Source of the DNA: Diospyros lotus
Lineage: Eukaryota; Streptophyta; Magnoliopsida; Ericales; Ebenaceae
Reading direction: 5' to 3'
Length of the DNA: 64,000 nucleotides
Assembly: GCF_014633365.1 (NCBI RefSeq)
Contig: NC_068349.1
Span: 24,628,753 to 24,692,752, forward strand
Below, piece after piece: positions 1 to 64,000 of this stretch. The notes beneath the pieces were generated by a model, which saw only the letters and a program-made list of their open reading frames with translations, had not been told where the DNA came from and did no database searches. The translations under genes and the position numbers were made by a program. Every line of letters begins with the position of its first letter. Position 1 is the first letter of the stretch.

Positions 1-3000
1 AACCTTAGACCGATCCACTTCTATACCCTTCTTAGACAGAACATGCCCTAAAACAATTCCTTGTTCTACCATGAAATGACATTTTTCAAAATTTAAAACA
101 AGGTTCTTTTCAATGCATCTCTCTAGGACTCTACCCAAGCTAACCAAGCAATCATCAAAAGAAGTGCCATAAACTGAAAAATCATCCATGAATACTTCCA
201 TGCAATGCTCTAGAAAATCCGAAAATATACTTACCATGCATCGCTGAAAGGTACCTGGAGCATTACATAGACCGAAAGGCATTCTTCTATAAGCGAATGT
301 GCCAAAGGGGCAGGTGAAGGTGGTCTTCTCTTGATCCTCTAGGGCTATGCAAATCTGAAAGTATCCAGAAAAACCGTCAAGGAAACAATAGTGTGACTTA
401 CCAGCCAACCTCTCCAACATCTGATCAATGAATGGGAGGGGGAAATGATCTTTTCTGGTTGCTTGGTTCAGCTTTCTATAATCAATGCAGACTCTCCAAC
501 TGTTCTGCACTCTCATGGGGATGAGCTCATTGTGCTCATTTGGGACCACCGTGATGCCCGTCTTTTTTGGGACAACCTGCACGGGACGCACCCACTTGCT
601 GTCAGAAATAGGGTAAATAATACCGGCTGCAAGTAATTTACTTACCTCCTGTTTTACCACATCAAGGATGGTTGGGTTAAGTCTTCTTTGAGGATGCCTT
701 GCTGGTTTTGCTCCTTCCTCCAATAAGATACGGTGCATGCAAACAGATGGGCTGATTCCAGTTATGTCCGCTAAAGTCCACCCAATTGCTTTCTTATTAT
801 TTTTCAGCACATCCAGCAACTTTCTCTCTTGGTCAGGCTGCAAGTTGTTTGCAATGATGACTAGCAGCTTCTCATCTTTCTCCAAGAATGCATACTTGAG
901 GTGCCGAGGCAAAGGCTTGCACTGAATGGTGGGTGGCTGCTGCAAAGAGGGGGCTAACCTATTTGACTGGAACTCTAACTCCAAGGCACTATCAACCTGC
1001 TCAACAAGGTTAGCAGCACTATCTTCCACTTGGGAAATGTTAGCATCAAAATCAAACTCATGTCTATGCAAAAATTCAGCAATCTCTAAGCATGCAGCAC
1101 ATTGACTCTCTCCATCACTACAATTAGTGCAAATAATCGTATCTGGGAACTCATGCACAGTGGGGAATTCGTCAATTAAATCAGAAGACTCAGAACATGC
1201 TTCATTCACTAACAGGTCAACTCTATTTACTTGAAAAGTGGAATGATCCTCGGCAGGGAATTTCATGGCATCAAGTATCTTGAAGTTAATTGTGTTACCA
1301 GCAAATTCCATGGAAAGTGTACCCTCATGCACATTGATAATAGTTCTAGCAGTTTTTAAGAATGGTCTCCCTAGGATCAAGGGTGCATGCTCAAGTGTGC
1401 TGTTATCTTCCATATTCAAAACATAAAAATCTGCTGGAAAGATTAAATCCTTAACCTTAACCAGCACATCTTCTAGGACTCCAGTGGGGTGTGCAGTACT
1501 TCTATTGGCTAGTTGGACAACCACTCCTGTTGGCTTCAAAGGACCACACTGCAATGAAGCATAAATAGAGTTAGGCATGACATTAATGGATGCACCTAAA
1601 TCTAGTAAAGCATTGCTAAATTGCATGTCTCCTATAGTACAAGGAATGGAGAACATCCCTGGATCTTTACACTTTGCTGGCATGGCAGGTTGGATAAGGG
1701 CAGAGACATTTCTCCCAAGGTTGATCTTCTCATTCCCCATAAGCTTCCTCTTGTGAGTACACAAATCCTTGAGAAATTTTGCATACTTGGGGATCTGTCT
1801 AATGGCTTCAAGGAGGGGGATGTTGACTTCAACTTTCTGGAATGTTTCCAGAATCTCTTTATCCACTTCGGCCTCTGCTCTTTTCTTGTTTTGTGTTGCT
1901 CGATGTGGGAATGGTAGGGGCTGGATGTTGGAAGACTCTCCTTGTTCTTGATAGCTGGAGTTTGGTTGCTTGGCTTCTTGGACTGAGGAGGGTTGCTGCT
2001 CTTTGCTACCCTCTACATTCTGCTCCTCTACATGTTGCTCCATGTTTGATGATGGTGGAGGGGTTGGGATGATCACTTCTTTCCCACTTCGAAGCATGAT
2101 GGCACTAACATTACCCCTTGGATTGGCAACTGGTTGTGAAGGAAGCTGCCCCGAACCTTGACTCCTTAACTCATTGATGTTTGTGGCTAGCTGGCCTATT
2201 TGGGTCTCCAAATTTTGAATTGTGGTTTCTGTTTTCTGTTGGAATTGGAGTGTGTTGGCTGCTAGTTGCTTAACAAGATCATCTAAGGTAGGTTCTGACT
2301 TGGGTAATGGTGGTGCTTGTTGCATGGCTTGATTCTGCCTTGGTGGTGGAGCATGGTTGCTTGAAATTGAAGGATGGAACCTCTGCTGAAATGGTTGATT
2401 CTGGTGGTATGGCTGCTGCTGGTGCACATGTTGACTGGAAGGGCTGCCATATCTGAGGTTTGGATGGTCTCTCCAACCTAGATTGTAGGTGGCTGAGTAT
2501 GGATCATACTTGTGTTGTGGCTGCTGCTGGAAAGGTCTACCAGGGAAGATGCCAGCAACAGATTCATTATTTTCTTGCAACTGTGGGCATTGATCTGTTG
2601 TATGGGATGGCAAGGAGCAAATGCTACAAAGCTGCTGCTGGGGTTGCTTTCTCTCTAATGCCAACTGCCTGACCATGGAAGCCAATTCCTCAAGCTTGTT
2701 TTCCATCCTTTGCTGGTCCATAGTGGCAGCCACATTGACTTCATTGATGGCTTTTGTAGGAGTGTTAATTCTGGTGCCAAACTGCTGAGCATTTTGTGCC
2801 ATCTTTGATATCAGCTCTTGTGCAGCTGCTGGGGTCTTCTCTGCCAAAGCTCCTCCACTTGCAGCATCTACCAAGTACCTGTCCATGGGGATTAAACCTT
2901 CATAGAGATACTGAATTAGGAGTTGGTCACTTATCTGATGGTGAGGACAGCTGGAACACAACTTTTTGAACCTCTCCCAATACTCATGTAGAGTTTCACC

Positions 3001-3106
3001 ACTCATCTGCCTTATACCACAAATTTCCTTCCTTATTGATGCTGTTCTAGAGGCTGGAAAGAATTTTTCCAGGAAGATCCTTTTCAATACATCCCAGCTG
3101 GTGGTA
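1..3106 (-). CDS. Athila-like Ty3/gypsy gag-pol, 5'-truncated part running off the left edge
   Basis: Reading the minus strand in the frame whose triplets start at position 1, I found no stop codon from about 3106 to 1, so over 1000 codons are open. In order, it shows the end of the capsid domain, a CCHC zinc knuckle (2587-2628, CX2CX4HX4C), a glycine/glutamine-rich linker, an aspartic protease site DLGAS (1588-1602), and reverse transcriptase with the MPFGLCNAP block (about 262-284) and the FMDD catalytic motif (181-192). RNase H and integrase would lie beyond the window. The RT wording matches the Athila lineage as I know it. The element makes particle and replication proteins for its own retrotransposition. 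A frameshift near 3105 separates this frame from the upstream gag, and a 15-kb insertion lies at 3194. Apart from those two breaks the coding sequence looks young. Lineage confidence is moderate; gypsy gag-pol confidence is high. Confidence 0.88.
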
Positions 3107-3193
3107 GGTAGTAGAGCCAATCTTTGGCTGATCCATCAAGTGAGAATGGGAAGGCTCTCAGCTTGATCTGCTCTTCATCTACTCCTTGTGGCC
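3107..3193 (-). pseudogene. Athila gag fragment between the frameshift and the 15-kb insertion
   Basis: On the minus strand this short stretch continues the gag of 18431-18856 directly after Met-Arg-Pro and reads through an AFPFSLDG-type capsid segment to a YYLPP motif. The sequence then resumes in a different frame with WDVLKRIFLEKFF-type residues. The codon phase changes from triplets at positions divisible by 3 to triplets at position 1 modulo 3 near 3105, so a small deletion has frameshifted gag. Bases 3189-3193 (TGGCC) are one copy of the target-site duplication of the insertion that follows. Confidence 0.8.
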
Positions 3194-3387
3194 TGATTAG
3201 TGATCAATTTTGTAAAAATTTTATTATAATTTCACCCTTATTTTGATCTTAAAATAGTTTAAATTGAATATTATTATGCATTTTGTGATTTTGTGCATGT
3301 TTAAAATATTAATATAAAAATATATATAAAATATAAAAAAAATAAATATAATATATATAATAATATAATAATATAAAAAATATGGAA

Positions 3388-3529
3388 AGCCCAAGCCCAA
3401 GCCCAACACAAGGAAGGCCCAAGCCCAAGCCCAACACAAGGAAGGTTCAAGCCCAAGCCCAACACAAGCAAGGCCCAAGCCCAAGCCCAACACAAGCAAG
3501 GCCCAAGCCCAAAAATATGAAAAGCCCAA
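3388..3529 (+). repeat. 28-bp minisatellite rich in GCCCA (site II-like) motifs in the LTR promoter
   Basis: The AACACAAG core recurs at 3405, 3433, 3461 and 3489, a strict 28-bp spacing. Between the cores are runs of AAGCCCAAGCCCA. GGCCCA/AGCCCA matches the plant site II (TCP-factor) element, which is common upstream of proliferation-linked genes. The array lies about 190-330 bp upstream of the TATA box, where promoter activity would be expected. Equivalent arrays are in LTR 2 (about 10177-10318) and LTR 3 (about 16967-17108). Regulatory function is inferred. Confidence 0.7.
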
Positions 3530-3543
3530 GTCTCACAAATTGA

Positions 3544-3653
3544 TGACATCATCGCTTACATCATGGGTTGGAGTGACATCATCGCTTACATCATGGGTTG
3601 GAGTGACATCATCGCTTACATCATGAGTTGGAATTACATCATCGCTTACATCA
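3544..3653 (+). promoter_or_regulatory. Four tandem ocs/as-1-like bZIP sites in LTR 1
   Basis: A 20-bp motif repeats every 30 bp at 3544, 3574, 3604 and 3634. The minus-strand unit is TGATGTAAGCGATGATGTCA. The ocs element consensus for TGA-type bZIP factors, as I recall it, is TGACGTAAGCGATGACGTAA. The unit agrees at 17 of 20 positions, and two of the three differences are C to T within TGACG, the change expected from methyl-CpG decay. The array ends 63 bp upstream of the TATA box. Copies lie at 10333-10442 and 17123-17232. Binding by TGA factors is an inference. Confidence 0.65.
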
Positions 3654-3716
3654 TTAATTAGATATTTTGTATTATTAAATTATATAATTGAATAGTTTCC
3701 ATTACATTTTCTAGCC

Positions 3717-3724
3717 TATAAATA
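3717..3724 (+). promoter_or_regulatory. TATA box of LTR 1
   Basis: TATAAATA is preceded by CC and followed by GAGCAC, an excellent plant TATA context, in the expected U3 position downstream of the enhancer-like repeats. Transcription would begin about 30 bp later, near 3750. The same box is at 10506-10513 and 17296-17303. Confidence 0.75.
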
Positions 3725-3914
3725 GAGCACTTAGGGTGCATTTGTAAGGATTGGATTTTCTTATAATGAAAGTATAATTGTGATCTTTAGATTTCTCTCT
3801 TAAATTTTCAACTTTAGTTTCTATATAGTTTTGTTCTTAGAATTTTTCTCTTAAATCTTTAACCTTTGTTTCCATATAGTTGTATTATGTTATTCATATT
3901 GTCTTTTTATTATA

Positions 3915-4079
3915 TACCGCCTATATGGTCGGTTCAAAATAGTCTTTCAATTATTGTCTTTCAATTACATACCGCCTATATGGTCGGTTCAAAATAGTCT
4001 TTCAATTATTGTCTTTCAATTACATACCGCCTATATGGTCGGTTCAAAAAATAGTCTTTTAAATACTGTCTTTTAATTC
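3915..4079 (+). repeat. Three 55-bp repeats in the LTR transcribed leader
   Basis: The block TACCGCCTATATGGTCGG recurs at 3915, 3970 and 4025, each followed by TTCAAAATAGTC and a TC-rich tail. The copies are nearly identical, which suggests recent expansion or homogenisation. They would lie in the 5' part of the transcript, downstream of the predicted start. No function is known to me. Confidence 0.85.
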
Positions 4080-4856
4080 CCGTTATTTAAATTCCTGCCA
4101 ATTTATTTTAAAATGAAGATGAGTAGCTAAATCCATTCTTGGGTTAAGGCAAGGACAGTGTCCAACGCCAATGATTCCCAAAGAAAGCTGCGCTTAAAAT
4201 ATGTAATATTAATCTGATTCAATTTGAGCAGTGTGCGTATAGTGTATCTTTAAGTTTGGATTGAAGCATAAGCCTAACTTAGAATTTTCATGCCACGTAT
4301 GGAGATTGCTAGATCTGGAAACGTTTTCATACCCAAGCCTAAATGATTAATCTATATCTATAAATTCTGTCTATGGAATATAGTTCAATTTATGGTAATT
4401 GCTTAACTTAGAATTTCCATGCCATGTATGGATATTGCTTAAACAAGAATTACCATTATCTTGAACTAAATTTACTAACAGAGCTGTAAAACTTAATTCA
4501 GATGAATATTGCTGATCTTTTCTATCAAATTGGGAATTAATTGGTTTTGACACTGAAATTGCCTTGACCCAAGCTACTTAAATTCAGTATTAGTTTAGCT
4601 TTAATTATTGTCTTTAGATCATCTTAATTACCTCTTAAAATCAAATATTTTGTGATCTTCATTTTCATCAATAAATAATCTCCCTGTGAATCGACTCGGA
4701 CTCACCGAAATATAAATTTAAAATTGTACTACACGCACACTCGCACACTGGCGAGTATAATCGCCCTACACCTGCTTTAATAAGAGGATTGACGTCGGAT
4801 GAATTTGGTTGTAGTTTTGATAAATAAATGTGCAGGGTAGTGTAGCAGTCAGTTTT

Positions 4857-4874
4857 TGGCGCCGTTGCCGGGGA
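4857..4874 (+). other. Primer-binding site (tRNA-Asp) of unit 1
   Basis: TGGCGCCGTTGCCGGGGA lies five bases after the LTR 1 end. It is complementary over 18 nt to the 3' end of plant tRNA-Asp(GTC) including CCA, the primer typical of Athila elements. The identical site of the host Athila element is at 20145-20162, on the opposite strand. Confidence 0.9.
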
Positions 4875-5222
4875 GATTAAATTTGGTTGAATTTTGTTGT
4901 TTAAAAAAAATATTAAAAAAAAATAATTAAAAAAAATATTTTCAAAAAATATATATATAAAATATATATTTGAAAAAAATACTAAAAAAAATAATAAAAT
5001 AATAAAAAAATATAAATTAAAAAATAATAAAAAAAATATAAATTAAAAAATAATAAAAAAATATAAATTAAAAATAATTTAAAAAATTAAATTTTAAAAA
5101 AAAATTTAGATAACTTTTAGTTACTAAACAGTGCAAGAGATTACGGTCAGGTATGATTATTGAAACATTAATTGATTCATTAGCATCATTATCTGCCGTT
5201 GAATTGTCATTCCATATTCTCT
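4875..5222 (+). other. AT-rich untranslated leader of unit 1
   Basis: Positions 4900-5105 are almost pure A/T with repeated AATAATAAAAAAATATAAATT-type blocks and contain no coding signal. The leader ends in a short mixed-sequence stretch before the first good ATG of the following ORF. Low-complexity A-runs explain the single-base length difference from the copy at 11664-12012. Confidence 0.6.
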
Positions 5223-6227
5223 ATGTCTCAGTATTTTAGCATGTCTGTGACTTCTAATGCATTTGGCCATCCCGATCCCAATGAGGGGAGGTTTTCTTTT
5301 GACCAGAGTCAAAGGGAGAATTCTTATATGTCGGGCTACAACCCAGATCTTTACACTGATTACCCCAATTCCTATGATCATTGGAATTATCCTTGGAACA
5401 ATGACTCTGTGTTCCAATCTCATGAGCCTTTTCCTCCACCACCTCACCAATTTGAGTTAGAACAAGATGTTAGATCTGATGCTTATCAACCTCAGGATGA
5501 AAATTTTCTAGAGGACACCCTTCAGGAGTTTATGCAAGGTCAAATGAGTTTTAATGCACAAGTGGTCGAACTTCAAGACCAAACCACTAGAGCCATAGGT
5601 GACATTTTAGAACAATTGACCGAGTTTACACAGACCTTGAGCGCGAGTGAACTTGGCGAGTTTCCAAACCAACCTAATCAAAATTCCATAGGTCAATGTC
5701 TTGGGGAGGAATCGTCATTCAATGCACCCATAGGTCAAGAGTCGGTCCAATCTATACCCATCCCTAGGAATGATGAATCAATTGAGAGACTTGATGACCC
5801 TAGGATGGTACGAGCAATCATAGAAGAAAAATTGGGCCAAAATGATGTGAGAAAAGAAGAAGCCTTGGAGAAAGAAAAGGATAAAACCCAAGAGCCCAAA
5901 TGTGAAGATACCACGGGCCTAGCCAAACTTGAGCCTAAATTTATGTCTTTTAAGCTAGTCTATATTATTGGGAATCAAATTAAACCAGACATGTGTGAAG
6001 TGTTTGTGCGAATTGATGTGTCGTACTCTGATGTAATAAAGCCAACACCTCCGGATGACATATTTTCAAAATATGTATGTGCGTTTATGAGAAAAATCAA
6101 TTTACATAATTTTGAAAATAACTTTAAACGTGGTGTAATGAATGAGAGTTATTATACGAATAGGTGGGCAACCACTTATTTGATTCTTAACTGGAAGAAA
6201 AGAAAAAAACTCTTAAAAAATATTTAA
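5223..6227 (+). CDS. ORF1 of the LOG-carrying element, unit 1 (unknown protein, 334 aa)
   Basis: I do not recognise this protein. The frame is open from a TTG at 5199, but the first ATG is at 5223, so I start there (MSQYFSMSV). The N-terminal third is rich in Tyr, Asp, Pro and Asn and ends in PFPPPPHQ. A likely coiled coil follows (starting ENFLEDTLQEFMQGQ), then a low-complexity part, a strongly charged helix (about residues 192-225) and a Lys-rich C-terminus. Its position after the primer site is that of gag, and the coiled-coil part vaguely recalls the post-zinc-knuckle region of Athila gag proteins, but there is no zinc knuckle and no capsid motif. It may be a decayed or repurposed Gag. 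It is identical in the second unit, so it is intact there too. Confidence 0.7.
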   Translation: MSQYFSMSVTSNAFGHPDPNEGRFSFDQSQRENSYMSGYNPDLYTDYPNSYDHWNYPWNNDSVFQSHEPFPPPPHQFELEQDVRSDAYQPQDENFLEDTLQEFMQGQMSFNAQVVELQDQTTRAIGDILEQLTEFTQTLSASELGEFPNQPNQNSIGQCLGEESSFNAPIGQESVQSIPIPRNDESIERLDDPRMVRAIIEEKLGQNDVRKEEALEKEKDKTQEPKCEDTTGLAKLEPKFMSFKLVYIIGNQIKPDMCEVFVRIDVSYSDVIKPTPPDDIFSKYVCAFMRKINLHNFENNFKRGVMNESYYTNRWATTYLILNWKKRKKLLKNI

Positions 6228-6701
6228 AAATATATAATAAAATAAAATTTGTTTTTGTAATAAATAAATATATATATACACAAAAGAAAAAAAAGATAGA
6301 GAAAAGAAGGAGACAGACATATCGCTGACGGCAACCACTTTTCTGGGGCAGTGCAATCACACTGCCCTATAAAGAAAAAGGACACAATACCCTATAAAGA
6401 AAAAGAAACATCTAGCGTTGAAAAATAAACGCCGAAAGTTGTAAAAGGAGATGCCGAACATTGAAAAAAGGAGACGCCAGACGTGACCCTGCACTTGTGG
6501 CACGCCTCGAGCCAAGTGTGGTTGTTGGAATGGTGACTAGCACAGCCCTATAAGAGACCTGTATCTGCATGAGGCAAGCCACACTTCTTTGAGCTCAGTC
6601 TTCTCTCCTTTGTGTTGTTCTCCGATCAGGTACTCTCGTTCCTTTTGTAAGATTCATAATTTTGTTTTATTTCTCTTTTACTATAGTTCTGTTTTAAAAA
6701 A
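6228..6701 (+). promoter_or_regulatory. Intergenic region with a possible internal promoter and splice donor, unit 1
   Basis: This 474-bp gap holds two copies of CCCTATAAAGAAAAAG (about 6365-6406), three imperfect repeats of about 22 bp with GCCGAA/GCCAGA cores (6417-6483), and a TATAAG box at 6549-6554 in the context CCCTATAAGAGACC. A CT-rich leader follows (6590-6620), then CAG|GTACTC at 6629/6630, a good plant splice donor. The composition is much richer in G+C than the flanks. A promoter for the two downstream ORFs is plausible but unproven. Confidence 0.4.
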
Positions 6702-7247
6702 ATGGATCTTCAGCTCTTGAAAATTCGCAAGTACTATCCATCTCTCCCACAAAATGATTTAAGAAAGATTTATGCCACTAGGTGTGAAAGACTTCGAATG
6801 TTGATGTATAAAAATATCCCTGAGGATATTCGCTGGTTAATTGAAGCAAAAGTTCGATTTCTTGGCGAAACCTCACCTAGTTTTAAGCATTTTCCAGGAT
6901 TGGGAAAGAGTAGTTTTTCGAAAAAAAGAAGAGCGAAAAGATTAAATGGTTGTCACAAATGTGCTCGATGGACTTGTAACACACGATGTAAATCTGTGGG
7001 GTTTACTTCCATAAATCGAGATGATAAAATTTGTTTCATAAAGGATGGGCTGAGTAAGGAGTCTTTGGATGATATCCGATTGACTCTTGAGACGCATCCG
7101 TGTGGAATAGTGCAGCGAGAAATTCTTGCTTTATGGACCGAATTTAGAAGTGACCACCAACGCTATAGTCTTGGGAATCTGACTATAATTGACCCTGTTT
7201 GCCAATCTATAAGAAAATTGGATGGGAAGCCTATCCCCGCTTCATAG
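6702..7247 (+). CDS. ORF2 of the LOG-carrying element, unit 1 (basic Cys-rich finger protein, 181 aa)
   Basis: The ORF starts with ATG after an A-run and is intact in both units. The N-terminal half is helical and basic. Residues 73-80 form the basic run SKKRRAKR, followed at once by C84-x2-C87-x4-C92-x3-C96 and a further Cys at 111, which suggests a zinc-binding nucleic-acid-binding module with a nuclear signal. The layout of a glycine/lysine segment, an Arg/Lys-Ala run and then CxxC resembles the small Cys-rich nucleic-acid-binding proteins of carlaviruses and relatives, which act as silencing suppressors or nuclear transcription regulators. The resemblance is short and could be convergent. 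Codons for residues about 115-132 contain the same GGCTGAGTAAGGAGT...CTCTTGAGACGCATC motif that recurs in the 3' region. Function unknown; nucleic-acid binding is the best guess. Confidence 0.7.
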   Translation: MDLQLLKIRKYYPSLPQNDLRKIYATRCERLRMLMYKNIPEDIRWLIEAKVRFLGETSPSFKHFPGLGKSSFSKKRRAKRLNGCHKCARWTCNTRCKSVGFTSINRDDKICFIKDGLSKESLDDIRLTLETHPCGIVQREILALWTEFRSDHQRYSLGNLTIIDPVCQSIRKLDGKPIPAS

Positions 7248-7432
7248 AAGGTGTTTAAGCCGTTTCTGGACGTAAAACCAGAGGAAGATGTGAGCCACAA
7301 TCACAACTACTTGTATATACGCATGATTTTTGTTTATGTTTATTTATTGTTGAATTTCTATGTAGTTACTTTTGATTGCCAAACCTCTTTAACCAGTTCT
7401 ACTTTCAGGGCATACATAAAGAACTAACATAA
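7248..7432 (+). promoter_or_regulatory. Spacer with a strong splice acceptor before the LOG ORF, unit 1
   Basis: A T-rich stretch ends in TTCTACTTTCAG (acceptor AG at 7407-7408), 24 bases before the LOG start codon, with a branch-point-like CTTTAAC upstream. Pairing this with the donor at 6629/6630 would remove a 779-nt intron containing all of ORF2 and place the CT-rich leader directly before LOG. No other feature was seen in the gap. Confidence 0.4.
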
Positions 7433-8092
7433 ATGGAAGGCCAGCCAGTTCGTCGAATCAATACCATATGTGTACTATGTGGCTCTCAACCTGGGAGCGA
7501 TATTTGTTACACACTTGCAGCAAGCGAACTTGGCATAAAATTGGGAGAGAGAAAAATTAATTTGGTCTATGGAGGGGGAAGTCGTGGATTGAATGGATGT
7601 GTTTCACAGGCTGCACATCTTGGGCAATCATATGTGGTAGGTATTATGCCAATCCCTTTGGCTGATCCACAGATTTCCGGGTACACACGAGGTCAACTTA
7701 TAAGAACAACTTCTATGTCTGAGCGCATGGCTTGTAAGATTTATCAGTCAGACGCCTTCATTGCTTTGCCAGGAGGTTTTGGTACACTTGAAGAAATCTT
7801 TTGTATAATCTCCTGGGCCAAGAGCAATCTCCATACCAAACCCATTGGACTTTTAAATATTAACCATTTTTTTGATGGGTTGCTCTCTTTTCTTGATCAG
7901 GCTGTGGAACAAAAGTTCATTTCTCTTTCTGCAAGAAATATTCTCATTTCCGCATCCACCATTGAGGAGCTACTAGAGAAATTACACACTTATGTTCCAC
8001 AGCATGATCCTTACGAGCCTCGGATAGACTGGTCTAAGGTAATTGGAAGCAAGCGCAAAAGGGGTCCGATTAATTTAGATTTATCCCTCTAA
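7433..8092 (+). CDS. LOG-like: LOG-family cytokinin riboside 5'-monophosphate phosphoribohydrolase, unit 1 (219 aa)
   Basis: LOG enzymes release active cytokinin free bases from cytokinin nucleotides in one step in the cytosol or nucleus. Residues 11-16 (TICVLC) and GGGSRGLNG (47-55) form the Rossmann-type nucleotide-binding core. Arg98 in MSERM and Glu121 in PGGFGTLEE (113-121) correspond to the catalytic Arg and Glu of the family. DAFIALPGG, ISWA, KPIGLLN, SFLDQAVE and the C-terminal HTYVP block are all in family order. Length equals that of plant LOGs (about 215-230 aa). Unlike host LOG genes, which have several introns, the ORF is uninterrupted. It is clearly diverged: GGGSIGLMG is GGGSRGLNG here and the HQRKAEM stretch is SERMACKI. 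A KRKR run near the C-terminus could be a nuclear signal. Identity to LOG is very likely; activity and exact substrate are inferred. Confidence 0.92.
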   Translation: MEGQPVRRINTICVLCGSQPGSDICYTLAASELGIKLGERKINLVYGGGSRGLNGCVSQAAHLGQSYVVGIMPIPLADPQISGYTRGQLIRTTSMSERMACKIYQSDAFIALPGGFGTLEEIFCIISWAKSNLHTKPIGLLNINHFFDGLLSFLDQAVEQKFISLSARNILISASTIEELLEKLHTYVPQHDPYEPRIDWSKVIGSKRKRGPINLDLSL

Positions 8093-8097
8093 GGAGA

Positions 8098-8173
8098 GCA
8101 AGTCTATGATAACATGGCTGAGTAAGGAGTACTTTTCTGTACTCTTGAGACGCATCTGTTTATTTTGACTTGC
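8098..8173 (+). repeat. Structured repeat 1 downstream of LOG, unit 1
   Basis: GCAAGTC (8098-8104) and GACTTGC (8167-8173) form an outer inverted repeat. Inside lies GAGTAC-TTTTCT-GTACTC (8127-8144) flanked by GGCTGAGTAAG and TTGAGACGCATC. A second copy follows at 8221-8297, and the flanks also occur in ORF2 at 7049-7098. The nested stems suggest an RNA element. Confidence 0.6.
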
Positions 8174-8220
8174 ATGAATTTTTTTATGTTTTGTTTTAAA
8201 AAATTATGGAATGTTGTTAG

Positions 8221-8297
8221 GCAAGTCTATGATAATATGGCTGAGTAAGGAGTACTTTTTGTACTCTTGAGACGCATCTCTTTATTATATGACTTGC
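8221..8297 (+). repeat. Structured repeat 2 downstream of LOG, unit 1
   Basis: This is the second copy of the preceding repeat, with the same outer GCAAGTC/GACTTGC pair (8221-8227 and 8291-8297) and the inner hairpin GAGTAC-TTTTT-GTACTC (8250-8266). Loop and spacer differ from copy 1 while both stems stay paired. Confidence 0.6.
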
Positions 8298-8311
8298 ATG
8301 ATTTTTTCTTA

Positions 8312-9234
8312 TTTTGATGTGAAAAAGAAAAAAAATATAAAAAATATATGTAGGGTATTCTCACTTGTTTGTTGAAGATTTAGCAGTTCACAGTAAACTT
8401 ACAGACTCGTGGAGTTACAGGTATTCCTAACAAACCCTATTTTATTACTGCAATTCAAGTTGGAGGGAGTAAGGTATATTTATGAACTATCTAGTCCATG
8501 TTTAACTGTGAATTTGTAACTGCATGCTTGTAATTTTATATGAATTATTTACTTTTATCTACTCTTATTAAAAATCAAAAAATTGTGCGTGCTTTAAATA
8601 ATGCTATCCCTAAAGCTTTGGAGTTATAAACTGATAGCCAGTTGAATTTGCAGTATGAATCATGAATGCATTAATTTCTTATTTGAAACCGTAGATATGT
8701 GGGATTAGAATAAGTGATTTGCATGCATCGGGTGTTCAATAATTAGAAATTGGTTTATCGGTCATAAAGTCAAAGGCAATGGTAATTAGCACACTGCATG
8801 ATCCCTTAACAGAAGTGGAGACTATTACCCGAGTGAGTGTTTGAGCCTAATGATCATTAATTCTGAGTGAAATAACACTTATTCTAAATGCGTTTTATTG
8901 TTGATCTCATATTTTCAATAGCTTCAAAACATCAATTTGCTTTGAATGTCTAGTATGATGGCGGATGAATTTGGCTGATTTCAAACTCTGAATTAGTTGA
9001 CTGAGTAACATCGTTTTATAGAAGCATGATAGGGGATCAATTTCTTTCAATTTGGACCTATTAACCTTTTTCTTTCTTCACATTAACCCCCTTGCTAGCC
9101 CATTTGAGCTGTTCTTAGCATAATTCCTTTCATTACCCTCGTCTAACCTAGAACCATATGAAGTTTATCCAACCTGGTGTGTTTTTAGGAATCAGTCTAT
9201 CTCGGTACTTTCATATTAAAAAGAAACAAAAAAA

Positions 9235-9272
<38 letters not shown>

Positions 9273-9960
9273 AAGAAAAAATGGAAGTTCTCTTAGCTTT
9301 TCAGCACGAGTGTTTCAAAATAAATGCTGAAGAAAAAAATATGTTTAATTTGATATTAGTGTCAAAAAAAAAAAAAAAATCCCAACACACCCTTTGCACA
9401 CTTTACCCTTTTCTTTGGCAACTCGTATTAACCTCATAGCCCCATTACAACCCGGTCTGATCCCTCTTGATGCTATAAATCATGTGATCTTAGGATTCGA
9501 GTTCAGAGTAAAGAATTCTGTTTAAATTCAGAAGTTATTTATCTATGGCATTATTCCAGTCATGAAGCTATGTTAAATTCCCTATTCTTTCATGAAAATA
9601 CGTTCTTTGTATTTGGGACGACACCGAGTTTGAACTTGTTTTACATTTATTCTTAAAACGGTGGCTCCCTTGTGTGTACACCCGAGGAATAATTTTTTTT
9701 TATTTGAGGAAAAATCCATAGTAAGGTTTGAAGTCGAAACTTCGAGGGAATAAGATAGAATAATGATCATCCTAATTGCCATTCCTAAGATTGTATGACC
9801 TTTGACCGAAATCTGATTTAGAATATTCGACTGTATGACAGATAGCTTGTTCTATTCTATGTATTTCGGTTTCGAATTTGAAATTTTTTTTATTCATGTG
9901 ATTATTGTGAATAAATACTGGCTAGTGTAAAGTCTAATTGCTATGGGACTAGCAATGTTT
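8312..9960 (+). other. AT-rich 3' non-coding region, unit 1
   Basis: There is no recognisable gene in these 1.6 kb. The stretch holds an A-run of about 60 bases broken by a few G and C (9221-9282), a second A-run at 9364-9379, and scattered CATTAACC/CATTACAACC pieces that recall the 3' region of Athila elements. The 93-aa poly-lysine reading frame at 9158-9439 is only the A-run. Base 8393 is G here and A in unit 2. Confidence 0.6.
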
Positions 9961-9973
9961 AAGTTGGGGGGTG
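9961..9973 (+). other. Polypurine tract of unit 1
   Basis: AAGTTGGGGGGTG lies directly before the TG of LTR 2, the position of the plus-strand primer. The same tract precedes LTR 3 at 16751-16763. Confidence 0.85.
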
Positions 9974-11640
9974 TGATTAGTGATCAATTTTGTAAAAATT
10001 TTATTATAATTTCACCCTTATTTTGATCTTAAAATAGTTTAAATTGAATATTATTATGCATTTTGTGATTTTGTGCATGTTTAAAATATTAATATAAAAA
10101 TATATATAAAATATATAAAATATAAAAAAAATAAATATAATATATATAATAATATAATAATATAAAAAATATGGAAAGCCCAAGCCCAAGCCCAACACAA
10201 GGAAGGCCCAAGCCCAAGCCCAACACAAGGAAGGTTCAAGCCCAAGCCCAACACAAGCAAGGCCCAAGCCCAAGCCCAACACAAGCAAGGCCCAAGCCCA
10301 AAAATATGAAAAGCCCAAGTCTCACAAATTGATGACATCATCGCTTACATCATGGGTTGGAGTGACATCATCGCTTACATCATGGGTTGGAGTGACATCA
10401 TCGCTTACATCATGAGTTGGAATTACATCATCGCTTACATCATTAATTAGATATTTTGTATTATTAAATTATATAATTGAATAGTTTCCATTACATTTTC
10501 TAGCCTATAAATAGAGCACTTAGGGTGCATTTGTAAGGATTGGATTTTCTTATAATGAAAGTATAATTGTGATCTTTAGATTTCTCTCTTAAATTTTCAA
10601 CTTTAGTTTCTATATAGTTTTGTTCTTAGAATTTTTCTCTTAAATCTTTAACCTTTGTTTCCATATAGTTGTATTATGTTATTCATATTGTCTTTTTATT
10701 ATATACCGCCTATATGGTCGGTTCAAAATAGTCTTTCAATTATTGTCTTTCAATTACATACCGCCTATATGGTCGGTTCAAAATAGTCTTTCAATTATTG
10801 TCTTTCAATTACATACCGCCTATATGGTCGGTTCAAAAAATAGTCTTTTAAATACTGTCTTTTAATTCCCGTTATTTAAATTCCTGCCAATTTATTTTAA
10901 AATGAAGATGAGTAGCTAAATCCATTCTTGGGTTAAGGCAAGGACAGTGTCCAACGCCAATGATTCCCAAAGAAAGCTGCGCTTAAAATATGTAATATTA
11001 ATCTGATTCAATTTGAGCAGTGTGCGTATAGTGTATCTTTAAGTTTGGATTGAAGCATAAGCCTAACTTAGAATTTTCATGCCACGTATGGAGATTGCTA
11101 GATCTGGAAACGTTTTCATACCCAAGCCTAAATGATTAATCTATATCTATAAATTCTGTCTATGGAATATAGTTCAATTTATGGTAATTGCTTAACTTAG
11201 AATTTCCATGCCATGTATGGATATTGCTTAAACAAGAATTACCATTATCTTGAACTAAATTTACTAACAGAGCTGTAAAACTTAATTCAGATGAATATTG
11301 CTGATCTTTTCTATCAAATTGGGAATTAATTGGTTTTGACACTGAAATTGCCTTGACCCAAGCTACTTAAATTCAGTATTAGTTTAGCTTTAATTATTGT
11401 CTTTAGATCATCTTAATTACCTCTTAAAATCAAATATTTTGTGATCTTCATTTTCATCAATAAATAATCTCCCTGTGAATCGACTCGGACTCACCGAAAT
11501 ATAAATTTAAAATTGTACTACACGCACACTCGCACACTGGCGAGTATAATCGCCCTACACCTGCTTTAATAAGAGGATTGACGTCGGATGAATTTGGTTG
11601 TAGTTTTGATAAATAAATGTGCAGGGTAGTGTAGCAGTCA
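9974..11640 (+). repeat. LTR 2 of the LOG-carrying element (shared by both units)
   Basis: This 1,667-bp LTR equals LTR 3 in length and, by eye, in sequence, and differs from LTR 1 by a 9-bp expansion near 10110. It carries the same promoter parts: minisatellite about 10177-10318, ocs/as-1-like sites 10333-10442, TATA 10506-10513, and 55-bp repeats about 10704-10868. It serves as 3' LTR of unit 1 and 5' LTR of unit 2. Confidence 0.95.
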
Positions 11641-11645
11641 GTTTT

Positions 11646-11663
11646 TGGCGCCGTTGCCGGGGA
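11646..11663 (+). other. Primer-binding site (tRNA-Asp) of unit 2
   Basis: TGGCGCCGTTGCCGGGGA again lies five bases after the LTR end, identical to the site in unit 1. The AT-rich leader of unit 2 runs from here to 12012. Confidence 0.9.
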
Positions 11664-12012
11664 GATTAAATTTGGTTGAATTTTGTTGTTTAAAAAAAAT
11701 ATTAAAAAAAAAATAATTAAAAAAAATATTTTCAAAAAATATATATATAAAATATATATTTGAAAAAAATACTAAAAAAAATAATAAAATAATAAAAAAA
11801 TATAAATTAAAAAATAATAAAAAAAATATAAATTAAAAAATAATAAAAAAATATAAATTAAAAATAATTTAAAAAATTAAATTTTAAAAAAAAATTTAGA
11901 TAACTTTTAGTTACTAAACAGTGCAAGAGATTACGGTCAGGTATGATTATTGAAACATTAATTGATTCATTAGCATCATTATCTGCCGTTGAATTGTCAT
12001 TCCATATTCTCT

Positions 12013-13017
12013 ATGTCTCAGTATTTTAGCATGTCTGTGACTTCTAATGCATTTGGCCATCCCGATCCCAATGAGGGGAGGTTTTCTTTTGACCAGAGTC
12101 AAAGGGAGAATTCTTATATGTCGGGCTACAACCCAGATCTTTACACTGATTACCCCAATTCCTATGATCATTGGAATTATCCTTGGAACAATGACTCTGT
12201 GTTCCAATCTCATGAGCCTTTTCCTCCACCACCTCACCAATTTGAGTTAGAACAAGATGTTAGATCTGATGCTTATCAACCTCAGGATGAAAATTTTCTA
12301 GAGGACACCCTTCAGGAGTTTATGCAAGGTCAAATGAGTTTTAATGCACAAGTGGTCGAACTTCAAGACCAAACCACTAGAGCCATAGGTGACATTTTAG
12401 AACAATTGACCGAGTTTACACAGACCTTGAGCGCGAGTGAACTTGGCGAGTTTCCAAACCAACCTAATCAAAATTCCATAGGTCAATGTCTTGGGGAGGA
12501 ATCGTCATTCAATGCACCCATAGGTCAAGAGTCGGTCCAATCTATACCCATCCCTAGGAATGATGAATCAATTGAGAGACTTGATGACCCTAGGATGGTA
12601 CGAGCAATCATAGAAGAAAAATTGGGCCAAAATGATGTGAGAAAAGAAGAAGCCTTGGAGAAAGAAAAGGATAAAACCCAAGAGCCCAAATGTGAAGATA
12701 CCACGGGCCTAGCCAAACTTGAGCCTAAATTTATGTCTTTTAAGCTAGTCTATATTATTGGGAATCAAATTAAACCAGACATGTGTGAAGTGTTTGTGCG
12801 AATTGATGTGTCGTACTCTGATGTAATAAAGCCAACACCTCCGGATGACATATTTTCAAAATATGTATGTGCGTTTATGAGAAAAATCAATTTACATAAT
12901 TTTGAAAATAACTTTAAACGTGGTGTAATGAATGAGAGTTATTATACGAATAGGTGGGCAACCACTTATTTGATTCTTAACTGGAAGAAAAGAAAAAAAC
13001 TCTTAAAAAATATTTAA
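12013..13017 (+). CDS. ORF1, unit 2 (unknown protein, 334 aa)
   Basis: The translation is identical to the ORF at 5223-6227, with the first ATG at 12013 (an open frame extends up to a TTG at 11989). The same features are present: Tyr/Pro-rich N-terminus, coiled coil, charged helix and Lys-rich end. Perfect identity over the whole ORF indicates that the tandem duplication is very recent or that the copies are kept alike by gene conversion. The product is not recognised. Confidence 0.7.
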   Translation: MSQYFSMSVTSNAFGHPDPNEGRFSFDQSQRENSYMSGYNPDLYTDYPNSYDHWNYPWNNDSVFQSHEPFPPPPHQFELEQDVRSDAYQPQDENFLEDTLQEFMQGQMSFNAQVVELQDQTTRAIGDILEQLTEFTQTLSASELGEFPNQPNQNSIGQCLGEESSFNAPIGQESVQSIPIPRNDESIERLDDPRMVRAIIEEKLGQNDVRKEEALEKEKDKTQEPKCEDTTGLAKLEPKFMSFKLVYIIGNQIKPDMCEVFVRIDVSYSDVIKPTPPDDIFSKYVCAFMRKINLHNFENNFKRGVMNESYYTNRWATTYLILNWKKRKKLLKNI

Positions 13018-13491
13018 AAATATATAATAAAATAAAATTTGTTTTTGTAATAAATAAATATATATATACACAAAAGAAAAAAAAGATAGAGAAAAGAAGG
13101 AGACAGACATATCGCTGACGGCAACCACTTTTCTGGGGCAGTGCAATCACACTGCCCTATAAAGAAAAAGGACACAATACCCTATAAAGAAAAAGAAACA
13201 TCTAGCGTTGAAAAATAAACGCCGAAAGTTGTAAAAGGAGATGCCGAACATTGAAAAAAGGAGACGCCAGACGTGACCCTGCACTTGTGGCACGCCTCGA
13301 GCCAAGTGTGGTTGTTGGAATGGTGACTAGCACAGCCCTATAAGAGACCTGTATCTGCATGAGGCAAGCCACACTTCTTTGAGCTCAGTCTTCTCTCCTT
13401 TGTGTTGTTCTCCGATCAGGTACTCTCGTTCCTTTTGTAAGATTCATAATTTTGTTTTATTTCTCTTTTACTATAGTTCTGTTTTAAAAAA
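13018..13491 (+). promoter_or_regulatory. Possible internal promoter region, unit 2
   Basis: This repeats 6228-6701: duplicated CCCTATAAAG boxes, a TATAAG box at 13339-13344, a CT-rich leader and a splice-donor-like CAG|GT at 13419/13420. Confidence 0.4.
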
Positions 13492-14037
13492 ATGGATCTT
13501 CAGCTCTTGAAAATTCGCAAGTACTATCCATCTCTCCCACAAAATGATTTAAGAAAGATTTATGCCACTAGGTGTGAAAGACTTCGAATGTTGATGTATA
13601 AAAATATCCCTGAGGATATTCGCTGGTTAATTGAAGCAAAAGTTCGATTTCTTGGCGAAACCTCACCTAGTTTTAAGCATTTTCCAGGATTGGGAAAGAG
13701 TAGTTTTTCGAAAAAAAGAAGAGCGAAAAGATTAAATGGTTGTCACAAATGTGCTCGATGGACTTGTAACACACGATGTAAATCTGTGGGGTTTACTTCC
13801 ATAAATCGAGATGATAAAATTTGTTTCATAAAGGATGGGCTGAGTAAGGAGTCTTTGGATGATATCCGATTGACTCTTGAGACGCATCCGTGTGGAATAG
13901 TGCAGCGAGAAATTCTTGCTTTATGGACCGAATTTAGAAGTGACCACCAACGCTATAGTCTTGGGAATCTGACTATAATTGACCCTGTTTGCCAATCTAT
14001 AAGAAAATTGGATGGGAAGCCTATCCCCGCTTCATAG
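13492..14037 (+). CDS. ORF2, unit 2 (basic Cys-rich finger protein, 181 aa)
   Basis: The translation is identical to the ORF at 6702-7247. It keeps the basic run at residues 73-80, the C84/C87/C92/C96 cluster and the embedded hairpin-flanking motif. The intact second copy argues that neither unit has decayed since duplication. Family assignment is uncertain for the same reasons as in unit 1. The spacer 14038-14222 to the next ORF carries the splice acceptor at 14197-14198. Confidence 0.7.
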   Translation: MDLQLLKIRKYYPSLPQNDLRKIYATRCERLRMLMYKNIPEDIRWLIEAKVRFLGETSPSFKHFPGLGKSSFSKKRRAKRLNGCHKCARWTCNTRCKSVGFTSINRDDKICFIKDGLSKESLDDIRLTLETHPCGIVQREILALWTEFRSDHQRYSLGNLTIIDPVCQSIRKLDGKPIPAS

Positions 14038-14222
14038 AAGGTGTTTAAGCCGTTTCTGGACGTAAAACCAGAGGAAGATGTGAGCCACAATCACAACTAC
14101 TTGTATATACGCATGATTTTTGTTTATGTTTATTTATTGTTGAATTTCTATGTAGTTACTTTTGATTGCCAAACCTCTTTAACCAGTTCTACTTTCAGGG
14201 CATACATAAAGAACTAACATAA

Positions 14223-14882
14223 ATGGAAGGCCAGCCAGTTCGTCGAATCAATACCATATGTGTACTATGTGGCTCTCAACCTGGGAGCGATATTTGTTAC
14301 ACACTTGCAGCAAGCGAACTTGGCATAAAATTGGGAGAGAGAAAAATTAATTTGGTCTATGGAGGGGGAAGTCGTGGATTGAATGGATGTGTTTCACAGG
14401 CTGCACATCTTGGGCAATCATATGTGGTAGGTATTATGCCAATCCCTTTGGCTGATCCACAGATTTCCGGGTACACACGAGGTCAACTTATAAGAACAAC
14501 TTCTATGTCTGAGCGCATGGCTTGTAAGATTTATCAGTCAGACGCCTTCATTGCTTTGCCAGGAGGTTTTGGTACACTTGAAGAAATCTTTTGTATAATC
14601 TCCTGGGCCAAGAGCAATCTCCATACCAAACCCATTGGACTTTTAAATATTAACCATTTTTTTGATGGGTTGCTCTCTTTTCTTGATCAGGCTGTGGAAC
14701 AAAAGTTCATTTCTCTTTCTGCAAGAAATATTCTCATTTCCGCATCCACCATTGAGGAGCTACTAGAGAAATTACACACTTATGTTCCACAGCATGATCC
14801 TTACGAGCCTCGGATAGACTGGTCTAAGGTAATTGGAAGCAAGCGCAAAAGGGGTCCGATTAATTTAGATTTATCCCTCTAA
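14223..14882 (+). CDS. LOG-like: LOG-family cytokinin-activating enzyme, unit 2 (219 aa)
   Basis: The translation is identical to the ORF at 7433-8092, with Arg98, PGGFGTLEE (113-121) and full family length. Two intact copies at one locus, each read from its own LTR promoter, could double gene dosage. Because LTR 2 precedes this unit, transcripts could start at 10506+30 and end in LTR 3. Confidence 0.92.
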   Translation: MEGQPVRRINTICVLCGSQPGSDICYTLAASELGIKLGERKINLVYGGGSRGLNGCVSQAAHLGQSYVVGIMPIPLADPQISGYTRGQLIRTTSMSERMACKIYQSDAFIALPGGFGTLEEIFCIISWAKSNLHTKPIGLLNINHFFDGLLSFLDQAVEQKFISLSARNILISASTIEELLEKLHTYVPQHDPYEPRIDWSKVIGSKRKRGPINLDLSL

Positions 14883-14887
14883 GGAGA

Positions 14888-14963
14888 GCAAGTCTATGAT
14901 AACATGGCTGAGTAAGGAGTACTTTTCTGTACTCTTGAGACGCATCTGTTTATTTTGACTTGC
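14888..14963 (+). repeat. Structured repeat 1 downstream of LOG, unit 2
   Basis: Same as 8098-8173: outer GCAAGTC/GACTTGC and inner GAGTAC/GTACTC stems. Confidence 0.6.
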
Positions 14964-15010
14964 ATGAATTTTTTTATGTTTTGTTTTAAAAAATTATGGA
15001 ATGTTGTTAG

Positions 15011-15087
15011 GCAAGTCTATGATAATATGGCTGAGTAAGGAGTACTTTTTGTACTCTTGAGACGCATCTCTTTATTATATGACTTGC
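15011..15087 (+). repeat. Structured repeat 2 downstream of LOG, unit 2
   Basis: Same as 8221-8297, with the five-T loop. Confidence 0.6.
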
Positions 15088-15101
15088 ATGATTTTTTCTT
15101 A

Positions 15102-16024
15102 TTTTGATGTGAAAAAGAAAAAAAATATAAAAAATATATGTAGGGTATTCTCACTTGTTTGTTGAAGATTTAGCAGTTCACAATAAACTTACAGACTCGT
15201 GGAGTTACAGGTATTCCTAACAAACCCTATTTTATTACTGCAATTCAAGTTGGAGGGAGTAAGGTATATTTATGAACTATCTAGTCCATGTTTAACTGTG
15301 AATTTGTAACTGCATGCTTGTAATTTTATATGAATTATTTACTTTTATCTACTCTTATTAAAAATCAAAAAATTGTGCGTGCTTTAAATAATGCTATCCC
15401 TAAAGCTTTGGAGTTATAAACTGATAGCCAGTTGAATTTGCAGTATGAATCATGAATGCATTAATTTCTTATTTGAAACCGTAGATATGTGGGATTAGAA
15501 TAAGTGATTTGCATGCATCGGGTGTTCAATAATTAGAAATTGGTTTATCGGTCATAAAGTCAAAGGCAATGGTAATTAGCACACTGCATGATCCCTTAAC
15601 AGAAGTGGAGACTATTACCCGAGTGAGTGTTTGAGCCTAATGATCATTAATTCTGAGTGAAATAACACTTATTCTAAATGCGTTTTATTGTTGATCTCAT
15701 ATTTTCAATAGCTTCAAAACATCAATTTGCTTTGAATGTCTAGTATGATGGCGGATGAATTTGGCTGATTTCAAACTCTGAATTAGTTGACTGAGTAACA
15801 TCGTTTTATAGAAGCATGATAGGGGATCAATTTCTTTCAATTTGGACCTATTAACCTTTTTCTTTCTTCACATTAACCCCCTTGCTAGCCCATTTGAGCT
15901 GTTCTTAGCATAATTCCTTTCATTACCCTCGTCTAACCTAGAACCATATGAAGTTTATCCAACCTGGTGTGTTTTTAGGAATCAGTCTATCTCGGTACTT
16001 TCATATTAAAAAGAAACAAAAAAA

Positions 16025-16062
<38 letters not shown>

Positions 16063-16750
16063 AAGAAAAAATGGAAGTTCTCTTAGCTTTTCAGCACGAG
16101 TGTTTCAAAATAAATGCTGAAGAAAAAAATATGTTTAATTTGATATTAGTGTCAAAAAAAAAAAAAAAATCCCAACACACCCTTTGCACACTTTACCCTT
16201 TTCTTTGGCAACTCGTATTAACCTCATAGCCCCATTACAACCCGGTCTGATCCCTCTTGATGCTATAAATCATGTGATCTTAGGATTCGAGTTCAGAGTA
16301 AAGAATTCTGTTTAAATTCAGAAGTTATTTATCTATGGCATTATTCCAGTCATGAAGCTATGTTAAATTCCCTATTCTTTCATGAAAATACGTTCTTTGT
16401 ATTTGGGACGACACCGAGTTTGAACTTGTTTTACATTTATTCTTAAAACGGTGGCTCCCTTGTGTGTACACCCGAGGAATAATTTTTTTTTATTTGAGGA
16501 AAAATCCATAGTAAGGTTTGAAGTCGAAACTTCGAGGGAATAAGATAGAATAATGATCATCCTAATTGCCATTCCTAAGATTGTATGACCTTTGACCGAA
16601 ATCTGATTTAGAATATTCGACTGTATGACAGATAGCTTGTTCTATTCTATGTATTTCGGTTTCGAATTTGAAATTTTTTTTATTCATGTGATTATTGTGA
16701 ATAAATACTGGCTAGTGTAAAGTCTAATTGCTATGGGACTAGCAATGTTT
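15102..16750 (+). other. AT-rich 3' non-coding region, unit 2
   Basis: This repeats 8312-9960, including the long A-run (16011-16072). I noticed one substitution relative to unit 1, A at 15183. No gene is visible. Confidence 0.6.
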
Positions 16751-16763
16751 AAGTTGGGGGGTG
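16751..16763 (+). other. Polypurine tract of unit 2
   Basis: AAGTTGGGGGGTG directly precedes LTR 3, identical to 9961-9973. Confidence 0.85.
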
Positions 16764-18430
16764 TGATTAGTGATCAATTTTGTAAAAATTTTATTATAAT
16801 TTCACCCTTATTTTGATCTTAAAATAGTTTAAATTGAATATTATTATGCATTTTGTGATTTTGTGCATGTTTAAAATATTAATATAAAAATATATATAAA
16901 ATATATAAAATATAAAAAAAATAAATATAATATATATAATAATATAATAATATAAAAAATATGGAAAGCCCAAGCCCAAGCCCAACACAAGGAAGGCCCA
17001 AGCCCAAGCCCAACACAAGGAAGGTTCAAGCCCAAGCCCAACACAAGCAAGGCCCAAGCCCAAGCCCAACACAAGCAAGGCCCAAGCCCAAAAATATGAA
17101 AAGCCCAAGTCTCACAAATTGATGACATCATCGCTTACATCATGGGTTGGAGTGACATCATCGCTTACATCATGGGTTGGAGTGACATCATCGCTTACAT
17201 CATGAGTTGGAATTACATCATCGCTTACATCATTAATTAGATATTTTGTATTATTAAATTATATAATTGAATAGTTTCCATTACATTTTCTAGCCTATAA
17301 ATAGAGCACTTAGGGTGCATTTGTAAGGATTGGATTTTCTTATAATGAAAGTATAATTGTGATCTTTAGATTTCTCTCTTAAATTTTCAACTTTAGTTTC
17401 TATATAGTTTTGTTCTTAGAATTTTTCTCTTAAATCTTTAACCTTTGTTTCCATATAGTTGTATTATGTTATTCATATTGTCTTTTTATTATATACCGCC
17501 TATATGGTCGGTTCAAAATAGTCTTTCAATTATTGTCTTTCAATTACATACCGCCTATATGGTCGGTTCAAAATAGTCTTTCAATTATTGTCTTTCAATT
17601 ACATACCGCCTATATGGTCGGTTCAAAAAATAGTCTTTTAAATACTGTCTTTTAATTCCCGTTATTTAAATTCCTGCCAATTTATTTTAAAATGAAGATG
17701 AGTAGCTAAATCCATTCTTGGGTTAAGGCAAGGACAGTGTCCAACGCCAATGATTCCCAAAGAAAGCTGCGCTTAAAATATGTAATATTAATCTGATTCA
17801 ATTTGAGCAGTGTGCGTATAGTGTATCTTTAAGTTTGGATTGAAGCATAAGCCTAACTTAGAATTTTCATGCCACGTATGGAGATTGCTAGATCTGGAAA
17901 CGTTTTCATACCCAAGCCTAAATGATTAATCTATATCTATAAATTCTGTCTATGGAATATAGTTCAATTTATGGTAATTGCTTAACTTAGAATTTCCATG
18001 CCATGTATGGATATTGCTTAAACAAGAATTACCATTATCTTGAACTAAATTTACTAACAGAGCTGTAAAACTTAATTCAGATGAATATTGCTGATCTTTT
18101 CTATCAAATTGGGAATTAATTGGTTTTGACACTGAAATTGCCTTGACCCAAGCTACTTAAATTCAGTATTAGTTTAGCTTTAATTATTGTCTTTAGATCA
18201 TCTTAATTACCTCTTAAAATCAAATATTTTGTGATCTTCATTTTCATCAATAAATAATCTCCCTGTGAATCGACTCGGACTCACCGAAATATAAATTTAA
18301 AATTGTACTACACGCACACTCGCACACTGGCGAGTATAATCGCCCTACACCTGCTTTAATAAGAGGATTGACGTCGGATGAATTTGGTTGTAGTTTTGAT
18401 AAATAAATGTGCAGGGTAGTGTAGCAGTCA
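16764..18430 (+). repeat. LTR 3 of the LOG-carrying element
   Basis: This 1,667-bp LTR ends in GCAGTCA, and the TSD copy TGGCC (18431-18435) follows immediately. Promoter parts are as in LTR 2: ocs/as-1-like sites 17123-17232 and TATA 17296-17303. It can drive transcription outward into the interrupted Athila gag region on the plus strand, antisense to gag. Confidence 0.95.
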
Positions 18431-18856
18431 TGGCCGCATGGTTGAGCAAACAACATGAAATTCTTTTAGATGCTTGTGTGGATCCTCTCCTGCAAGACCA
18501 TGAAACTTGGGCAACAAGTGGATTAGTCCAGATTTTAGTTCAAAGTTAGCATCCAAATGTGGGTATTGAATACATAGGGGCTGGTAATGCACATCAGGTG
18601 CAGCCAGCTCTCTAATGGTTCTACCATCCAAATGAGCTTGATTTGCATTATTTCCATTACCATTATTTCCATTACCATTATTTCCATTACCATTATCTGC
18701 CATATTGATGAATTCTGGAATAGGTTCGGATGAAGTGTTAGACACACTATTAGGGTCAATCCTATCCCGAGACTTAAGCTCTCTAGCTTGCCTTCTAAGA
18801 GTGTTCTCTAATTCAAGATCCAAGTCAAGTAATGTTTTCTTAGATGACCTGGTCAT
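18431..18856 (-). pseudogene. Athila-like gag, N-terminal part (broken by the 15-kb insertion)
   Basis: The ORF starts at ATG 18854-18856 (MTRSSKKTL) and runs through an Asn-Gly-rich low-complexity tract (NGNGNNGNGNN), then RELAAPDVHYQPLCIQYP, a FELKSGLIHLLPKFHG segment and EDPHKHLKEFHVVCSTMRP, all typical of Athila-type gag. The reading frame ends in a stop made by the first bases of LTR 3 at 18428-18430. The protein would resume at 3189 on the minus strand. This is capsid precursor of the host element, split by insertion. Confidence 0.88.
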
Positions 18857-20144
18857 GCACTAGAGATCAGCACAAAAACAGCAAACAAAATGGTCTGTGC
18901 ATACCAAGAACTTCAAAAACTCAAAAACACAGAAACACAAAAAACACACAAGCACAACAACACAAAAACAGGTCAAACAATAAGCCCTTAAATGATTTTT
19001 TTATGCAATTTTTCACAAAATTTCAACACAAAAACATTGAGGGACCTAAAAACACTAAAAACCACACCAAATTAGCCACTAAGAAACACAAAATGGCCCA
19101 AAAAGTGGTCTAAACGTTGGAATTTGGCCAAAAAAGGCTCTTGTCACGGCTAAGCAGTGAGTATTGATCCCCACACCCCCATTTCTTTGGACACCAAAAA
19201 TCAGCTCAATCGGAGCAAGTGAAAAGCTGTGAACAGTAACCGGGAAACTGATTTTTTTTTTCAAAACCTGCTCCTATTTTGCCTCAGAAACCATTCTATA
19301 TGCAAGAAAACATCAAGGAAAGCATATGGACTTGAAAGAATATCAAGTAGGGATGAGAAAGGAAGAGGATAGCATTGGTATCTCGAGCTCAATCCTTAAA
19401 TAATGCTATCTGTCATGAACGTGGTCAAAACCGCTGCTGAATGGAAGGCTGCTGTGGGTGATCTCCTTTTGGTTGCAGCTGCTGGGTTATCTATCTGCCA
19501 AACGAAAAGCTGGTTAGTGGGAACGTTAAAAGGAATGCTAGAAGAGAAAATAAAAGGAATGCTAAAAGGAAAAATAAAAGGAATGTCCTCTTGGTCAGGT
19601 GATCTGCTGTCAGAGGCAGAAAAGTAGGATTCAGCTTTCTAAAAATGGTTATGCTCTCCTGATCTGCTGCAGGCTTGTCTACTTGCTGTGTGAGCTTGCT
19701 TTTCAGCGCCTATCAGAGCTCATGAAGACCAGAGAAGGACACAAGGTGTGCTACTGAAAATCAGAGAAGGACTGCAGGTGTTTTTTGCTTTTTCAGTTGC
19801 TGCAGGGCTGCAGGGTTGCTTTTCCAGAAGATCAGGTCGTGCAGCCCTCTCCAACAGCCACTTCTTGGTTCAAAAATGATTCCAAAAACGAGAAAACATA
19901 AAAGGAAAATACACACAAACAAAAAGAAGATCGAAAAGGCAAATAAGGCCTTTCTGTTGCTGCTTGCTATCAGTTTATCTCAAGAACAGAATAGCTTTTC
20001 ACCAAGAACACCAAACTGATAACCTTATCAACAACTGATAACCTTTTCACCAAGAACACAAAACAGATAAACACACACAAACAAGAAAACAAAACAAACA
20101 GAAAATAGGGTCGGTCCTCTATGTTTTTAGAAGAAAAACTTGGC
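18857..20144 (-). other. Untranslated leader of the Athila-like element
   Basis: About 1.3 kb lies between the primer-binding site and the gag ATG on the minus strand. It is A/C-rich on the plus strand near 18880-19080 (CACAAAAACA repeats) with no convincing coding potential. Long 5' leaders are usual for this lineage. Short repeats of AAAGGAATGCTA-type sequence occur at 19529-19585. Confidence 0.6.
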
Positions 20145-20162
20145 TCCCCGGCAACGGCGCCA
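20145..20162 (-). other. Primer-binding site (tRNA-Asp) of the Athila-like element
   Basis: The minus strand reads TGGCGCCGTTGCCGGGGA, the same 18-nt tRNA-Asp complement used by the nested LOG-carrying element. Sharing a primer site supports shared replication machinery. Confidence 0.9.
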
Positions 20163-20168
20163 AAATTC

Positions 20169-21346
20169 TGGCCAGCGATTGTCGAACCACTCCAGAATTA
20201 GAGATCTATGAATCTCTTCTCTAGTTTGCAGCAAAGTGCACCCTAGGTCATCTCTCACAAGGAGCCTCACTTTCCTCTAATAACAAGAAGAACCAATATA
20301 AACAACAGTTCGTTTGGTGGGGGTTTTTTTTGACAGAAAACTAATTAACAAAACAGAAAGATAAAGATGGATGAAAAATCAGTAAAAGATATGCAACCGG
20401 CTGTGTATTTGTCTCCTATGTGAAATCTTCCTCGTCCAACCTATATACCTTGGCTTACTAGATGTTTTGATATCCGGATAACAAACTCAAAGCATCCCCA
20501 ACAACCGTCCAAGGATTGGAATGATTGGAACAACAAAATGAATACAGAAATCTCTTGTAAACAAAATGCAGCCATTCACTCTCTATTCAACCTATCCGGA
20601 CCTATGCAAGAACAACCGTTCAAGCACATAATATTCATTTCCTAGATGTTATACCAACCGGCTATAACATTCTGCTCTCTTAAGCATTTAACAGAAAATG
20701 AAACCATGCAAATTCACACAAACCTGCCATGAACTCCATGCATTCACAAATCTGCCCAAACTAAACCAAATAGAAATGAATAAGAAACAAACAACAAACC
20801 AGATTCTTGTAGCTCATCCGGGACTCAAATTCCACATGGATTCAAGACACACAATCGGTTACAAATGCTCTAGCCTATCATTACAGCAAGGAAAACAAAA
20901 TGGAACAAAAGATGTAGAAAACAGAAAAATGCTACAACAACAAAAACGGGCCGAATCCTCTCTATTTTCTCTTCTCTTTTTATCTCATCCTCGCTGGAAA
21001 TTCATGTTAAGAGGCCTTAAATACATGGCTAAGAAAGAAAAGGCTAGGGAGGCTAGGGTTGGGCCTAGCCCAACAGAAAACAAGTGAACCCAAAAACAGC
21101 ACAATGAGTAGCCCAAGTCTGCTCCTTGAAAGTAGGCCCAAGCTCCTTTAGTTGAGCCACTTCTCTAGCCCATCCAATATTCCCTAAAGCCTGGATCCAT
21201 AGAGTAGAGGTAAGATAGAAAATAGTGTAAGGACAATTTGAAGCATAATAAAATAGAAACAATGAAATATCAGCAAAAATTGCTTCAAATGGCCTAATAA
21301 GAATGAGGTGAAATGCCAAAATATGGTATAAATATGCATGCTATCA
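20169..21346 (-). repeat. 5' LTR of the Athila-like element
   Basis: On the plus strand the LTR starts TGGCCAGCGATT six bases beyond the primer site and ends ATGCATGCTATCA, so its minus-strand start is TGATAGCATGCAT. Length is about 1,178 bp. A TATA-like TATTTAAGG lies on the minus strand near 21015-21025. The matching 3' LTR is outside the window. The sequence to the right is a Tekay-like LTR, which the element interrupts; its TSD cannot be checked. Confidence 0.75.
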
Positions 21347-23069
21347 AAAACCTCATGAGCCACAAAGCTCAGTAAGGGTGCATATGCAAAGTAAATACAA
21401 GCATAACAAATTTATGTAATGGCAAATGCATGCAAGCATGGTTAGGTTATTCCATCCTCACAACCCAACATGGTTTGAGGCATCAACCTACCACTTTTCC
21501 GCACCCCCATGGCCATAGGTCTCATGTACAATAAAGCATGCAAAGAGATACATACAAATTTATGCAACCTACTTACAATGCAATGCAAGGCCTCCACCAC
21601 TTGGGGCCATCCCTTACCTTAACAATCTTCTCTTTGAAGCTTTAATTCTTCTTCTCAAGAGAGCTTCCCTCTTCATTTGCTCCAATCTAAAATGGCATTT
21701 CAACAAGCCACTAAATTTTTGCATACAAGCATACCAAAAATGAAGAGAAGAAAGTATACTTACTTGATTTCTTCATTATCTTCTCTCTTTCTTCACTCTT
21801 CCCTCCATGGAAGACTTCTTTCTCTTTCTTTCTTTCCTTCCTTCTTCATTTCTACAAATGGCCAAAAGAGAGACAAGTCTCCCACACTTGCCTTTTTATA
21901 CTACCATTTATCAAATTTCAAGAATGGATCTTCACCATCCATTTAAAGCACAATCCATGTGCTTATGGGAGACTTGATCTCAACCATCCATTTTAACAAA
22001 TAAGGCTTCTCTCTTGAAGAAAACACAAGAAGCACAATCCATGTGCTCTTTTCTTGGTTAATCTCATCCATTGGATTACCTTTGCCTTTACAAGATTTCA
22101 TCTCCACCATTGAAAGAAAGCACACTTTCATTAGGATGGCAATCCATGCCATTTCTTCTCTTTAAATCCCCACCATAGGATTTATTCTCTAATTCAAGAA
22201 TACATCTCATCCATTGAATTTATATTTATTTCCCATTTAAATAAATCTCCCCATTTTCACTCATAAATGAGTGACTAATTTCCATTTCTTTCTCATTTAA
22301 ATTAATGGGACTAATTTCACATCCATCACACTTGAGAGACATAAATAATTTCTTTCCCATTTAAATTAATGGGACTAATTTCCAACATCACATTTGAGAG
22401 ACATAAATAATTTCTTTTCTATTTAAATAACTCTCATATTTTCCAAGGCATTAATGGTGACCATTTACCATTTTCTTTTGGATTTTCTTTAATCCATATA
22501 ATCATGCCTCTTATTAAATGCATGAAAGACCATTTAACATTTCTTTTGCATTTAATTAATTCCTTCTCCAACTCATAAATCCACATATATATTTTCTCTT
22601 AAATTTCCAAGATTATGCCAAGTGTCACTCTAAGACACAAACTTGGCTTCCAATTCTTTATCTTGGTCCTCCATGTGGCATTACCACATTAATTCACTAA
22701 CTTAGGGAAAATTTAATTATTCTCCTCAAATAATTTATTATCCACCATTTTCCCTATTTCCAAAATTAAATTTCCTTTATGGAATTAAATTCCAAAATTC
22801 TCAATTACTCTTTGTGAATTTATTAATCCCATATATCTCTACATAAATATCAAATTGGGATTTTTATTCACTTACACACCTAATTCCTCATAGGAATTAT
22901 TTTTTATTTATCAAAATACCCTTTATTGGATTTCTCTATCCAAATTACCAAAATACCCTTCTCATGGGCATTCTCAATCTCAAGCATCTATCACCTTCTC
23001 AAGGGTATTTTTGGAAGTTTACTTACTTCCTTTCTTATTCCCTTAACACCGGTTACACCGGGTGTTACA
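21347..23069. repeat. Tekay-like LTR fragment (host of the Athila insertion)
   Basis: It starts abruptly in AAAACCTCATGAGCC and ends CACCGGGTGTTACA. It shares long stretches with the LTR pieces at 44265-44806 and 57318-58380, for example AGCATGGTTAGG, CAACCCAACATGGTTTGAGG and the CATTTAAATTAATGGG repeats. Its missing first part should lie beyond the left edge, across the Athila insertion. It interrupts the Tat gag at 23069/23070, where ATTAA is the candidate TSD. Confidence 0.75.
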
Positions 23070-24095
23070 ATTAATCACAAAAACCTTGATAAATTCTGTT
23101 CTAAGCTGCCCAAATGATGAAATGGAGGCTTCTAGAAGGTTGTTAAACCATGTTCGAGCGTGTCCTGATAGTGTTAAGGAAAAGGCCCGACACATTATGT
23201 CATTGTCCCACCCATGCAATATCATTAATGACTTATAATTCTGGATGTGGTCGTATGGATCATCTTTTCCTGAGTAGAGGCTGATTTGTGGCATTTTGAA
23301 TTTTCGGGGCAGAGGCTTCTCCAATAAATCTGTAGTAAAAGGACATTTTCTACGCTGGTGCTCTTCTATTATAGGGATTAACTTTTTTCGCTCGAGCACT
23401 TCTTCTACTACTCTTTTCATGTCATCACGCATACTAGTTGTTGTTTGATTGTCATGTCTTGTTGGTGTACTAGCCACTATTTCATGATACCTCCACCTTT
23501 GAGGGCTTCTGTTCTTGTTTTTCATTCTTGGGTTTTCATTTCTTCGGGGCACAGAATGAGGGTTCCATCTTGGTGGTGGTGATCTGGGCCTATCCTCCCG
23601 TCGAGGAGTAGATCGGGAATGAGAATCGGGAGTGGCCTCTTAATAGGAATCAACTCCCACCTCGGGCTGAGGTTCAGGGAGAGGCATAAACTTTTTCAAA
23701 GTATCAGGCAACGTCCTTCCCGGCATCATACCTTGGAGTACACCAGCCATGTCTCGAAGTGCCTGCATGCCCTCAACATGTTGCTGTCTCAATGCTTCAT
23801 ACTCTTCCCACGGGACCGTGCGTGGTGGCTGTCGTGAAGTCCCGGCTTGATCAGTAGGAAGTGGCCTTGAGCCGATGTTAAGTGGAGGTGGGACTGATTG
23901 GTTCCCCACCTGCTGGCTCGGGGAAATGGAGTGATCACCTCCTTGGGGTTGAGCATTATGAGGGGGCGGAGGTGCCCCTTGTGGGTGAGAATCGGGAATA
24001 ATAGGAGGTGCTCCCTGTTGTTAAGAGTTTTGTGGTGGTAGGCGTGTTTCTAACCCTTGAGAGAGAGTTCGTCGGTGTCCACGGGTGTTTGTCAT
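23070..24095 (-). pseudogene. Tat-like gypsy gag, truncated by an LTR insertion
   Basis: The minus-strand frame from ATG 24093-24095 carries a Pro/Gln-rich N-terminus, then EEYEALRQQHVEGMQALRDM, the Arg-rich RREDRPRSP region, LPRKFKMPQISLYSGKDDPYDHIQNYKS and SGHARTWFNNL, a typical plant gypsy capsid of Tat type. In-frame TAA codons at 24021-24023 and 23640-23642 break it; both could be CAA to TAA transitions. It stops at 23070, where the Tekay LTR begins (after residues FIKVFVIN). It is a dead gag. Confidence 0.85.
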
Positions 24096-24121
24096 TCTTA
24101 AGTTGACTTTTTGTCTTGCGT

Positions 24122-24139
24122 TTCCCACAGACGACGCCA
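24122..24139 (-). other. Primer-binding site of the Tat-like element
   Basis: The minus strand reads TGGCGTCGTCTGTGGGAA, close to the TGGCGCCGTCTGTGGGAA typical of Tat-type elements with one C to T change. It lies two bases inside the LTR boundary at 24142. Confidence 0.65.
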
Positions 24140-24322
24140 GTTGTTGGTGCCAAAACACAACAATCTATTTTTAATTGCGGACAGATGCAAGAGGCTCGAG
24201 ATTCGTGCCTTCACTAATGAAAATCTTGATGGGCAATTGGATCTGGTAGAGGTCCAGGTCTGATTGTCCAATAGATTTGATGGTCTGATAAGGCTGATGA
24301 TCTGGTGGGCTGATGATCTGGT

Positions 24323-24520
24323 GCCCCAAAATGACCGAGTGACCTGAGGGTGACGAGTGACCCAAAATGACCGAGTGACCTGAGGGTGACGAGTGACCCA
24401 AAATGACCGAGTGACCTGAGGGCGACGAGTGGCCAAGGTGACCGAGTGGCCTTGGTGACCGAGTGGCCTGAAGATGACGAGTGGCCTTGGTGACCGAGTG
24501 ACCTGAAGATGACGAGTGGC
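24323..24520. repeat. 36-bp tandem repeat in the Tat LTR
   Basis: Units of GACCGAGTGACCTGAGGG plus TGACGAGTGACCCAAAAT recur, first nearly perfect and then degenerate. Repetitive reading frames across it (GHSVILGHSSPS type) are by-products of the repeat, not proteins. Confidence 0.8.
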
Positions 24521-25070
24521 CTACAAAATGAGAGCACCGTTAGGACGCGGGTGGGGGTCCCCGCGCAAACCCTCCGATGCTTAAATCAGATCTCGAGAGA
24601 AAATGAGAAAATCGTACTTCAATAACTCAAAATTATGTACCTTGTGATGAAGGCAGGGTCTCATATTTATAGTGGAGGAGAGAGAGAGGCCTTGCGATAT
24701 TTTAAGCAAGAATCTCGTGGCCCATTCCGGGAATTTTGGGGCCCATTCAACTGATGAGAGGGGGGCCACTCGGATGGATCAGGCTAATCGTCAAAGAGAT
24801 AGCAACCCTGGAGGGTCACTCGGCATGACCGAGTGACCCCTCACTCGGTTGCTTCCCCGAGTGGGATCCCTCGGCCAAATCAAGTGGACCCCACTCGGCT
24901 AGGCTGAGCTGGGACGAGGGGCCACTCGGCTCAACCGAGTGACCCTCTCCACTCAGTCACTCAGTTGCACCGAGTGGACCCCTACTCGGTTGCGCCAAGG
25001 GAGGATCGGCCACTCGGGCAACCGAGTGGTACCCCACTCGGTTATGCCGAGTGGGGGTGCCACTCGGCTC

Positions 25071-26887
25071 TGAAAGTAAAGCAAGATTGCTATTGGGCAA
25101 GCAGCGTAGTTCAAAAATTTGAACCTTACCCCGATCCCAGCAATTGGATCAACGTCAAAATCAAATCATTCATAAACAAATAAATAAATCTAACCTTTAG
25201 ATTATCGAGTCGTTCGTGGATTCAAGCCGTCCAAGTGTCCGGCCTCTAACTTGTGATACGCGGCACGCGTCCATTGGCGAGGAGAGCGGAATAGGAGTGC
25301 TGGCTCCTTCTCCTAACAAGGTTTATGAATGGACGGGAAAAGAATCGATTTTCAACTCTTAAAAACCAACAAAAACAAAAGCTTAATTTGGACATCCCAT
25401 AAAGGGCTATTTATAGAGAAGCAACCTCCTAGGGTTTCCCAAACCTTCATGGACATGGATTGGGTTAGCCCATTAATCCTAGTCTAACTAGAAATTAAAG
25501 TGGCTCAAATCCATTTATAAAATATTTGGCCCAAATCTAATTCAAGCCCAAATATTTAATATTTAATATTTAGCCCAAATCTAATTTAACCCAAATATAT
25601 ATTTATTATTTAATATTTGACCCAAATCTAATTTAGCCCAAATATTTAATTTAATTTAATATTTGGCTCAAATACTTTATTTAGCCCAAGTATTAAATTA
25701 AGCCCAAATTATTAAATTAGAAACTTCTTTCTAATTTAATCAATTATTATTTTAGGAAACTCTTTTTTTTATGACGACCCCTCGTCATATTGACGTCATT
25801 ACGTCTGTTTGTTCTTTTTCCCGTGAGAACCTATGACGGCATAACTTCTTGCCGAAGTGTCCCACTTAACCATACGTCCGCTATCCCGGTACCGTGCCTA
25901 TTGCGTATGACTCATTAAGCTCCCGAATATGTTGGCAATGTGTCGGTACAAACACATAAGACAAGATTGGCCTCTAGCAAGGCATCATGCCTACCCAATT
26001 ATTCAGAAGGATTCATAATCCGCAAATAACCTTTCACTAGCATGGTTACCGTGTAATTCGATCCTCTCGTCAATGTATCTTATGTGATCTCAAGTATGGC
26101 GATATGTTGCTTGATAATGATCACATGAGTTTTCTTCGGTCTTCTAGATATCTTCATTTAATTAGAAAGTAAATCAATAACTCCTTATTGATCTCTTTCA
26201 CCATGGCCATGGATTTAAACTAAATATCCACCGAAGGCACCTTAGATACATCATCCTCTATCAAGGGATAAACGAGTCCCATCTTGGCTATGCACCCATC
26301 TCCATAAGCCTCACGATATAGCCAACGATCACCCACATGCAGCCTTTGTCTAGGCCCATCGAAACGATGTCAAAGCATACCGATCTCCTTATGAGATGAC
26401 CGTGACAACCTCAGGTCCAAGGATTAGTTACACCCATCTCGTATGAGAATTCTATCAACATATAACCAAAATGGATTCTCATGGCAAGTCATGTCCAGTG
26501 ACACGTTCTCCCACATTGGTCACCTATGTACTTGTCTAGGCATCCCCATGCCTATGGGTGTGAGACCCACATTGCTATCACATAGCAAAAACATAGCACA
26601 TACAAGTCTTACCGCAATTGTCAATGTCCATTCTTGACATTGCTACGACTTGGGACATTTAATGATGTCTAGAAACTGTGATGCATCATCTCAAATATTT
26701 ATAGATTAATCACAGTATACATCATATGGACTTCTATCTAGTTTCATTTGGTTATTACAATAATAAGAAACTAATAGAATGACTTCTTGTGAATTTGAAC
26801 AACTCCTTATTCAAATAATAAACATGATTACAATTGTCAGTGTACAATTTGCCCAATCTAATTGGGTCTAGAGCACCTACACTAACA
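25071..26887 (-). repeat. Solo LTR with TSD GGCTC (1,817 bp)
   Basis: GGCTC at 25066-25070 and 26888-26892 flanks the LTR. Plus-strand ends are TGAAAGTAAAG and CACTAACA, so its own start is TGTTAGTGTAGG. A TATTTATA box at 25408-25415 (minus TATAAATA) and many GCCCAAATATTTAAT repeats are present. No internal coding region is left, as expected after LTR-LTR recombination. The superfamily is not assigned; it resembles the solo LTRs at 48663 and 58381 in general layout. Confidence 0.88.
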
Positions 26888-27019
26888 GGCTCAACCGAGT
26901 GGTCACCCACTCGGCTATGCCAAGTGGGTCTTCCTCGACCCTCTGCTATCGCTGCATCCCCTCGAATTGGGGCCCACACTTGATTAGATATCCGCTCCGC
27001 CTTCATAGGTACATCAACA

Positions 27020-27841
27020 TAATATATCATGAACCATTAGACCATGCCCTTGGCCAAAACCATATGTTATATATAAATCTGTATCTCGTCGTTACTATAT
27101 ATCAGCTCGCATACATGTATTACACACACATATATATATATACGCTACATGCTGGCTACAATGGGAAAGAAACAGAGGGAGAAAGAGAGTTAGAGGCGGC
27201 TGGAAACAAGTCTTCCCAGAAGATCTCAAAGAGATTCTCTCAGAGAGACCTCGGGAAGATGCTTCCCGAGAGAGCAGGCCATAGCCGAGAGGCCGCTTGC
27301 CAAGGGCCAACTTACCGAGAGGGACAACACCCTTGCTGATTGAGTGTTTGCCTCGCCAAGAGGCCTGAGGCCAAAAAGAGATATGTCGCAGTCCCCGAGA
27401 GTGCCGTCATGCCTTCTCGAGAGCCATAGTCGAGAAAGGCATTCCTTTTCGAGAGGCGCAAGTCCTCTCTGAGAAGACCTCTTTGCTGCAGAGAGAGGAA
27501 GACCTCTGGGAGAGGCTTAAAAACCTCTCCCAGAGAGATTACCGAGAGAGGGAGAAAATGCACTGGATGGAGGAAGAAGAAGATGAACAGTGGCCTCCCC
27601 CTTCTTTGACCAGCCTTTGACCCCTTTATATAGGGTCCTCTAACCTTGCTTAATTACAACTCTGCCCTCCTTAACTTTTATATTACTCATTTACTCTCCG
27701 ATTTGAATAATTTCTTCGCCATTTGACCACAGTTTTTTCTTCAGAAACGTGCTCCGACTAGGGACCACTTTCGGGATTCACCTGTCTAGGCCTAATGACC
27801 AAAATACCCCTAGATGGACACTCAAAAATTCTATGGAACAA
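27020..27841 (-). repeat. Probable 3' LTR remnant of a second Tat-like element
   Basis: A minus-strand TATA sequence (CCCTATATAAAGG, about 27621-27636) is followed leftward by a CT-rich leader and dense CTCTCGG/CGAGAG motifs (27180-27560). The integrase remnant starts immediately to the right, the order expected for a 3' LTR on the minus strand. Ends were not identified, and the region 27020-27150 is plain AT-rich sequence. No gene is visible. Confidence 0.4.
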
Positions 27842-28481
27842 CAGAAGCAAATCGTAGTTGAATCCCTAAGTTGTCACAAAAACTCCTAAATGAGTCACAA
27901 TCAAATTGCTTTCCATGATCCGTGATGATAATTCTTGGAACTTTGAACTGACACACAATATCTTTCCATTTCATTGCTTCTACTTTTCTAGCTGTAATGA
28001 TGGCCAATGCCTCGGCCTCAATCCACTTGGTGAATAATCAGTGGCTACCAGTAAGAATTTCCTTTCTCCCGGCGCTTGTGGGAATGGACCCAAGATGTTT
28101 AAACCCCACAGGGCAAATGGTATGGGCTGGAATACAGGTTCTAACTGAGATATCGGTGTGGACTAGATTTGAGCATGTTATTACACGATTTAACCTCATT
28201 TAATGCATCTAATCGTAACATGGGCCAAAAGAAACCTGTTTGTAAAACCTTAGCTGTCAAGGCTCTTGCTCCCAGATGCTCACCACACACCCCACTATGG
28301 ATTTCTGCTAGAGTGTAATCGGCTTCCTCAGGGCCCAAACACTTGAGAAGTGGCATAGTGAAGGCCCGTTTGTACAATACCCCATCTATAATGGTAAACC
28401 TTGTAGCCCACATTCTATGCCTTCTTGCTTCCAATGGATCATTGGGTAGTTCATTGCTGGTCAGATATTGATTGAGGGGCG
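27842..28481 (-). pseudogene. Tat-like gypsy pol fragment (integrase N-terminal and core)
   Basis: The minus strand reads NQYLTSNELPNDPLEARRH, then RFTIIDGVLYKR, then the integrase zinc-binding block EIHSGVCGEHLGARALTAKVLQTGFFWP. Across a frameshift the core follows with pieces equivalent to GERKFLLVATDY and the AEALAIITA region. Stops and frameshifts after about 28150 show that it is dead. It is cut on the right by an LTR at 28482 and on the left by 27842. It cannot belong to the gag at 23070-24095, because the order is wrong for one minus-strand element. Confidence 0.75.
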
Positions 28482-29405
28482 TGTTAGGCTAATTCGCAAG
28501 CGTACGAATCGCACAAGTAATATAATGAGTGAGTAGAGTGTCGATCCCACGAGGATTGGATTAAGTACCCAATTTTGATTAACTTTAATATTATTTAGAC
28601 TATAAAAAGAGATGAATTTGAATAAATTAAACTAATGAGAACTGAAATTAAACACAAATTTAAAAACACTTAACTTGGATAAAATGAAGGCAACTAAGGT
28701 GTTTTGAATCCACTTATTAATCTGTCTTAATTTTCAATCAATTGAGTTTCTATCAATTTAATGGGGTGAATATCTAAATTGGTTAGCTTATTTCCCAAGA
28801 TTTACTAACCTAATCAAATCTCAATTTGTTAACAATCAACCTATTTCTCAATAGTTATAACAAACTGAAATTCATTGTTAGGTTCCAATTCATTATCTCT
28901 CATAAGATTCAACTATCAAATCACTTATCAACTATCTATCTTATGAAATTTACTTCAACCTATTACAAAAATCACCTCTCGGTCTCAAATCATAATACAA
29001 AATTAATTAAATGATGGTTAAATCACTTAATCGCATTAAGAACAAATAGTAAATAATTGAAATCATGGAAAGAAACCCAATTAATAAAAATCAAGATTTA
29101 ATAACAAGCTTCATCTTAAACCCTAGTTAAATAGAATTAGTTCATAATAAAATAAAAATAAAAATAAAACTGAATGAAAAATGACAAAGAAGAAGGTCCC
29201 TGCGCCGCTGCCATTGCTGGTGCGGCCTTCCAGTGCGCCACTCCTGCTGCGTCCAATTTTCCCTCTGCCAAATCAATTCTGCTCCAAGTCGCCCGCTATG
29301 CCTCAGCGTCTCTCCCTCAATTCCACCATCTCCAATATTATATATATATATATATATAATTGTGTGTGTTGCACGGCGACTGCCTTCCTTCCTCCTCCAA
29401 GTGCC

Positions 29406-29442
<37 letters not shown>

Positions 29443-29853
29443 GCATATGGCAGCTCTAGTCCATCTTTTCCAATCTCACGCCACTGCCACATTATTATAT
29501 ATAAATAATATAATATAATATATAATATAATACATATATATAAAGATTATAATTTAATATATAGTATAATATATAATATCTAATATACTATTAATTACAA
29601 TAACTTTAATAATATTATATTAATAATAATTATATAAAAAAATTATATTAAAATATTTATTTTAATATTAACTTTATAATATTTTTTTCTTTTCTTTTTA
29701 CACCCAAATTTTCGAAATAATATGTTTTGTTGAGTTCCTACAAAAAGAGATTAAAATGATGTAAAATCCATATAAACACATTTTATGTAGGAAAAATCAC
29801 ATAAGGTTAAGATAAAAAATAGATAAAAATATGCATACAATTAAGCCCTATCA
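28482..29853 (-). repeat. 3' LTR of an unclassified gypsy element
   Basis: Plus-strand ends are TGTTAGGCTAATTCG and AGCCCTATCA, so its own start is TGATAGGGCTTAATTG. Length is 1,372 bp. It contains two TA dinucleotide microsatellites (29338-29358, 29409-29436) and a very AT-rich block 29480-29700. A polypurine tract adjoins on the right, which sets the orientation as minus and identifies this as the 3' LTR. Frames over the microsatellites are not genes. Confidence 0.7.
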
Positions 29854-30175
29854 AATACCCCCACACTTAACCTTTTGCTTGTCCTCAAGCAAAGCAAAGA
29901 AATTCCATACTCAAAAGAACAAAACATGTATTTGGAATCATTCATCACATTCAAAGCCTTTTTTATGCCCACATCTAAATTCTCAATAGAGAATGCAACA
30001 ATAGCAAATAAAGAGAAATTGAGTATACTCACATTTCTTAGCTCAAGAATTCATACAAAATTCTAAATTCAATCATACTTTGTCATGTACCCAGCACAAT
30101 CAAATGATACAACACTCATTCTTGTAATCATCCATTCTCACTACTACAAACAAAGGTAGCAAATTAGGAAATGGA
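29854..30175 (-). other. Polypurine tract and 3' internal remnant of the same element
   Basis: The minus strand reads GAGGACAAGCAAAAGG, then TTAAGTGTGGGGGTATT just before the LTR start, a motif set common at the 3' end of Athila/Tat elements. Only about 300 bp of internal sequence remains before the next repeat. No coding signal is seen. Confidence 0.6.
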
Positions 30176-31268
30176 GGAAAAATAGGGAAAATCTTCCAAA
30201 AAATCTCAGAAAATTCTGAGGATTAATTTGAGGTTAGAGGGGTATATCAAAGCCAGAAAATTATTCAGACGCGCATTTTGAGGCTTAGCATGCATTATGA
30301 GGTGAAAATCGACTTTTTGAATAAGGTGAGTGGTCTGACTCTAGTTTTACCCTTGTTTTGGAAATGTCTTGGTGTGAGTGTAGTGAGTTCAGGTGAGCGG
30401 TCTTACCAGAACTCGGGATGCTATGCTTATGCGTTTTATTTATATGTTTATGCCATCATTTGCATATTGATCATGTGGTATATTACATCAACTGTTTTTA
30501 CTTGCAAAAGAGTCGGTGCATAGCATGTGATTTTCATATCATCAGGGCATTGATTTTCGTGTCGTTGTTGGGTCCGTATGGGACGGGATTGGGTCTACTT
30601 GAGAATGGGACAAGGTTAATCCAGGTGAACGAGTGACACGGTAGGGCACTCGAGAGATTAAGTATGTCGCGGTAAGGTCAACCCCAATGGTGTGTGGAAT
30701 GGATTTTCCACGGGAGGTTGAGTATGTCAAGGAGATTTCTCAAGTTAGACGTGTTTGCATGATGTCATTTTGTCTGTGTATGCCATGCTCGTATGTTTTT
30801 CATGCATTATGTAAACTGTTTCATGTCTTCACTTTGATGTTTTTTCATCTAACCTAGGTTATACCATTGGAACGTTCAATGTTCCAGCCAGGGACTGCTG
30901 CGACGGCAAGGACATGGCCAGTTGAAGGTCAACGACGCTTAGATTGATAGTCGTTGTAACCTTTTGGGGTTTTAGTATGTATTTCAGCTTGTGTGTGAAT
31001 AGTTGTACGATAACGTTGTTATCATTTGGTTATCTGTATTACATATTTTGTTATGGAAATATTATGTAAGAACGACGGTGTTTATTTTTTAATGTATTCA
31101 CTGCGTTGTATTATGTCACGTTTAGCTTAAAATTACTAATCTTGTTAGTTAAACAGGCAAGACTGGGGTTTTCGGGATCCTGTGTGTGCATGTGAAGGTT
31201 GTTCATGAAGCATCGCACGTGATGATGTTATTTTTAAGAAAAAAAGATTCCTGGAAATACCCTTATAG
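30176..31268 (+). repeat. Probable Tekay-type LTR fragment in plus orientation
   Basis: This 1.1-kb stretch contains GAACGTTCAATGTTCCAG (about 30871-30888), which resembles the reverse complement of the GGGACGTTGAATGTCC block in the LTR at 36461-40320, and a TATCAAAGCC...TGGTC layout usual in such LTRs. Its ends and TSD were not found, and the assignment rests on weak similarity. No gene was seen. Confidence 0.35.
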
Positions 31269-32845
31269 TGACACGCCCGGCGAGGAAGAATGTTACACAT
31301 GTCACCTCTGCCCAACCTCATAGAACTCATGCAATCACCACATCTGTTGTGCCTTAGACTCACAGTCTTCCCCACGAGAGCTTTTTCGATAGCGCACGCA
31401 TAGCGCCTCTCGGGGGATATCCGACTTTTACCCTCGGTCAACAACAAATAGGTGCAACAGTATGGCCACAAGAATTTTATAAATGCAACAGTTAAAAGCC
31501 AACAGCACATATTTTTCAGAAAATACATTTCATATAAGCAACATGATTTCACGTAAGAGAACAACAAGAGTTTACGTACAAGAACTTTACAAAACACATC
31601 TCATGCAATAGAAGTCTCCTATAAAAGAATAAAAATAGGATTTGGAGTATAGGAGTCTAACCTTGTTGGTTTATCTCTTAGACGGTACGGTTTCACTGCA
31701 AACGGCCTAGATTTCTGCAGAAAACACGTGTGTCGATAACTTAACCTCAAATATTTGTATATATAGTTGAGGGTCATTAACCTAGGGAAAACACTAAAAA
31801 AATGTGAAGAAAAAAGGGCCCCTCATGCGCCTTCATGCGCTCTGGGAACGTGAGCCACGCGCCTTCACGCACAGCCACTTCCCGACGCGTGTATCTCATG
31901 CGCTGCCCTTATATTTTGGACAACACTACGCCGTTTTCGTATTTCAGCCATATCTCCCTCGTTTTAACTCTAATTTGACCCCCGTTTGAACTTGTGTGAC
32001 ACTCTCTTCCCCCTTTATAAGATTTCAAAGAGAATGGACTTACCTCACCTTTTTTCTGACTGATTTTTTCAAACTCCAACGAAGACCCACAACTCCGATG
32101 AGGCTTGTTCTCCCCTGCTTCTCCATCGCTTTCTTCCCTTCTTCTTGTAAAATTCCCTCTCCTCTCTCAAGAGTAGATCCCCACCTTAGAACCTCTCAAA
32201 ACTCAAACTCATTTGGAATGATTTGGAGACAACCCCATAACCTTATTTATAGATTCTTTGAACCAATCACAAAGTGCCACTTGTCACAACCTAAGCCATG
32301 GACTCCAAAAACTCAAACCTATAATTGAATGGGTTTTGAAATCCAAAGCTAGAATGGATGTAATTTTTAAAATCCAGGCTAATACCCCAAACTTCTTTCA
32401 AATGACATTTTGGCCCTTATTTCAAGTTCTCAACTTTAATACTTTACCACATGAGTTCCTAATTTCATCCTTATTTCGTTTGGATAATTCTCTAATTACA
32501 ATTACACCATCAAACAACAAATTTATCAAGATACTTAAAATCTCAAAATTAATAACTCAAAATTACTCGATATGTACAATTTCCCGGAAGCCCCTTACCA
32601 TTATTCAACCTTTTTAGGCTACAACTTAGCTTAACCGTAAAACCGTCTCTGATTTGATTTCTTTCAACGTCATAAATCTCGCCTCGAGACGCTTGTCAAA
32701 AAATATACCTTTGTCATTAGGTATCTAAGCTCCAGGGCACTCCCTACAGCTGATTCGATAACTTGTCGCCATTTCAAGCATATTTTTCGATATTTTCATC
32801 TCACTTAAAATACGTGGTAACTTCATGAAAATATGGGATATTATA
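31269..32845 (-). repeat. 3' LTR of the chromovirus (Tekay type)
   Basis: The plus strand starts about TGACACGCCCGG and ends CATGAAAATATGGGATATTATA. The same end sequence recurs at 40913-41015 as GGGGTATTACA, which is the remnant of the 5' LTR. The terminal TATA in place of TACA is a G to A decay on the minus strand. The right boundary is set by the poly-C tract; the left one is approximate. Length is about 1,577 bp. Confidence 0.6.
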
Positions 32846-32846
32846 T

Positions 32847-32875
32847 TCTCCCCCCCCCCCCCCCGCCTTAAATGA
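32847..32875 (-). other. Poly-C/poly-G polypurine tract of the chromovirus
   Basis: About 17 consecutive C on the plus strand (G on the coding strand), followed by GCCTTAAATGAATTTTGTA, sit exactly between the 3' LTR and the end of pol. This is an expanded polypurine tract or a homopolymer sequencing artefact. Confidence 0.65.
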
Positions 32876-33004
32876 ATTTTGTACTCAAAATTTGAAACAT
32901 ACTTGAAATTATTGAAGGTTAAATAATTATTGCATTCTGGAATACAATTTCTGGAAGAAAATATGAAAATTTCCTACTCTATTTTTATTTCCTCGAACAA
33001 ATGA

Positions 33005-36000
33005 GGATATTTCTTCCTAATTGTTTCCTTAAGTTCCCATGTTGCCTCATCATCCGAGTGTTTTCCCTACTGAACCTTCACTAACGGGATATCTTTATTC
33101 CGCAACACTTGAGTCCAACAATCTAAAATAGCTCCAGGAGACTCCGGGTAGGTCAAGTCATTCCTTAGCTCAATTATCTCCAACCGAACTCCAAGGGTTG
33201 GATCTGGCACATGCCTTCGAAGTTGGGAGACGTGGAACACATTATGAATCCCGGACAAGCTAGGCGAAAGCTCCAATCAATAGGCCAAAGGTCCAACTCT
33301 TTCCACAATCGGATATGGTCCTATATACCTTCGCTTCAGCTTTCCTTTACCGCTTCCACGCGTTACCAAATGCTGGGGTGACACCTTGAGATACACTAGA
33401 TCCCCTACCTTGAACTCTAGATCCCTTATTCTTTGATCAGCTTAGAATTTTTGTTGGCTTTGTGCAGCTCAAATCCTCTCTTGGATTATTCGAATCTTAT
33501 CGGTAGTCTGTTGCAAAAGCTCGAGCCGCAACATCTGTCATTCCTTTATTTCGGTCTAACAGATAGGCAATCGACACTTTCTTCCATACAAAGCCTCATA
33601 AGGAGCTATCCCAATGCTGTCGTGATAACTATTATTATACGCGAATTCTACCAATGACAAATGCTCCTCCCAATTTCTTCCAAAATTAAGGGCACAGGAT
33701 TTCAACATATCTTCAAGCATTTGAATTGTCCTCTCTGATTGCCTACCAGTCTGGGGGTGATAAGTCGTACTCAACTTCAGCTGGGTCCCCATGCATTCTT
33801 GCAAACTCTCTCAAAACCTCGAGGTGAACCTCGGATCCTGATCTAAAACTGTACTTACCGGTGCACCATGGAGTCGTACTATTTCCTTCACGTACTGCAC
33901 TGCAAATTTTCGTACCAATTGATCCATCCTCGTAGGCAGGAAATGCGCTAACTTTGTCAACCTGTCTACCACCACCCAAATGGCATCATATCCCCTTTGG
34001 CTCTCTGAAAATCCTATCACGAAATCCATCGTGATATGTTCTCGTTTCCACTCGAGAACTTCTAAAGGCTTCATCAACCCTGTAGGTTTCTAATGCTCAA
34101 TTTTTACCTTTTGGCATACATCACACTGTGCCACCCTCCTAGCCACACTGGCCTTCATCCCCAGCCACCAATAGATTTCCCAAAAATCTTGATACATCTT
34201 CCTGGCTCCTGGGTGCATGGTATACATAGCTCTGTGAGCTTCATCCAGAATTTCTACCTCAACTCCCGAAGGTTTCGCACGTACACTCTACCCCGAAACC
34301 TGAGAATGCCATTTCACATCTCAAAATCTGAACTCTTGGGCTAGCCTTGCTCGTCTACCCATAGACATATACGCTAGTCACTCCTACTAGCCTCCCATAT
34401 CTCAGTCTCCAGATCCAGCCGAATCATCAAGCCAGCTACTAAGACAGAAGATATCTTTGGCACTACACTCACCGTCATCAAGCTAAAAGCCTCAATCAGC
34501 AGCCACTCCTTGGCCATCAACCCGGCCATAGCAATAGGCACAGTCATGCTCAAAGCATCAGCCACCATATTGGCATGCCCTGGGTGATACAAGATGGTGC
34601 AGTCATAGTCTTTCAGGAATTCCATCCATCGTCGCTGCCTCATGTTCAACTCTTTCTGTGAGAACACATACCTTAGACTTTTGTGGTCTGTGAATACATC
34701 GAACGTCTCTCCATATAGGTAGTGCCTCCATAGCTTCAGAGCATATACCACCGCTGCCAACTCCAAGTCATGCGTTGGGTAGTTCACTTTGTGCCTCTTC
34801 AACTGGCATGATCCATACGCTATCACCCGACCATGCTGCATCAATACACAACCCAAACCAACCTTCAAGGCATCGATGTATACAACATATCCACCGGGCC
34901 CACTAGGCATTGCTAGAACAGGTGCCGAGGTCAGTTTGTCCCTGAGCTCTTGAAAGCTTTCCTCGCACTTTGCAGTCCATTCGAACTTTACCTCCTTCCG
35001 TATGAGCTTCGTCATAGGTGTAGCTATTTTTGAAAACCCTTCCACGAATCTTCAATAGTAGCCTGCCAATCCAAAAAAGCTTTGTACTTTGGTCACACAC
35101 GTTGGCTGCTCCCATCCTCAAACAATCTCAATCTTGGCTAGATCCATTGAGATTCCTTCGGCTGAGATCACATACCCAAGAAACGCCACTTGGGATAGCC
35201 AGAACTCGCACTTCGAGAACTTGGCATACAATTGATGTTTCCTAAGGGTTCCTAGCACTATTCTCAAGTGCTCCTCATGGTCACCCTCATTCGAAAAATA
35301 CACCAATATATCATCTATGAAGGAGATCATAAACCGATCCAGGTAGGGTTGAACACCCTATTCATAAGATCCATAAACGCTGCTGAAGAGTTAGTTAATC
35401 CGAATGGCATTACAAAATACTCAAAATGGCCATACCTTGATCGAAATGTTATCTTCGGAATATCATCTGGCTTAATTCTCAACTGATAATAACCAAATCT
35501 CAAATCGATCTTCGAGAACACCTTCGCTCCCTACAGTTGATCAAACAACTCATCTATCCTTGGGAGCGGATACTTGTTCATTACCGTGGCCTCATTTAGC
35601 TAACGGTAGTCAATGCACATCCTTAGACTCCTGTCTTTCTTCTTTACAAATAGCACTGGTGCGCCCCATGGCGACGTGCTTGGCTTAATGAACCCCTTAT
35701 CAGTCAACTCCTGTAGCTGACTCTTCAATTCTGCATCTCCGCTGGAGCCATTCAGTATGGCAGAATTGATATCGACTAGGTTCCTGGCACTAACTCAATT
35801 GAGAACTCAATTTCCCGAGGTGGAGGTAGTCTTAGCAATTCTTCCGGAAACACGTCCTCATATTCTCATACCACTCACACCTCATTGAGCTTCAGTACCT
35901 CTCTTTCTTCTAACTGAGCATAACTTATCAATCCATGAGCTCCTCGGCTCAACAACTTCGCTGCCTTTACTTCCGAAATCATCTTTCCAATCTCAAGGTT

Positions 36001-36420
36001 GCCTTGCCCCTGAAATTTGACCCACCCTCCATCGAGTTTTCTTATGGTCATTATCTTTCTACGACAGTCTATATTGGCATCGTACTTAGACAAGAAGTTT
36101 GTCCCTAAGATTACGTCGAAGTCATATACTTCTAACAGAATCAAATAAGTCTGGAACCGAACATTATGCAGGCTAATTTTGCATCCCCTCACCATTTCTG
36201 AGGACTTCATACTCTTATCCATAGGTGTCGAAATCACCATCAAACACCCCATAGACTCGGTTTTTACTCTCAAACTCCCAGCCAATGCATGCGTTATAAA
36301 AGAATGAGTAGATCTTGAATCTATCAATGCATGCACAAGAGTATCCAAAATGAAGAGAGTACCTTGGATAGTTGTAGGATTCGCCTCTACGTCCTCCTTG
36401 GTTAAATTATAAACTTACCC
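33005..36420 (-). pseudogene. Chromovirus pol, decayed (protease - RT - RNase H - integrase - chromodomain)
   Basis: Minus-strand order from right to left: aspartic protease (35875-36348; ALIDSRSTHSFI, where the active-site Gly is Arg; IDVILG-type flap replaced by FDVILGTNFL); reverse transcriptase (35118-35521; [20 protein letters not shown] and FIDDILVY); RNase H (34374-35045; [41 protein letters not shown]); integrase (33556-34077; ITMDFVIG, then LDQDPRFTSRF, then QTGRQSERTIQMLED); and the C-terminal SGIHNVFHVSQLRR block with a chromodomain across a stop (33005-33200; LTYPESPGAILD, DDEATWELKETIRKKYPHL). Many stops interrupt it, mostly of C to T or G to A type. The lineage is Tekay/Del-like. 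It is not functional. Confidence 0.9.
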
Positions 36421-36460
36421 CTGTCTGGTCCCCTTTCCTTCTTCAATCTTTAGCTACTGT

Positions 36461-39400
36461 TGTAACGCCCCCACTTTTCCAAATACACAATAACATGGAA
36501 TATAAGCAGACATCACCTATGCGCGTTATGGAAACCCTTACCAACAGAAGCGTTGGATCGAACCTGAAAGCTTAACCAAAGCTAAATAAAGGGGTTTCCA
36601 CTAGATTTCTTTATATGAACAGGAAACGCATATAGCTTTCAATAAACCCAAAAGACACAACTCACTACTTGTAGTTATAACTACAACACATGCCCAAGCT
36701 AGCGAACAAACCCTCATCATGGCAACTTCCCCATACAACATTTGAAGTGCACCAATTGAGATATTACACCCACACAACCCTTAGTACAACTGTAGGACAC
36801 CCACACATTTAATACAAGCTCGATCATCCTAGCTGCTATTACAATACATCACTTGAATTACATAATGAAATAAAACCCCAAGCTAGCTGCAAAGCCCAAA
36901 GCTAGCCAAGCACCACCCTTTTGCCCTTGCTCGAACTAGAACCTGGAACACCTGGCATTTCTGAGAAACCTGGGACGTTGAATGTCCTAGGGGTATGAAA
37001 CACTCTAGTTATATAATAACATCTAAGTGAGTGACTCAGAAAATGAGAGTACATGCTGGCTGCGCTTAACCTTGTGCATTTATTTCAAACAAACACATAC
37101 AAAATAAACAAAGAAGAAACAAGCATGCAAGCACAAGGCGTTTATACTCGCCAGTGTACGAGTGTGCGCTGTAGCACAATTTAATTTTCTGGGAAAGTCC
37201 AGGTCGATTCACTGGGAGATCAAAACAGAAATGAAATGCGGCGAAAGATTTTTATGCGCTGAATGAGTTTGTCAGACCAATTCAGCTAAATGATTTTTTT
37301 TTCAAGATTAAAAATAAGATGATGTTTGTGTATGGAAGCAATCTTGGGACAAAGCAATTTATGTGCTAGCCCACTGATTTACCAAAGAGATATCAAAATA
37401 TTAACATCGACTGATTTAAATTGAGGTTATGCAGTTAACTGTATCCCAAGATGATAATAGTCCTAAGTTAAGTACTCTCTATACATGGCATGAGAGAGTG
37501 TGGATTAAGTAACTATCATAAATTGAAATACAGATTAACACATTTGAGATCCGATAAGTAACCACAACTCAAGGTCATGATAGTTCTAGGTTAAGCACTG
37601 TTCATACATGGCATGAGAGAGTCTAAGTTAAGCAACCACCATAAATTAGATCGCAGATTAATCATTTCAGCTTGAGTATGAAACCATTTCCAGTTTAAGT
37701 AACCTCCATACATGGCATGGAGACTCTAAGTTAGGCTTATGTTTCAACTCAAACCCAAAGATTCAATACACACACATTTCTCAATTCAAATAAGCATTCT
37801 GTTAATTCAATCGGAGTTTAGCTCTCTTGGGCAAACAGTGGCACTAGACACATTCCTTGCCTTGGCCCAAGCTAAATTTAGCCACACATCTCCATTGGTG
37901 AAAACATAAAATGAAAGAACAGAGATACAAATGCAAAAATTAAGTTGCGGTATTTAATTGACTAAAATTAAAGAGACAGGAATTAAAATTCTAGAATGTA
38001 AACACTGAAATTGAAATTAGAAAAATGTAGATGAACAATGAATTAAAGTTACAGAATGTAAAGAACATAAATGAAAATTACAAAATGTAAGTAACTGAAA
38101 TCAAGAATGCTGGAACAACATGAAGAAATGAAAACTACTGGAATTTAAGAACAAAATAAAGGAATAGAACAGTGCCCTTTTCCCCTTATTTTGGCTAAAT
38201 GGCGGATGGGGACTCTCCACTATTTTTTTTTTTTGACTGTAAGCTTTGGCCTCTTTATACTCCTCTGGTAACGGATACTTTGAATTTGAATCTCCAGACA
38301 ACTTCTGATCATTTTCTGCATATTTCTTCTGCCAATATTCTCTGCAAACTTTCGCGTATTTTCTTGAAATAGTTTTCTGAGGCATGCGAACGCGTGATCT
38401 GCTGTCTCCATGTATTTCTTCTCCATGGGTTGAGTTGGGCTTCAAAGTTGGCTTCCTTGAATTGATCTTCAATTGGCTGGACTTTAATTTAGGCTTGTGC
38501 TGGGAGCTTTTAATTCCAAACAGTGGGCTGCCCATTTCAATTGCAATTCAACTTCTTTGATTTGAGCCTCCATGGCACTGCTTCACGCTATAATGTAATT
38601 GAAATATATGTCATTAATATGTATATGTATTACGCATGGCATGCACTTATATGGATACATATATATTTATATATTATATTTAGATATGTATTATATATTA
38701 TATTATATTATATTTATTTTATTATTACTATTTTTTTTATATATTATATATATTTTATATGTTTTTATATTAATTTCTTAAACCTGCATATAACCACGAA
38801 TTGAATATAAATATTCAATTAAAACCAATTTTAAGATTAAACTAGAGATATAAATATAATAAAATTTTGACATTTTTGAGCATTAATCACATGCGTGCAA
38901 ATGCAATAATGCCATTATGAAATCCACCACTGTGGTAGCAATGTCAGGGTGTTGCATCACCCCCGCGGTCATCATAGTCACTCCTTGGCTCACCGCAAAA
39001 GCACTAGTTCTTCCATGATGGCCCAACAACTAGCCACAGTCACCAACACAAACATGATATATGACAAAGCAGAAGGAATATGCATAGTCAAGGGAAAATA
39101 TAACATGTAAGCCACAAAGGCATGATATGCAAGCCAACATCCACACACAAGTAAAGCAACAAATGCTCAAAGTGTCACAAAACATGTAGGAATCACTCAC
39201 CTTGGTCGGTTACCCTAGGAAGCACGGTCTACAACAAGCGGAATGGATTTTCTCGCAGTTTTTCTTACTGCTTGGCACGAACTTTGAGAAAGACCCAAAA
39301 ATTATGTCAAGGCTTATTCTCCCTCGACTTTCTCCCTTCTTTTCGACAGCATTTCCTCCCTCAAACTCCCTTCATTTTCCTCCTTACTTGGTGCCCAAAA

Positions 39401-40320
39401 TGAATAACCCCAAAGCCCTTATTTATAGGAAACTTCGGTGAACCAAATCGCGCCATGTGTCGCGTCATCATTCCATCCATGAGCATCCAATTAAAATATG
39501 CAACATGTCCCTAGGGATTTGTGCCTCCACATGTTTAATTAGATTTTCAAGATTCCCCATCATTACATCCCACATGGTTAATTATATTTTCTACATTTGC
39601 CATCATTACAACTACATCCCACATGGTTAATTGCATTTTTCACATCTCTCATCATTACACTTCAAATCCTATCTCCAAGTGGCCAATGAATGCTTGCCAC
39701 ATGTCCTTAGGGATAAGGTTTGGAGACTTTTGCAAACTTGGAAGCTAAGTAAGCTTTTCCTTAGCCAATCATGCAATGCCACCTCAAAGGGTCATTATGA
39801 GCCATCATGTGACCTTATCTTATCTTCCAAGTGGCCAATGGTTGATTGCCATGTGTCATTGAAGATAAGGCTTCATCATTTCTCCCATGTGCATCCAACC
39901 CAAATGCACCACTCGTCTCTTGATTGAATTTAATAGAGTTTGGATTCCAAAGCTCCATTTGATTTGAATTTGAAATCCATGATACCTTGAAGAGATATTT
40001 TTAAGGTTTCAAGAACTACACCTTGGCCCAAACTTTTTGGATAATTTACACTTAAACCCTTGCAACTTGGTCCCCGGGCCATTTTTAATTGCACTTTTTG
40101 GTCCCTAAAAAATGGATAAATTACACTTAGCACCCCAAGATTTTAGGTAAATTACACTTTTACTTGAACTTTTGTATTTACGATTTTGCCACTGGTTCAG
40201 AAACTGAACTTTTGTCTCAAGGCTTCTATAATCCCTTGAAAGAACCTATTTCCTCAAGTATTAGAACCTAATAACCTCAGGTATTACATCATATTTGAGT
40301 TGAAAATCTAGGATGTTACA
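36461..40320. repeat. Solo LTR (TGTAACGCC...GATGTTACA) inside the chromovirus, itself interrupted
   Basis: It separates the chromovirus protease from its gag zinc knuckle. Plus ends are TGTAACGCCCCC and GGATGTTACA. Flanks ACTGT (36456-36460) and GCTGC (40321-40325) match at three of five bases with two transitions, a plausibly decayed TSD. Without the nested LTR (37057-38889) it is about 2.0 kb. The content is Tekay-type: CATCATTACAACATGG-type repeats and no coding region. The fraction 39480-39900 holds repeated CCACATGGTTAATT and CAAGTGGCCAATG blocks. Confidence 0.75.
37057..38889 (-). repeat. Solo LTR with TSD CATGC, related to the LOG-element LTR (1,833 bp)
   Basis: CATGC at 37052-37056 and 38890-38894 flanks it exactly. 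Plus ends are TGGCTGCGCTTAACC and GAGCATTAATCA, so its own start is TGATTAATGCTC, close to the TGATTAGTGATC of the LOG element. The R/U5 part matches the reverse complement of the LOG-element LTR: the TATACTCGCCAGTG block, CATACATGGCATG blocks and TTGGCCCAAGC. The U3 part differs and has no ocs/as-1 array. It belongs to the same clan with a different promoter. Confidence 0.88.
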
Positions 40321-40912
40321 GCTGCTCTTTCTTCTTTGGGCAATTCCTTGAGATATGCCCGTGCTGGCTGCAATTGTAGTAGATCACGCTCACTGGTGCT
40401 GCTGCTATCACTTTACCTTCTTAGACCGTTCCCTTTGAGCAATTTCTAGAAGTATGCCCGGGCTGTCCATAGGTGTAATAGACAATGCTTTGGCCGCCTT
40501 GCCCATTTTCACTATCTTCCCATCCCGAGGTCCCAAAGTCAAGTGGGATTTCTCTGATTGTCCTCGAGTTTGAACCGTCGTTGCCTTTAGTTCTGCCACC
40601 CATGTCATATTCTCCTCGACCGTCATAGCTTTGAAAACTATATCCGCATAAGACTCCACATGGACTAAGCTCATCAACTGTTGAAATTCGATTCACAAGC
40701 CTTGTAAGAAATTTTGTCTCTTCTCCACATCCTCCATCTCTTACAGCGGCATATACTTGATTAACCGCAAAAATTCAGCCTCGTATAGGGCCACAGACAT
40801 ATTTGGCCCTTAGCATAAGTTCATAAACTCTCAAGTTCTAGCCAACTTTCGCAAATGGGAAAGAATTTTTCGTTAAACAGTTCCTTAAACCGTTCCCATG
40901 ACATCTGCACTC
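40321..40912 (-). pseudogene. Chromovirus gag fragment (capsid end and zinc knuckle)
   Basis: The minus strand contains SWERFKELFNEKFFP (about 40855-40912), a typical capsid segment, and near 40440-40480 a decayed zinc knuckle YYTYGQPGHTSRNC in which the two leading Cys are Tyr. The fragment is cut at 40912, where it joins the tail of the 5' LTR directly. The N-terminus of gag, the primer site and most of the 5' LTR are therefore deleted. Confidence 0.75.
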
Positions 40913-41015
40913 CTTATAACTGATTTGGTCATTTGTTGCCATTTCAAGCATATTTTTCGGTATTTTAATCTCACTTAAAATACGTGGCAACTTCATGAAA
41001 ATATGGGGTATTACA
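40913..41015 (-). repeat. Remnant of the chromovirus 5' LTR
   Basis: About 100 bp match 32745-32845 (GCCATTTCAAGCATATTTTT, CTCACTTAAAATACGTGG, CATGAAAATATGGG) and end GGTATTACA. The junction with gag at 40912 marks an internal deletion. A TSD was not confirmed. Confidence 0.7.
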
Positions 41016-41860
41016 TGTGTGCTGAAAAACATGACTAAAATGTGTAAAAAACTTACCTTCTTATAGATCGGAGCCAATGAAGACGTGCGATGGCCGAAGA
41101 TGAAGTCGCACGGGCGGGAGCCAACGACCTTGAACTTTGATCCAAGAAGAAGGGTCGCACAACGGCTAGAACGAGCTTGAGCGATAGGGAAGGTTGAACG
41201 AGAGAGAACGAGTGAGAGAGAGAGAGAAGAGAAAAGAGTGAGAGTGAGAGATTGAGCGACAGGGAAGGTCGAATGAGAGAGAACGAAAGGGAGCAAATGA
41301 AAGAGTGAGAGAAGGTAGTAACGCACTGAGCCATCGGGTAGGGGGGTAGATATCACTAAATTAAACAAGGTCATTTCTGTAAATTGCTCAACGGGTAAAA
41401 TAGTAATTTCGTCTTTGATGGGCACTTCCATGGGACGAATAGCATTACTCATAGCTCAAATACCTCACTTCATCAAAAAGGTTTCATGGCGTTAAATGTT
41501 GACCTTCTATTGATTGAAAAAATTTGAAAGATTACTCAAGAAGAATTTCTAAACTATAATGATTAAAAAGTAAAATCTAATAGGCAATAATTGGCAAAGA
41601 AACTGACGTCGTTCAAATAAATAACATCAAGAAAACAAAACTAAGCTGAAACTAAGCAAGACCGAAATTTCTAGTAAAACCCTATAAGGTTTGTTGTGTT
41701 GTACAGTGAACAATTTATTATTCCAACATGAACATAAAATGTTTGAAGCCAATAATTGAGATTATACAATTATCTAGAAAAGAAATTGTTGTAGCCCAAA
41801 AACTACGACAATAGAAATTTTTAAAGTAGGAAAGCTGGAGCCGAGGCAGAGTGAGGTGGA
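41016..41860. other. Unassigned repeat-like sequence
   Basis: There is no gene here. The first part holds a GA-rich simple tract with GAACGAGTGAGAGAGAGAGA-type sequence (41200-41300), similar in kind to the CT-rich tract at 62640-62700 on the other strand. The rest is AT-rich. A 204-aa minus-strand reading frame (40838-41452) spans the gag end and this tract and is not credible as one protein. Confidence 0.5.
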
Positions 41861-43226
41861 AAGTTGGCAGGAGCCTGGCATCAGATCCGTCACATCGAGC
41901 CTTGCACCCATAGCATTATGCTACTTAAAGCCTCCCTGAGCTACGATGGTTCCACCACCATCTTACCAAAGCCATCTTACTTGGTTATCCTTACCTTGTT
42001 AACCTCAAGCTCATATCAAGAGCCCCGCTCCTCAGGACTCTACATCTCTTACAACCATAGAGAATCTCAAACCACTCCAACCCTTGTGGCCTCCTGATCT
42101 TACCCCACAAGATCACACCTCACGGCTTCCAATCAACATTTGAAAGTTCCAACTTTCCAAAAGCATGGATTCGAGTCCATCATGATTCATTTTGCCACCC
42201 AACTCATCCTAGAGCTTGACTACCAACGATCTCTCATTCCATGATCAACTAGTTGAGCTTACCTCAAGCTCCGTACCCATAGCCATAGAGCCCCTACCAT
42301 TACCCTCCAGGTAAATTGATACCTCTCGTCTCTCCTTACACATTCATGAACGCATTCAGTCACTACGCTCGGCCTGGCCTTCCCGCACACCCCGCTCGGG
42401 CTTCCATGACTTGAAATTTCAAATCCGAGACCTCTACATCACTCGCCATGCCCCTACCCACTTAGCATCCAAAGTTGGCATTTCCTTCAAGCGCATAGCT
42501 TATGGATGTCCTGTTGTCACAACTCATCGCCCTAGGCCCACACACCCGTTCATACCCTTCATTGGGTAACCTCCTCGTCTCCCATCAAGGGTCTCGCGAC
42601 CTTAGGCATCATCCCGACCCCAAGCATCACAATGAAGGTCTATTCACCTCTCATCTCCCGACCTTAGGCGTCCCACCAGACCCCAAGCGTCATAATGAGA
42701 GTTTTGATTGGCCCCTCATCCATCAATCACATGAACGGTCTTTTGGCCCTTCACAACTAGGACTTCTAACCCAATGGCTCTCACACGCATATCAACGCAT
42801 GCCCAACTCCTTAATCCCCAATCTAGATTCCCCTAGATTCCAACTCGACTTACTTGGGATTTTCATCTCATACAAACACCCGTTAGGGTCCACTTGCCAC
42901 ACACCTATCATTTTCAAGGATAGCCCTCATCTCATCATGAAACCAACTAGGGTCCACTCATACCCTAGGCACATCCCCTCTGGGATCATCATAACAATAC
43001 GATCACATCGCATCACATATATCTAGCATCCTGACTCCCCTCAGAGTCCTTCTGGATTCCACTTACGTCATGCCTTCACTGGCCAGGACATACAGATGCC
43101 TTACATGCACACTCTCCATAGAGCCTCACTGCAATTAACCTTACCTCCTTCCTAGGGCTCGCCACCTAGCCCGCTGACGACTCATTTCCTTGAGCCCCGA
43201 GCTAACTCCTACTTTAGCTCACTCTA
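41861..43226 (-). other. Non-coding internal region of the outer Tekay-like element
   Basis: The stretch is collinear with 54090-55250, sharing blocks such as CTACGATGGTTCCACCACC, AAGCCATCTTACTTGG, TGGATGTCCTGTTG and CGTCTCCCRTCAAGGGTCT. It continues after the nested LTR at 60134 up to a primer-binding site at 60766-60776. It is C-rich on the plus strand, and its reading frames are short and unlike gag-pol. Its minus-strand product is unknown. CTCTA at 43222-43226 is the TSD copy of the next LTR. Confidence 0.65.
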
Positions 43227-44806
43227 TGTAACGCCCCGCTCCCACTTACGGGTGTTACTCATGAACAATTACCCGAATTGTCCACCTGCCCGGTCTTTGA
43301 TGAAGGGTGGACTATGTTTCAAGAAGAAACGCCCTAGGTGGGAACTAGGCTCATCCTTCCCTTCCCTCATCCCCAGGATTCATTAGCGAAATTGGGCTTT
43401 AACCACACCGCATTTGATTAAAAGAAACTCATGAACATGCCCAACCGCCATTTCTTATTTATATTTAATTCCTTTCCATACATGAATTTTACCGGGCTCC
43501 ATAAATCACCATTTAAACCAATCCACTGATTGATTACCAATTTTGGAGGAAAAACTCAAATTTTTAATTTTCCAAAATTTCTGCATATTCTCCAAAAATG
43601 CCCGAAAATCTCTTTATTTTGAAAATTCCTCCGGGGCCCAAATTCAATTAAGAAATGCCCCGAAATTCCTCAATTTTTCCAATTTTTTAAAAAAATTGGC
43701 CAGCGGGGTCCGCTGGCGCGCCCCCGGCCCGCGTGGGGCCCCGCTAGGCGCTGGCCGCACGGGCTGGCAGCGCATGCCCCGCGCGCGGCCGCCCGCCTGG
43801 CCGCCTTGCGGCCTGCTGCTACTGCCAACAGCCACTTCCACTTTTTTTTTCCTTCTTTTTTTTTCTTTTTTTTTTTTTGCTTTGGGCTTTTAAAACCCAA
43901 ATTTTCCAGAAAAATAAATTAACAAAATACTTCACTTTCATCCAAATTTTGCCTTTATTTCTCCAAAATTAAGGCTTGAACCAATCTCTTGATGCTTCCA
44001 CAACATACATCAACCATCCACTATTTGGAACAAAGGCTTACAAGAAAATATCCATTTTCTTCTTCCACAAAGCTTACACAATGAAGTGGAAAATACTACA
44101 TCTAACCTCATTCATGGAGGTTCATACACATGAAACCAAAATGAAACATAATTTATTTTACATTTCAACCAAAATACATAGGCTACACAACTTTAGCCTT
44201 CCCATTCATAGCCATTTCTCTCCCACTTTCACCTTTCCCATGAGGCTTTCAACACCTACAAAGAGGTTCAACAAACCTCATGAGCTCAAAAGCTCAATAA
44301 GGGTGCATATGCAAAGTAAATATAAGCATAAAAAGTCTATGTAATAGCAAATGCATGCAAGTATGGTTAGGTCATTCCATCCTCACAACCCAACATGGTT
44401 TGAGGCATCAACCTACCATTTCTTTCCCACCCCCATGGCCATAGGTCTCATGAACAAATAAAGCATGCAAGAGATACATAAAAATTTATGCAACCTACTT
44501 ATAATGCAATGCAAGGCCTCCTCCACGTGGGGCCATCCCTTACCTTAATATTCTTCTCTTTGAAGCTTTAATTCCTCTTCTCAAGAGAGCTCCTACCTTC
44601 GTTTCTTCCCATCTAAGATGGCATTCAAACAAGGAAATTCACTCTCTTTGCATAAAAGATCACTAAATAAAGAAAGAATAATGCACTTACTTGATTTCTT
44701 TCTCTTCTTCTCTCTTTCCTTCTCTTTCTTTTTCTCTAAACAATGGAAGACTTCTTCCTTCTTCCTTCCTTTTCCTTCTTCATTTCTTTCTCCAAATGGC
44801 CAAAGG

Positions 44807-47379
44807 TGTAACGCCCCGCTCCCACTTACGGGTGTTACTCGTGAACAATTACCCGAACTGTTCACCTGCCCGGTCTGAGATGAAGGGCGGACTATGTTTC
44901 AAGAAGAAACGCCCTAGGTGGGAACTAGGCTTCGTCTGACCCTTCGCTTACCCAGGATCCCTAAACACCCTAGGACCTCGCGAGTTTCTTATGAATGAAG
45001 AAATAACCCGCTACGCCGCCCAAGGGCTTCAAGATGCTTCTTAACACCGGGCTAGACTAAGGGGAAAACTCATACTCAGAAAAATTCTCCAATTTTTCCA
45101 ACATTTCATCGCTCGGGGACTCCTTCGGGGATTTTATAATTTCTTCTATAGCCCAAAATCTCCCAAAATTGGACCCTATTATTTCCCCTTTTATTCCCCT
45201 AATTTTTGAATTTTTCCCCTTTTTTTTTTCGCGCGCGGGCTGGCCCAGCAGCGGCCACGCGGCCGTGCGCCTGCGCGGCCACGCGCCCCCGCGCGCCTGT
45301 CCGACCTGCGGGCCCACGCGGGCCCCCTACTGCCTGCCCGACCTGCTGCTCCCCAAAAATTTCCAGCACCCCTTTTTTTTGAAATCCCAACTTTCCAACA
45401 CCCCAAAAATGCCTAAATCCTCCAGATTTTCCTTTCCATATATACACATCAAAATATACCCTTTGGGCTTAAAGAAACCCTTACACAAGGCATATACAAA
45501 TTAAGCAAAAATTACACCATTTGGAAAGAAAAATATTCAAATGTCTTCATGCTCAAGCCTCTTTCTCTTGCCAAACCCTTCCATAGCATGCTTCAATACC
45601 TACAAGAGGTCAAATAAACCTCATGAGCTCCAAGAGCTCAATAAGGGTGTAATGACATAAAGTATGGAAATTAACAATATAGATGCCAATGCCATATGCA
45701 AGTGCCTAGGGTTCCAATACCTCAACCCTCAAGGTTAAAGGCTTCAACATACCCACCCCAACACACAATTTCATGGCCATGAGTCTCATACACACAAGCA
45801 TATGCAAAGCAAGCACAAAAATGTTAAAATGCATACAAGAGTCTTGCTAGCCCCCATCCACTTAGGGCTTTCCCCTTACCTCATACTCCATGGATCTTCA
45901 AGTTTCCAACAACTTCAAGCCTCCAAAAATCACTTCCTTTAATTTCCTCAAACTCCTTCATGAAAAACAAGCCTAGGATCATAAAGAGATCCTTTAAAAA
46001 TGAGAAATACAAGAAAATTATGTAACCTTTACCTCTAGGCTTCTTGGATTTCTTCTTCTCCTTTTTCTTCTTCTTTCTCTCTTCTTATTTCACTTGAATG
46101 GGAGAACTCTCCCATCCCTATACCTCTCTCATATATATATTTCTCACACCTTTCTCCCAACTCCAAGGTTTAATATGAACCTTTGGATCTCTCTTGAAAT
46201 GGGAGAATTAATCCCCACCTCTCATTAAAATCCTTATTCTTTCATTTACATAACTCACCACATATATATGTATGCATATGTATCTTGAAAGTCAAGCCTC
46301 CAACACCATCATCACACTCTTTAATGGCTTGAGTGACTAAAATCACATAATTTCTCTTTAATTTAATCCCTCATTTTCACTCATAAATGCTTGACCATTT
46401 TCTTTTCTTTTTGCATTTTTCTTTTAGGCAACATAATAATTGCCCTTAATAAATGCTTGAAAGACCACTTTACTTTCCTTTTTGAATTATCTTAATTCAC
46501 TTTATCATCTCCCAACATCCACATATATATGTGATCATGTATGGCTCCACCAATGTACATACACATACATACATGGTCTTTCTTCCCAAGACTATGCCAA
46601 GTGTCATCACTAGACACCTACTTGGCCTCCAATCCTTAATCTTGGCCATTGGATCAAGTCTTCCATCTCAAGACACAAATTTTCTTTCCCAATTAATTTT
46701 CTTTTCTCTTCCAACATCATAAAAACCTTCATTAATGGTGAGAGACATAAATATTTTCTTCTGGAATTAAAGAAAAGCCACCATCATTGCCTCATTAAAT
46801 GCTTGAGTGACTAATAATATTTTTCCTTCAAAATTTCTTTAATCACTCATATATTCTCAAAATATCTATACAATACTCATGCCCATAGATACACTTATGC
46901 ACACCCCTTTACACATGCACATATATACATGTATGTCTCCCATGACCAAAACCTTGACAAAATCACCATTAAGACTCCCTTGCTTAATTTATTTACCAAA
47001 ATTAATTTCTAGCCTTTCACTTCAAGGTCAGATTCATCCCGGCACCTAGTTGGGACTTCTATCCATACTAGAGCCGCTCCCATCATGCTAGCCTCACAAC
47101 ACCTGACCACCCTTCAGGCTCCAGCATTAGGCAATACCCAAGGTCTATACCCAACCTCTTATCGGGTCTTACTACCCAAATTACCAAAATACCCCTACCT
47201 CGGTATTATGACACTGGCCTAAGCCCTTCCATCTCAAGGGCCTTCTTGGGTTTTCCTTTCATTTTTTCTAACACTGGTAACACGGGGTGTTACAATCCGA
47301 CACCTTCTCAAGGGCATTTTTTCGAAATTTTCTCATTTTCTTTCTCATTCTTTTAACACCTGTAACACCGGGTGTTACA
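44807..47379 (-). repeat. 3' LTR of the non-coding Tekay-like element (2,573 bp)
   Basis: Ends are TGTAACGCCCCGCTCCC and CACCGGGTGTTACA. An earlier GGTAACACGGGGTGTTACA (about 47277-47295) shows an internal duplication of the terminal sequence, present in the right LTR too (57209-57227). A very GC-rich island lies at 45228-45350 in AT-rich surroundings. From about 45370 on, it is nearly identical to 55300-57312. Confidence 0.85.
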
Positions 47380-47398
47380 TTCCTCCTCCCCTTAAAAG
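47380..47398 (-). other. Polypurine tract of the non-coding Tekay-like element
   Basis: The minus strand reads CTTTTAAGGGGAGGAGGAA directly before the LTR end. Confidence 0.75.
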
Positions 47399-47940
47399 AA
47401 TTTTGTCCTTGAAATTCGTTTTACCATCATCTCCTACCCAAGACAATCACATTCTTGGGTTACTTGCCAAATTCTCCTACTCGAAAATCCCATAGCCTAT
47501 CCATTCTTCACATTTACCTCGGGTTACACCTACCTCAAGGCTTCACTTTAGGCTTTCGATCTTCCAACTCTCGTGGACATTCAACAACCGAACACTGCTT
47601 TGGCCTCTTGCCAAATTGCACAATTGGTTGCTGATCACGCTTACCGCAATGCTATCGAGCATCACTTTGCAGTTCACTTCCATTTTTCCCATCAGTCAAA
47701 CCACATACGCTAACACTGCATCATTGATCAGTCTATCACGATTTTACGCCGATCACACACGGCAACGTTTCTCACTGCCAAACACACATGGCCACGATTT
47801 TACGCTGGTCCAACTAGCAACGTCTTAACACTGATCATTCACCGTAATGTCACATTCTAGTGCCCATTAGACACTCGGACACCCATTCCACCATGGCATA
47901 CCGCCATTATTCACACGCCTGCATAGCTTGAGTTGATCCT
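47399..47940 (-). other. Internal region, 3' part, of the non-coding element
   Basis: No coding motif. Several CGATTTTACGC / GCAACG blocks repeat at 47735-47835. ATCCT at 47936-47940 is the TSD copy of the following solo LTR. Confidence 0.5.
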
Positions 47941-50900
47941 TGGCTGCGCTTAACCTTGTGCATTTATTTTAAACAAACACATACAAAATAAACAAAGAAG
48001 AAAACAAGCATGCAGGCACAAGGCGTTTATACTCGCCAGTGTACGAGTGTGTGCTGTAGCACAATTTAATTTTCTGGGAAAGTCCAGGTCGATTCACTGG
48101 GAGATCGTTAATAAAATGAAAATAGAGCCGCGATGTAAATTGGGTTGTCAGGCCAATTCATTTGATTTTAAGTGAACAAAAATGAAGTACTGTAACTGTA
48201 AGAAGTCTTGAGTCAAGGCAATGTTCGGTGCCAGTTCCATAACTTCCCAACAGATAGATAGGTACCAAAAACATATGTCTGAATTAATTTGAGGTTTTGA
48301 TATTAAAATGCATCTCAAGATGATGGTAGTTCTTGGTCTAGCAATCTCCATACATGGCATGAAAGATTCTACGTTAAGCAACTACCATAAATTAAAATAC
48401 AGTTAATATGCAGTAATCAGATAACCCATTTGGATTTGGATATGATAGCATCTCCAGTTTAAGTAACCTCCATACATGGCATGGAGACTCTAAGTTTGGT
48501 TTATGCTCCACTCCAAATTCAAAAATTCAATGAACGCCCAATACTCAAATTAAATCAGGTTTCTGGTAATGCATTTGAAGTTCGGCTATCTTGGGAAATC
48601 TATGGCATTGGACACTGTCCGTGCCTTGGCCCAAGTTTAAGCTTAGCCACACATCTCCAAAGTGAAGGATCATGAACGAGGATCAAAAGCATGCAACGGA
48701 AGCGTTTTTAAAATAAAAACGATCCTCGTATTGGTTAGAGTCTAGGAGACTTACTTTTACGGCGGATTACCGGACGGAATGGAGCGATGGGAGCTTCTTC
48801 GCGTGGAGGAGACGACGGCTGTCCTGCTAGCCTTCGACTCCGTCGCATCAGAACTCAAACGCCCCCTTTCGATCTTCCGGAGTATGACTCGAACTCGTGG
48901 CCTCTCTTCGGTGAAGAAGAATGAAAAACGACTTGGATTAAAAAACAACTAAAGAGAGATATATATAGGGAGAACCCTAGGGTTAAAACCCTAGTGGGCC
49001 AAACCCTAATGGGCCAAATCTTTTAATTAATTTCCTAATTGGGTTAGCCCAATTAATTAATTAAAACCCTTACGAACTATTATTTTATTTTAGCCCAATG
49101 GACTATTCTAAATAAAATAATTCTCTCTTAATGTAATTCATCCAACAAGCCAAATGTATTAAAAATACATGAGTTACATCGAGCTACCCCGGGGACCAAA
49201 AGACAAATTATTCACGGCTGCTAAAATGACCAAAATATCCCTGCTACCTAGTAGCTATATTTTGTCATTCTAAGTGTTCCAACTATCACCATATGGAAAC
49301 ACTGACCCCACGAATAATTTTGCATATGCCATGTCTTTGACCTACTAGTGTAATGACGAAAATACCCCTCTGCGTAACACCCATCATTTAGAAAGGAATA
49401 ATGTACTAACACCTTTCTAAATGACTTCTACCATCCTTAGATCACTAGTCCAATAATCCGTGACTACTCGAATGTACTTGCTTATTATTGGGAGCTACCC
49501 AGAAGCACACACTCATAAGTCACGTTCCCAGGGCCCTGGATTATTCGATTATTCTTGGACAATCACAAGGGGGTGAATCACAGAAACTATCTTGTATTAG
49601 TCTGTCTTAGCTAATTAGAAACCATACTCCCAACTCAAAAGGATATTGATCTTTGATAGACCTCACCTGCAATGAATCTAAGAATATAGCTCTAGGTTCA
49701 CTAGACCACCAACTAATACTCAAGTATTAGAGTACTCGTCCACGTAGTAGCAGTGATAGACTAGCTCCATGATAATTAGTACTTTGTCATTAGCTTCTAT
49801 CACAGGTCCACTCTACGCATTCCAAATGCGCTTGTACAATTAGAGTAAACGGACTGTTTACTGGCTAAGGCAAGCCATCCTCCATTAGGATCTATTGTAC
49901 AATGATCTTATCATGATAGAATGCCCAGTTCTATCAAAAGATCAAGAGTTATATTTTCTTGCTTATTAAGTACCCATGATTCATGCCTAACTGTGAAGAA
50001 CGACCCATCACATGAATCACTTACTTAATAGCATGGACACCTTTCCAACAATTAAATGCAAATAATATATGTGCCATAAACTGAATAAAAGAAACATCAT
50101 TACCATAAATTAAACAAAACGTGTCTTTAGGGCATACATTTCCAACACAAAGAAGAAATTAAAGAGACAGGAATTAAAGTTCTGGAATGTAAATACTGAA
50201 ATTTGAAATTAGAGAAATGTAGATGAACAATGAATTAAAGTTACAGAATAAAAAGAACAGAAACGAAAACTGCAGAATGTAGGTAACTGAAATGAAGAAC
50301 ACTAGAACAACATGAAGAAATAAAAAAAACTACTGGAATATAAGAACAAAAAGAAAGGAATAGAACAGTGTGCTTTTCCCCTTATTCTAGTTAAAATGGC
50401 GGATGGGGATCTTCTTTTTGTGAAGCTGACGATAGATATATATATATATATTCATCTTCTGCAAATGGCCCTGGTCAAAGAAGAAATTACGTTGTGTGCC
50501 ACCATGGTCATTTGCGCGTGCTCTGACAAAATCTTCAAAAAGGGATTCCGATGATGGTGATGGAAACAGCATTGAACAATTTGGAGAGGGCATATCCGGA
50601 TGAGGGACGAGTCATTCGAATGAGTTTGATCTTCAACAGTACTTGGACTTCATCCATCCGAATGGGTTGTGAAGCATCCAAATGAATGTTGGCTTTATCG
50701 GATTGAGCTTCACGCATGGCTGCCAAGACATTATAATATGTTATAATGTTATATATATTATATGATATATTATATGCTTATATATTATATTATATATATG
50801 CTTCACGCATGCACTTATATGACATATATATATGTTTTATATTTATATAGGTATTATATTTATATATATTATATATATTATATTATATTTATTTATTATT

Positions 50901-51054
50901 ACTATTTTTTTTATATATTATATATATTTTTATATTAATTTTTTAAACCTGCATATAACCACAAATTGCATATAAATATTCAATTAAAACTAATTTTAAG
51001 ATTAAACTAGGGGTATAAATATAATAAAATTTTAACATTTTTGAGCATCAATCA
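47941..51054 (-). repeat. Solo LTR with TSD ATCCT, related to the LOG-element LTR, split by a nested LTR
   Basis: ATCCT at 47936-47940 and 51055-51059 flanks it. Ends TGGCTGCGCTTAACC and GAGCATCAATCA are those of the solo LTR at 37057-38889, and the first 730 bp and last 900 bp are collinear with it. Without the nested LTR it is about 1.6 kb. It shares the TATACTCGCCAGTG and CATACATGGCATG blocks with the LOG-element LTR. It has no ocs/as-1 array. Its U3 contains a distinct stretch (50390-50720) with GGATGGGG, CATCCGAATG and a TA microsatellite. Confidence 0.88.
48663..50147 (-). repeat. Solo LTR with TSD CAAAG (1,485 bp)
   Basis: CAAAG at 48658-48662 and 50148-50152 flanks it. Plus ends are TGAAGGATCATG and ATTTCCAACA, so its own start is TGTTGGAAATGTATGCCC. 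A minus-strand TATATATA box lies near 48958-48968. It shares the GCCCTAAAGAC motif near its start with the solo LTR at 58381, so the two are relatives. No coding sequence. Confidence 0.88.
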
Positions 51055-51059
51055 ATCCT

Positions 51060-54000
51060 CATGGTAATCTCTCATTACCGATCAACTTACCATGCTAGCA
51101 CTACCTAGGAAGCACCCATTTGGCCCGCCTGGCCAACTTCAACCATTTCATACATGGTCTTCTACCTTAACTAGCTGACCCTCACTTGTTGGTGCGATTA
51201 CGCTAAATTGACTTACCTAACACCGTGCTAGGCTATCGCACATTTCAACCCTGTGTGCTGCCCGAGTTCACATCGAGCTTGGCGACGTATGCACCATTTC
51301 AATCTCACCTCGAGTCGAGCCTAAGCATGCTCGGGCCACAACCTTCTCCCAACCAAGAGTTCTTCGCATTAAGCACACAACGATACTTACTAGCCGATAT
51401 CACATGCTAGTAGGGTCTCATACCCATACCAGGGACTCTTCACTGAGCAACCCCTCTTCAATTTTTCACCCCATTTCTCTACAAAGCCTCTTACTCTTGA
51501 GGCACGAACTTTCAACCATCATACATCAGGTCCATTCTCAACCCGTAATAGACACCTGATTTAAACCATGCATAATGGTTCCTCTTGTCCTCCTTGGCAA
51601 GGACATCACCATGACAGCAACGAATTTTTCTCCCCCCACGATTGTTGCATTTCAAAATTCACCGATACCAGCCTTCATGGCCATTCGCACCCGGCTTCAA
51701 GGTCTGACCAAGCATGATGGCTACCTTTGACCTTCCTGACAACTTCTTTTCCTTAACCATGATGACGACACCACCATGCCATCACAAGGACTTGCTGCTC
51801 TTTGAATCTCACTGGTCACCACAACCAGCACGACCCTACTCTTAGGTCGCCCTCCTCACGTCACCTTTTATACATCTAGCATCTAGCTAAATCCCTGAGA
51901 GACTTTGGCTTCTCCTGGATTTCTTATACACTTTGCTACAGCTAACTCACACCTCTCAGTGAGCAACCACATGGCTCTAACACCACAACAACTTCACTAG
52001 TCGATTTCCTTTCACAACCATTAACCTTAGACACGAGGTTAATTTTCATCAATTGCCCACATTCCAAGGCATCCCTTCAACTGCATCACTCACAGCCATT
52101 AGGTGATTTCATCGCCTCAACACCACTACTGGAAACCAATCTCGTCCCATAAGCTCTTCCTTCGAGCTCTCTTTACCCATTGGCGATATTTTAAATTTGC
52201 CATCATCTTCCATCTAACCAACTCGCTTAGCTCTAGCCGGATCGCCCGACTCATAACCAACACAACCCGACTCCAGGCACTACTCTTGCAATCATCGAAT
52301 GTCGCTTCGACTTAAACTCCACTCTCTGGAAATCACCCCTGCCACTCTTGTGGAATTCACACTTCCACTGGATGCCGTAGGACTCGCCTTCCTACTCAGG
52401 CACTTGCCATTACGCTAGCCTTTCCCCGGGTGACCTTTCCTGATAGAGTTGTAGCGCCTTAGGAAGTTTATCTCACATTGTTGCCTCAGGTGCAACTTTT
52501 CTTGGGAGGACATCTCAAGTTCTACCCTAACCACAATTCCACTACCATTGATAGCTCTCATTCCAAAGCCACACTCCTCTGAGTGGCACATTTCTGCCCT
52601 GACCAACCATCTTTCATCACCTTACATCTCTTTCTCACAATTTGCATGGTCTAACCACCAGGACCCGCTGAACCTTTCTACTAAAGGCATGCACGGTACC
52701 AACAAGGCTTTACCTCACCGCCCTCGAGCATCACGCTCCATTATTGCCATCAGGTGCTACCACCTGGCGATTTCTCGTGTGTCATCAACTGGAAACCCTT
52801 CTAGTGCCACATGAGGACACTTCCTCATTTCGCATCAACACAACCAAGACTAACACCAGACCGTGCAATCGCATACCTTCATAGATTTCAAACCGTGCCT
52901 TAGCCACACGTTCAGCCTACCACAACTCACATCACTGGATTAGAGATTGCTTTATTTGAAACCTCCACACGCTTTAATTTCCCTATCTGATGGTTGGCTT
53001 CCATTTCGTAAGTCTCGCCCTCCACGGCACTTACGTATCATTCTCGAGCCATTCACCAACTCTACCAATCAGTCCCATCTTCATACATTACTGCAAGATC
53101 ACACTGGGTACATCATCCCAATTTACCAGATCACTACGATCAATTTTAACCACAACTATATTAGCATCCTTTAGCAAGGAGCATCGCCACACCTCTTGTT
53201 ATCACACGACAAGATATCACTCCCTTGATTCACAAACTTTCTTGCTGCCTTGACACCCACAACACTACCACCATACTTCAACCCTTATGGAATTTTAGGT
53301 CTGGCTCAGGCATAACCTACAGCATACCCCAGGTCTTCGGTGTCTAATCGTCTCCACCACAGACAGGTTACTCCACGTGGAGGGCTGTAGTCCCTCCTGT
53401 GGACTAACCGTCTGCATCTTGTGGTCCATAGCATTAAACCCGTCACTGGTAGGCATCAACCATAGCATTATTCCCACGCTAGACCCGTTTCTTTTTCCCC
53501 GGGTTTCTTTCTCAAACATCTCATAGATCTTCAGTCCCTGACCATCTGCATAGTCACTGTGTTGCCCTGTGCTTTAGGCGCGCCAACACCTTGTCACCAT
53601 CATCGTGTCACTCCCATACACTGGCCCAACACTGGCTCCCCATCGTGTTGCCCTGTGCTTCAGAGAGTCAACACCCAATCACTTTTACTATGTTGTCCCT
53701 TACACTGGCCCAACAACAGTTTCCTACAGCATGGCTCAGGTCCCACTCTGATCTGTTTCGCACCCCGTATCGTGACTTTTACCTTCCAGTCACACCTCTG
53801 CTATCGAACTCGGCATGACTACCTCGCCACGCTCGCAGCCACTATTCCTACCAGGCGTCCTACTTGACTACAAATCTATCGGATCACTACCGCTTTCCAC
53901 GATTCCTCTTTAGGACTACTCTAAATGTCCTATCCCGCACGGAAGATTTTCGGTCTCACCTGACCAATTTCCTAAGGTGCAGCTCCATATCCTCGGCATC

Positions 54001-55294
54001 TGATCGTCACCTGCAGTTCACTAAATTGCTCAGGCCCATGGGCCACTTGCCCTCAACGCGAGCCAACACATTAGTCCTCTGCCACATGGTCCATAGCATC
54101 AGATCCGTTACATCGAGCTTTGCACCCTTAACATCAAGGCTACTTAAAGCCTTCCCGAGCTACGATGGTTCCACCACCATCTTACCGAAGCCATCTTACT
54201 TGGTTATCCTTGCCTTGATAACCTCAAGCTCCTACCATAAGCCCTACTCCTCATGACTTCACATCTCTTCCCGCTTTAAGACTCTCAAACCATTTCACCT
54301 CTTGCGGCCTCATGATTTTACCCTACAAGATCATACCTCATGGCTCTCACTCAACATTTGAAAGTTCCAACTTTCCACGACAATGGATCCCTATCCATCA
54401 TAATTCATTCGCCACCCAGCTCATCCTAGAGCTTAATTATCATAGATCACGCAACCCACAATCAACATGCTGAGCCCATCTCAGGCTCTGACACCCATAA
54501 CCATGGAGCGCTAACCAGTACCTTCTAGGTAAATTGAGACCTCTCGTCTCCCCTTGCACACTCATGAACACATTCAGTCACCACGCTCGGCCTGACTTTC
54601 TTGCATGCCTCACTCGGGCTTGCTTGACTTTATGTCCATAACTCGGGCATTCACATTACCCGTTACGCCTCACCCACAAAGGCATCCACAATTGGCATTT
54701 CCTCCACGTGCATAGCCCAGGGATGTCCTGTTGCCACTATTCACTACTCTCGGCCCACATACCGCTCATACCCTTCATTGGGGGACCTTCGCGTCTCCCG
54801 TCAAGGGTCTCATAACCTTAGGCGTCATCTCGACCCCAGGCATCATAATGAGGGTCTATTCACCTCTCATCTCCCGACCTTAGGCATCTCGCCTGACCCC
54901 AAGTGTCAATGAGAGTTTAAATTGGCCCCTCATCCATCATTCACAGGAACGGTCACTTGGCCTTTCTCAACCAGGACTTCCAATCCCATGGCTCTCACAC
55001 GCATATCTACACATGCCCAACTCCTTTATCCCAAATTTGAACCCCCTTGGATTCCAGCTCGACTCACTTGGGATTTCCATCTCACACAAGTACCCACCAG
55101 GGTCCGTTTGCCACATACCTATCCCTTCTTAGGATATATACCCCATTTCATTATGAGATCAACTAGGGTCCACTCATACCCTAGGCACGTCCCCTCCAGG
55201 ATCGTCATAACGATATAATCATGTGGCACCGTATGCATCCCTCATGCATGTCTTACACCCGACTCCCCTTGGAGTCTTACACCCGCATCCCTCA
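51060..55294 (-). other. Internal region, 5' part, of the non-coding Tekay-like element
   Basis: 4.2 kb of C-rich plus-strand sequence contain no frame longer than about 130 codons and no retroviral motif. Weakly repeated blocks with CACTGGCCCAAC, TCACCATC and TTCCACTGG occur at 53540-53760. The part 54090-55250 is homologous to 41861-43020. The join to the right LTR at about 55295 lacks a primer-binding site, so the 5' end has been deleted. Confidence 0.6.
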
Positions 55295-57312
55295 TATATA
55301 CCCCTTTTTTTTTTAAATCCCAACTTTCCAACACCCCAAAAATGCCCAAATCCTCCAGATTTTCCTTTCCATATATACACATCAAAATATACCCTTTGGG
55401 CTTAAAGAAACCCTTACACAAGGCATATACAAATTAAGCAAAAATTACACCATTTGGAAAGAAAAATATTCAAATGTCTTCATGCTCAAGCCTCTTTCTC
55501 TTGCCAAACCCTTCCATAGCATGCTTCAATACCTACAAGAGGTCAAATAAACCTCATGAGCTCCAAGAGCTCAATAAGGGTGCAATGACATAAAGTATGA
55601 AAATTAACAATATAGATGCCAATGCCATATGCAAGTGCCTAGGGTTCCAATACCTCAACCCTCAAGGTTAAAGGCTTCAACATACCCACCCCAACACACA
55701 ATTTCATGGCCATGAGTCTCATACACACAAGCATATGCAAAGCAAGCACAACAATATTAAAATGCATACAAGAGTCTTGCTAGCCCCCATCCACTTAGGG
55801 CTTTCCCCTTACCTCATACTCCATGGATCTTCAAGTTTCCAACAACTTCAAGCCTCCAAAAATCACTTCCTTTAATTTCCTCAAACTCCTTCATGAAAAA
55901 CAAGCCTAGGATCATAAAGAGATCCTTTAAAAATGAGAAATACAAGAAAATTATGTAACCTTTACCTCTAGGCTTCTTGGATTTCTTCTTCTCCTTTTTC
56001 TTCTTCTTTCTCTCTTCTTCTTTCACTTGAATGGGAGAACTCTCCCATCCCTATACCTCTCTCATATATATATTTCTTACACCTTTCTCCCAACTCCAAG
56101 GTTTAATATGAACCTTTGGATCTCTCTTGAAATGGGAGAATTAATCCCCACCTCTCATTAAAATCCTTATTCTTTCATTTACATAACTCACCACATATAT
56201 ATGTATGCATATGTATCTTGAAAGTCAAGCCTCCAACACCATCATCACACTCTTTAATGGCTTGAGTGACTAAAATCACATAATTTCTCTTTAATTTAAT
56301 CCCTCATTTTCACTCATAAATGCTTGACCATTTTCTTTTCTTTTTGCATTTTTCTTTTAGGCAACATAATAATTGCCCTTAATAAATGCTTGAAAGACCA
56401 CTTTACTTTCCTTTTTGAATTATCTTAATTCACTTTATCATCTCCCAACATCCACATATATATGTGATCATGTATGGCTCCACCCATGCACATACACATA
56501 CATACATGGTCTTTCTTCCCAAGACTATGCCAAGTGTCATCACTAGACACCTACTTGGCCTCCAATCCTTAATCTTGGCCATTGGATCATGTCTTCCATC
56601 TCAAGACACAATTTTTCTTTTCCAATTAATTTTCTTTTCTCATCCAACATCATAAAAGCCTTCATTAATGGTGAGAGACATAAATATTTTCTTTTGGAAT
56701 TAAAGAAAAGCCACCATGATTGCCTCATTAAATGCTTGAGTGACTAATAATCTTTTTCCTTTAAAATTTCTTTAATCACTCATATATTCTCAAAATATCT
56801 ATACAATACTCATGCCCATAGATACACTTATGCACACCCCTTTACACATGCACATATATACATGTATGTCTCCCATGACCAAAACCTTGACAAAATCACC
56901 ATTAAGACTCCCTTGCTTAATTTATTTACCAAAATTAATTTCTAGCCTTTCACTTCAAGGTCAGATTCATCCCGGCACCTAGCTGGGACTTCTGTCCATA
57001 CTAGAGCCGCTCCCATCATGCTAGCCTCACAACACCTGACCACCCTTCAGGCTCCAACATTAGGCAATACCCAAGGTCTATACCCAACCTCTTATCGGGT
57101 CTTACTGCCCAAATTACCAAAATACCCCTACCTCGGTATTATGACACCGGCCTAAGCCCTTCCATCTCAAGGGCCTTCTTGGGTTTTCCTTTCATTTTTT
57201 CTAACACTGGTAACACGGGGTGTTACAATCCGACACCTTCTCAAGGGCATTTTTTGGAAATTTTCTCATTTTCTTTCTCATTCTTTTAACACCTGTAACA
57301 CCGGGTGTTACA
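55295..57312 (-). repeat. 5' LTR of the non-coding element, truncated
   Basis: Nearly identical to 45370-47379; substitutions are few (for example GTGCAATG versus GTGTAATG near 55580/45650). The first 560 bp, including the GC-rich island, are missing. The end ACACCGGGTGTTACA and TSD AAAGG are intact. Confidence 0.85.
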
Positions 57313-58380
57313 AAAGGAAACCAAGACTTCCCTTCTTGCCATTTTATACTAGATTTCCCATATTTCAAGAATGCATCCTAGCCATTAGATTTATTTGGTG
57401 AGAATAAATCGTCACCCTCCAAATTAACACAATCCATGGCATTAAGTCTTGCTTAAAATCCACCATAGGATCTTTTCTCACTTTACAAGACAACATCTTA
57501 GCCATCCAAAGGAAGCACAATCCATGTGCTTTGCTAGGTTTTAATCCTAGCCTTTGATTTAATTTGGAGATTAAATCTCCACCTTCCAATCATTTCTCTT
57601 TAAAATCTTTCCACCCATTTGGCAATCCATGCCAACTTCCAAGATTTAATGGCAACCCTTGGATCACTTTCCCATTTCAAGAATTAATCTCATCCTTTGA
57701 AATATCCTTTCTTTCCCATTTAAATTTAATGGGACTAATTTCCACCATCACATGAGAGACCACTTGAAAGACATAAATCCCTCATTTTCCATTTAAATAA
57801 ATCCCACCATTTTCCAAGCATTAATGGGTGACCATTTTCCCATTTTCCATTTCATTTATTTAATTCACCATAATTTCAAACATTAATGGTAACTATTTTC
57901 CCATTTCATTTGGATTTTCTTTAATCCAACACCATAATGTCTCTCATTAAATGCTTGAAAGACCAATTATCCTTTCTTTTTGCATTTAATTAAATCTCCC
58001 ATTTATACTTGAACCACAAAATGTCAAGTGTCACAACATGACACTAACCTTGGCTTCCAAGTTTAATCTCATCTCTCCAAGTGGCATTACCACATTAATT
58101 CACAACTTAGGGAAAATATAATTATTCTCCTCAAATAATTTAATATCCACCATTTTCCCTATTTTCAAAATTAAATTTCCTTTATGGAATTAAATTCCAA
58201 ATTTCCCAAAAACTCTTTGTGAATTTATTAATCCCATATATCTCACATAAATACCAAATTGGGATTTTTATTCACTTACACACCTAATTCCACATAGGAA
58301 TTATTTTTAATTTATCAAAATACCCTTTATTGGATTTTTCTTTCCAAATTACCAAAATACCCCTCTCATAGGGCACCCTC

Positions 58381-60035
58381 TGTTAGATATGAGCCCTAAA
58401 GACCAGTTCCAGTGACACAAAGGGACTCGATCTTGTAATTCTTTAAATATTATTTAAATGGCAAGTTTATGTTTTTATTTAAATTGCAATATGGTTTAAA
58501 TTATAAAACATATATCCATTAGTATAATAAGAAGTGGATACCATTCTTAAGTGTTAAGAATACGAGTTACGGATAATCCACAATTTGTTATACTATAAAC
58601 ATGTTCCTGGCCATAGAATTCCTATCATGGATGATAGCAACTCGTAAAGGCCAGCACATTGTCTTCCTCCTTGTTTCAGTATGAGATACTGAAAGATAAG
58701 GTTGGTGAGTCTCGTGCCATTCTGTATGAGCTATAGAAGGAAGATAAGTGGGTGCTCGTTACAAGAACGAGTTCACTGAACGGGACTGTTAACATTAAAT
58801 CACATGGGTTATTTCTCACGGGTCAATGATTTAATGTTAGCTGCGATTTTACAACTAGTCCTTAGACCTGAGATGACATGGATATCTGTGTATTGGTGGA
58901 TTAGGATATCAACGATATCATGTGGTTGTTCTAATCAAGGATAATCATACGTATCTATGTGCCTGATTCAGTGATACATGAGGTATGTGTGCATTAGACA
59001 TGGAATCTATCACCTCGAGATTTATGAGGAGGATATCCTATGCGATCCAGTAATCACTTGACGATAAATCCTTGGCCGAGGTAATATGACGATGGAATTT
59101 GTTCCATACGGGTTGTGTCATAATTTGTCAAGATTGATTTTGGATTTGGTCATATGACAAGATTAAGAGATTCGACCTACTGACCATGATCTCATATCTT
59201 GTCGGGATATAGGATGATAGAAGGACCGTATTGTATGGTAACGTAGTAAAAGGTTCACAATACCCGCTTCACAATAAATTGGGTAATCATGATATATTGC
59301 TAGATGTCACTCATGGTTTACGAGAATTAATTGTTGATTATTCTTGTTGCCAATTTATTTGTGGACCCAGAAAGTCCCACCCAAAAAGAAATTACTTTCA
59401 AAGAGAAAATAAATAAATTAGTAATTTTATAATTACTAATTATAGTGCATTTATTTATTGGATAAATAAGAGTAATTAAATAATTATATTATGAATGTAA
59501 TTATTTAATCATAGATTGGGTTGGGCCTTTTGCTAGTACATTAGGCTTGGCCCAATGGCACTATTGGATTCAAATAAATTCCATTGGATTGGGCTTGGTC
59601 CAATTGCATTAAATGGAATGGGCTTGAGAAGCCCAACCCATTTAATGAAGAATAGTTTTTAATTGGAACTATAAATAGCTCCAAACTCTTATTTTCTCTC
59701 ATAAGTGTCTTCTTGATTCACTTGAATGTAGAGAGAATTTTGGAGAAGTGTTCTTGAATCCAAGAGGTAAGTTAGAAATTTTTGTGAAAAATTTCTTCTA
59801 CTTATCTTCTCTCTTTGATATTCTTGAATAGAAGTGATTTCGGGTGGACCGACTCGGCATCCTACACTTGGAGGATTATACGGCGGGAAATCTAACGGTG
59901 AAATAAGATTTCATCAAAGAGGTATTTTTCGTTTATGCCTTCGTTTTATTAAACCATAATTTCTGAAAAACGGGATACCTCCAAATTAAATTTTAATTTC
60001 CGCTGCGCATATGATAAGATCTATGTAACTCAACA
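58381..60035 (+). repeat. Solo LTR with TSD CCCTC (1,655 bp)
   Basis: CCCTC at 58376-58380 and 60036-60040 flanks it. It starts TGTTAGATATGAGCCC and ends GTAACTCAACA. TATAAATA at 59670-59677 in the context GGAACTATAAATAGCTCC marks the promoter in plus orientation, followed by a CT-rich leader. No coding content. The superfamily is not assigned. Confidence 0.88.
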
Positions 60036-60133
60036 CCCTCAATCTCAAGGATCCAACACCTTCTCAAGGGCATTTTTGGAATTTTCTCACTTTCTTTCTC
60101 ATTCTTTTAACACCTGTAACACCGGGTGTTACA

Positions 60134-60765
60134 CTCTATCTCAAGCGCACAACCTTACTGCACCACTTCCAAGGGACAACTCTATTCCCTCGAACATACT
60201 TGACAAATCCCTGACTTAGGGATGCTCCACTAATCCTCTCCCGGACTAGTCATGCCTCTACTTTATGTCCTCACACGAGCCTCAACACTTCAATCTAAAG
60301 GAGTCCCCATCCTTAAAACACTATACCATACACCCAAATTTCAATATTCAGGTTTTCCCGACACCGACACCCACACATGGGTTTCTAGTTCTTCTTTGAT
60401 CAACCCCTATACCTCTCACGGGTATATCATCTCAATCCAGGTTATTTTCTCATTACTAGAGCAGGAATATCCGAGCATACCTATAAAGCCATCACAGGCC
60501 TTAACGCCTTGACCCCATCCCTTAGGGTCCTCAGACCATATGTCTTTACTTTCAAGACCATCGATTCAATCTCACATCAAAATCTCGAGACCACAAACCA
60601 ACTATTCTCGACCCCAACTCAGCAGTTAGGACATTCTAACTTACATCCAAATCATGCCAGACAATCCCTGACTCAAAACTCTGGCAATCGCTCACATCAA
60701 TCACTTAATCGACCATAAATAACATTCCAACGCGCTAGCCTTCCCCACTCATATAGCTAGCCATA
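60134..60765 (-). other. Internal 5' leader of the outer Tekay-like element
   Basis: This continues 41861-43226 after the nested LTR. It is AT/C-rich with no convincing ORF; an 86-aa plus-strand frame here has no recognisable content. Confidence 0.5.
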
Positions 60766-60776
60766 CTCTGATACCA
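60766..60776 (-). other. Primer-binding site (initiator tRNA-Met)
   Basis: The minus strand reads TGGTATCAGAG, the complement of the initiator tRNA-Met 3' end, two bases from the LTR. This primer is typical of Tekay-type chromoviruses and of many copia elements. Confidence 0.8.
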
Positions 60777-60778
60777 AC

Positions 60779-63341
60779 TATAACGACCCGCTCCCACTTA
60801 CGGGCGCCACCGATAAATAATCGACCGAATTACTCAACCGACAAACCACCACTGAAAGGTTGGACTATGTTTCAAAGGAAAACGCCCTGGGTGGGAACTA
60901 GGCTTTGTCCTTCCCTTCGCTCAACTCAGGAATCGGTCCAACACAGACAAGAAAACACAGCGGACCGAGACCCGAAACCTGAGTGAGCTTCCCTTCTCTT
61001 CAGCTTGCCTCATAGCAAGCCAAAGGTAACCCAGGTACAAAGCTAGCATAACAAACACTTCACTGAGTATTGGGGATTTATGAGAACATACCTCATTGAT
61101 CTTTACTCGGTCCGAACTTGGCTTCAACAACTAAAGCCACATATACATCATGCAGACTCACAATCATTTATCACACTATTATGATTACAACAACTAGATA
61201 CCTCTAGTGCTCAATAACGCTTACATTCAATTACATAAATACATATATGAAAATAAACAACAACACATCTCAGGTAACAATGATAATTGCCACAATAGCC
61301 TCCCGGCACGATCCCTGCTTGCATCGGACTTGCATCATCTACAACATGAGGTAAAACCTCATGAGTCATAAAGACTCAGTAAGGGTGGAATGCATGTGTA
61401 AGTATGAATATAACCATGTTCATGTATGCCAAATGCATGCAAATGAGGCTAGGCCCATCAGTCCTCACAACCCTCTAAGGTTTGAGGCATCAACCTATCA
61501 ACCTCCACAACACTAGTCCTCCATATGGCCATAGGTTCACTAGATCTCGCATCACGCAAGTATTAACCACTACATGCAAATGTAACATAAAAACATTATC
61601 AAACATATTTACCTGGCTCGAAGCCTCATTTTTGCCTCGACACGAACTCCAGCCTAAACCTCAAGTTCCTCTAGGATCACTGCCTTCCTGGTCGAACCTA
61701 CATGCAAACACACAAACCTAACTCCATTAGCATCCGACATTAAACCAATGCCCTCAACTTCGCCACACACCATTAGAACCATCCATCAACAACTCAATAA
61801 AAACAACACCAACCACGGCATAAACCAACCATCAACAACTTCCCAAACAACCCCGACATAGGGTTTAATCCAACAAATAATTATTCTACATTAACTCGCT
61901 TAATGAAAATAATTTGGGAAGAAATATTAATTTACCTCGACTCATCTGGAGAGAAATTCGAAAAGCGCTCGCACCGACGTCTCTCGAGCTGTCATTTGCG
62001 CCGAAAATCTCATTTTCGAGCTTCCGACATGCTCCTCAAGCCCCAATTTAATTTCCAGTACTTTCCCTAATTTTTTTGGAATTTTTTGGGATTTTCTCCT
62101 ATTTTTTTCCTTTTTCCAGATTTTCTTTATTTTTTTTCTTTATCTTTTATTTTCTTCTCCTTCTCCATTTCTTCTTCCTCCTTCTCGCACTTTTTCTTCT
62201 TCTTCCTGCATGGACCACCCCTACGCGCACCAGCAGCCCCCGCGCACGCCGCCTTGCTCTACTGTTGCCGCCTGCCAGCTCGCCTCCGCTGGTCACCTTG
62301 ACCGTCGTTCAACCATTGCCATCGGTCGCCGACCATCGAGAGCCTCCCGCACGCAGCACTGCCGTTCACCATGGCTACTGCAACCGACCGCTCCAGCTTC
62401 ATCCAGCCATCCTCACCGACCCAATGGCCTCTTGTCACTGATGGTCGCGACCCCGCCGGCTGCCTTCGTGCATCGCCGCTCGCCATTGACACTTGCTACA
62501 CCGCCATCAACGCCGCCTCCTCAAGCTACTGCAACCAGCCATGGTCGTTGTTGGTCGCTGCCTTCTCCGCCACAACAATCGGCCTTGCCTTACTCTCTCA
62601 ATCTCACTCTCAACTCAAGCTCTCATGCTCTCCCTCGCGAGCTCCCTCCCACGATCTCTCACTCTCCTCTGATCGCTCCCTCTCTCTCTCGCTCTCTGTG
62701 ACTAATTTTAAAGAAGAGGGCACTATTTAAAGCTTGGCCTTCAAGCTAATCACGCGCGCACACAAAATATCTATGTATCTTCCTCAATTTACACATTTAC
62801 CCCTCATTAATCTCATTCATTGCAGTTGAGAATTTCATTTAATCACACTTGGACCCTCCAAGCTTTAAGTTAACGCATCAAAGCCACATAGATTATTGAT
62901 TTTCCCAAAAAATTAATAATCGACACTTACTCGGGAATATCGATTTCATCCTTGCGCCTGCGTGGGACCTCTATTCGACCTGAAAACGCTTCAGGGTTGC
63001 CTTACTCGCAAAACCGGACCACCCTTAGGGTCCCCTCAGCTTCCCAGAGGTCTCCTACAACCATTCGGTACTAACACTCATTCGGGCTTATACAGAATTT
63101 ATTACAAAATTTATTCCCGATCGGACTGCTTCCAGCATCATAAACCTCGCCTCGAGACGCTTATCAATCTCTTATCGTCTTCCCTGGACATCCAAGTCCC
63201 TGGGCACTCCCTGCTATCAATTCAAAAATTTTATTAATTAATTTCTCGAAATCTACTTTCGGGCTTCCCGAACCACCCGAGATCCTTTCAAAATAATCAA
63301 AAATTATTTATTTTCAATACCATGTAATACTGGGTATTACA
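60779..63341 (-). repeat. 5' LTR of the outer Tekay-like element (2,563 bp)
   Basis: It starts TATAACGACCCGCTCCC (TG decayed to TA) next to the primer site and ends AATACTGGGTATTACA. It shares the AAACCTCATGAG, CAGTAAGGGTG and TTTGAGGCATCAACCTA blocks with the LTRs at 21347 and 43227. A GC-rich stretch (62210-62530) gives several open frames of up to 163 codons, rich in Pro, Ser and Ala, with no recognisable domain; I treat them as compositional. CT-rich tracts lie at 62100-62210 and 62640-62700. Confidence 0.75.
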
Positions 63342-64000
63342 CAACATACTCGGGCTGAGGTCGTGTCCCTGACGTAGAAGGTGCATCCCTTGCATCTTGC
63401 CACGAGGCGATGGTCTTCTACATGCAGGTTTCAGCCTCGCCCAACTTGGTCTTTGTAGTCTTTTGTGGTTGTTGTGGTGATTCTTCATCTGATGAGTCCC
63501 GATGCTTCTCCTCTTTCCAAGGTTATGGCTTTTAGTCTTTTTAACTACCCCTACAACTACGGGTTGATGTTGGGTTGATCCTATCTATGGGGTTGATGAC
63601 TACAAAGGTTGCCTTCTCCTTTACCCCATTGTTTAACAAATAATAAGTGAGTAACCTCCAAATGGTAATCCTCCCCCTCCTTGTGCATTCTTGGCCACAG
63701 AATCAATAGTATCAAAAATGTGTTTGGCCAAATCAATATGCACTCCTAAGATCATCTTACCCAAGAAAGTGGCTTGCTTCACAGAGACAGTGCTAGTGAA
63801 TGCGTGAGGCATAAAATGTGAGCAAAGCAGTCTATGTAGGATGATGCATCTTGGGGACAAACTTTTCTTAGGAAGGGTGGGACCTAACCATACAGAATCA
63901 TTATTTCTTGTCATAATCCTAGTCAAATTCTCCTTCCTAAATCCACACTTAACTCCTCAGGGTCTCTATGGGATACCTCTCTTGGAATTTGAAATGTGTT
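63342..64000 (-). pseudogene. Remnant of a plant retroelement-associated ('plant transposon protein') domain
   Basis: A minus-strand frame at 63633-63926 reads SVKQATFLGKMILGVHIDLAKHIFDTIDSV followed by a Gly-rich stretch and LPFGGYSLI. This resembles the helical 'putative plant transposon protein' domain often found in or near Athila/Tat elements, where a phrase on life of an ordinary gypsy ORF would be absent. The rest of the segment is low in coding signal. It is probably the next older layer, interrupted by the LTR at 60779-63341 or by its whole element. Confidence 0.4.

Follow-up and report, generated by a model that had tools for sequence, protein, structure and literature searches.

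The window, by which we mean the whole 64,000-nucleotide stretch of Diospyros lotus DNA that was analyzed, contains a tandem array (3194-18430) in which three long terminal repeats (LTRs) and two internal regions follow one another in the order LTR-I-LTR-I-LTR, as determined by self-BLAST and alignment (Table 1). Each array unit has three ORFs of at least 150 aa, encoding (i) ORF1; (ii) a Cys-rich protein similar to those of carlaviruses; and (iii) a LOG-family protein. A gag or pol domain is missing from all three, so the element is non-autonomous, as the initial annotation had also concluded.

Table 1. Coordinates of the LOG-bearing array, its genes and its surroundings in the window
Feature	Position	Strand	Basis or remark
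gag-pol frame (Retrotrans_gag, RVT_1) of the apparently interrupted element	1-3135	-	domain scan; rest beyond 18430
Target-site duplication TGGCC	left 3189-3193, right 18431-18435		flanks whole array
LTR 1 (TGATTAG...CAGTCA)	3194-4851	+	self-BLAST, alignment
PBS TGGCGCCGTTGCCGGGGA	4857-4874; second copy 11646-11663	+	
ORF1, 330 aa	5235-6227	+	
TATA-like box CTATAAG upstream of cassette	6548-6554	+	conserved between A and B; putative promoter
Putative intron CAG|GT...TTTCAG|	6630-7408	+	donor 6629/6630, acceptor 7408/7409
Carlavirus-like nucleic-acid-binding (Cys-rich) protein, 181 aa	6702-7247	+	start 731 bp upstream of LOG
LOG-family protein, 219 aa	7433-8092	+	
Basic stretch KRKR, LOG residues 207-210	8051-8062	+	
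LDLSL, LOG residues 215-219	8075-8089	+	EAR-type LxLxL in predicted disordered tail
LTR 2	9974-11640	+	self-BLAST, alignment
Virus-like ORF, second copy	13492-14037	+	
LOG ORF, second copy	14223-14882	+	
LTR 3	16764-18430	+	self-BLAST, alignment

The element and its insertion site

As expected of an LTR retrotransposon, the LTRs are near-identical and have TG...CA ends: no difference separates LTR2 from LTR3, nine gap columns and 0 substitutions separate LTR1 from both, and the internal regions are one substitution and one indel apart. Target-site duplications were found around the array (TGGCC) and were read in the flanks of another copy, L028 (CCCAT). The primer binding site (PBS) TGGCGCCGTTGCCGGGGA, which we take to be of the tRNA-Asp type, begins five bases past both LTR1 and LTR2, where 0 matches are expected by chance.

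Since an LTR-I-LTR-I-LTR layout with a single pair of target-site duplications points to LTR recombination of one insertion, the tandem LOG pair is most simply explained as one insertion that was afterwards doubled; the same layout rules out two independent tandem captures of LOG. The two tandem copies emphasized in the initial annotation are thus present, and identical, but they are not evidence of selection. Elsewhere in the assembly (C14:18448121-18471026, locus L026), four LOG matches of subfamily B, defined below, lie in series 7.2-7.5 kb apart with an LTR present between the first two, and this series is probably a second LTR-recombination array.

The LOG element seems to sit inside a gag-pol retrotransposon of the opposite orientation (window 1-3135 and 18431-20162, minus strand). 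The interrupted element has the identical 18-base PBS at 20145-20162 (minus strand), and past the PBS the 5' parts of the two elements are hardly similar. It retains an open frame of 1045 aa that reaches the window end, so that the interrupted element may be young. The LOG element's own lineage is perhaps related to the Athila/OTA group of Ty3/gypsy elements. The Athila ORF-1 domain PF03078 had no match in the genome, and the control likewise matched nowhere; according to PMC6317226, 16% of Athila elements carry this domain. ORF1 of the window matched no Pfam family at E 0.001.

No autonomous partner was found among the gag-pol pieces of the window. The pieces at 34.4-36.4 kb (minus strand) and the frame at 1-3135 (minus strand), which have gag, protease, RT or RNase H domains, were rejected as parts of the LOG element because they lie outside its LTRs. 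Two further stretches on the minus strand, 37137-38891 and 48022-51054, are LTR-like and 70-83% similar to the element LTR; tblastn of the element's three proteins gave nothing convincing at either, and inspection by eye of 37-51 kb on that strand (the longest 24 pieces of at least 70 aa in 31-52 kb) recognized no gag-pol ORF.

The LOG protein, its tail and its virus-like partner

As described in the initial annotation, the two LOG ORFs are identical, intron-free and 219 codons long, and lie between LTRs; the signatures that it named were found at residues 47-55 (GGGSRGLNG), 98 (Arg) and 113-121 (PGGFGTLEE). The protein matches PF03641 (E 1.2e-32), and its best relative in the PDB is At2g37210 (2a33, E 4.4e-55). 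The predicted fold is good (pLDDT 87.6) apart from a disordered tail at residues 205-219, and the solved structures nearest to the model are Arabidopsis LOG-family proteins. Downstream of the ORF, 8098-8203 and 8221-8326 form repeats that are 88% alike and that share the words CTGAGTAAGGAGT and GAGACGCATC with the virus-like ORF near 7048-7100.

To place the protein among plant LOGs, two trees were used. The careful tree was built from hand-picked rows (21 element, 14 host including P0116, and 2 bacterial outgroup rows), and all 21 element rows fell on one side of a branch with support 98/96, apart from the host rows. A quick tree comprised 112 rows from the LOG list, chosen by a length filter and with P0118 assigned to the host side, plus 29 named host rows. 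It contained a branch with support 100 between 30 host-type rows and the remaining 111, and it needed two label changes, P0116, listed as element-type, grouping with the host rows. In these trees, the element-type LOGs, drawn from several eudicots, group in a single clade that excludes the sampled host LOGs. By name and tree, the host sample consists of LOG1/3- and LOG8-like proteins only, so the tail described below could exist in another host LOG clade. In D. lotus itself, a pattern search for host LOG genes gave five places, four of which were read; in all four an intron precedes the final exon, at a place where the element LOG runs on without interruption, consistent with the earlier statement that host LOGs contain introns. 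A recent host LOG pseudogene, which the separate position in the trees already argues against, is ruled out by this clade together with the open frames and the dN/dS ratios given below.

Conservation of the LOG domain was assessed at 53 positions that both bacterial LOGs used have in common with 95% or more of the host rows. In a set of 111 element rows, 41 of these positions are retained at a frequency of 90% or higher and 12 fall below 90%: K99 is kept in 6%, E124 in 5% and E80 in 3% of the 111, and E160 and G132 are likewise almost always replaced. The 120 element-type rows include truncated proteins and P0116, and 6 of the 120 have no PGGxGT; of the other 114, 111 retain Arg98, and 112 and 111 retain the two Glu that follow the motif. 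Given that residues common to plants and bacteria were replaced, cytokinin-releasing activity cannot be assumed, and the element LOG may be inactive as an enzyme. The NCBIfam LOG equivalog score of the window LOG (95.6 of 300 bits, below the cut-off) is uninformative as to activity, as three host LOGs used as controls also scored below the cut-off (116-132 bits); all of these proteins pass TIGR00730.

Most element-type LOGs finish with a basic stretch followed by LDLxLxL. LxLxL occurs within the last 12 residues of 91 of the 120 element-type LOGs and of none of 120 host LOGs, and in 89 of the 91 at least three K/R residues precede it. Among 111 rows selected via a W/Y-plus-tail pattern, leucine occupies positions -1, -3 and -5 from the C-terminus in 96, 94 and 92, respectively, and positions -2 and -4 are variable. 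The 29 rows that lack a strict LxLxL include truncated rows, degenerate forms and rows from Xanthoceras. In D. lotus, 21 of 22 element copies read have the LxLxL letters, the exception (L027) ending in LDLSV; in L049 a stop precedes the tail; and the four host LOG genes read end without LxLxL. Six Xanthoceras sorbifolium rows (P0071, P0102, P0107, P0113, P0114 and P0121) end in SKKRRLA or SKKRKLA, without LxLxL, and form a separate lineage adjoining the element LOGs. These rows may preserve the state that preceded the tail.

LxLxL is the reported consensus of EAR repression motifs (PMC6283911, PMC9956375), which recruit TOPLESS (PMC6283911, PMC9956375, PMC7446885). It is not sufficient by itself, as ten other LxLxL effectors are reported to have failed to bind TOPLESS (PMC7446885). 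The LOG tail matches the EAR consensus, and its recruitment of TOPLESS is putative; a Leu-rich tail may also serve nuclear export or some other use.

Upstream of LOG, the 181-residue protein contains a basic stretch (KKRRAKR) followed by a Cys cluster, C-x2-C-x4-C-x3-C, the spacing of which differs from that of viral proteins. It matches PF05515 (Viral_NABP) with 30.2 bits against a cut-off of 23 (E 5.7e-7), and scores just under the cut-off for PF01623 (Carla_C4; 20.7 versus 20.9 bits). Each of these two families matches 49 of 52 virus-like proteins, the window's included, at E 0.01, and other families match at most 3 of the 52. Among the best 120 of 351 relatives, 103 have the Cys cluster and 106 the basic stretch. 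Structure prediction gave a weak model (pLDDT 70, pTM 0.38), and with this query a fold search against viral proteins returned nothing below E 0.1 (best E 0.16) and low TM-scores. In that search, which also uses sequence, 19 of the first 22 rows bear virus names that we take to belong to the flexivirus family, and 3 are nameless. When viral contigs were searched as a possible source, neither LOG nor the virus-like protein had a confirmed relative among them, a set from which near records of the own genome may be missing.

The layout of the two genes suggests how both might be expressed. A TATA-like string (CTATAAGAGAC) is present in 17 of 18 testable copies and would act as a promoter upstream of the cassette. 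Downstream of it, a putative splice donor and acceptor bracket the virus-like ORF. Both are common to subfamilies A and B, the donor string occurring in 14 of 18 testable copies and the acceptor string in 16; splicing would excise 779 nt including this ORF and make the LOG start codon the first.

Copies, linkage and selection in Diospyros lotus

A search of the 630-Mb assembly with LOG gave 1132 candidates, and all of the best 150, which were scored, are matches; LOG is therefore not confined to this locus. Many of these 150 are near-identical. A hand count found stops in 29 and none in 121, and for the virus-like gene, too, all of the best 150 of 992 candidates match; as only the best-scored copies of each gene were considered, the open-frame fraction is biased upward.

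Twenty 10-kb stretches were fetched from the list of LOG copies. Of the 19 testable for both genes (L024 was excluded, as its stretch ends at the LOG start), 18 have LOG and the virus-like gene in the same order. The exception, L025, has an open LOG frame without the virus-like gene and an ORF1-like piece on the opposite strand, indicating that LOG can occur without its partner. In L027, the virus-like gene has four stops. Direct evidence of physical linkage between the two genes comes only from D. lotus. LOG and virus-like matches on contigs of equal length (8723, 4511 and 2128 bases) hint at linkage in further species, but as short lengths coincide in part by chance, we give them no weight. 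LTR pairs are visible in 8 of the 20 stretches, with 0, 1, 2, 4, 8, 12, 13 (a partial pair) and 30 mismatches, including a pair of 1708 bp without mismatches in L010 and one of 2041 bp with 99.85% identity in L028; within the 10 kb of each of the other 12, the copy's own LTR pair was not visible. These observations are best explained by a non-autonomous LTR retrotransposon family that has a high copy number and was active recently.

The cassette genes recur in three subfamilies, A (including the window), B (including L028) and C, the last represented by a single copy (L049) whose LOG has a stop. ORF1 of the window is 90-97% identical to those of the fetched A copies and 46-48% identical to those of two B copies. 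Between A and B, dN/dS is 0.30 for LOG, 0.17 for the virus-like gene and 0.43 for ORF1 (Fisher P on the counts 2e-5, 8e-10 and 6e-8, respectively). The corresponding values for LOG are 0.26 (A-C) and 0.24 (B-C), those for the virus-like gene are 0.14 (A-C) and 0.25 (B-C), and ORF1 gives 0.52-0.81 within A. Ratios are higher in some pairs that include older copies: for LOG, 0.34-0.63 in pairs with L017, L019, L025 or L027; for the virus-like gene, 0.22-0.32 in L027 pairs, 0.44 with L019 and 0.80 with L017 (8 changes). We attribute these higher values to drift of dead copies.

Substitution patterns thus place both cassette genes under selection, the cargo being kept in working order as far as sequence can tell. 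The initial annotation had held that LOG was retained by selection rather than captured recently, and had called for dN/dS, a phylogeny with host LOGs and a genome search; the ratios are not near 1, and, with relatives in other eudicots (see below), all of these results agree with it.

The dN/dS ratios are complicated by recombination, as dS between A and B is unequal (ORF1 0.84, virus-like gene 0.33, LOG 0.21) and the spacer between the genes (89% similar) is as alike as the genes themselves (90-91%). The stretch upstream is 79% similar, and the LTRs are 70-78% similar over their alignable parts. The cassette has probably been exchanged between element backbones. In L049, ORF1 upstream of the cassette is 91% like that of A, whereas dS of the cassette genes is lower to B than to A; from this one copy, the cassette seems to move between backbones.

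Relatives, rival explanations and proposed role

Close LOG relatives are named from Diospyros, Populus, Xanthoceras, Reevesia, Diplodiscus, Pterospermum, Rehmannia and Primulina (best 120 of 7880), and relatives of the virus-like protein from Populus, Xanthoceras, Acer, Rhamnella and Orobanche (best 120 of 351); among the best 120 of each, both kinds are named from Populus and Xanthoceras. Three gene models of Orobanche gracilis fuse a virus-like part to a LOG-domain part, and one of them, P0206, ends in LDLSL. It is likely that the relatives in other species also reside in LTR elements. The cargo is real, selected and common to distant eudicots, and its cytokinin role is putative.

LOGL4-like extra ORFs were reportedly found in two Athila-like elements by Steinbauerova et al. 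(2011, Genetica). Although the initial annotation knew of no retrotransposon with LOG cargo, such cargo is already in print: a LOG-type YgdH domain, for which the authors cite Steinbauerova 2011, is reported in Ty3/gypsy LTR elements of Citrus and, with a filter off, of Populus trichocarpa (PMC9289625). Like ours, these plant LTR elements have an additional LOG-family domain, but the section that reports them mentions neither a tail nor a virus-like partner, and says nothing of selection, of a splicing layout or of how active the copies are. In the open-access literature, we found no report of the LOG tail, the virus-like partner or their pairing. As far as that search extends, the tail, the partner, their linkage and the selection on both genes are new.

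Other known systems resemble the cassette in part. Plant LOGs (At2g37210, At5g11950) have the same fold, PF03641, Arg98 and PGGxGTxxE, but the element LOG is intron-free, belongs to a separate clade, has the replaced residues and ends in the basic and LxLxL tail. With the Cys-rich proteins of carlaviruses and other flexiviruses, such as chrysanthemum virus B p12, the virus-like protein has PF05515/PF01623 and the order of basic stretch and Cys cluster in common; unlike them, it is borne by a retrotransposon, is about 181 aa long and has no significant fold match. Its viral relatives are reported to be silencing suppressors or transcription factors, and p12 to be a transcription activator that causes hyperplasia (PMC7588395, PMC12172455). 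The TOPLESS-binding EAR effectors HaRxL21 (PMC7446885) and Jsi1 of U. maydis (PMC8126959) are likewise parasite proteins with LxLxL, which is reported to be C-terminal in HaRxL21, as in the element LOG (PMC7446885); the latter, in contrast, is encoded by a mobile element in a plant genome, joins LxLxL to a LOG domain and would bind TOPLESS only putatively. Extra coding sequence is also kept in other plant Ty3/gypsy elements, namely TRP28 of Retand, a proposed regulator of its element (PMC11963269), and an m6A demethylase-type domain in orchids (PMC9289625). As described in those sources, these belong to other protein families than the LOG cassette, and the TRP28 ORFs are antisense to gag-pol (PMC11963269), whereas the cassette genes are in sense with their element, as judged from PBS and LTR order.

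We consider it fairly probable that the element is a non-autonomous retrotransposon, perhaps Athila-related, with a two-gene cassette for host manipulation. It would be mobilized in trans. A common internal promoter would give a transcript from which gene 1 is made when it is unspliced and gene 2 when the 779-nt intron is removed. Gene 1 encodes a basic, nucleic-acid-binding protein of the zinc-finger kind that is akin to carlavirus Cys-rich proteins and, like its viral relatives, might dampen RNA silencing, activate host genes, or both. Gene 2 encodes a member of the LOG family to which a basic stretch and an LxLxL tail were added; the LOG would act in the nucleus, its tail being an EAR-type recruiter of TOPLESS corepressors and its LOG domain binding, and possibly hydrolyzing, cytokinin nucleotides. 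Both genes together would favor transcription of the element in dividing cells that produce the germ line. The initial annotation mentioned neither the upstream virus-like gene nor the EAR-type tail, and both alter the likely mechanism, making host regulation better supported than a hormone claim.

A simpler account, close to that of the initial annotation, makes a working cytokinin-activating LOG the sole use of the cassette: local cytokinin would promote cell division, the element would be passed on, and the tail would be a signal for localization or stability. The fold and family are clear, Arg98 (111 of 114) and the two Glu (112 and 111 of 114) are retained, and 41 of the 53 shared positions are kept in at least 90% of the 111 rows; however, 12 of the 53 fall below this level, several being almost always replaced, and both the LxLxL tail and the virus-like partner are left unexplained, so that we hold this account to be rather improbable. 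The converse, that catalysis was lost and that LOG persists as a folded oligomer which carries the tail, or as a part of the element's particle or regulation, without a cytokinin effect, fits the clade-wide loss of K99, E124, G132, E80 and E160 while the tail was kept. Yet the catalytic Arg and Glu are almost invariant, which is unusual without catalysis, and we regard this reading as unlikely, though it deserves some weight.

A further reading, already disfavored and in our view highly improbable, treats the cassette as a neutral passenger whose apparent conservation stems from few recent masters and recombination. Many copies are indeed near-identical, recombination is evident, the non-coding spacer is conserved like the genes (89%), and some old-copy pairs reach dN/dS 0.6-0.8; but between subfamilies dN is well under dS, both proteins are full-length in distant eudicots, and tail positions alternate between fixed and free. 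As for gene 1, it is doubtful that the protein is not viral, in the sense that a plant zinc-finger protein was the source of both it and the viral proteins, or the form on which they converged. Its C-x2-C-x4-C-x3-C spacing is unlike the viral spacing, the Pfam match of the window copy is modest (E 5.7e-7) and the structural match is not significant, whereas the two viral families each match 49 of the 52 proteins, no other family matches more than 3, and flexivirus names fill 19 of the first 22 rows of the fold search (3 nameless), which also uses sequence.

Returning to the two-gene cassette for host manipulation, recognizable cargo, comprising a hormone-type enzyme, a corepressor-type motif and a viral-type Cys-rich protein, addresses the question of why plant LTR elements keep extra genes. 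Furthermore, since selected cargo is found in recently active copies, manipulation of host hormone, transcription and silencing pathways by a retrotransposon becomes directly testable. A bolder version, which we put forward tentatively and with some doubt, is that the cassette extends through a large part of the eudicots, is virulence-like and moves as a unit between backbones, pairing a viral-type silencing suppressor or transcription factor with a nuclear, TOPLESS-recruiting and cytokinin-linked LOG. If this were true, the cassette would be comparable to the accessory genes of complex retroviruses, and RNA-virus genes, retrotransposons and plant hormone enzymes would be joined in one parasitic unit.
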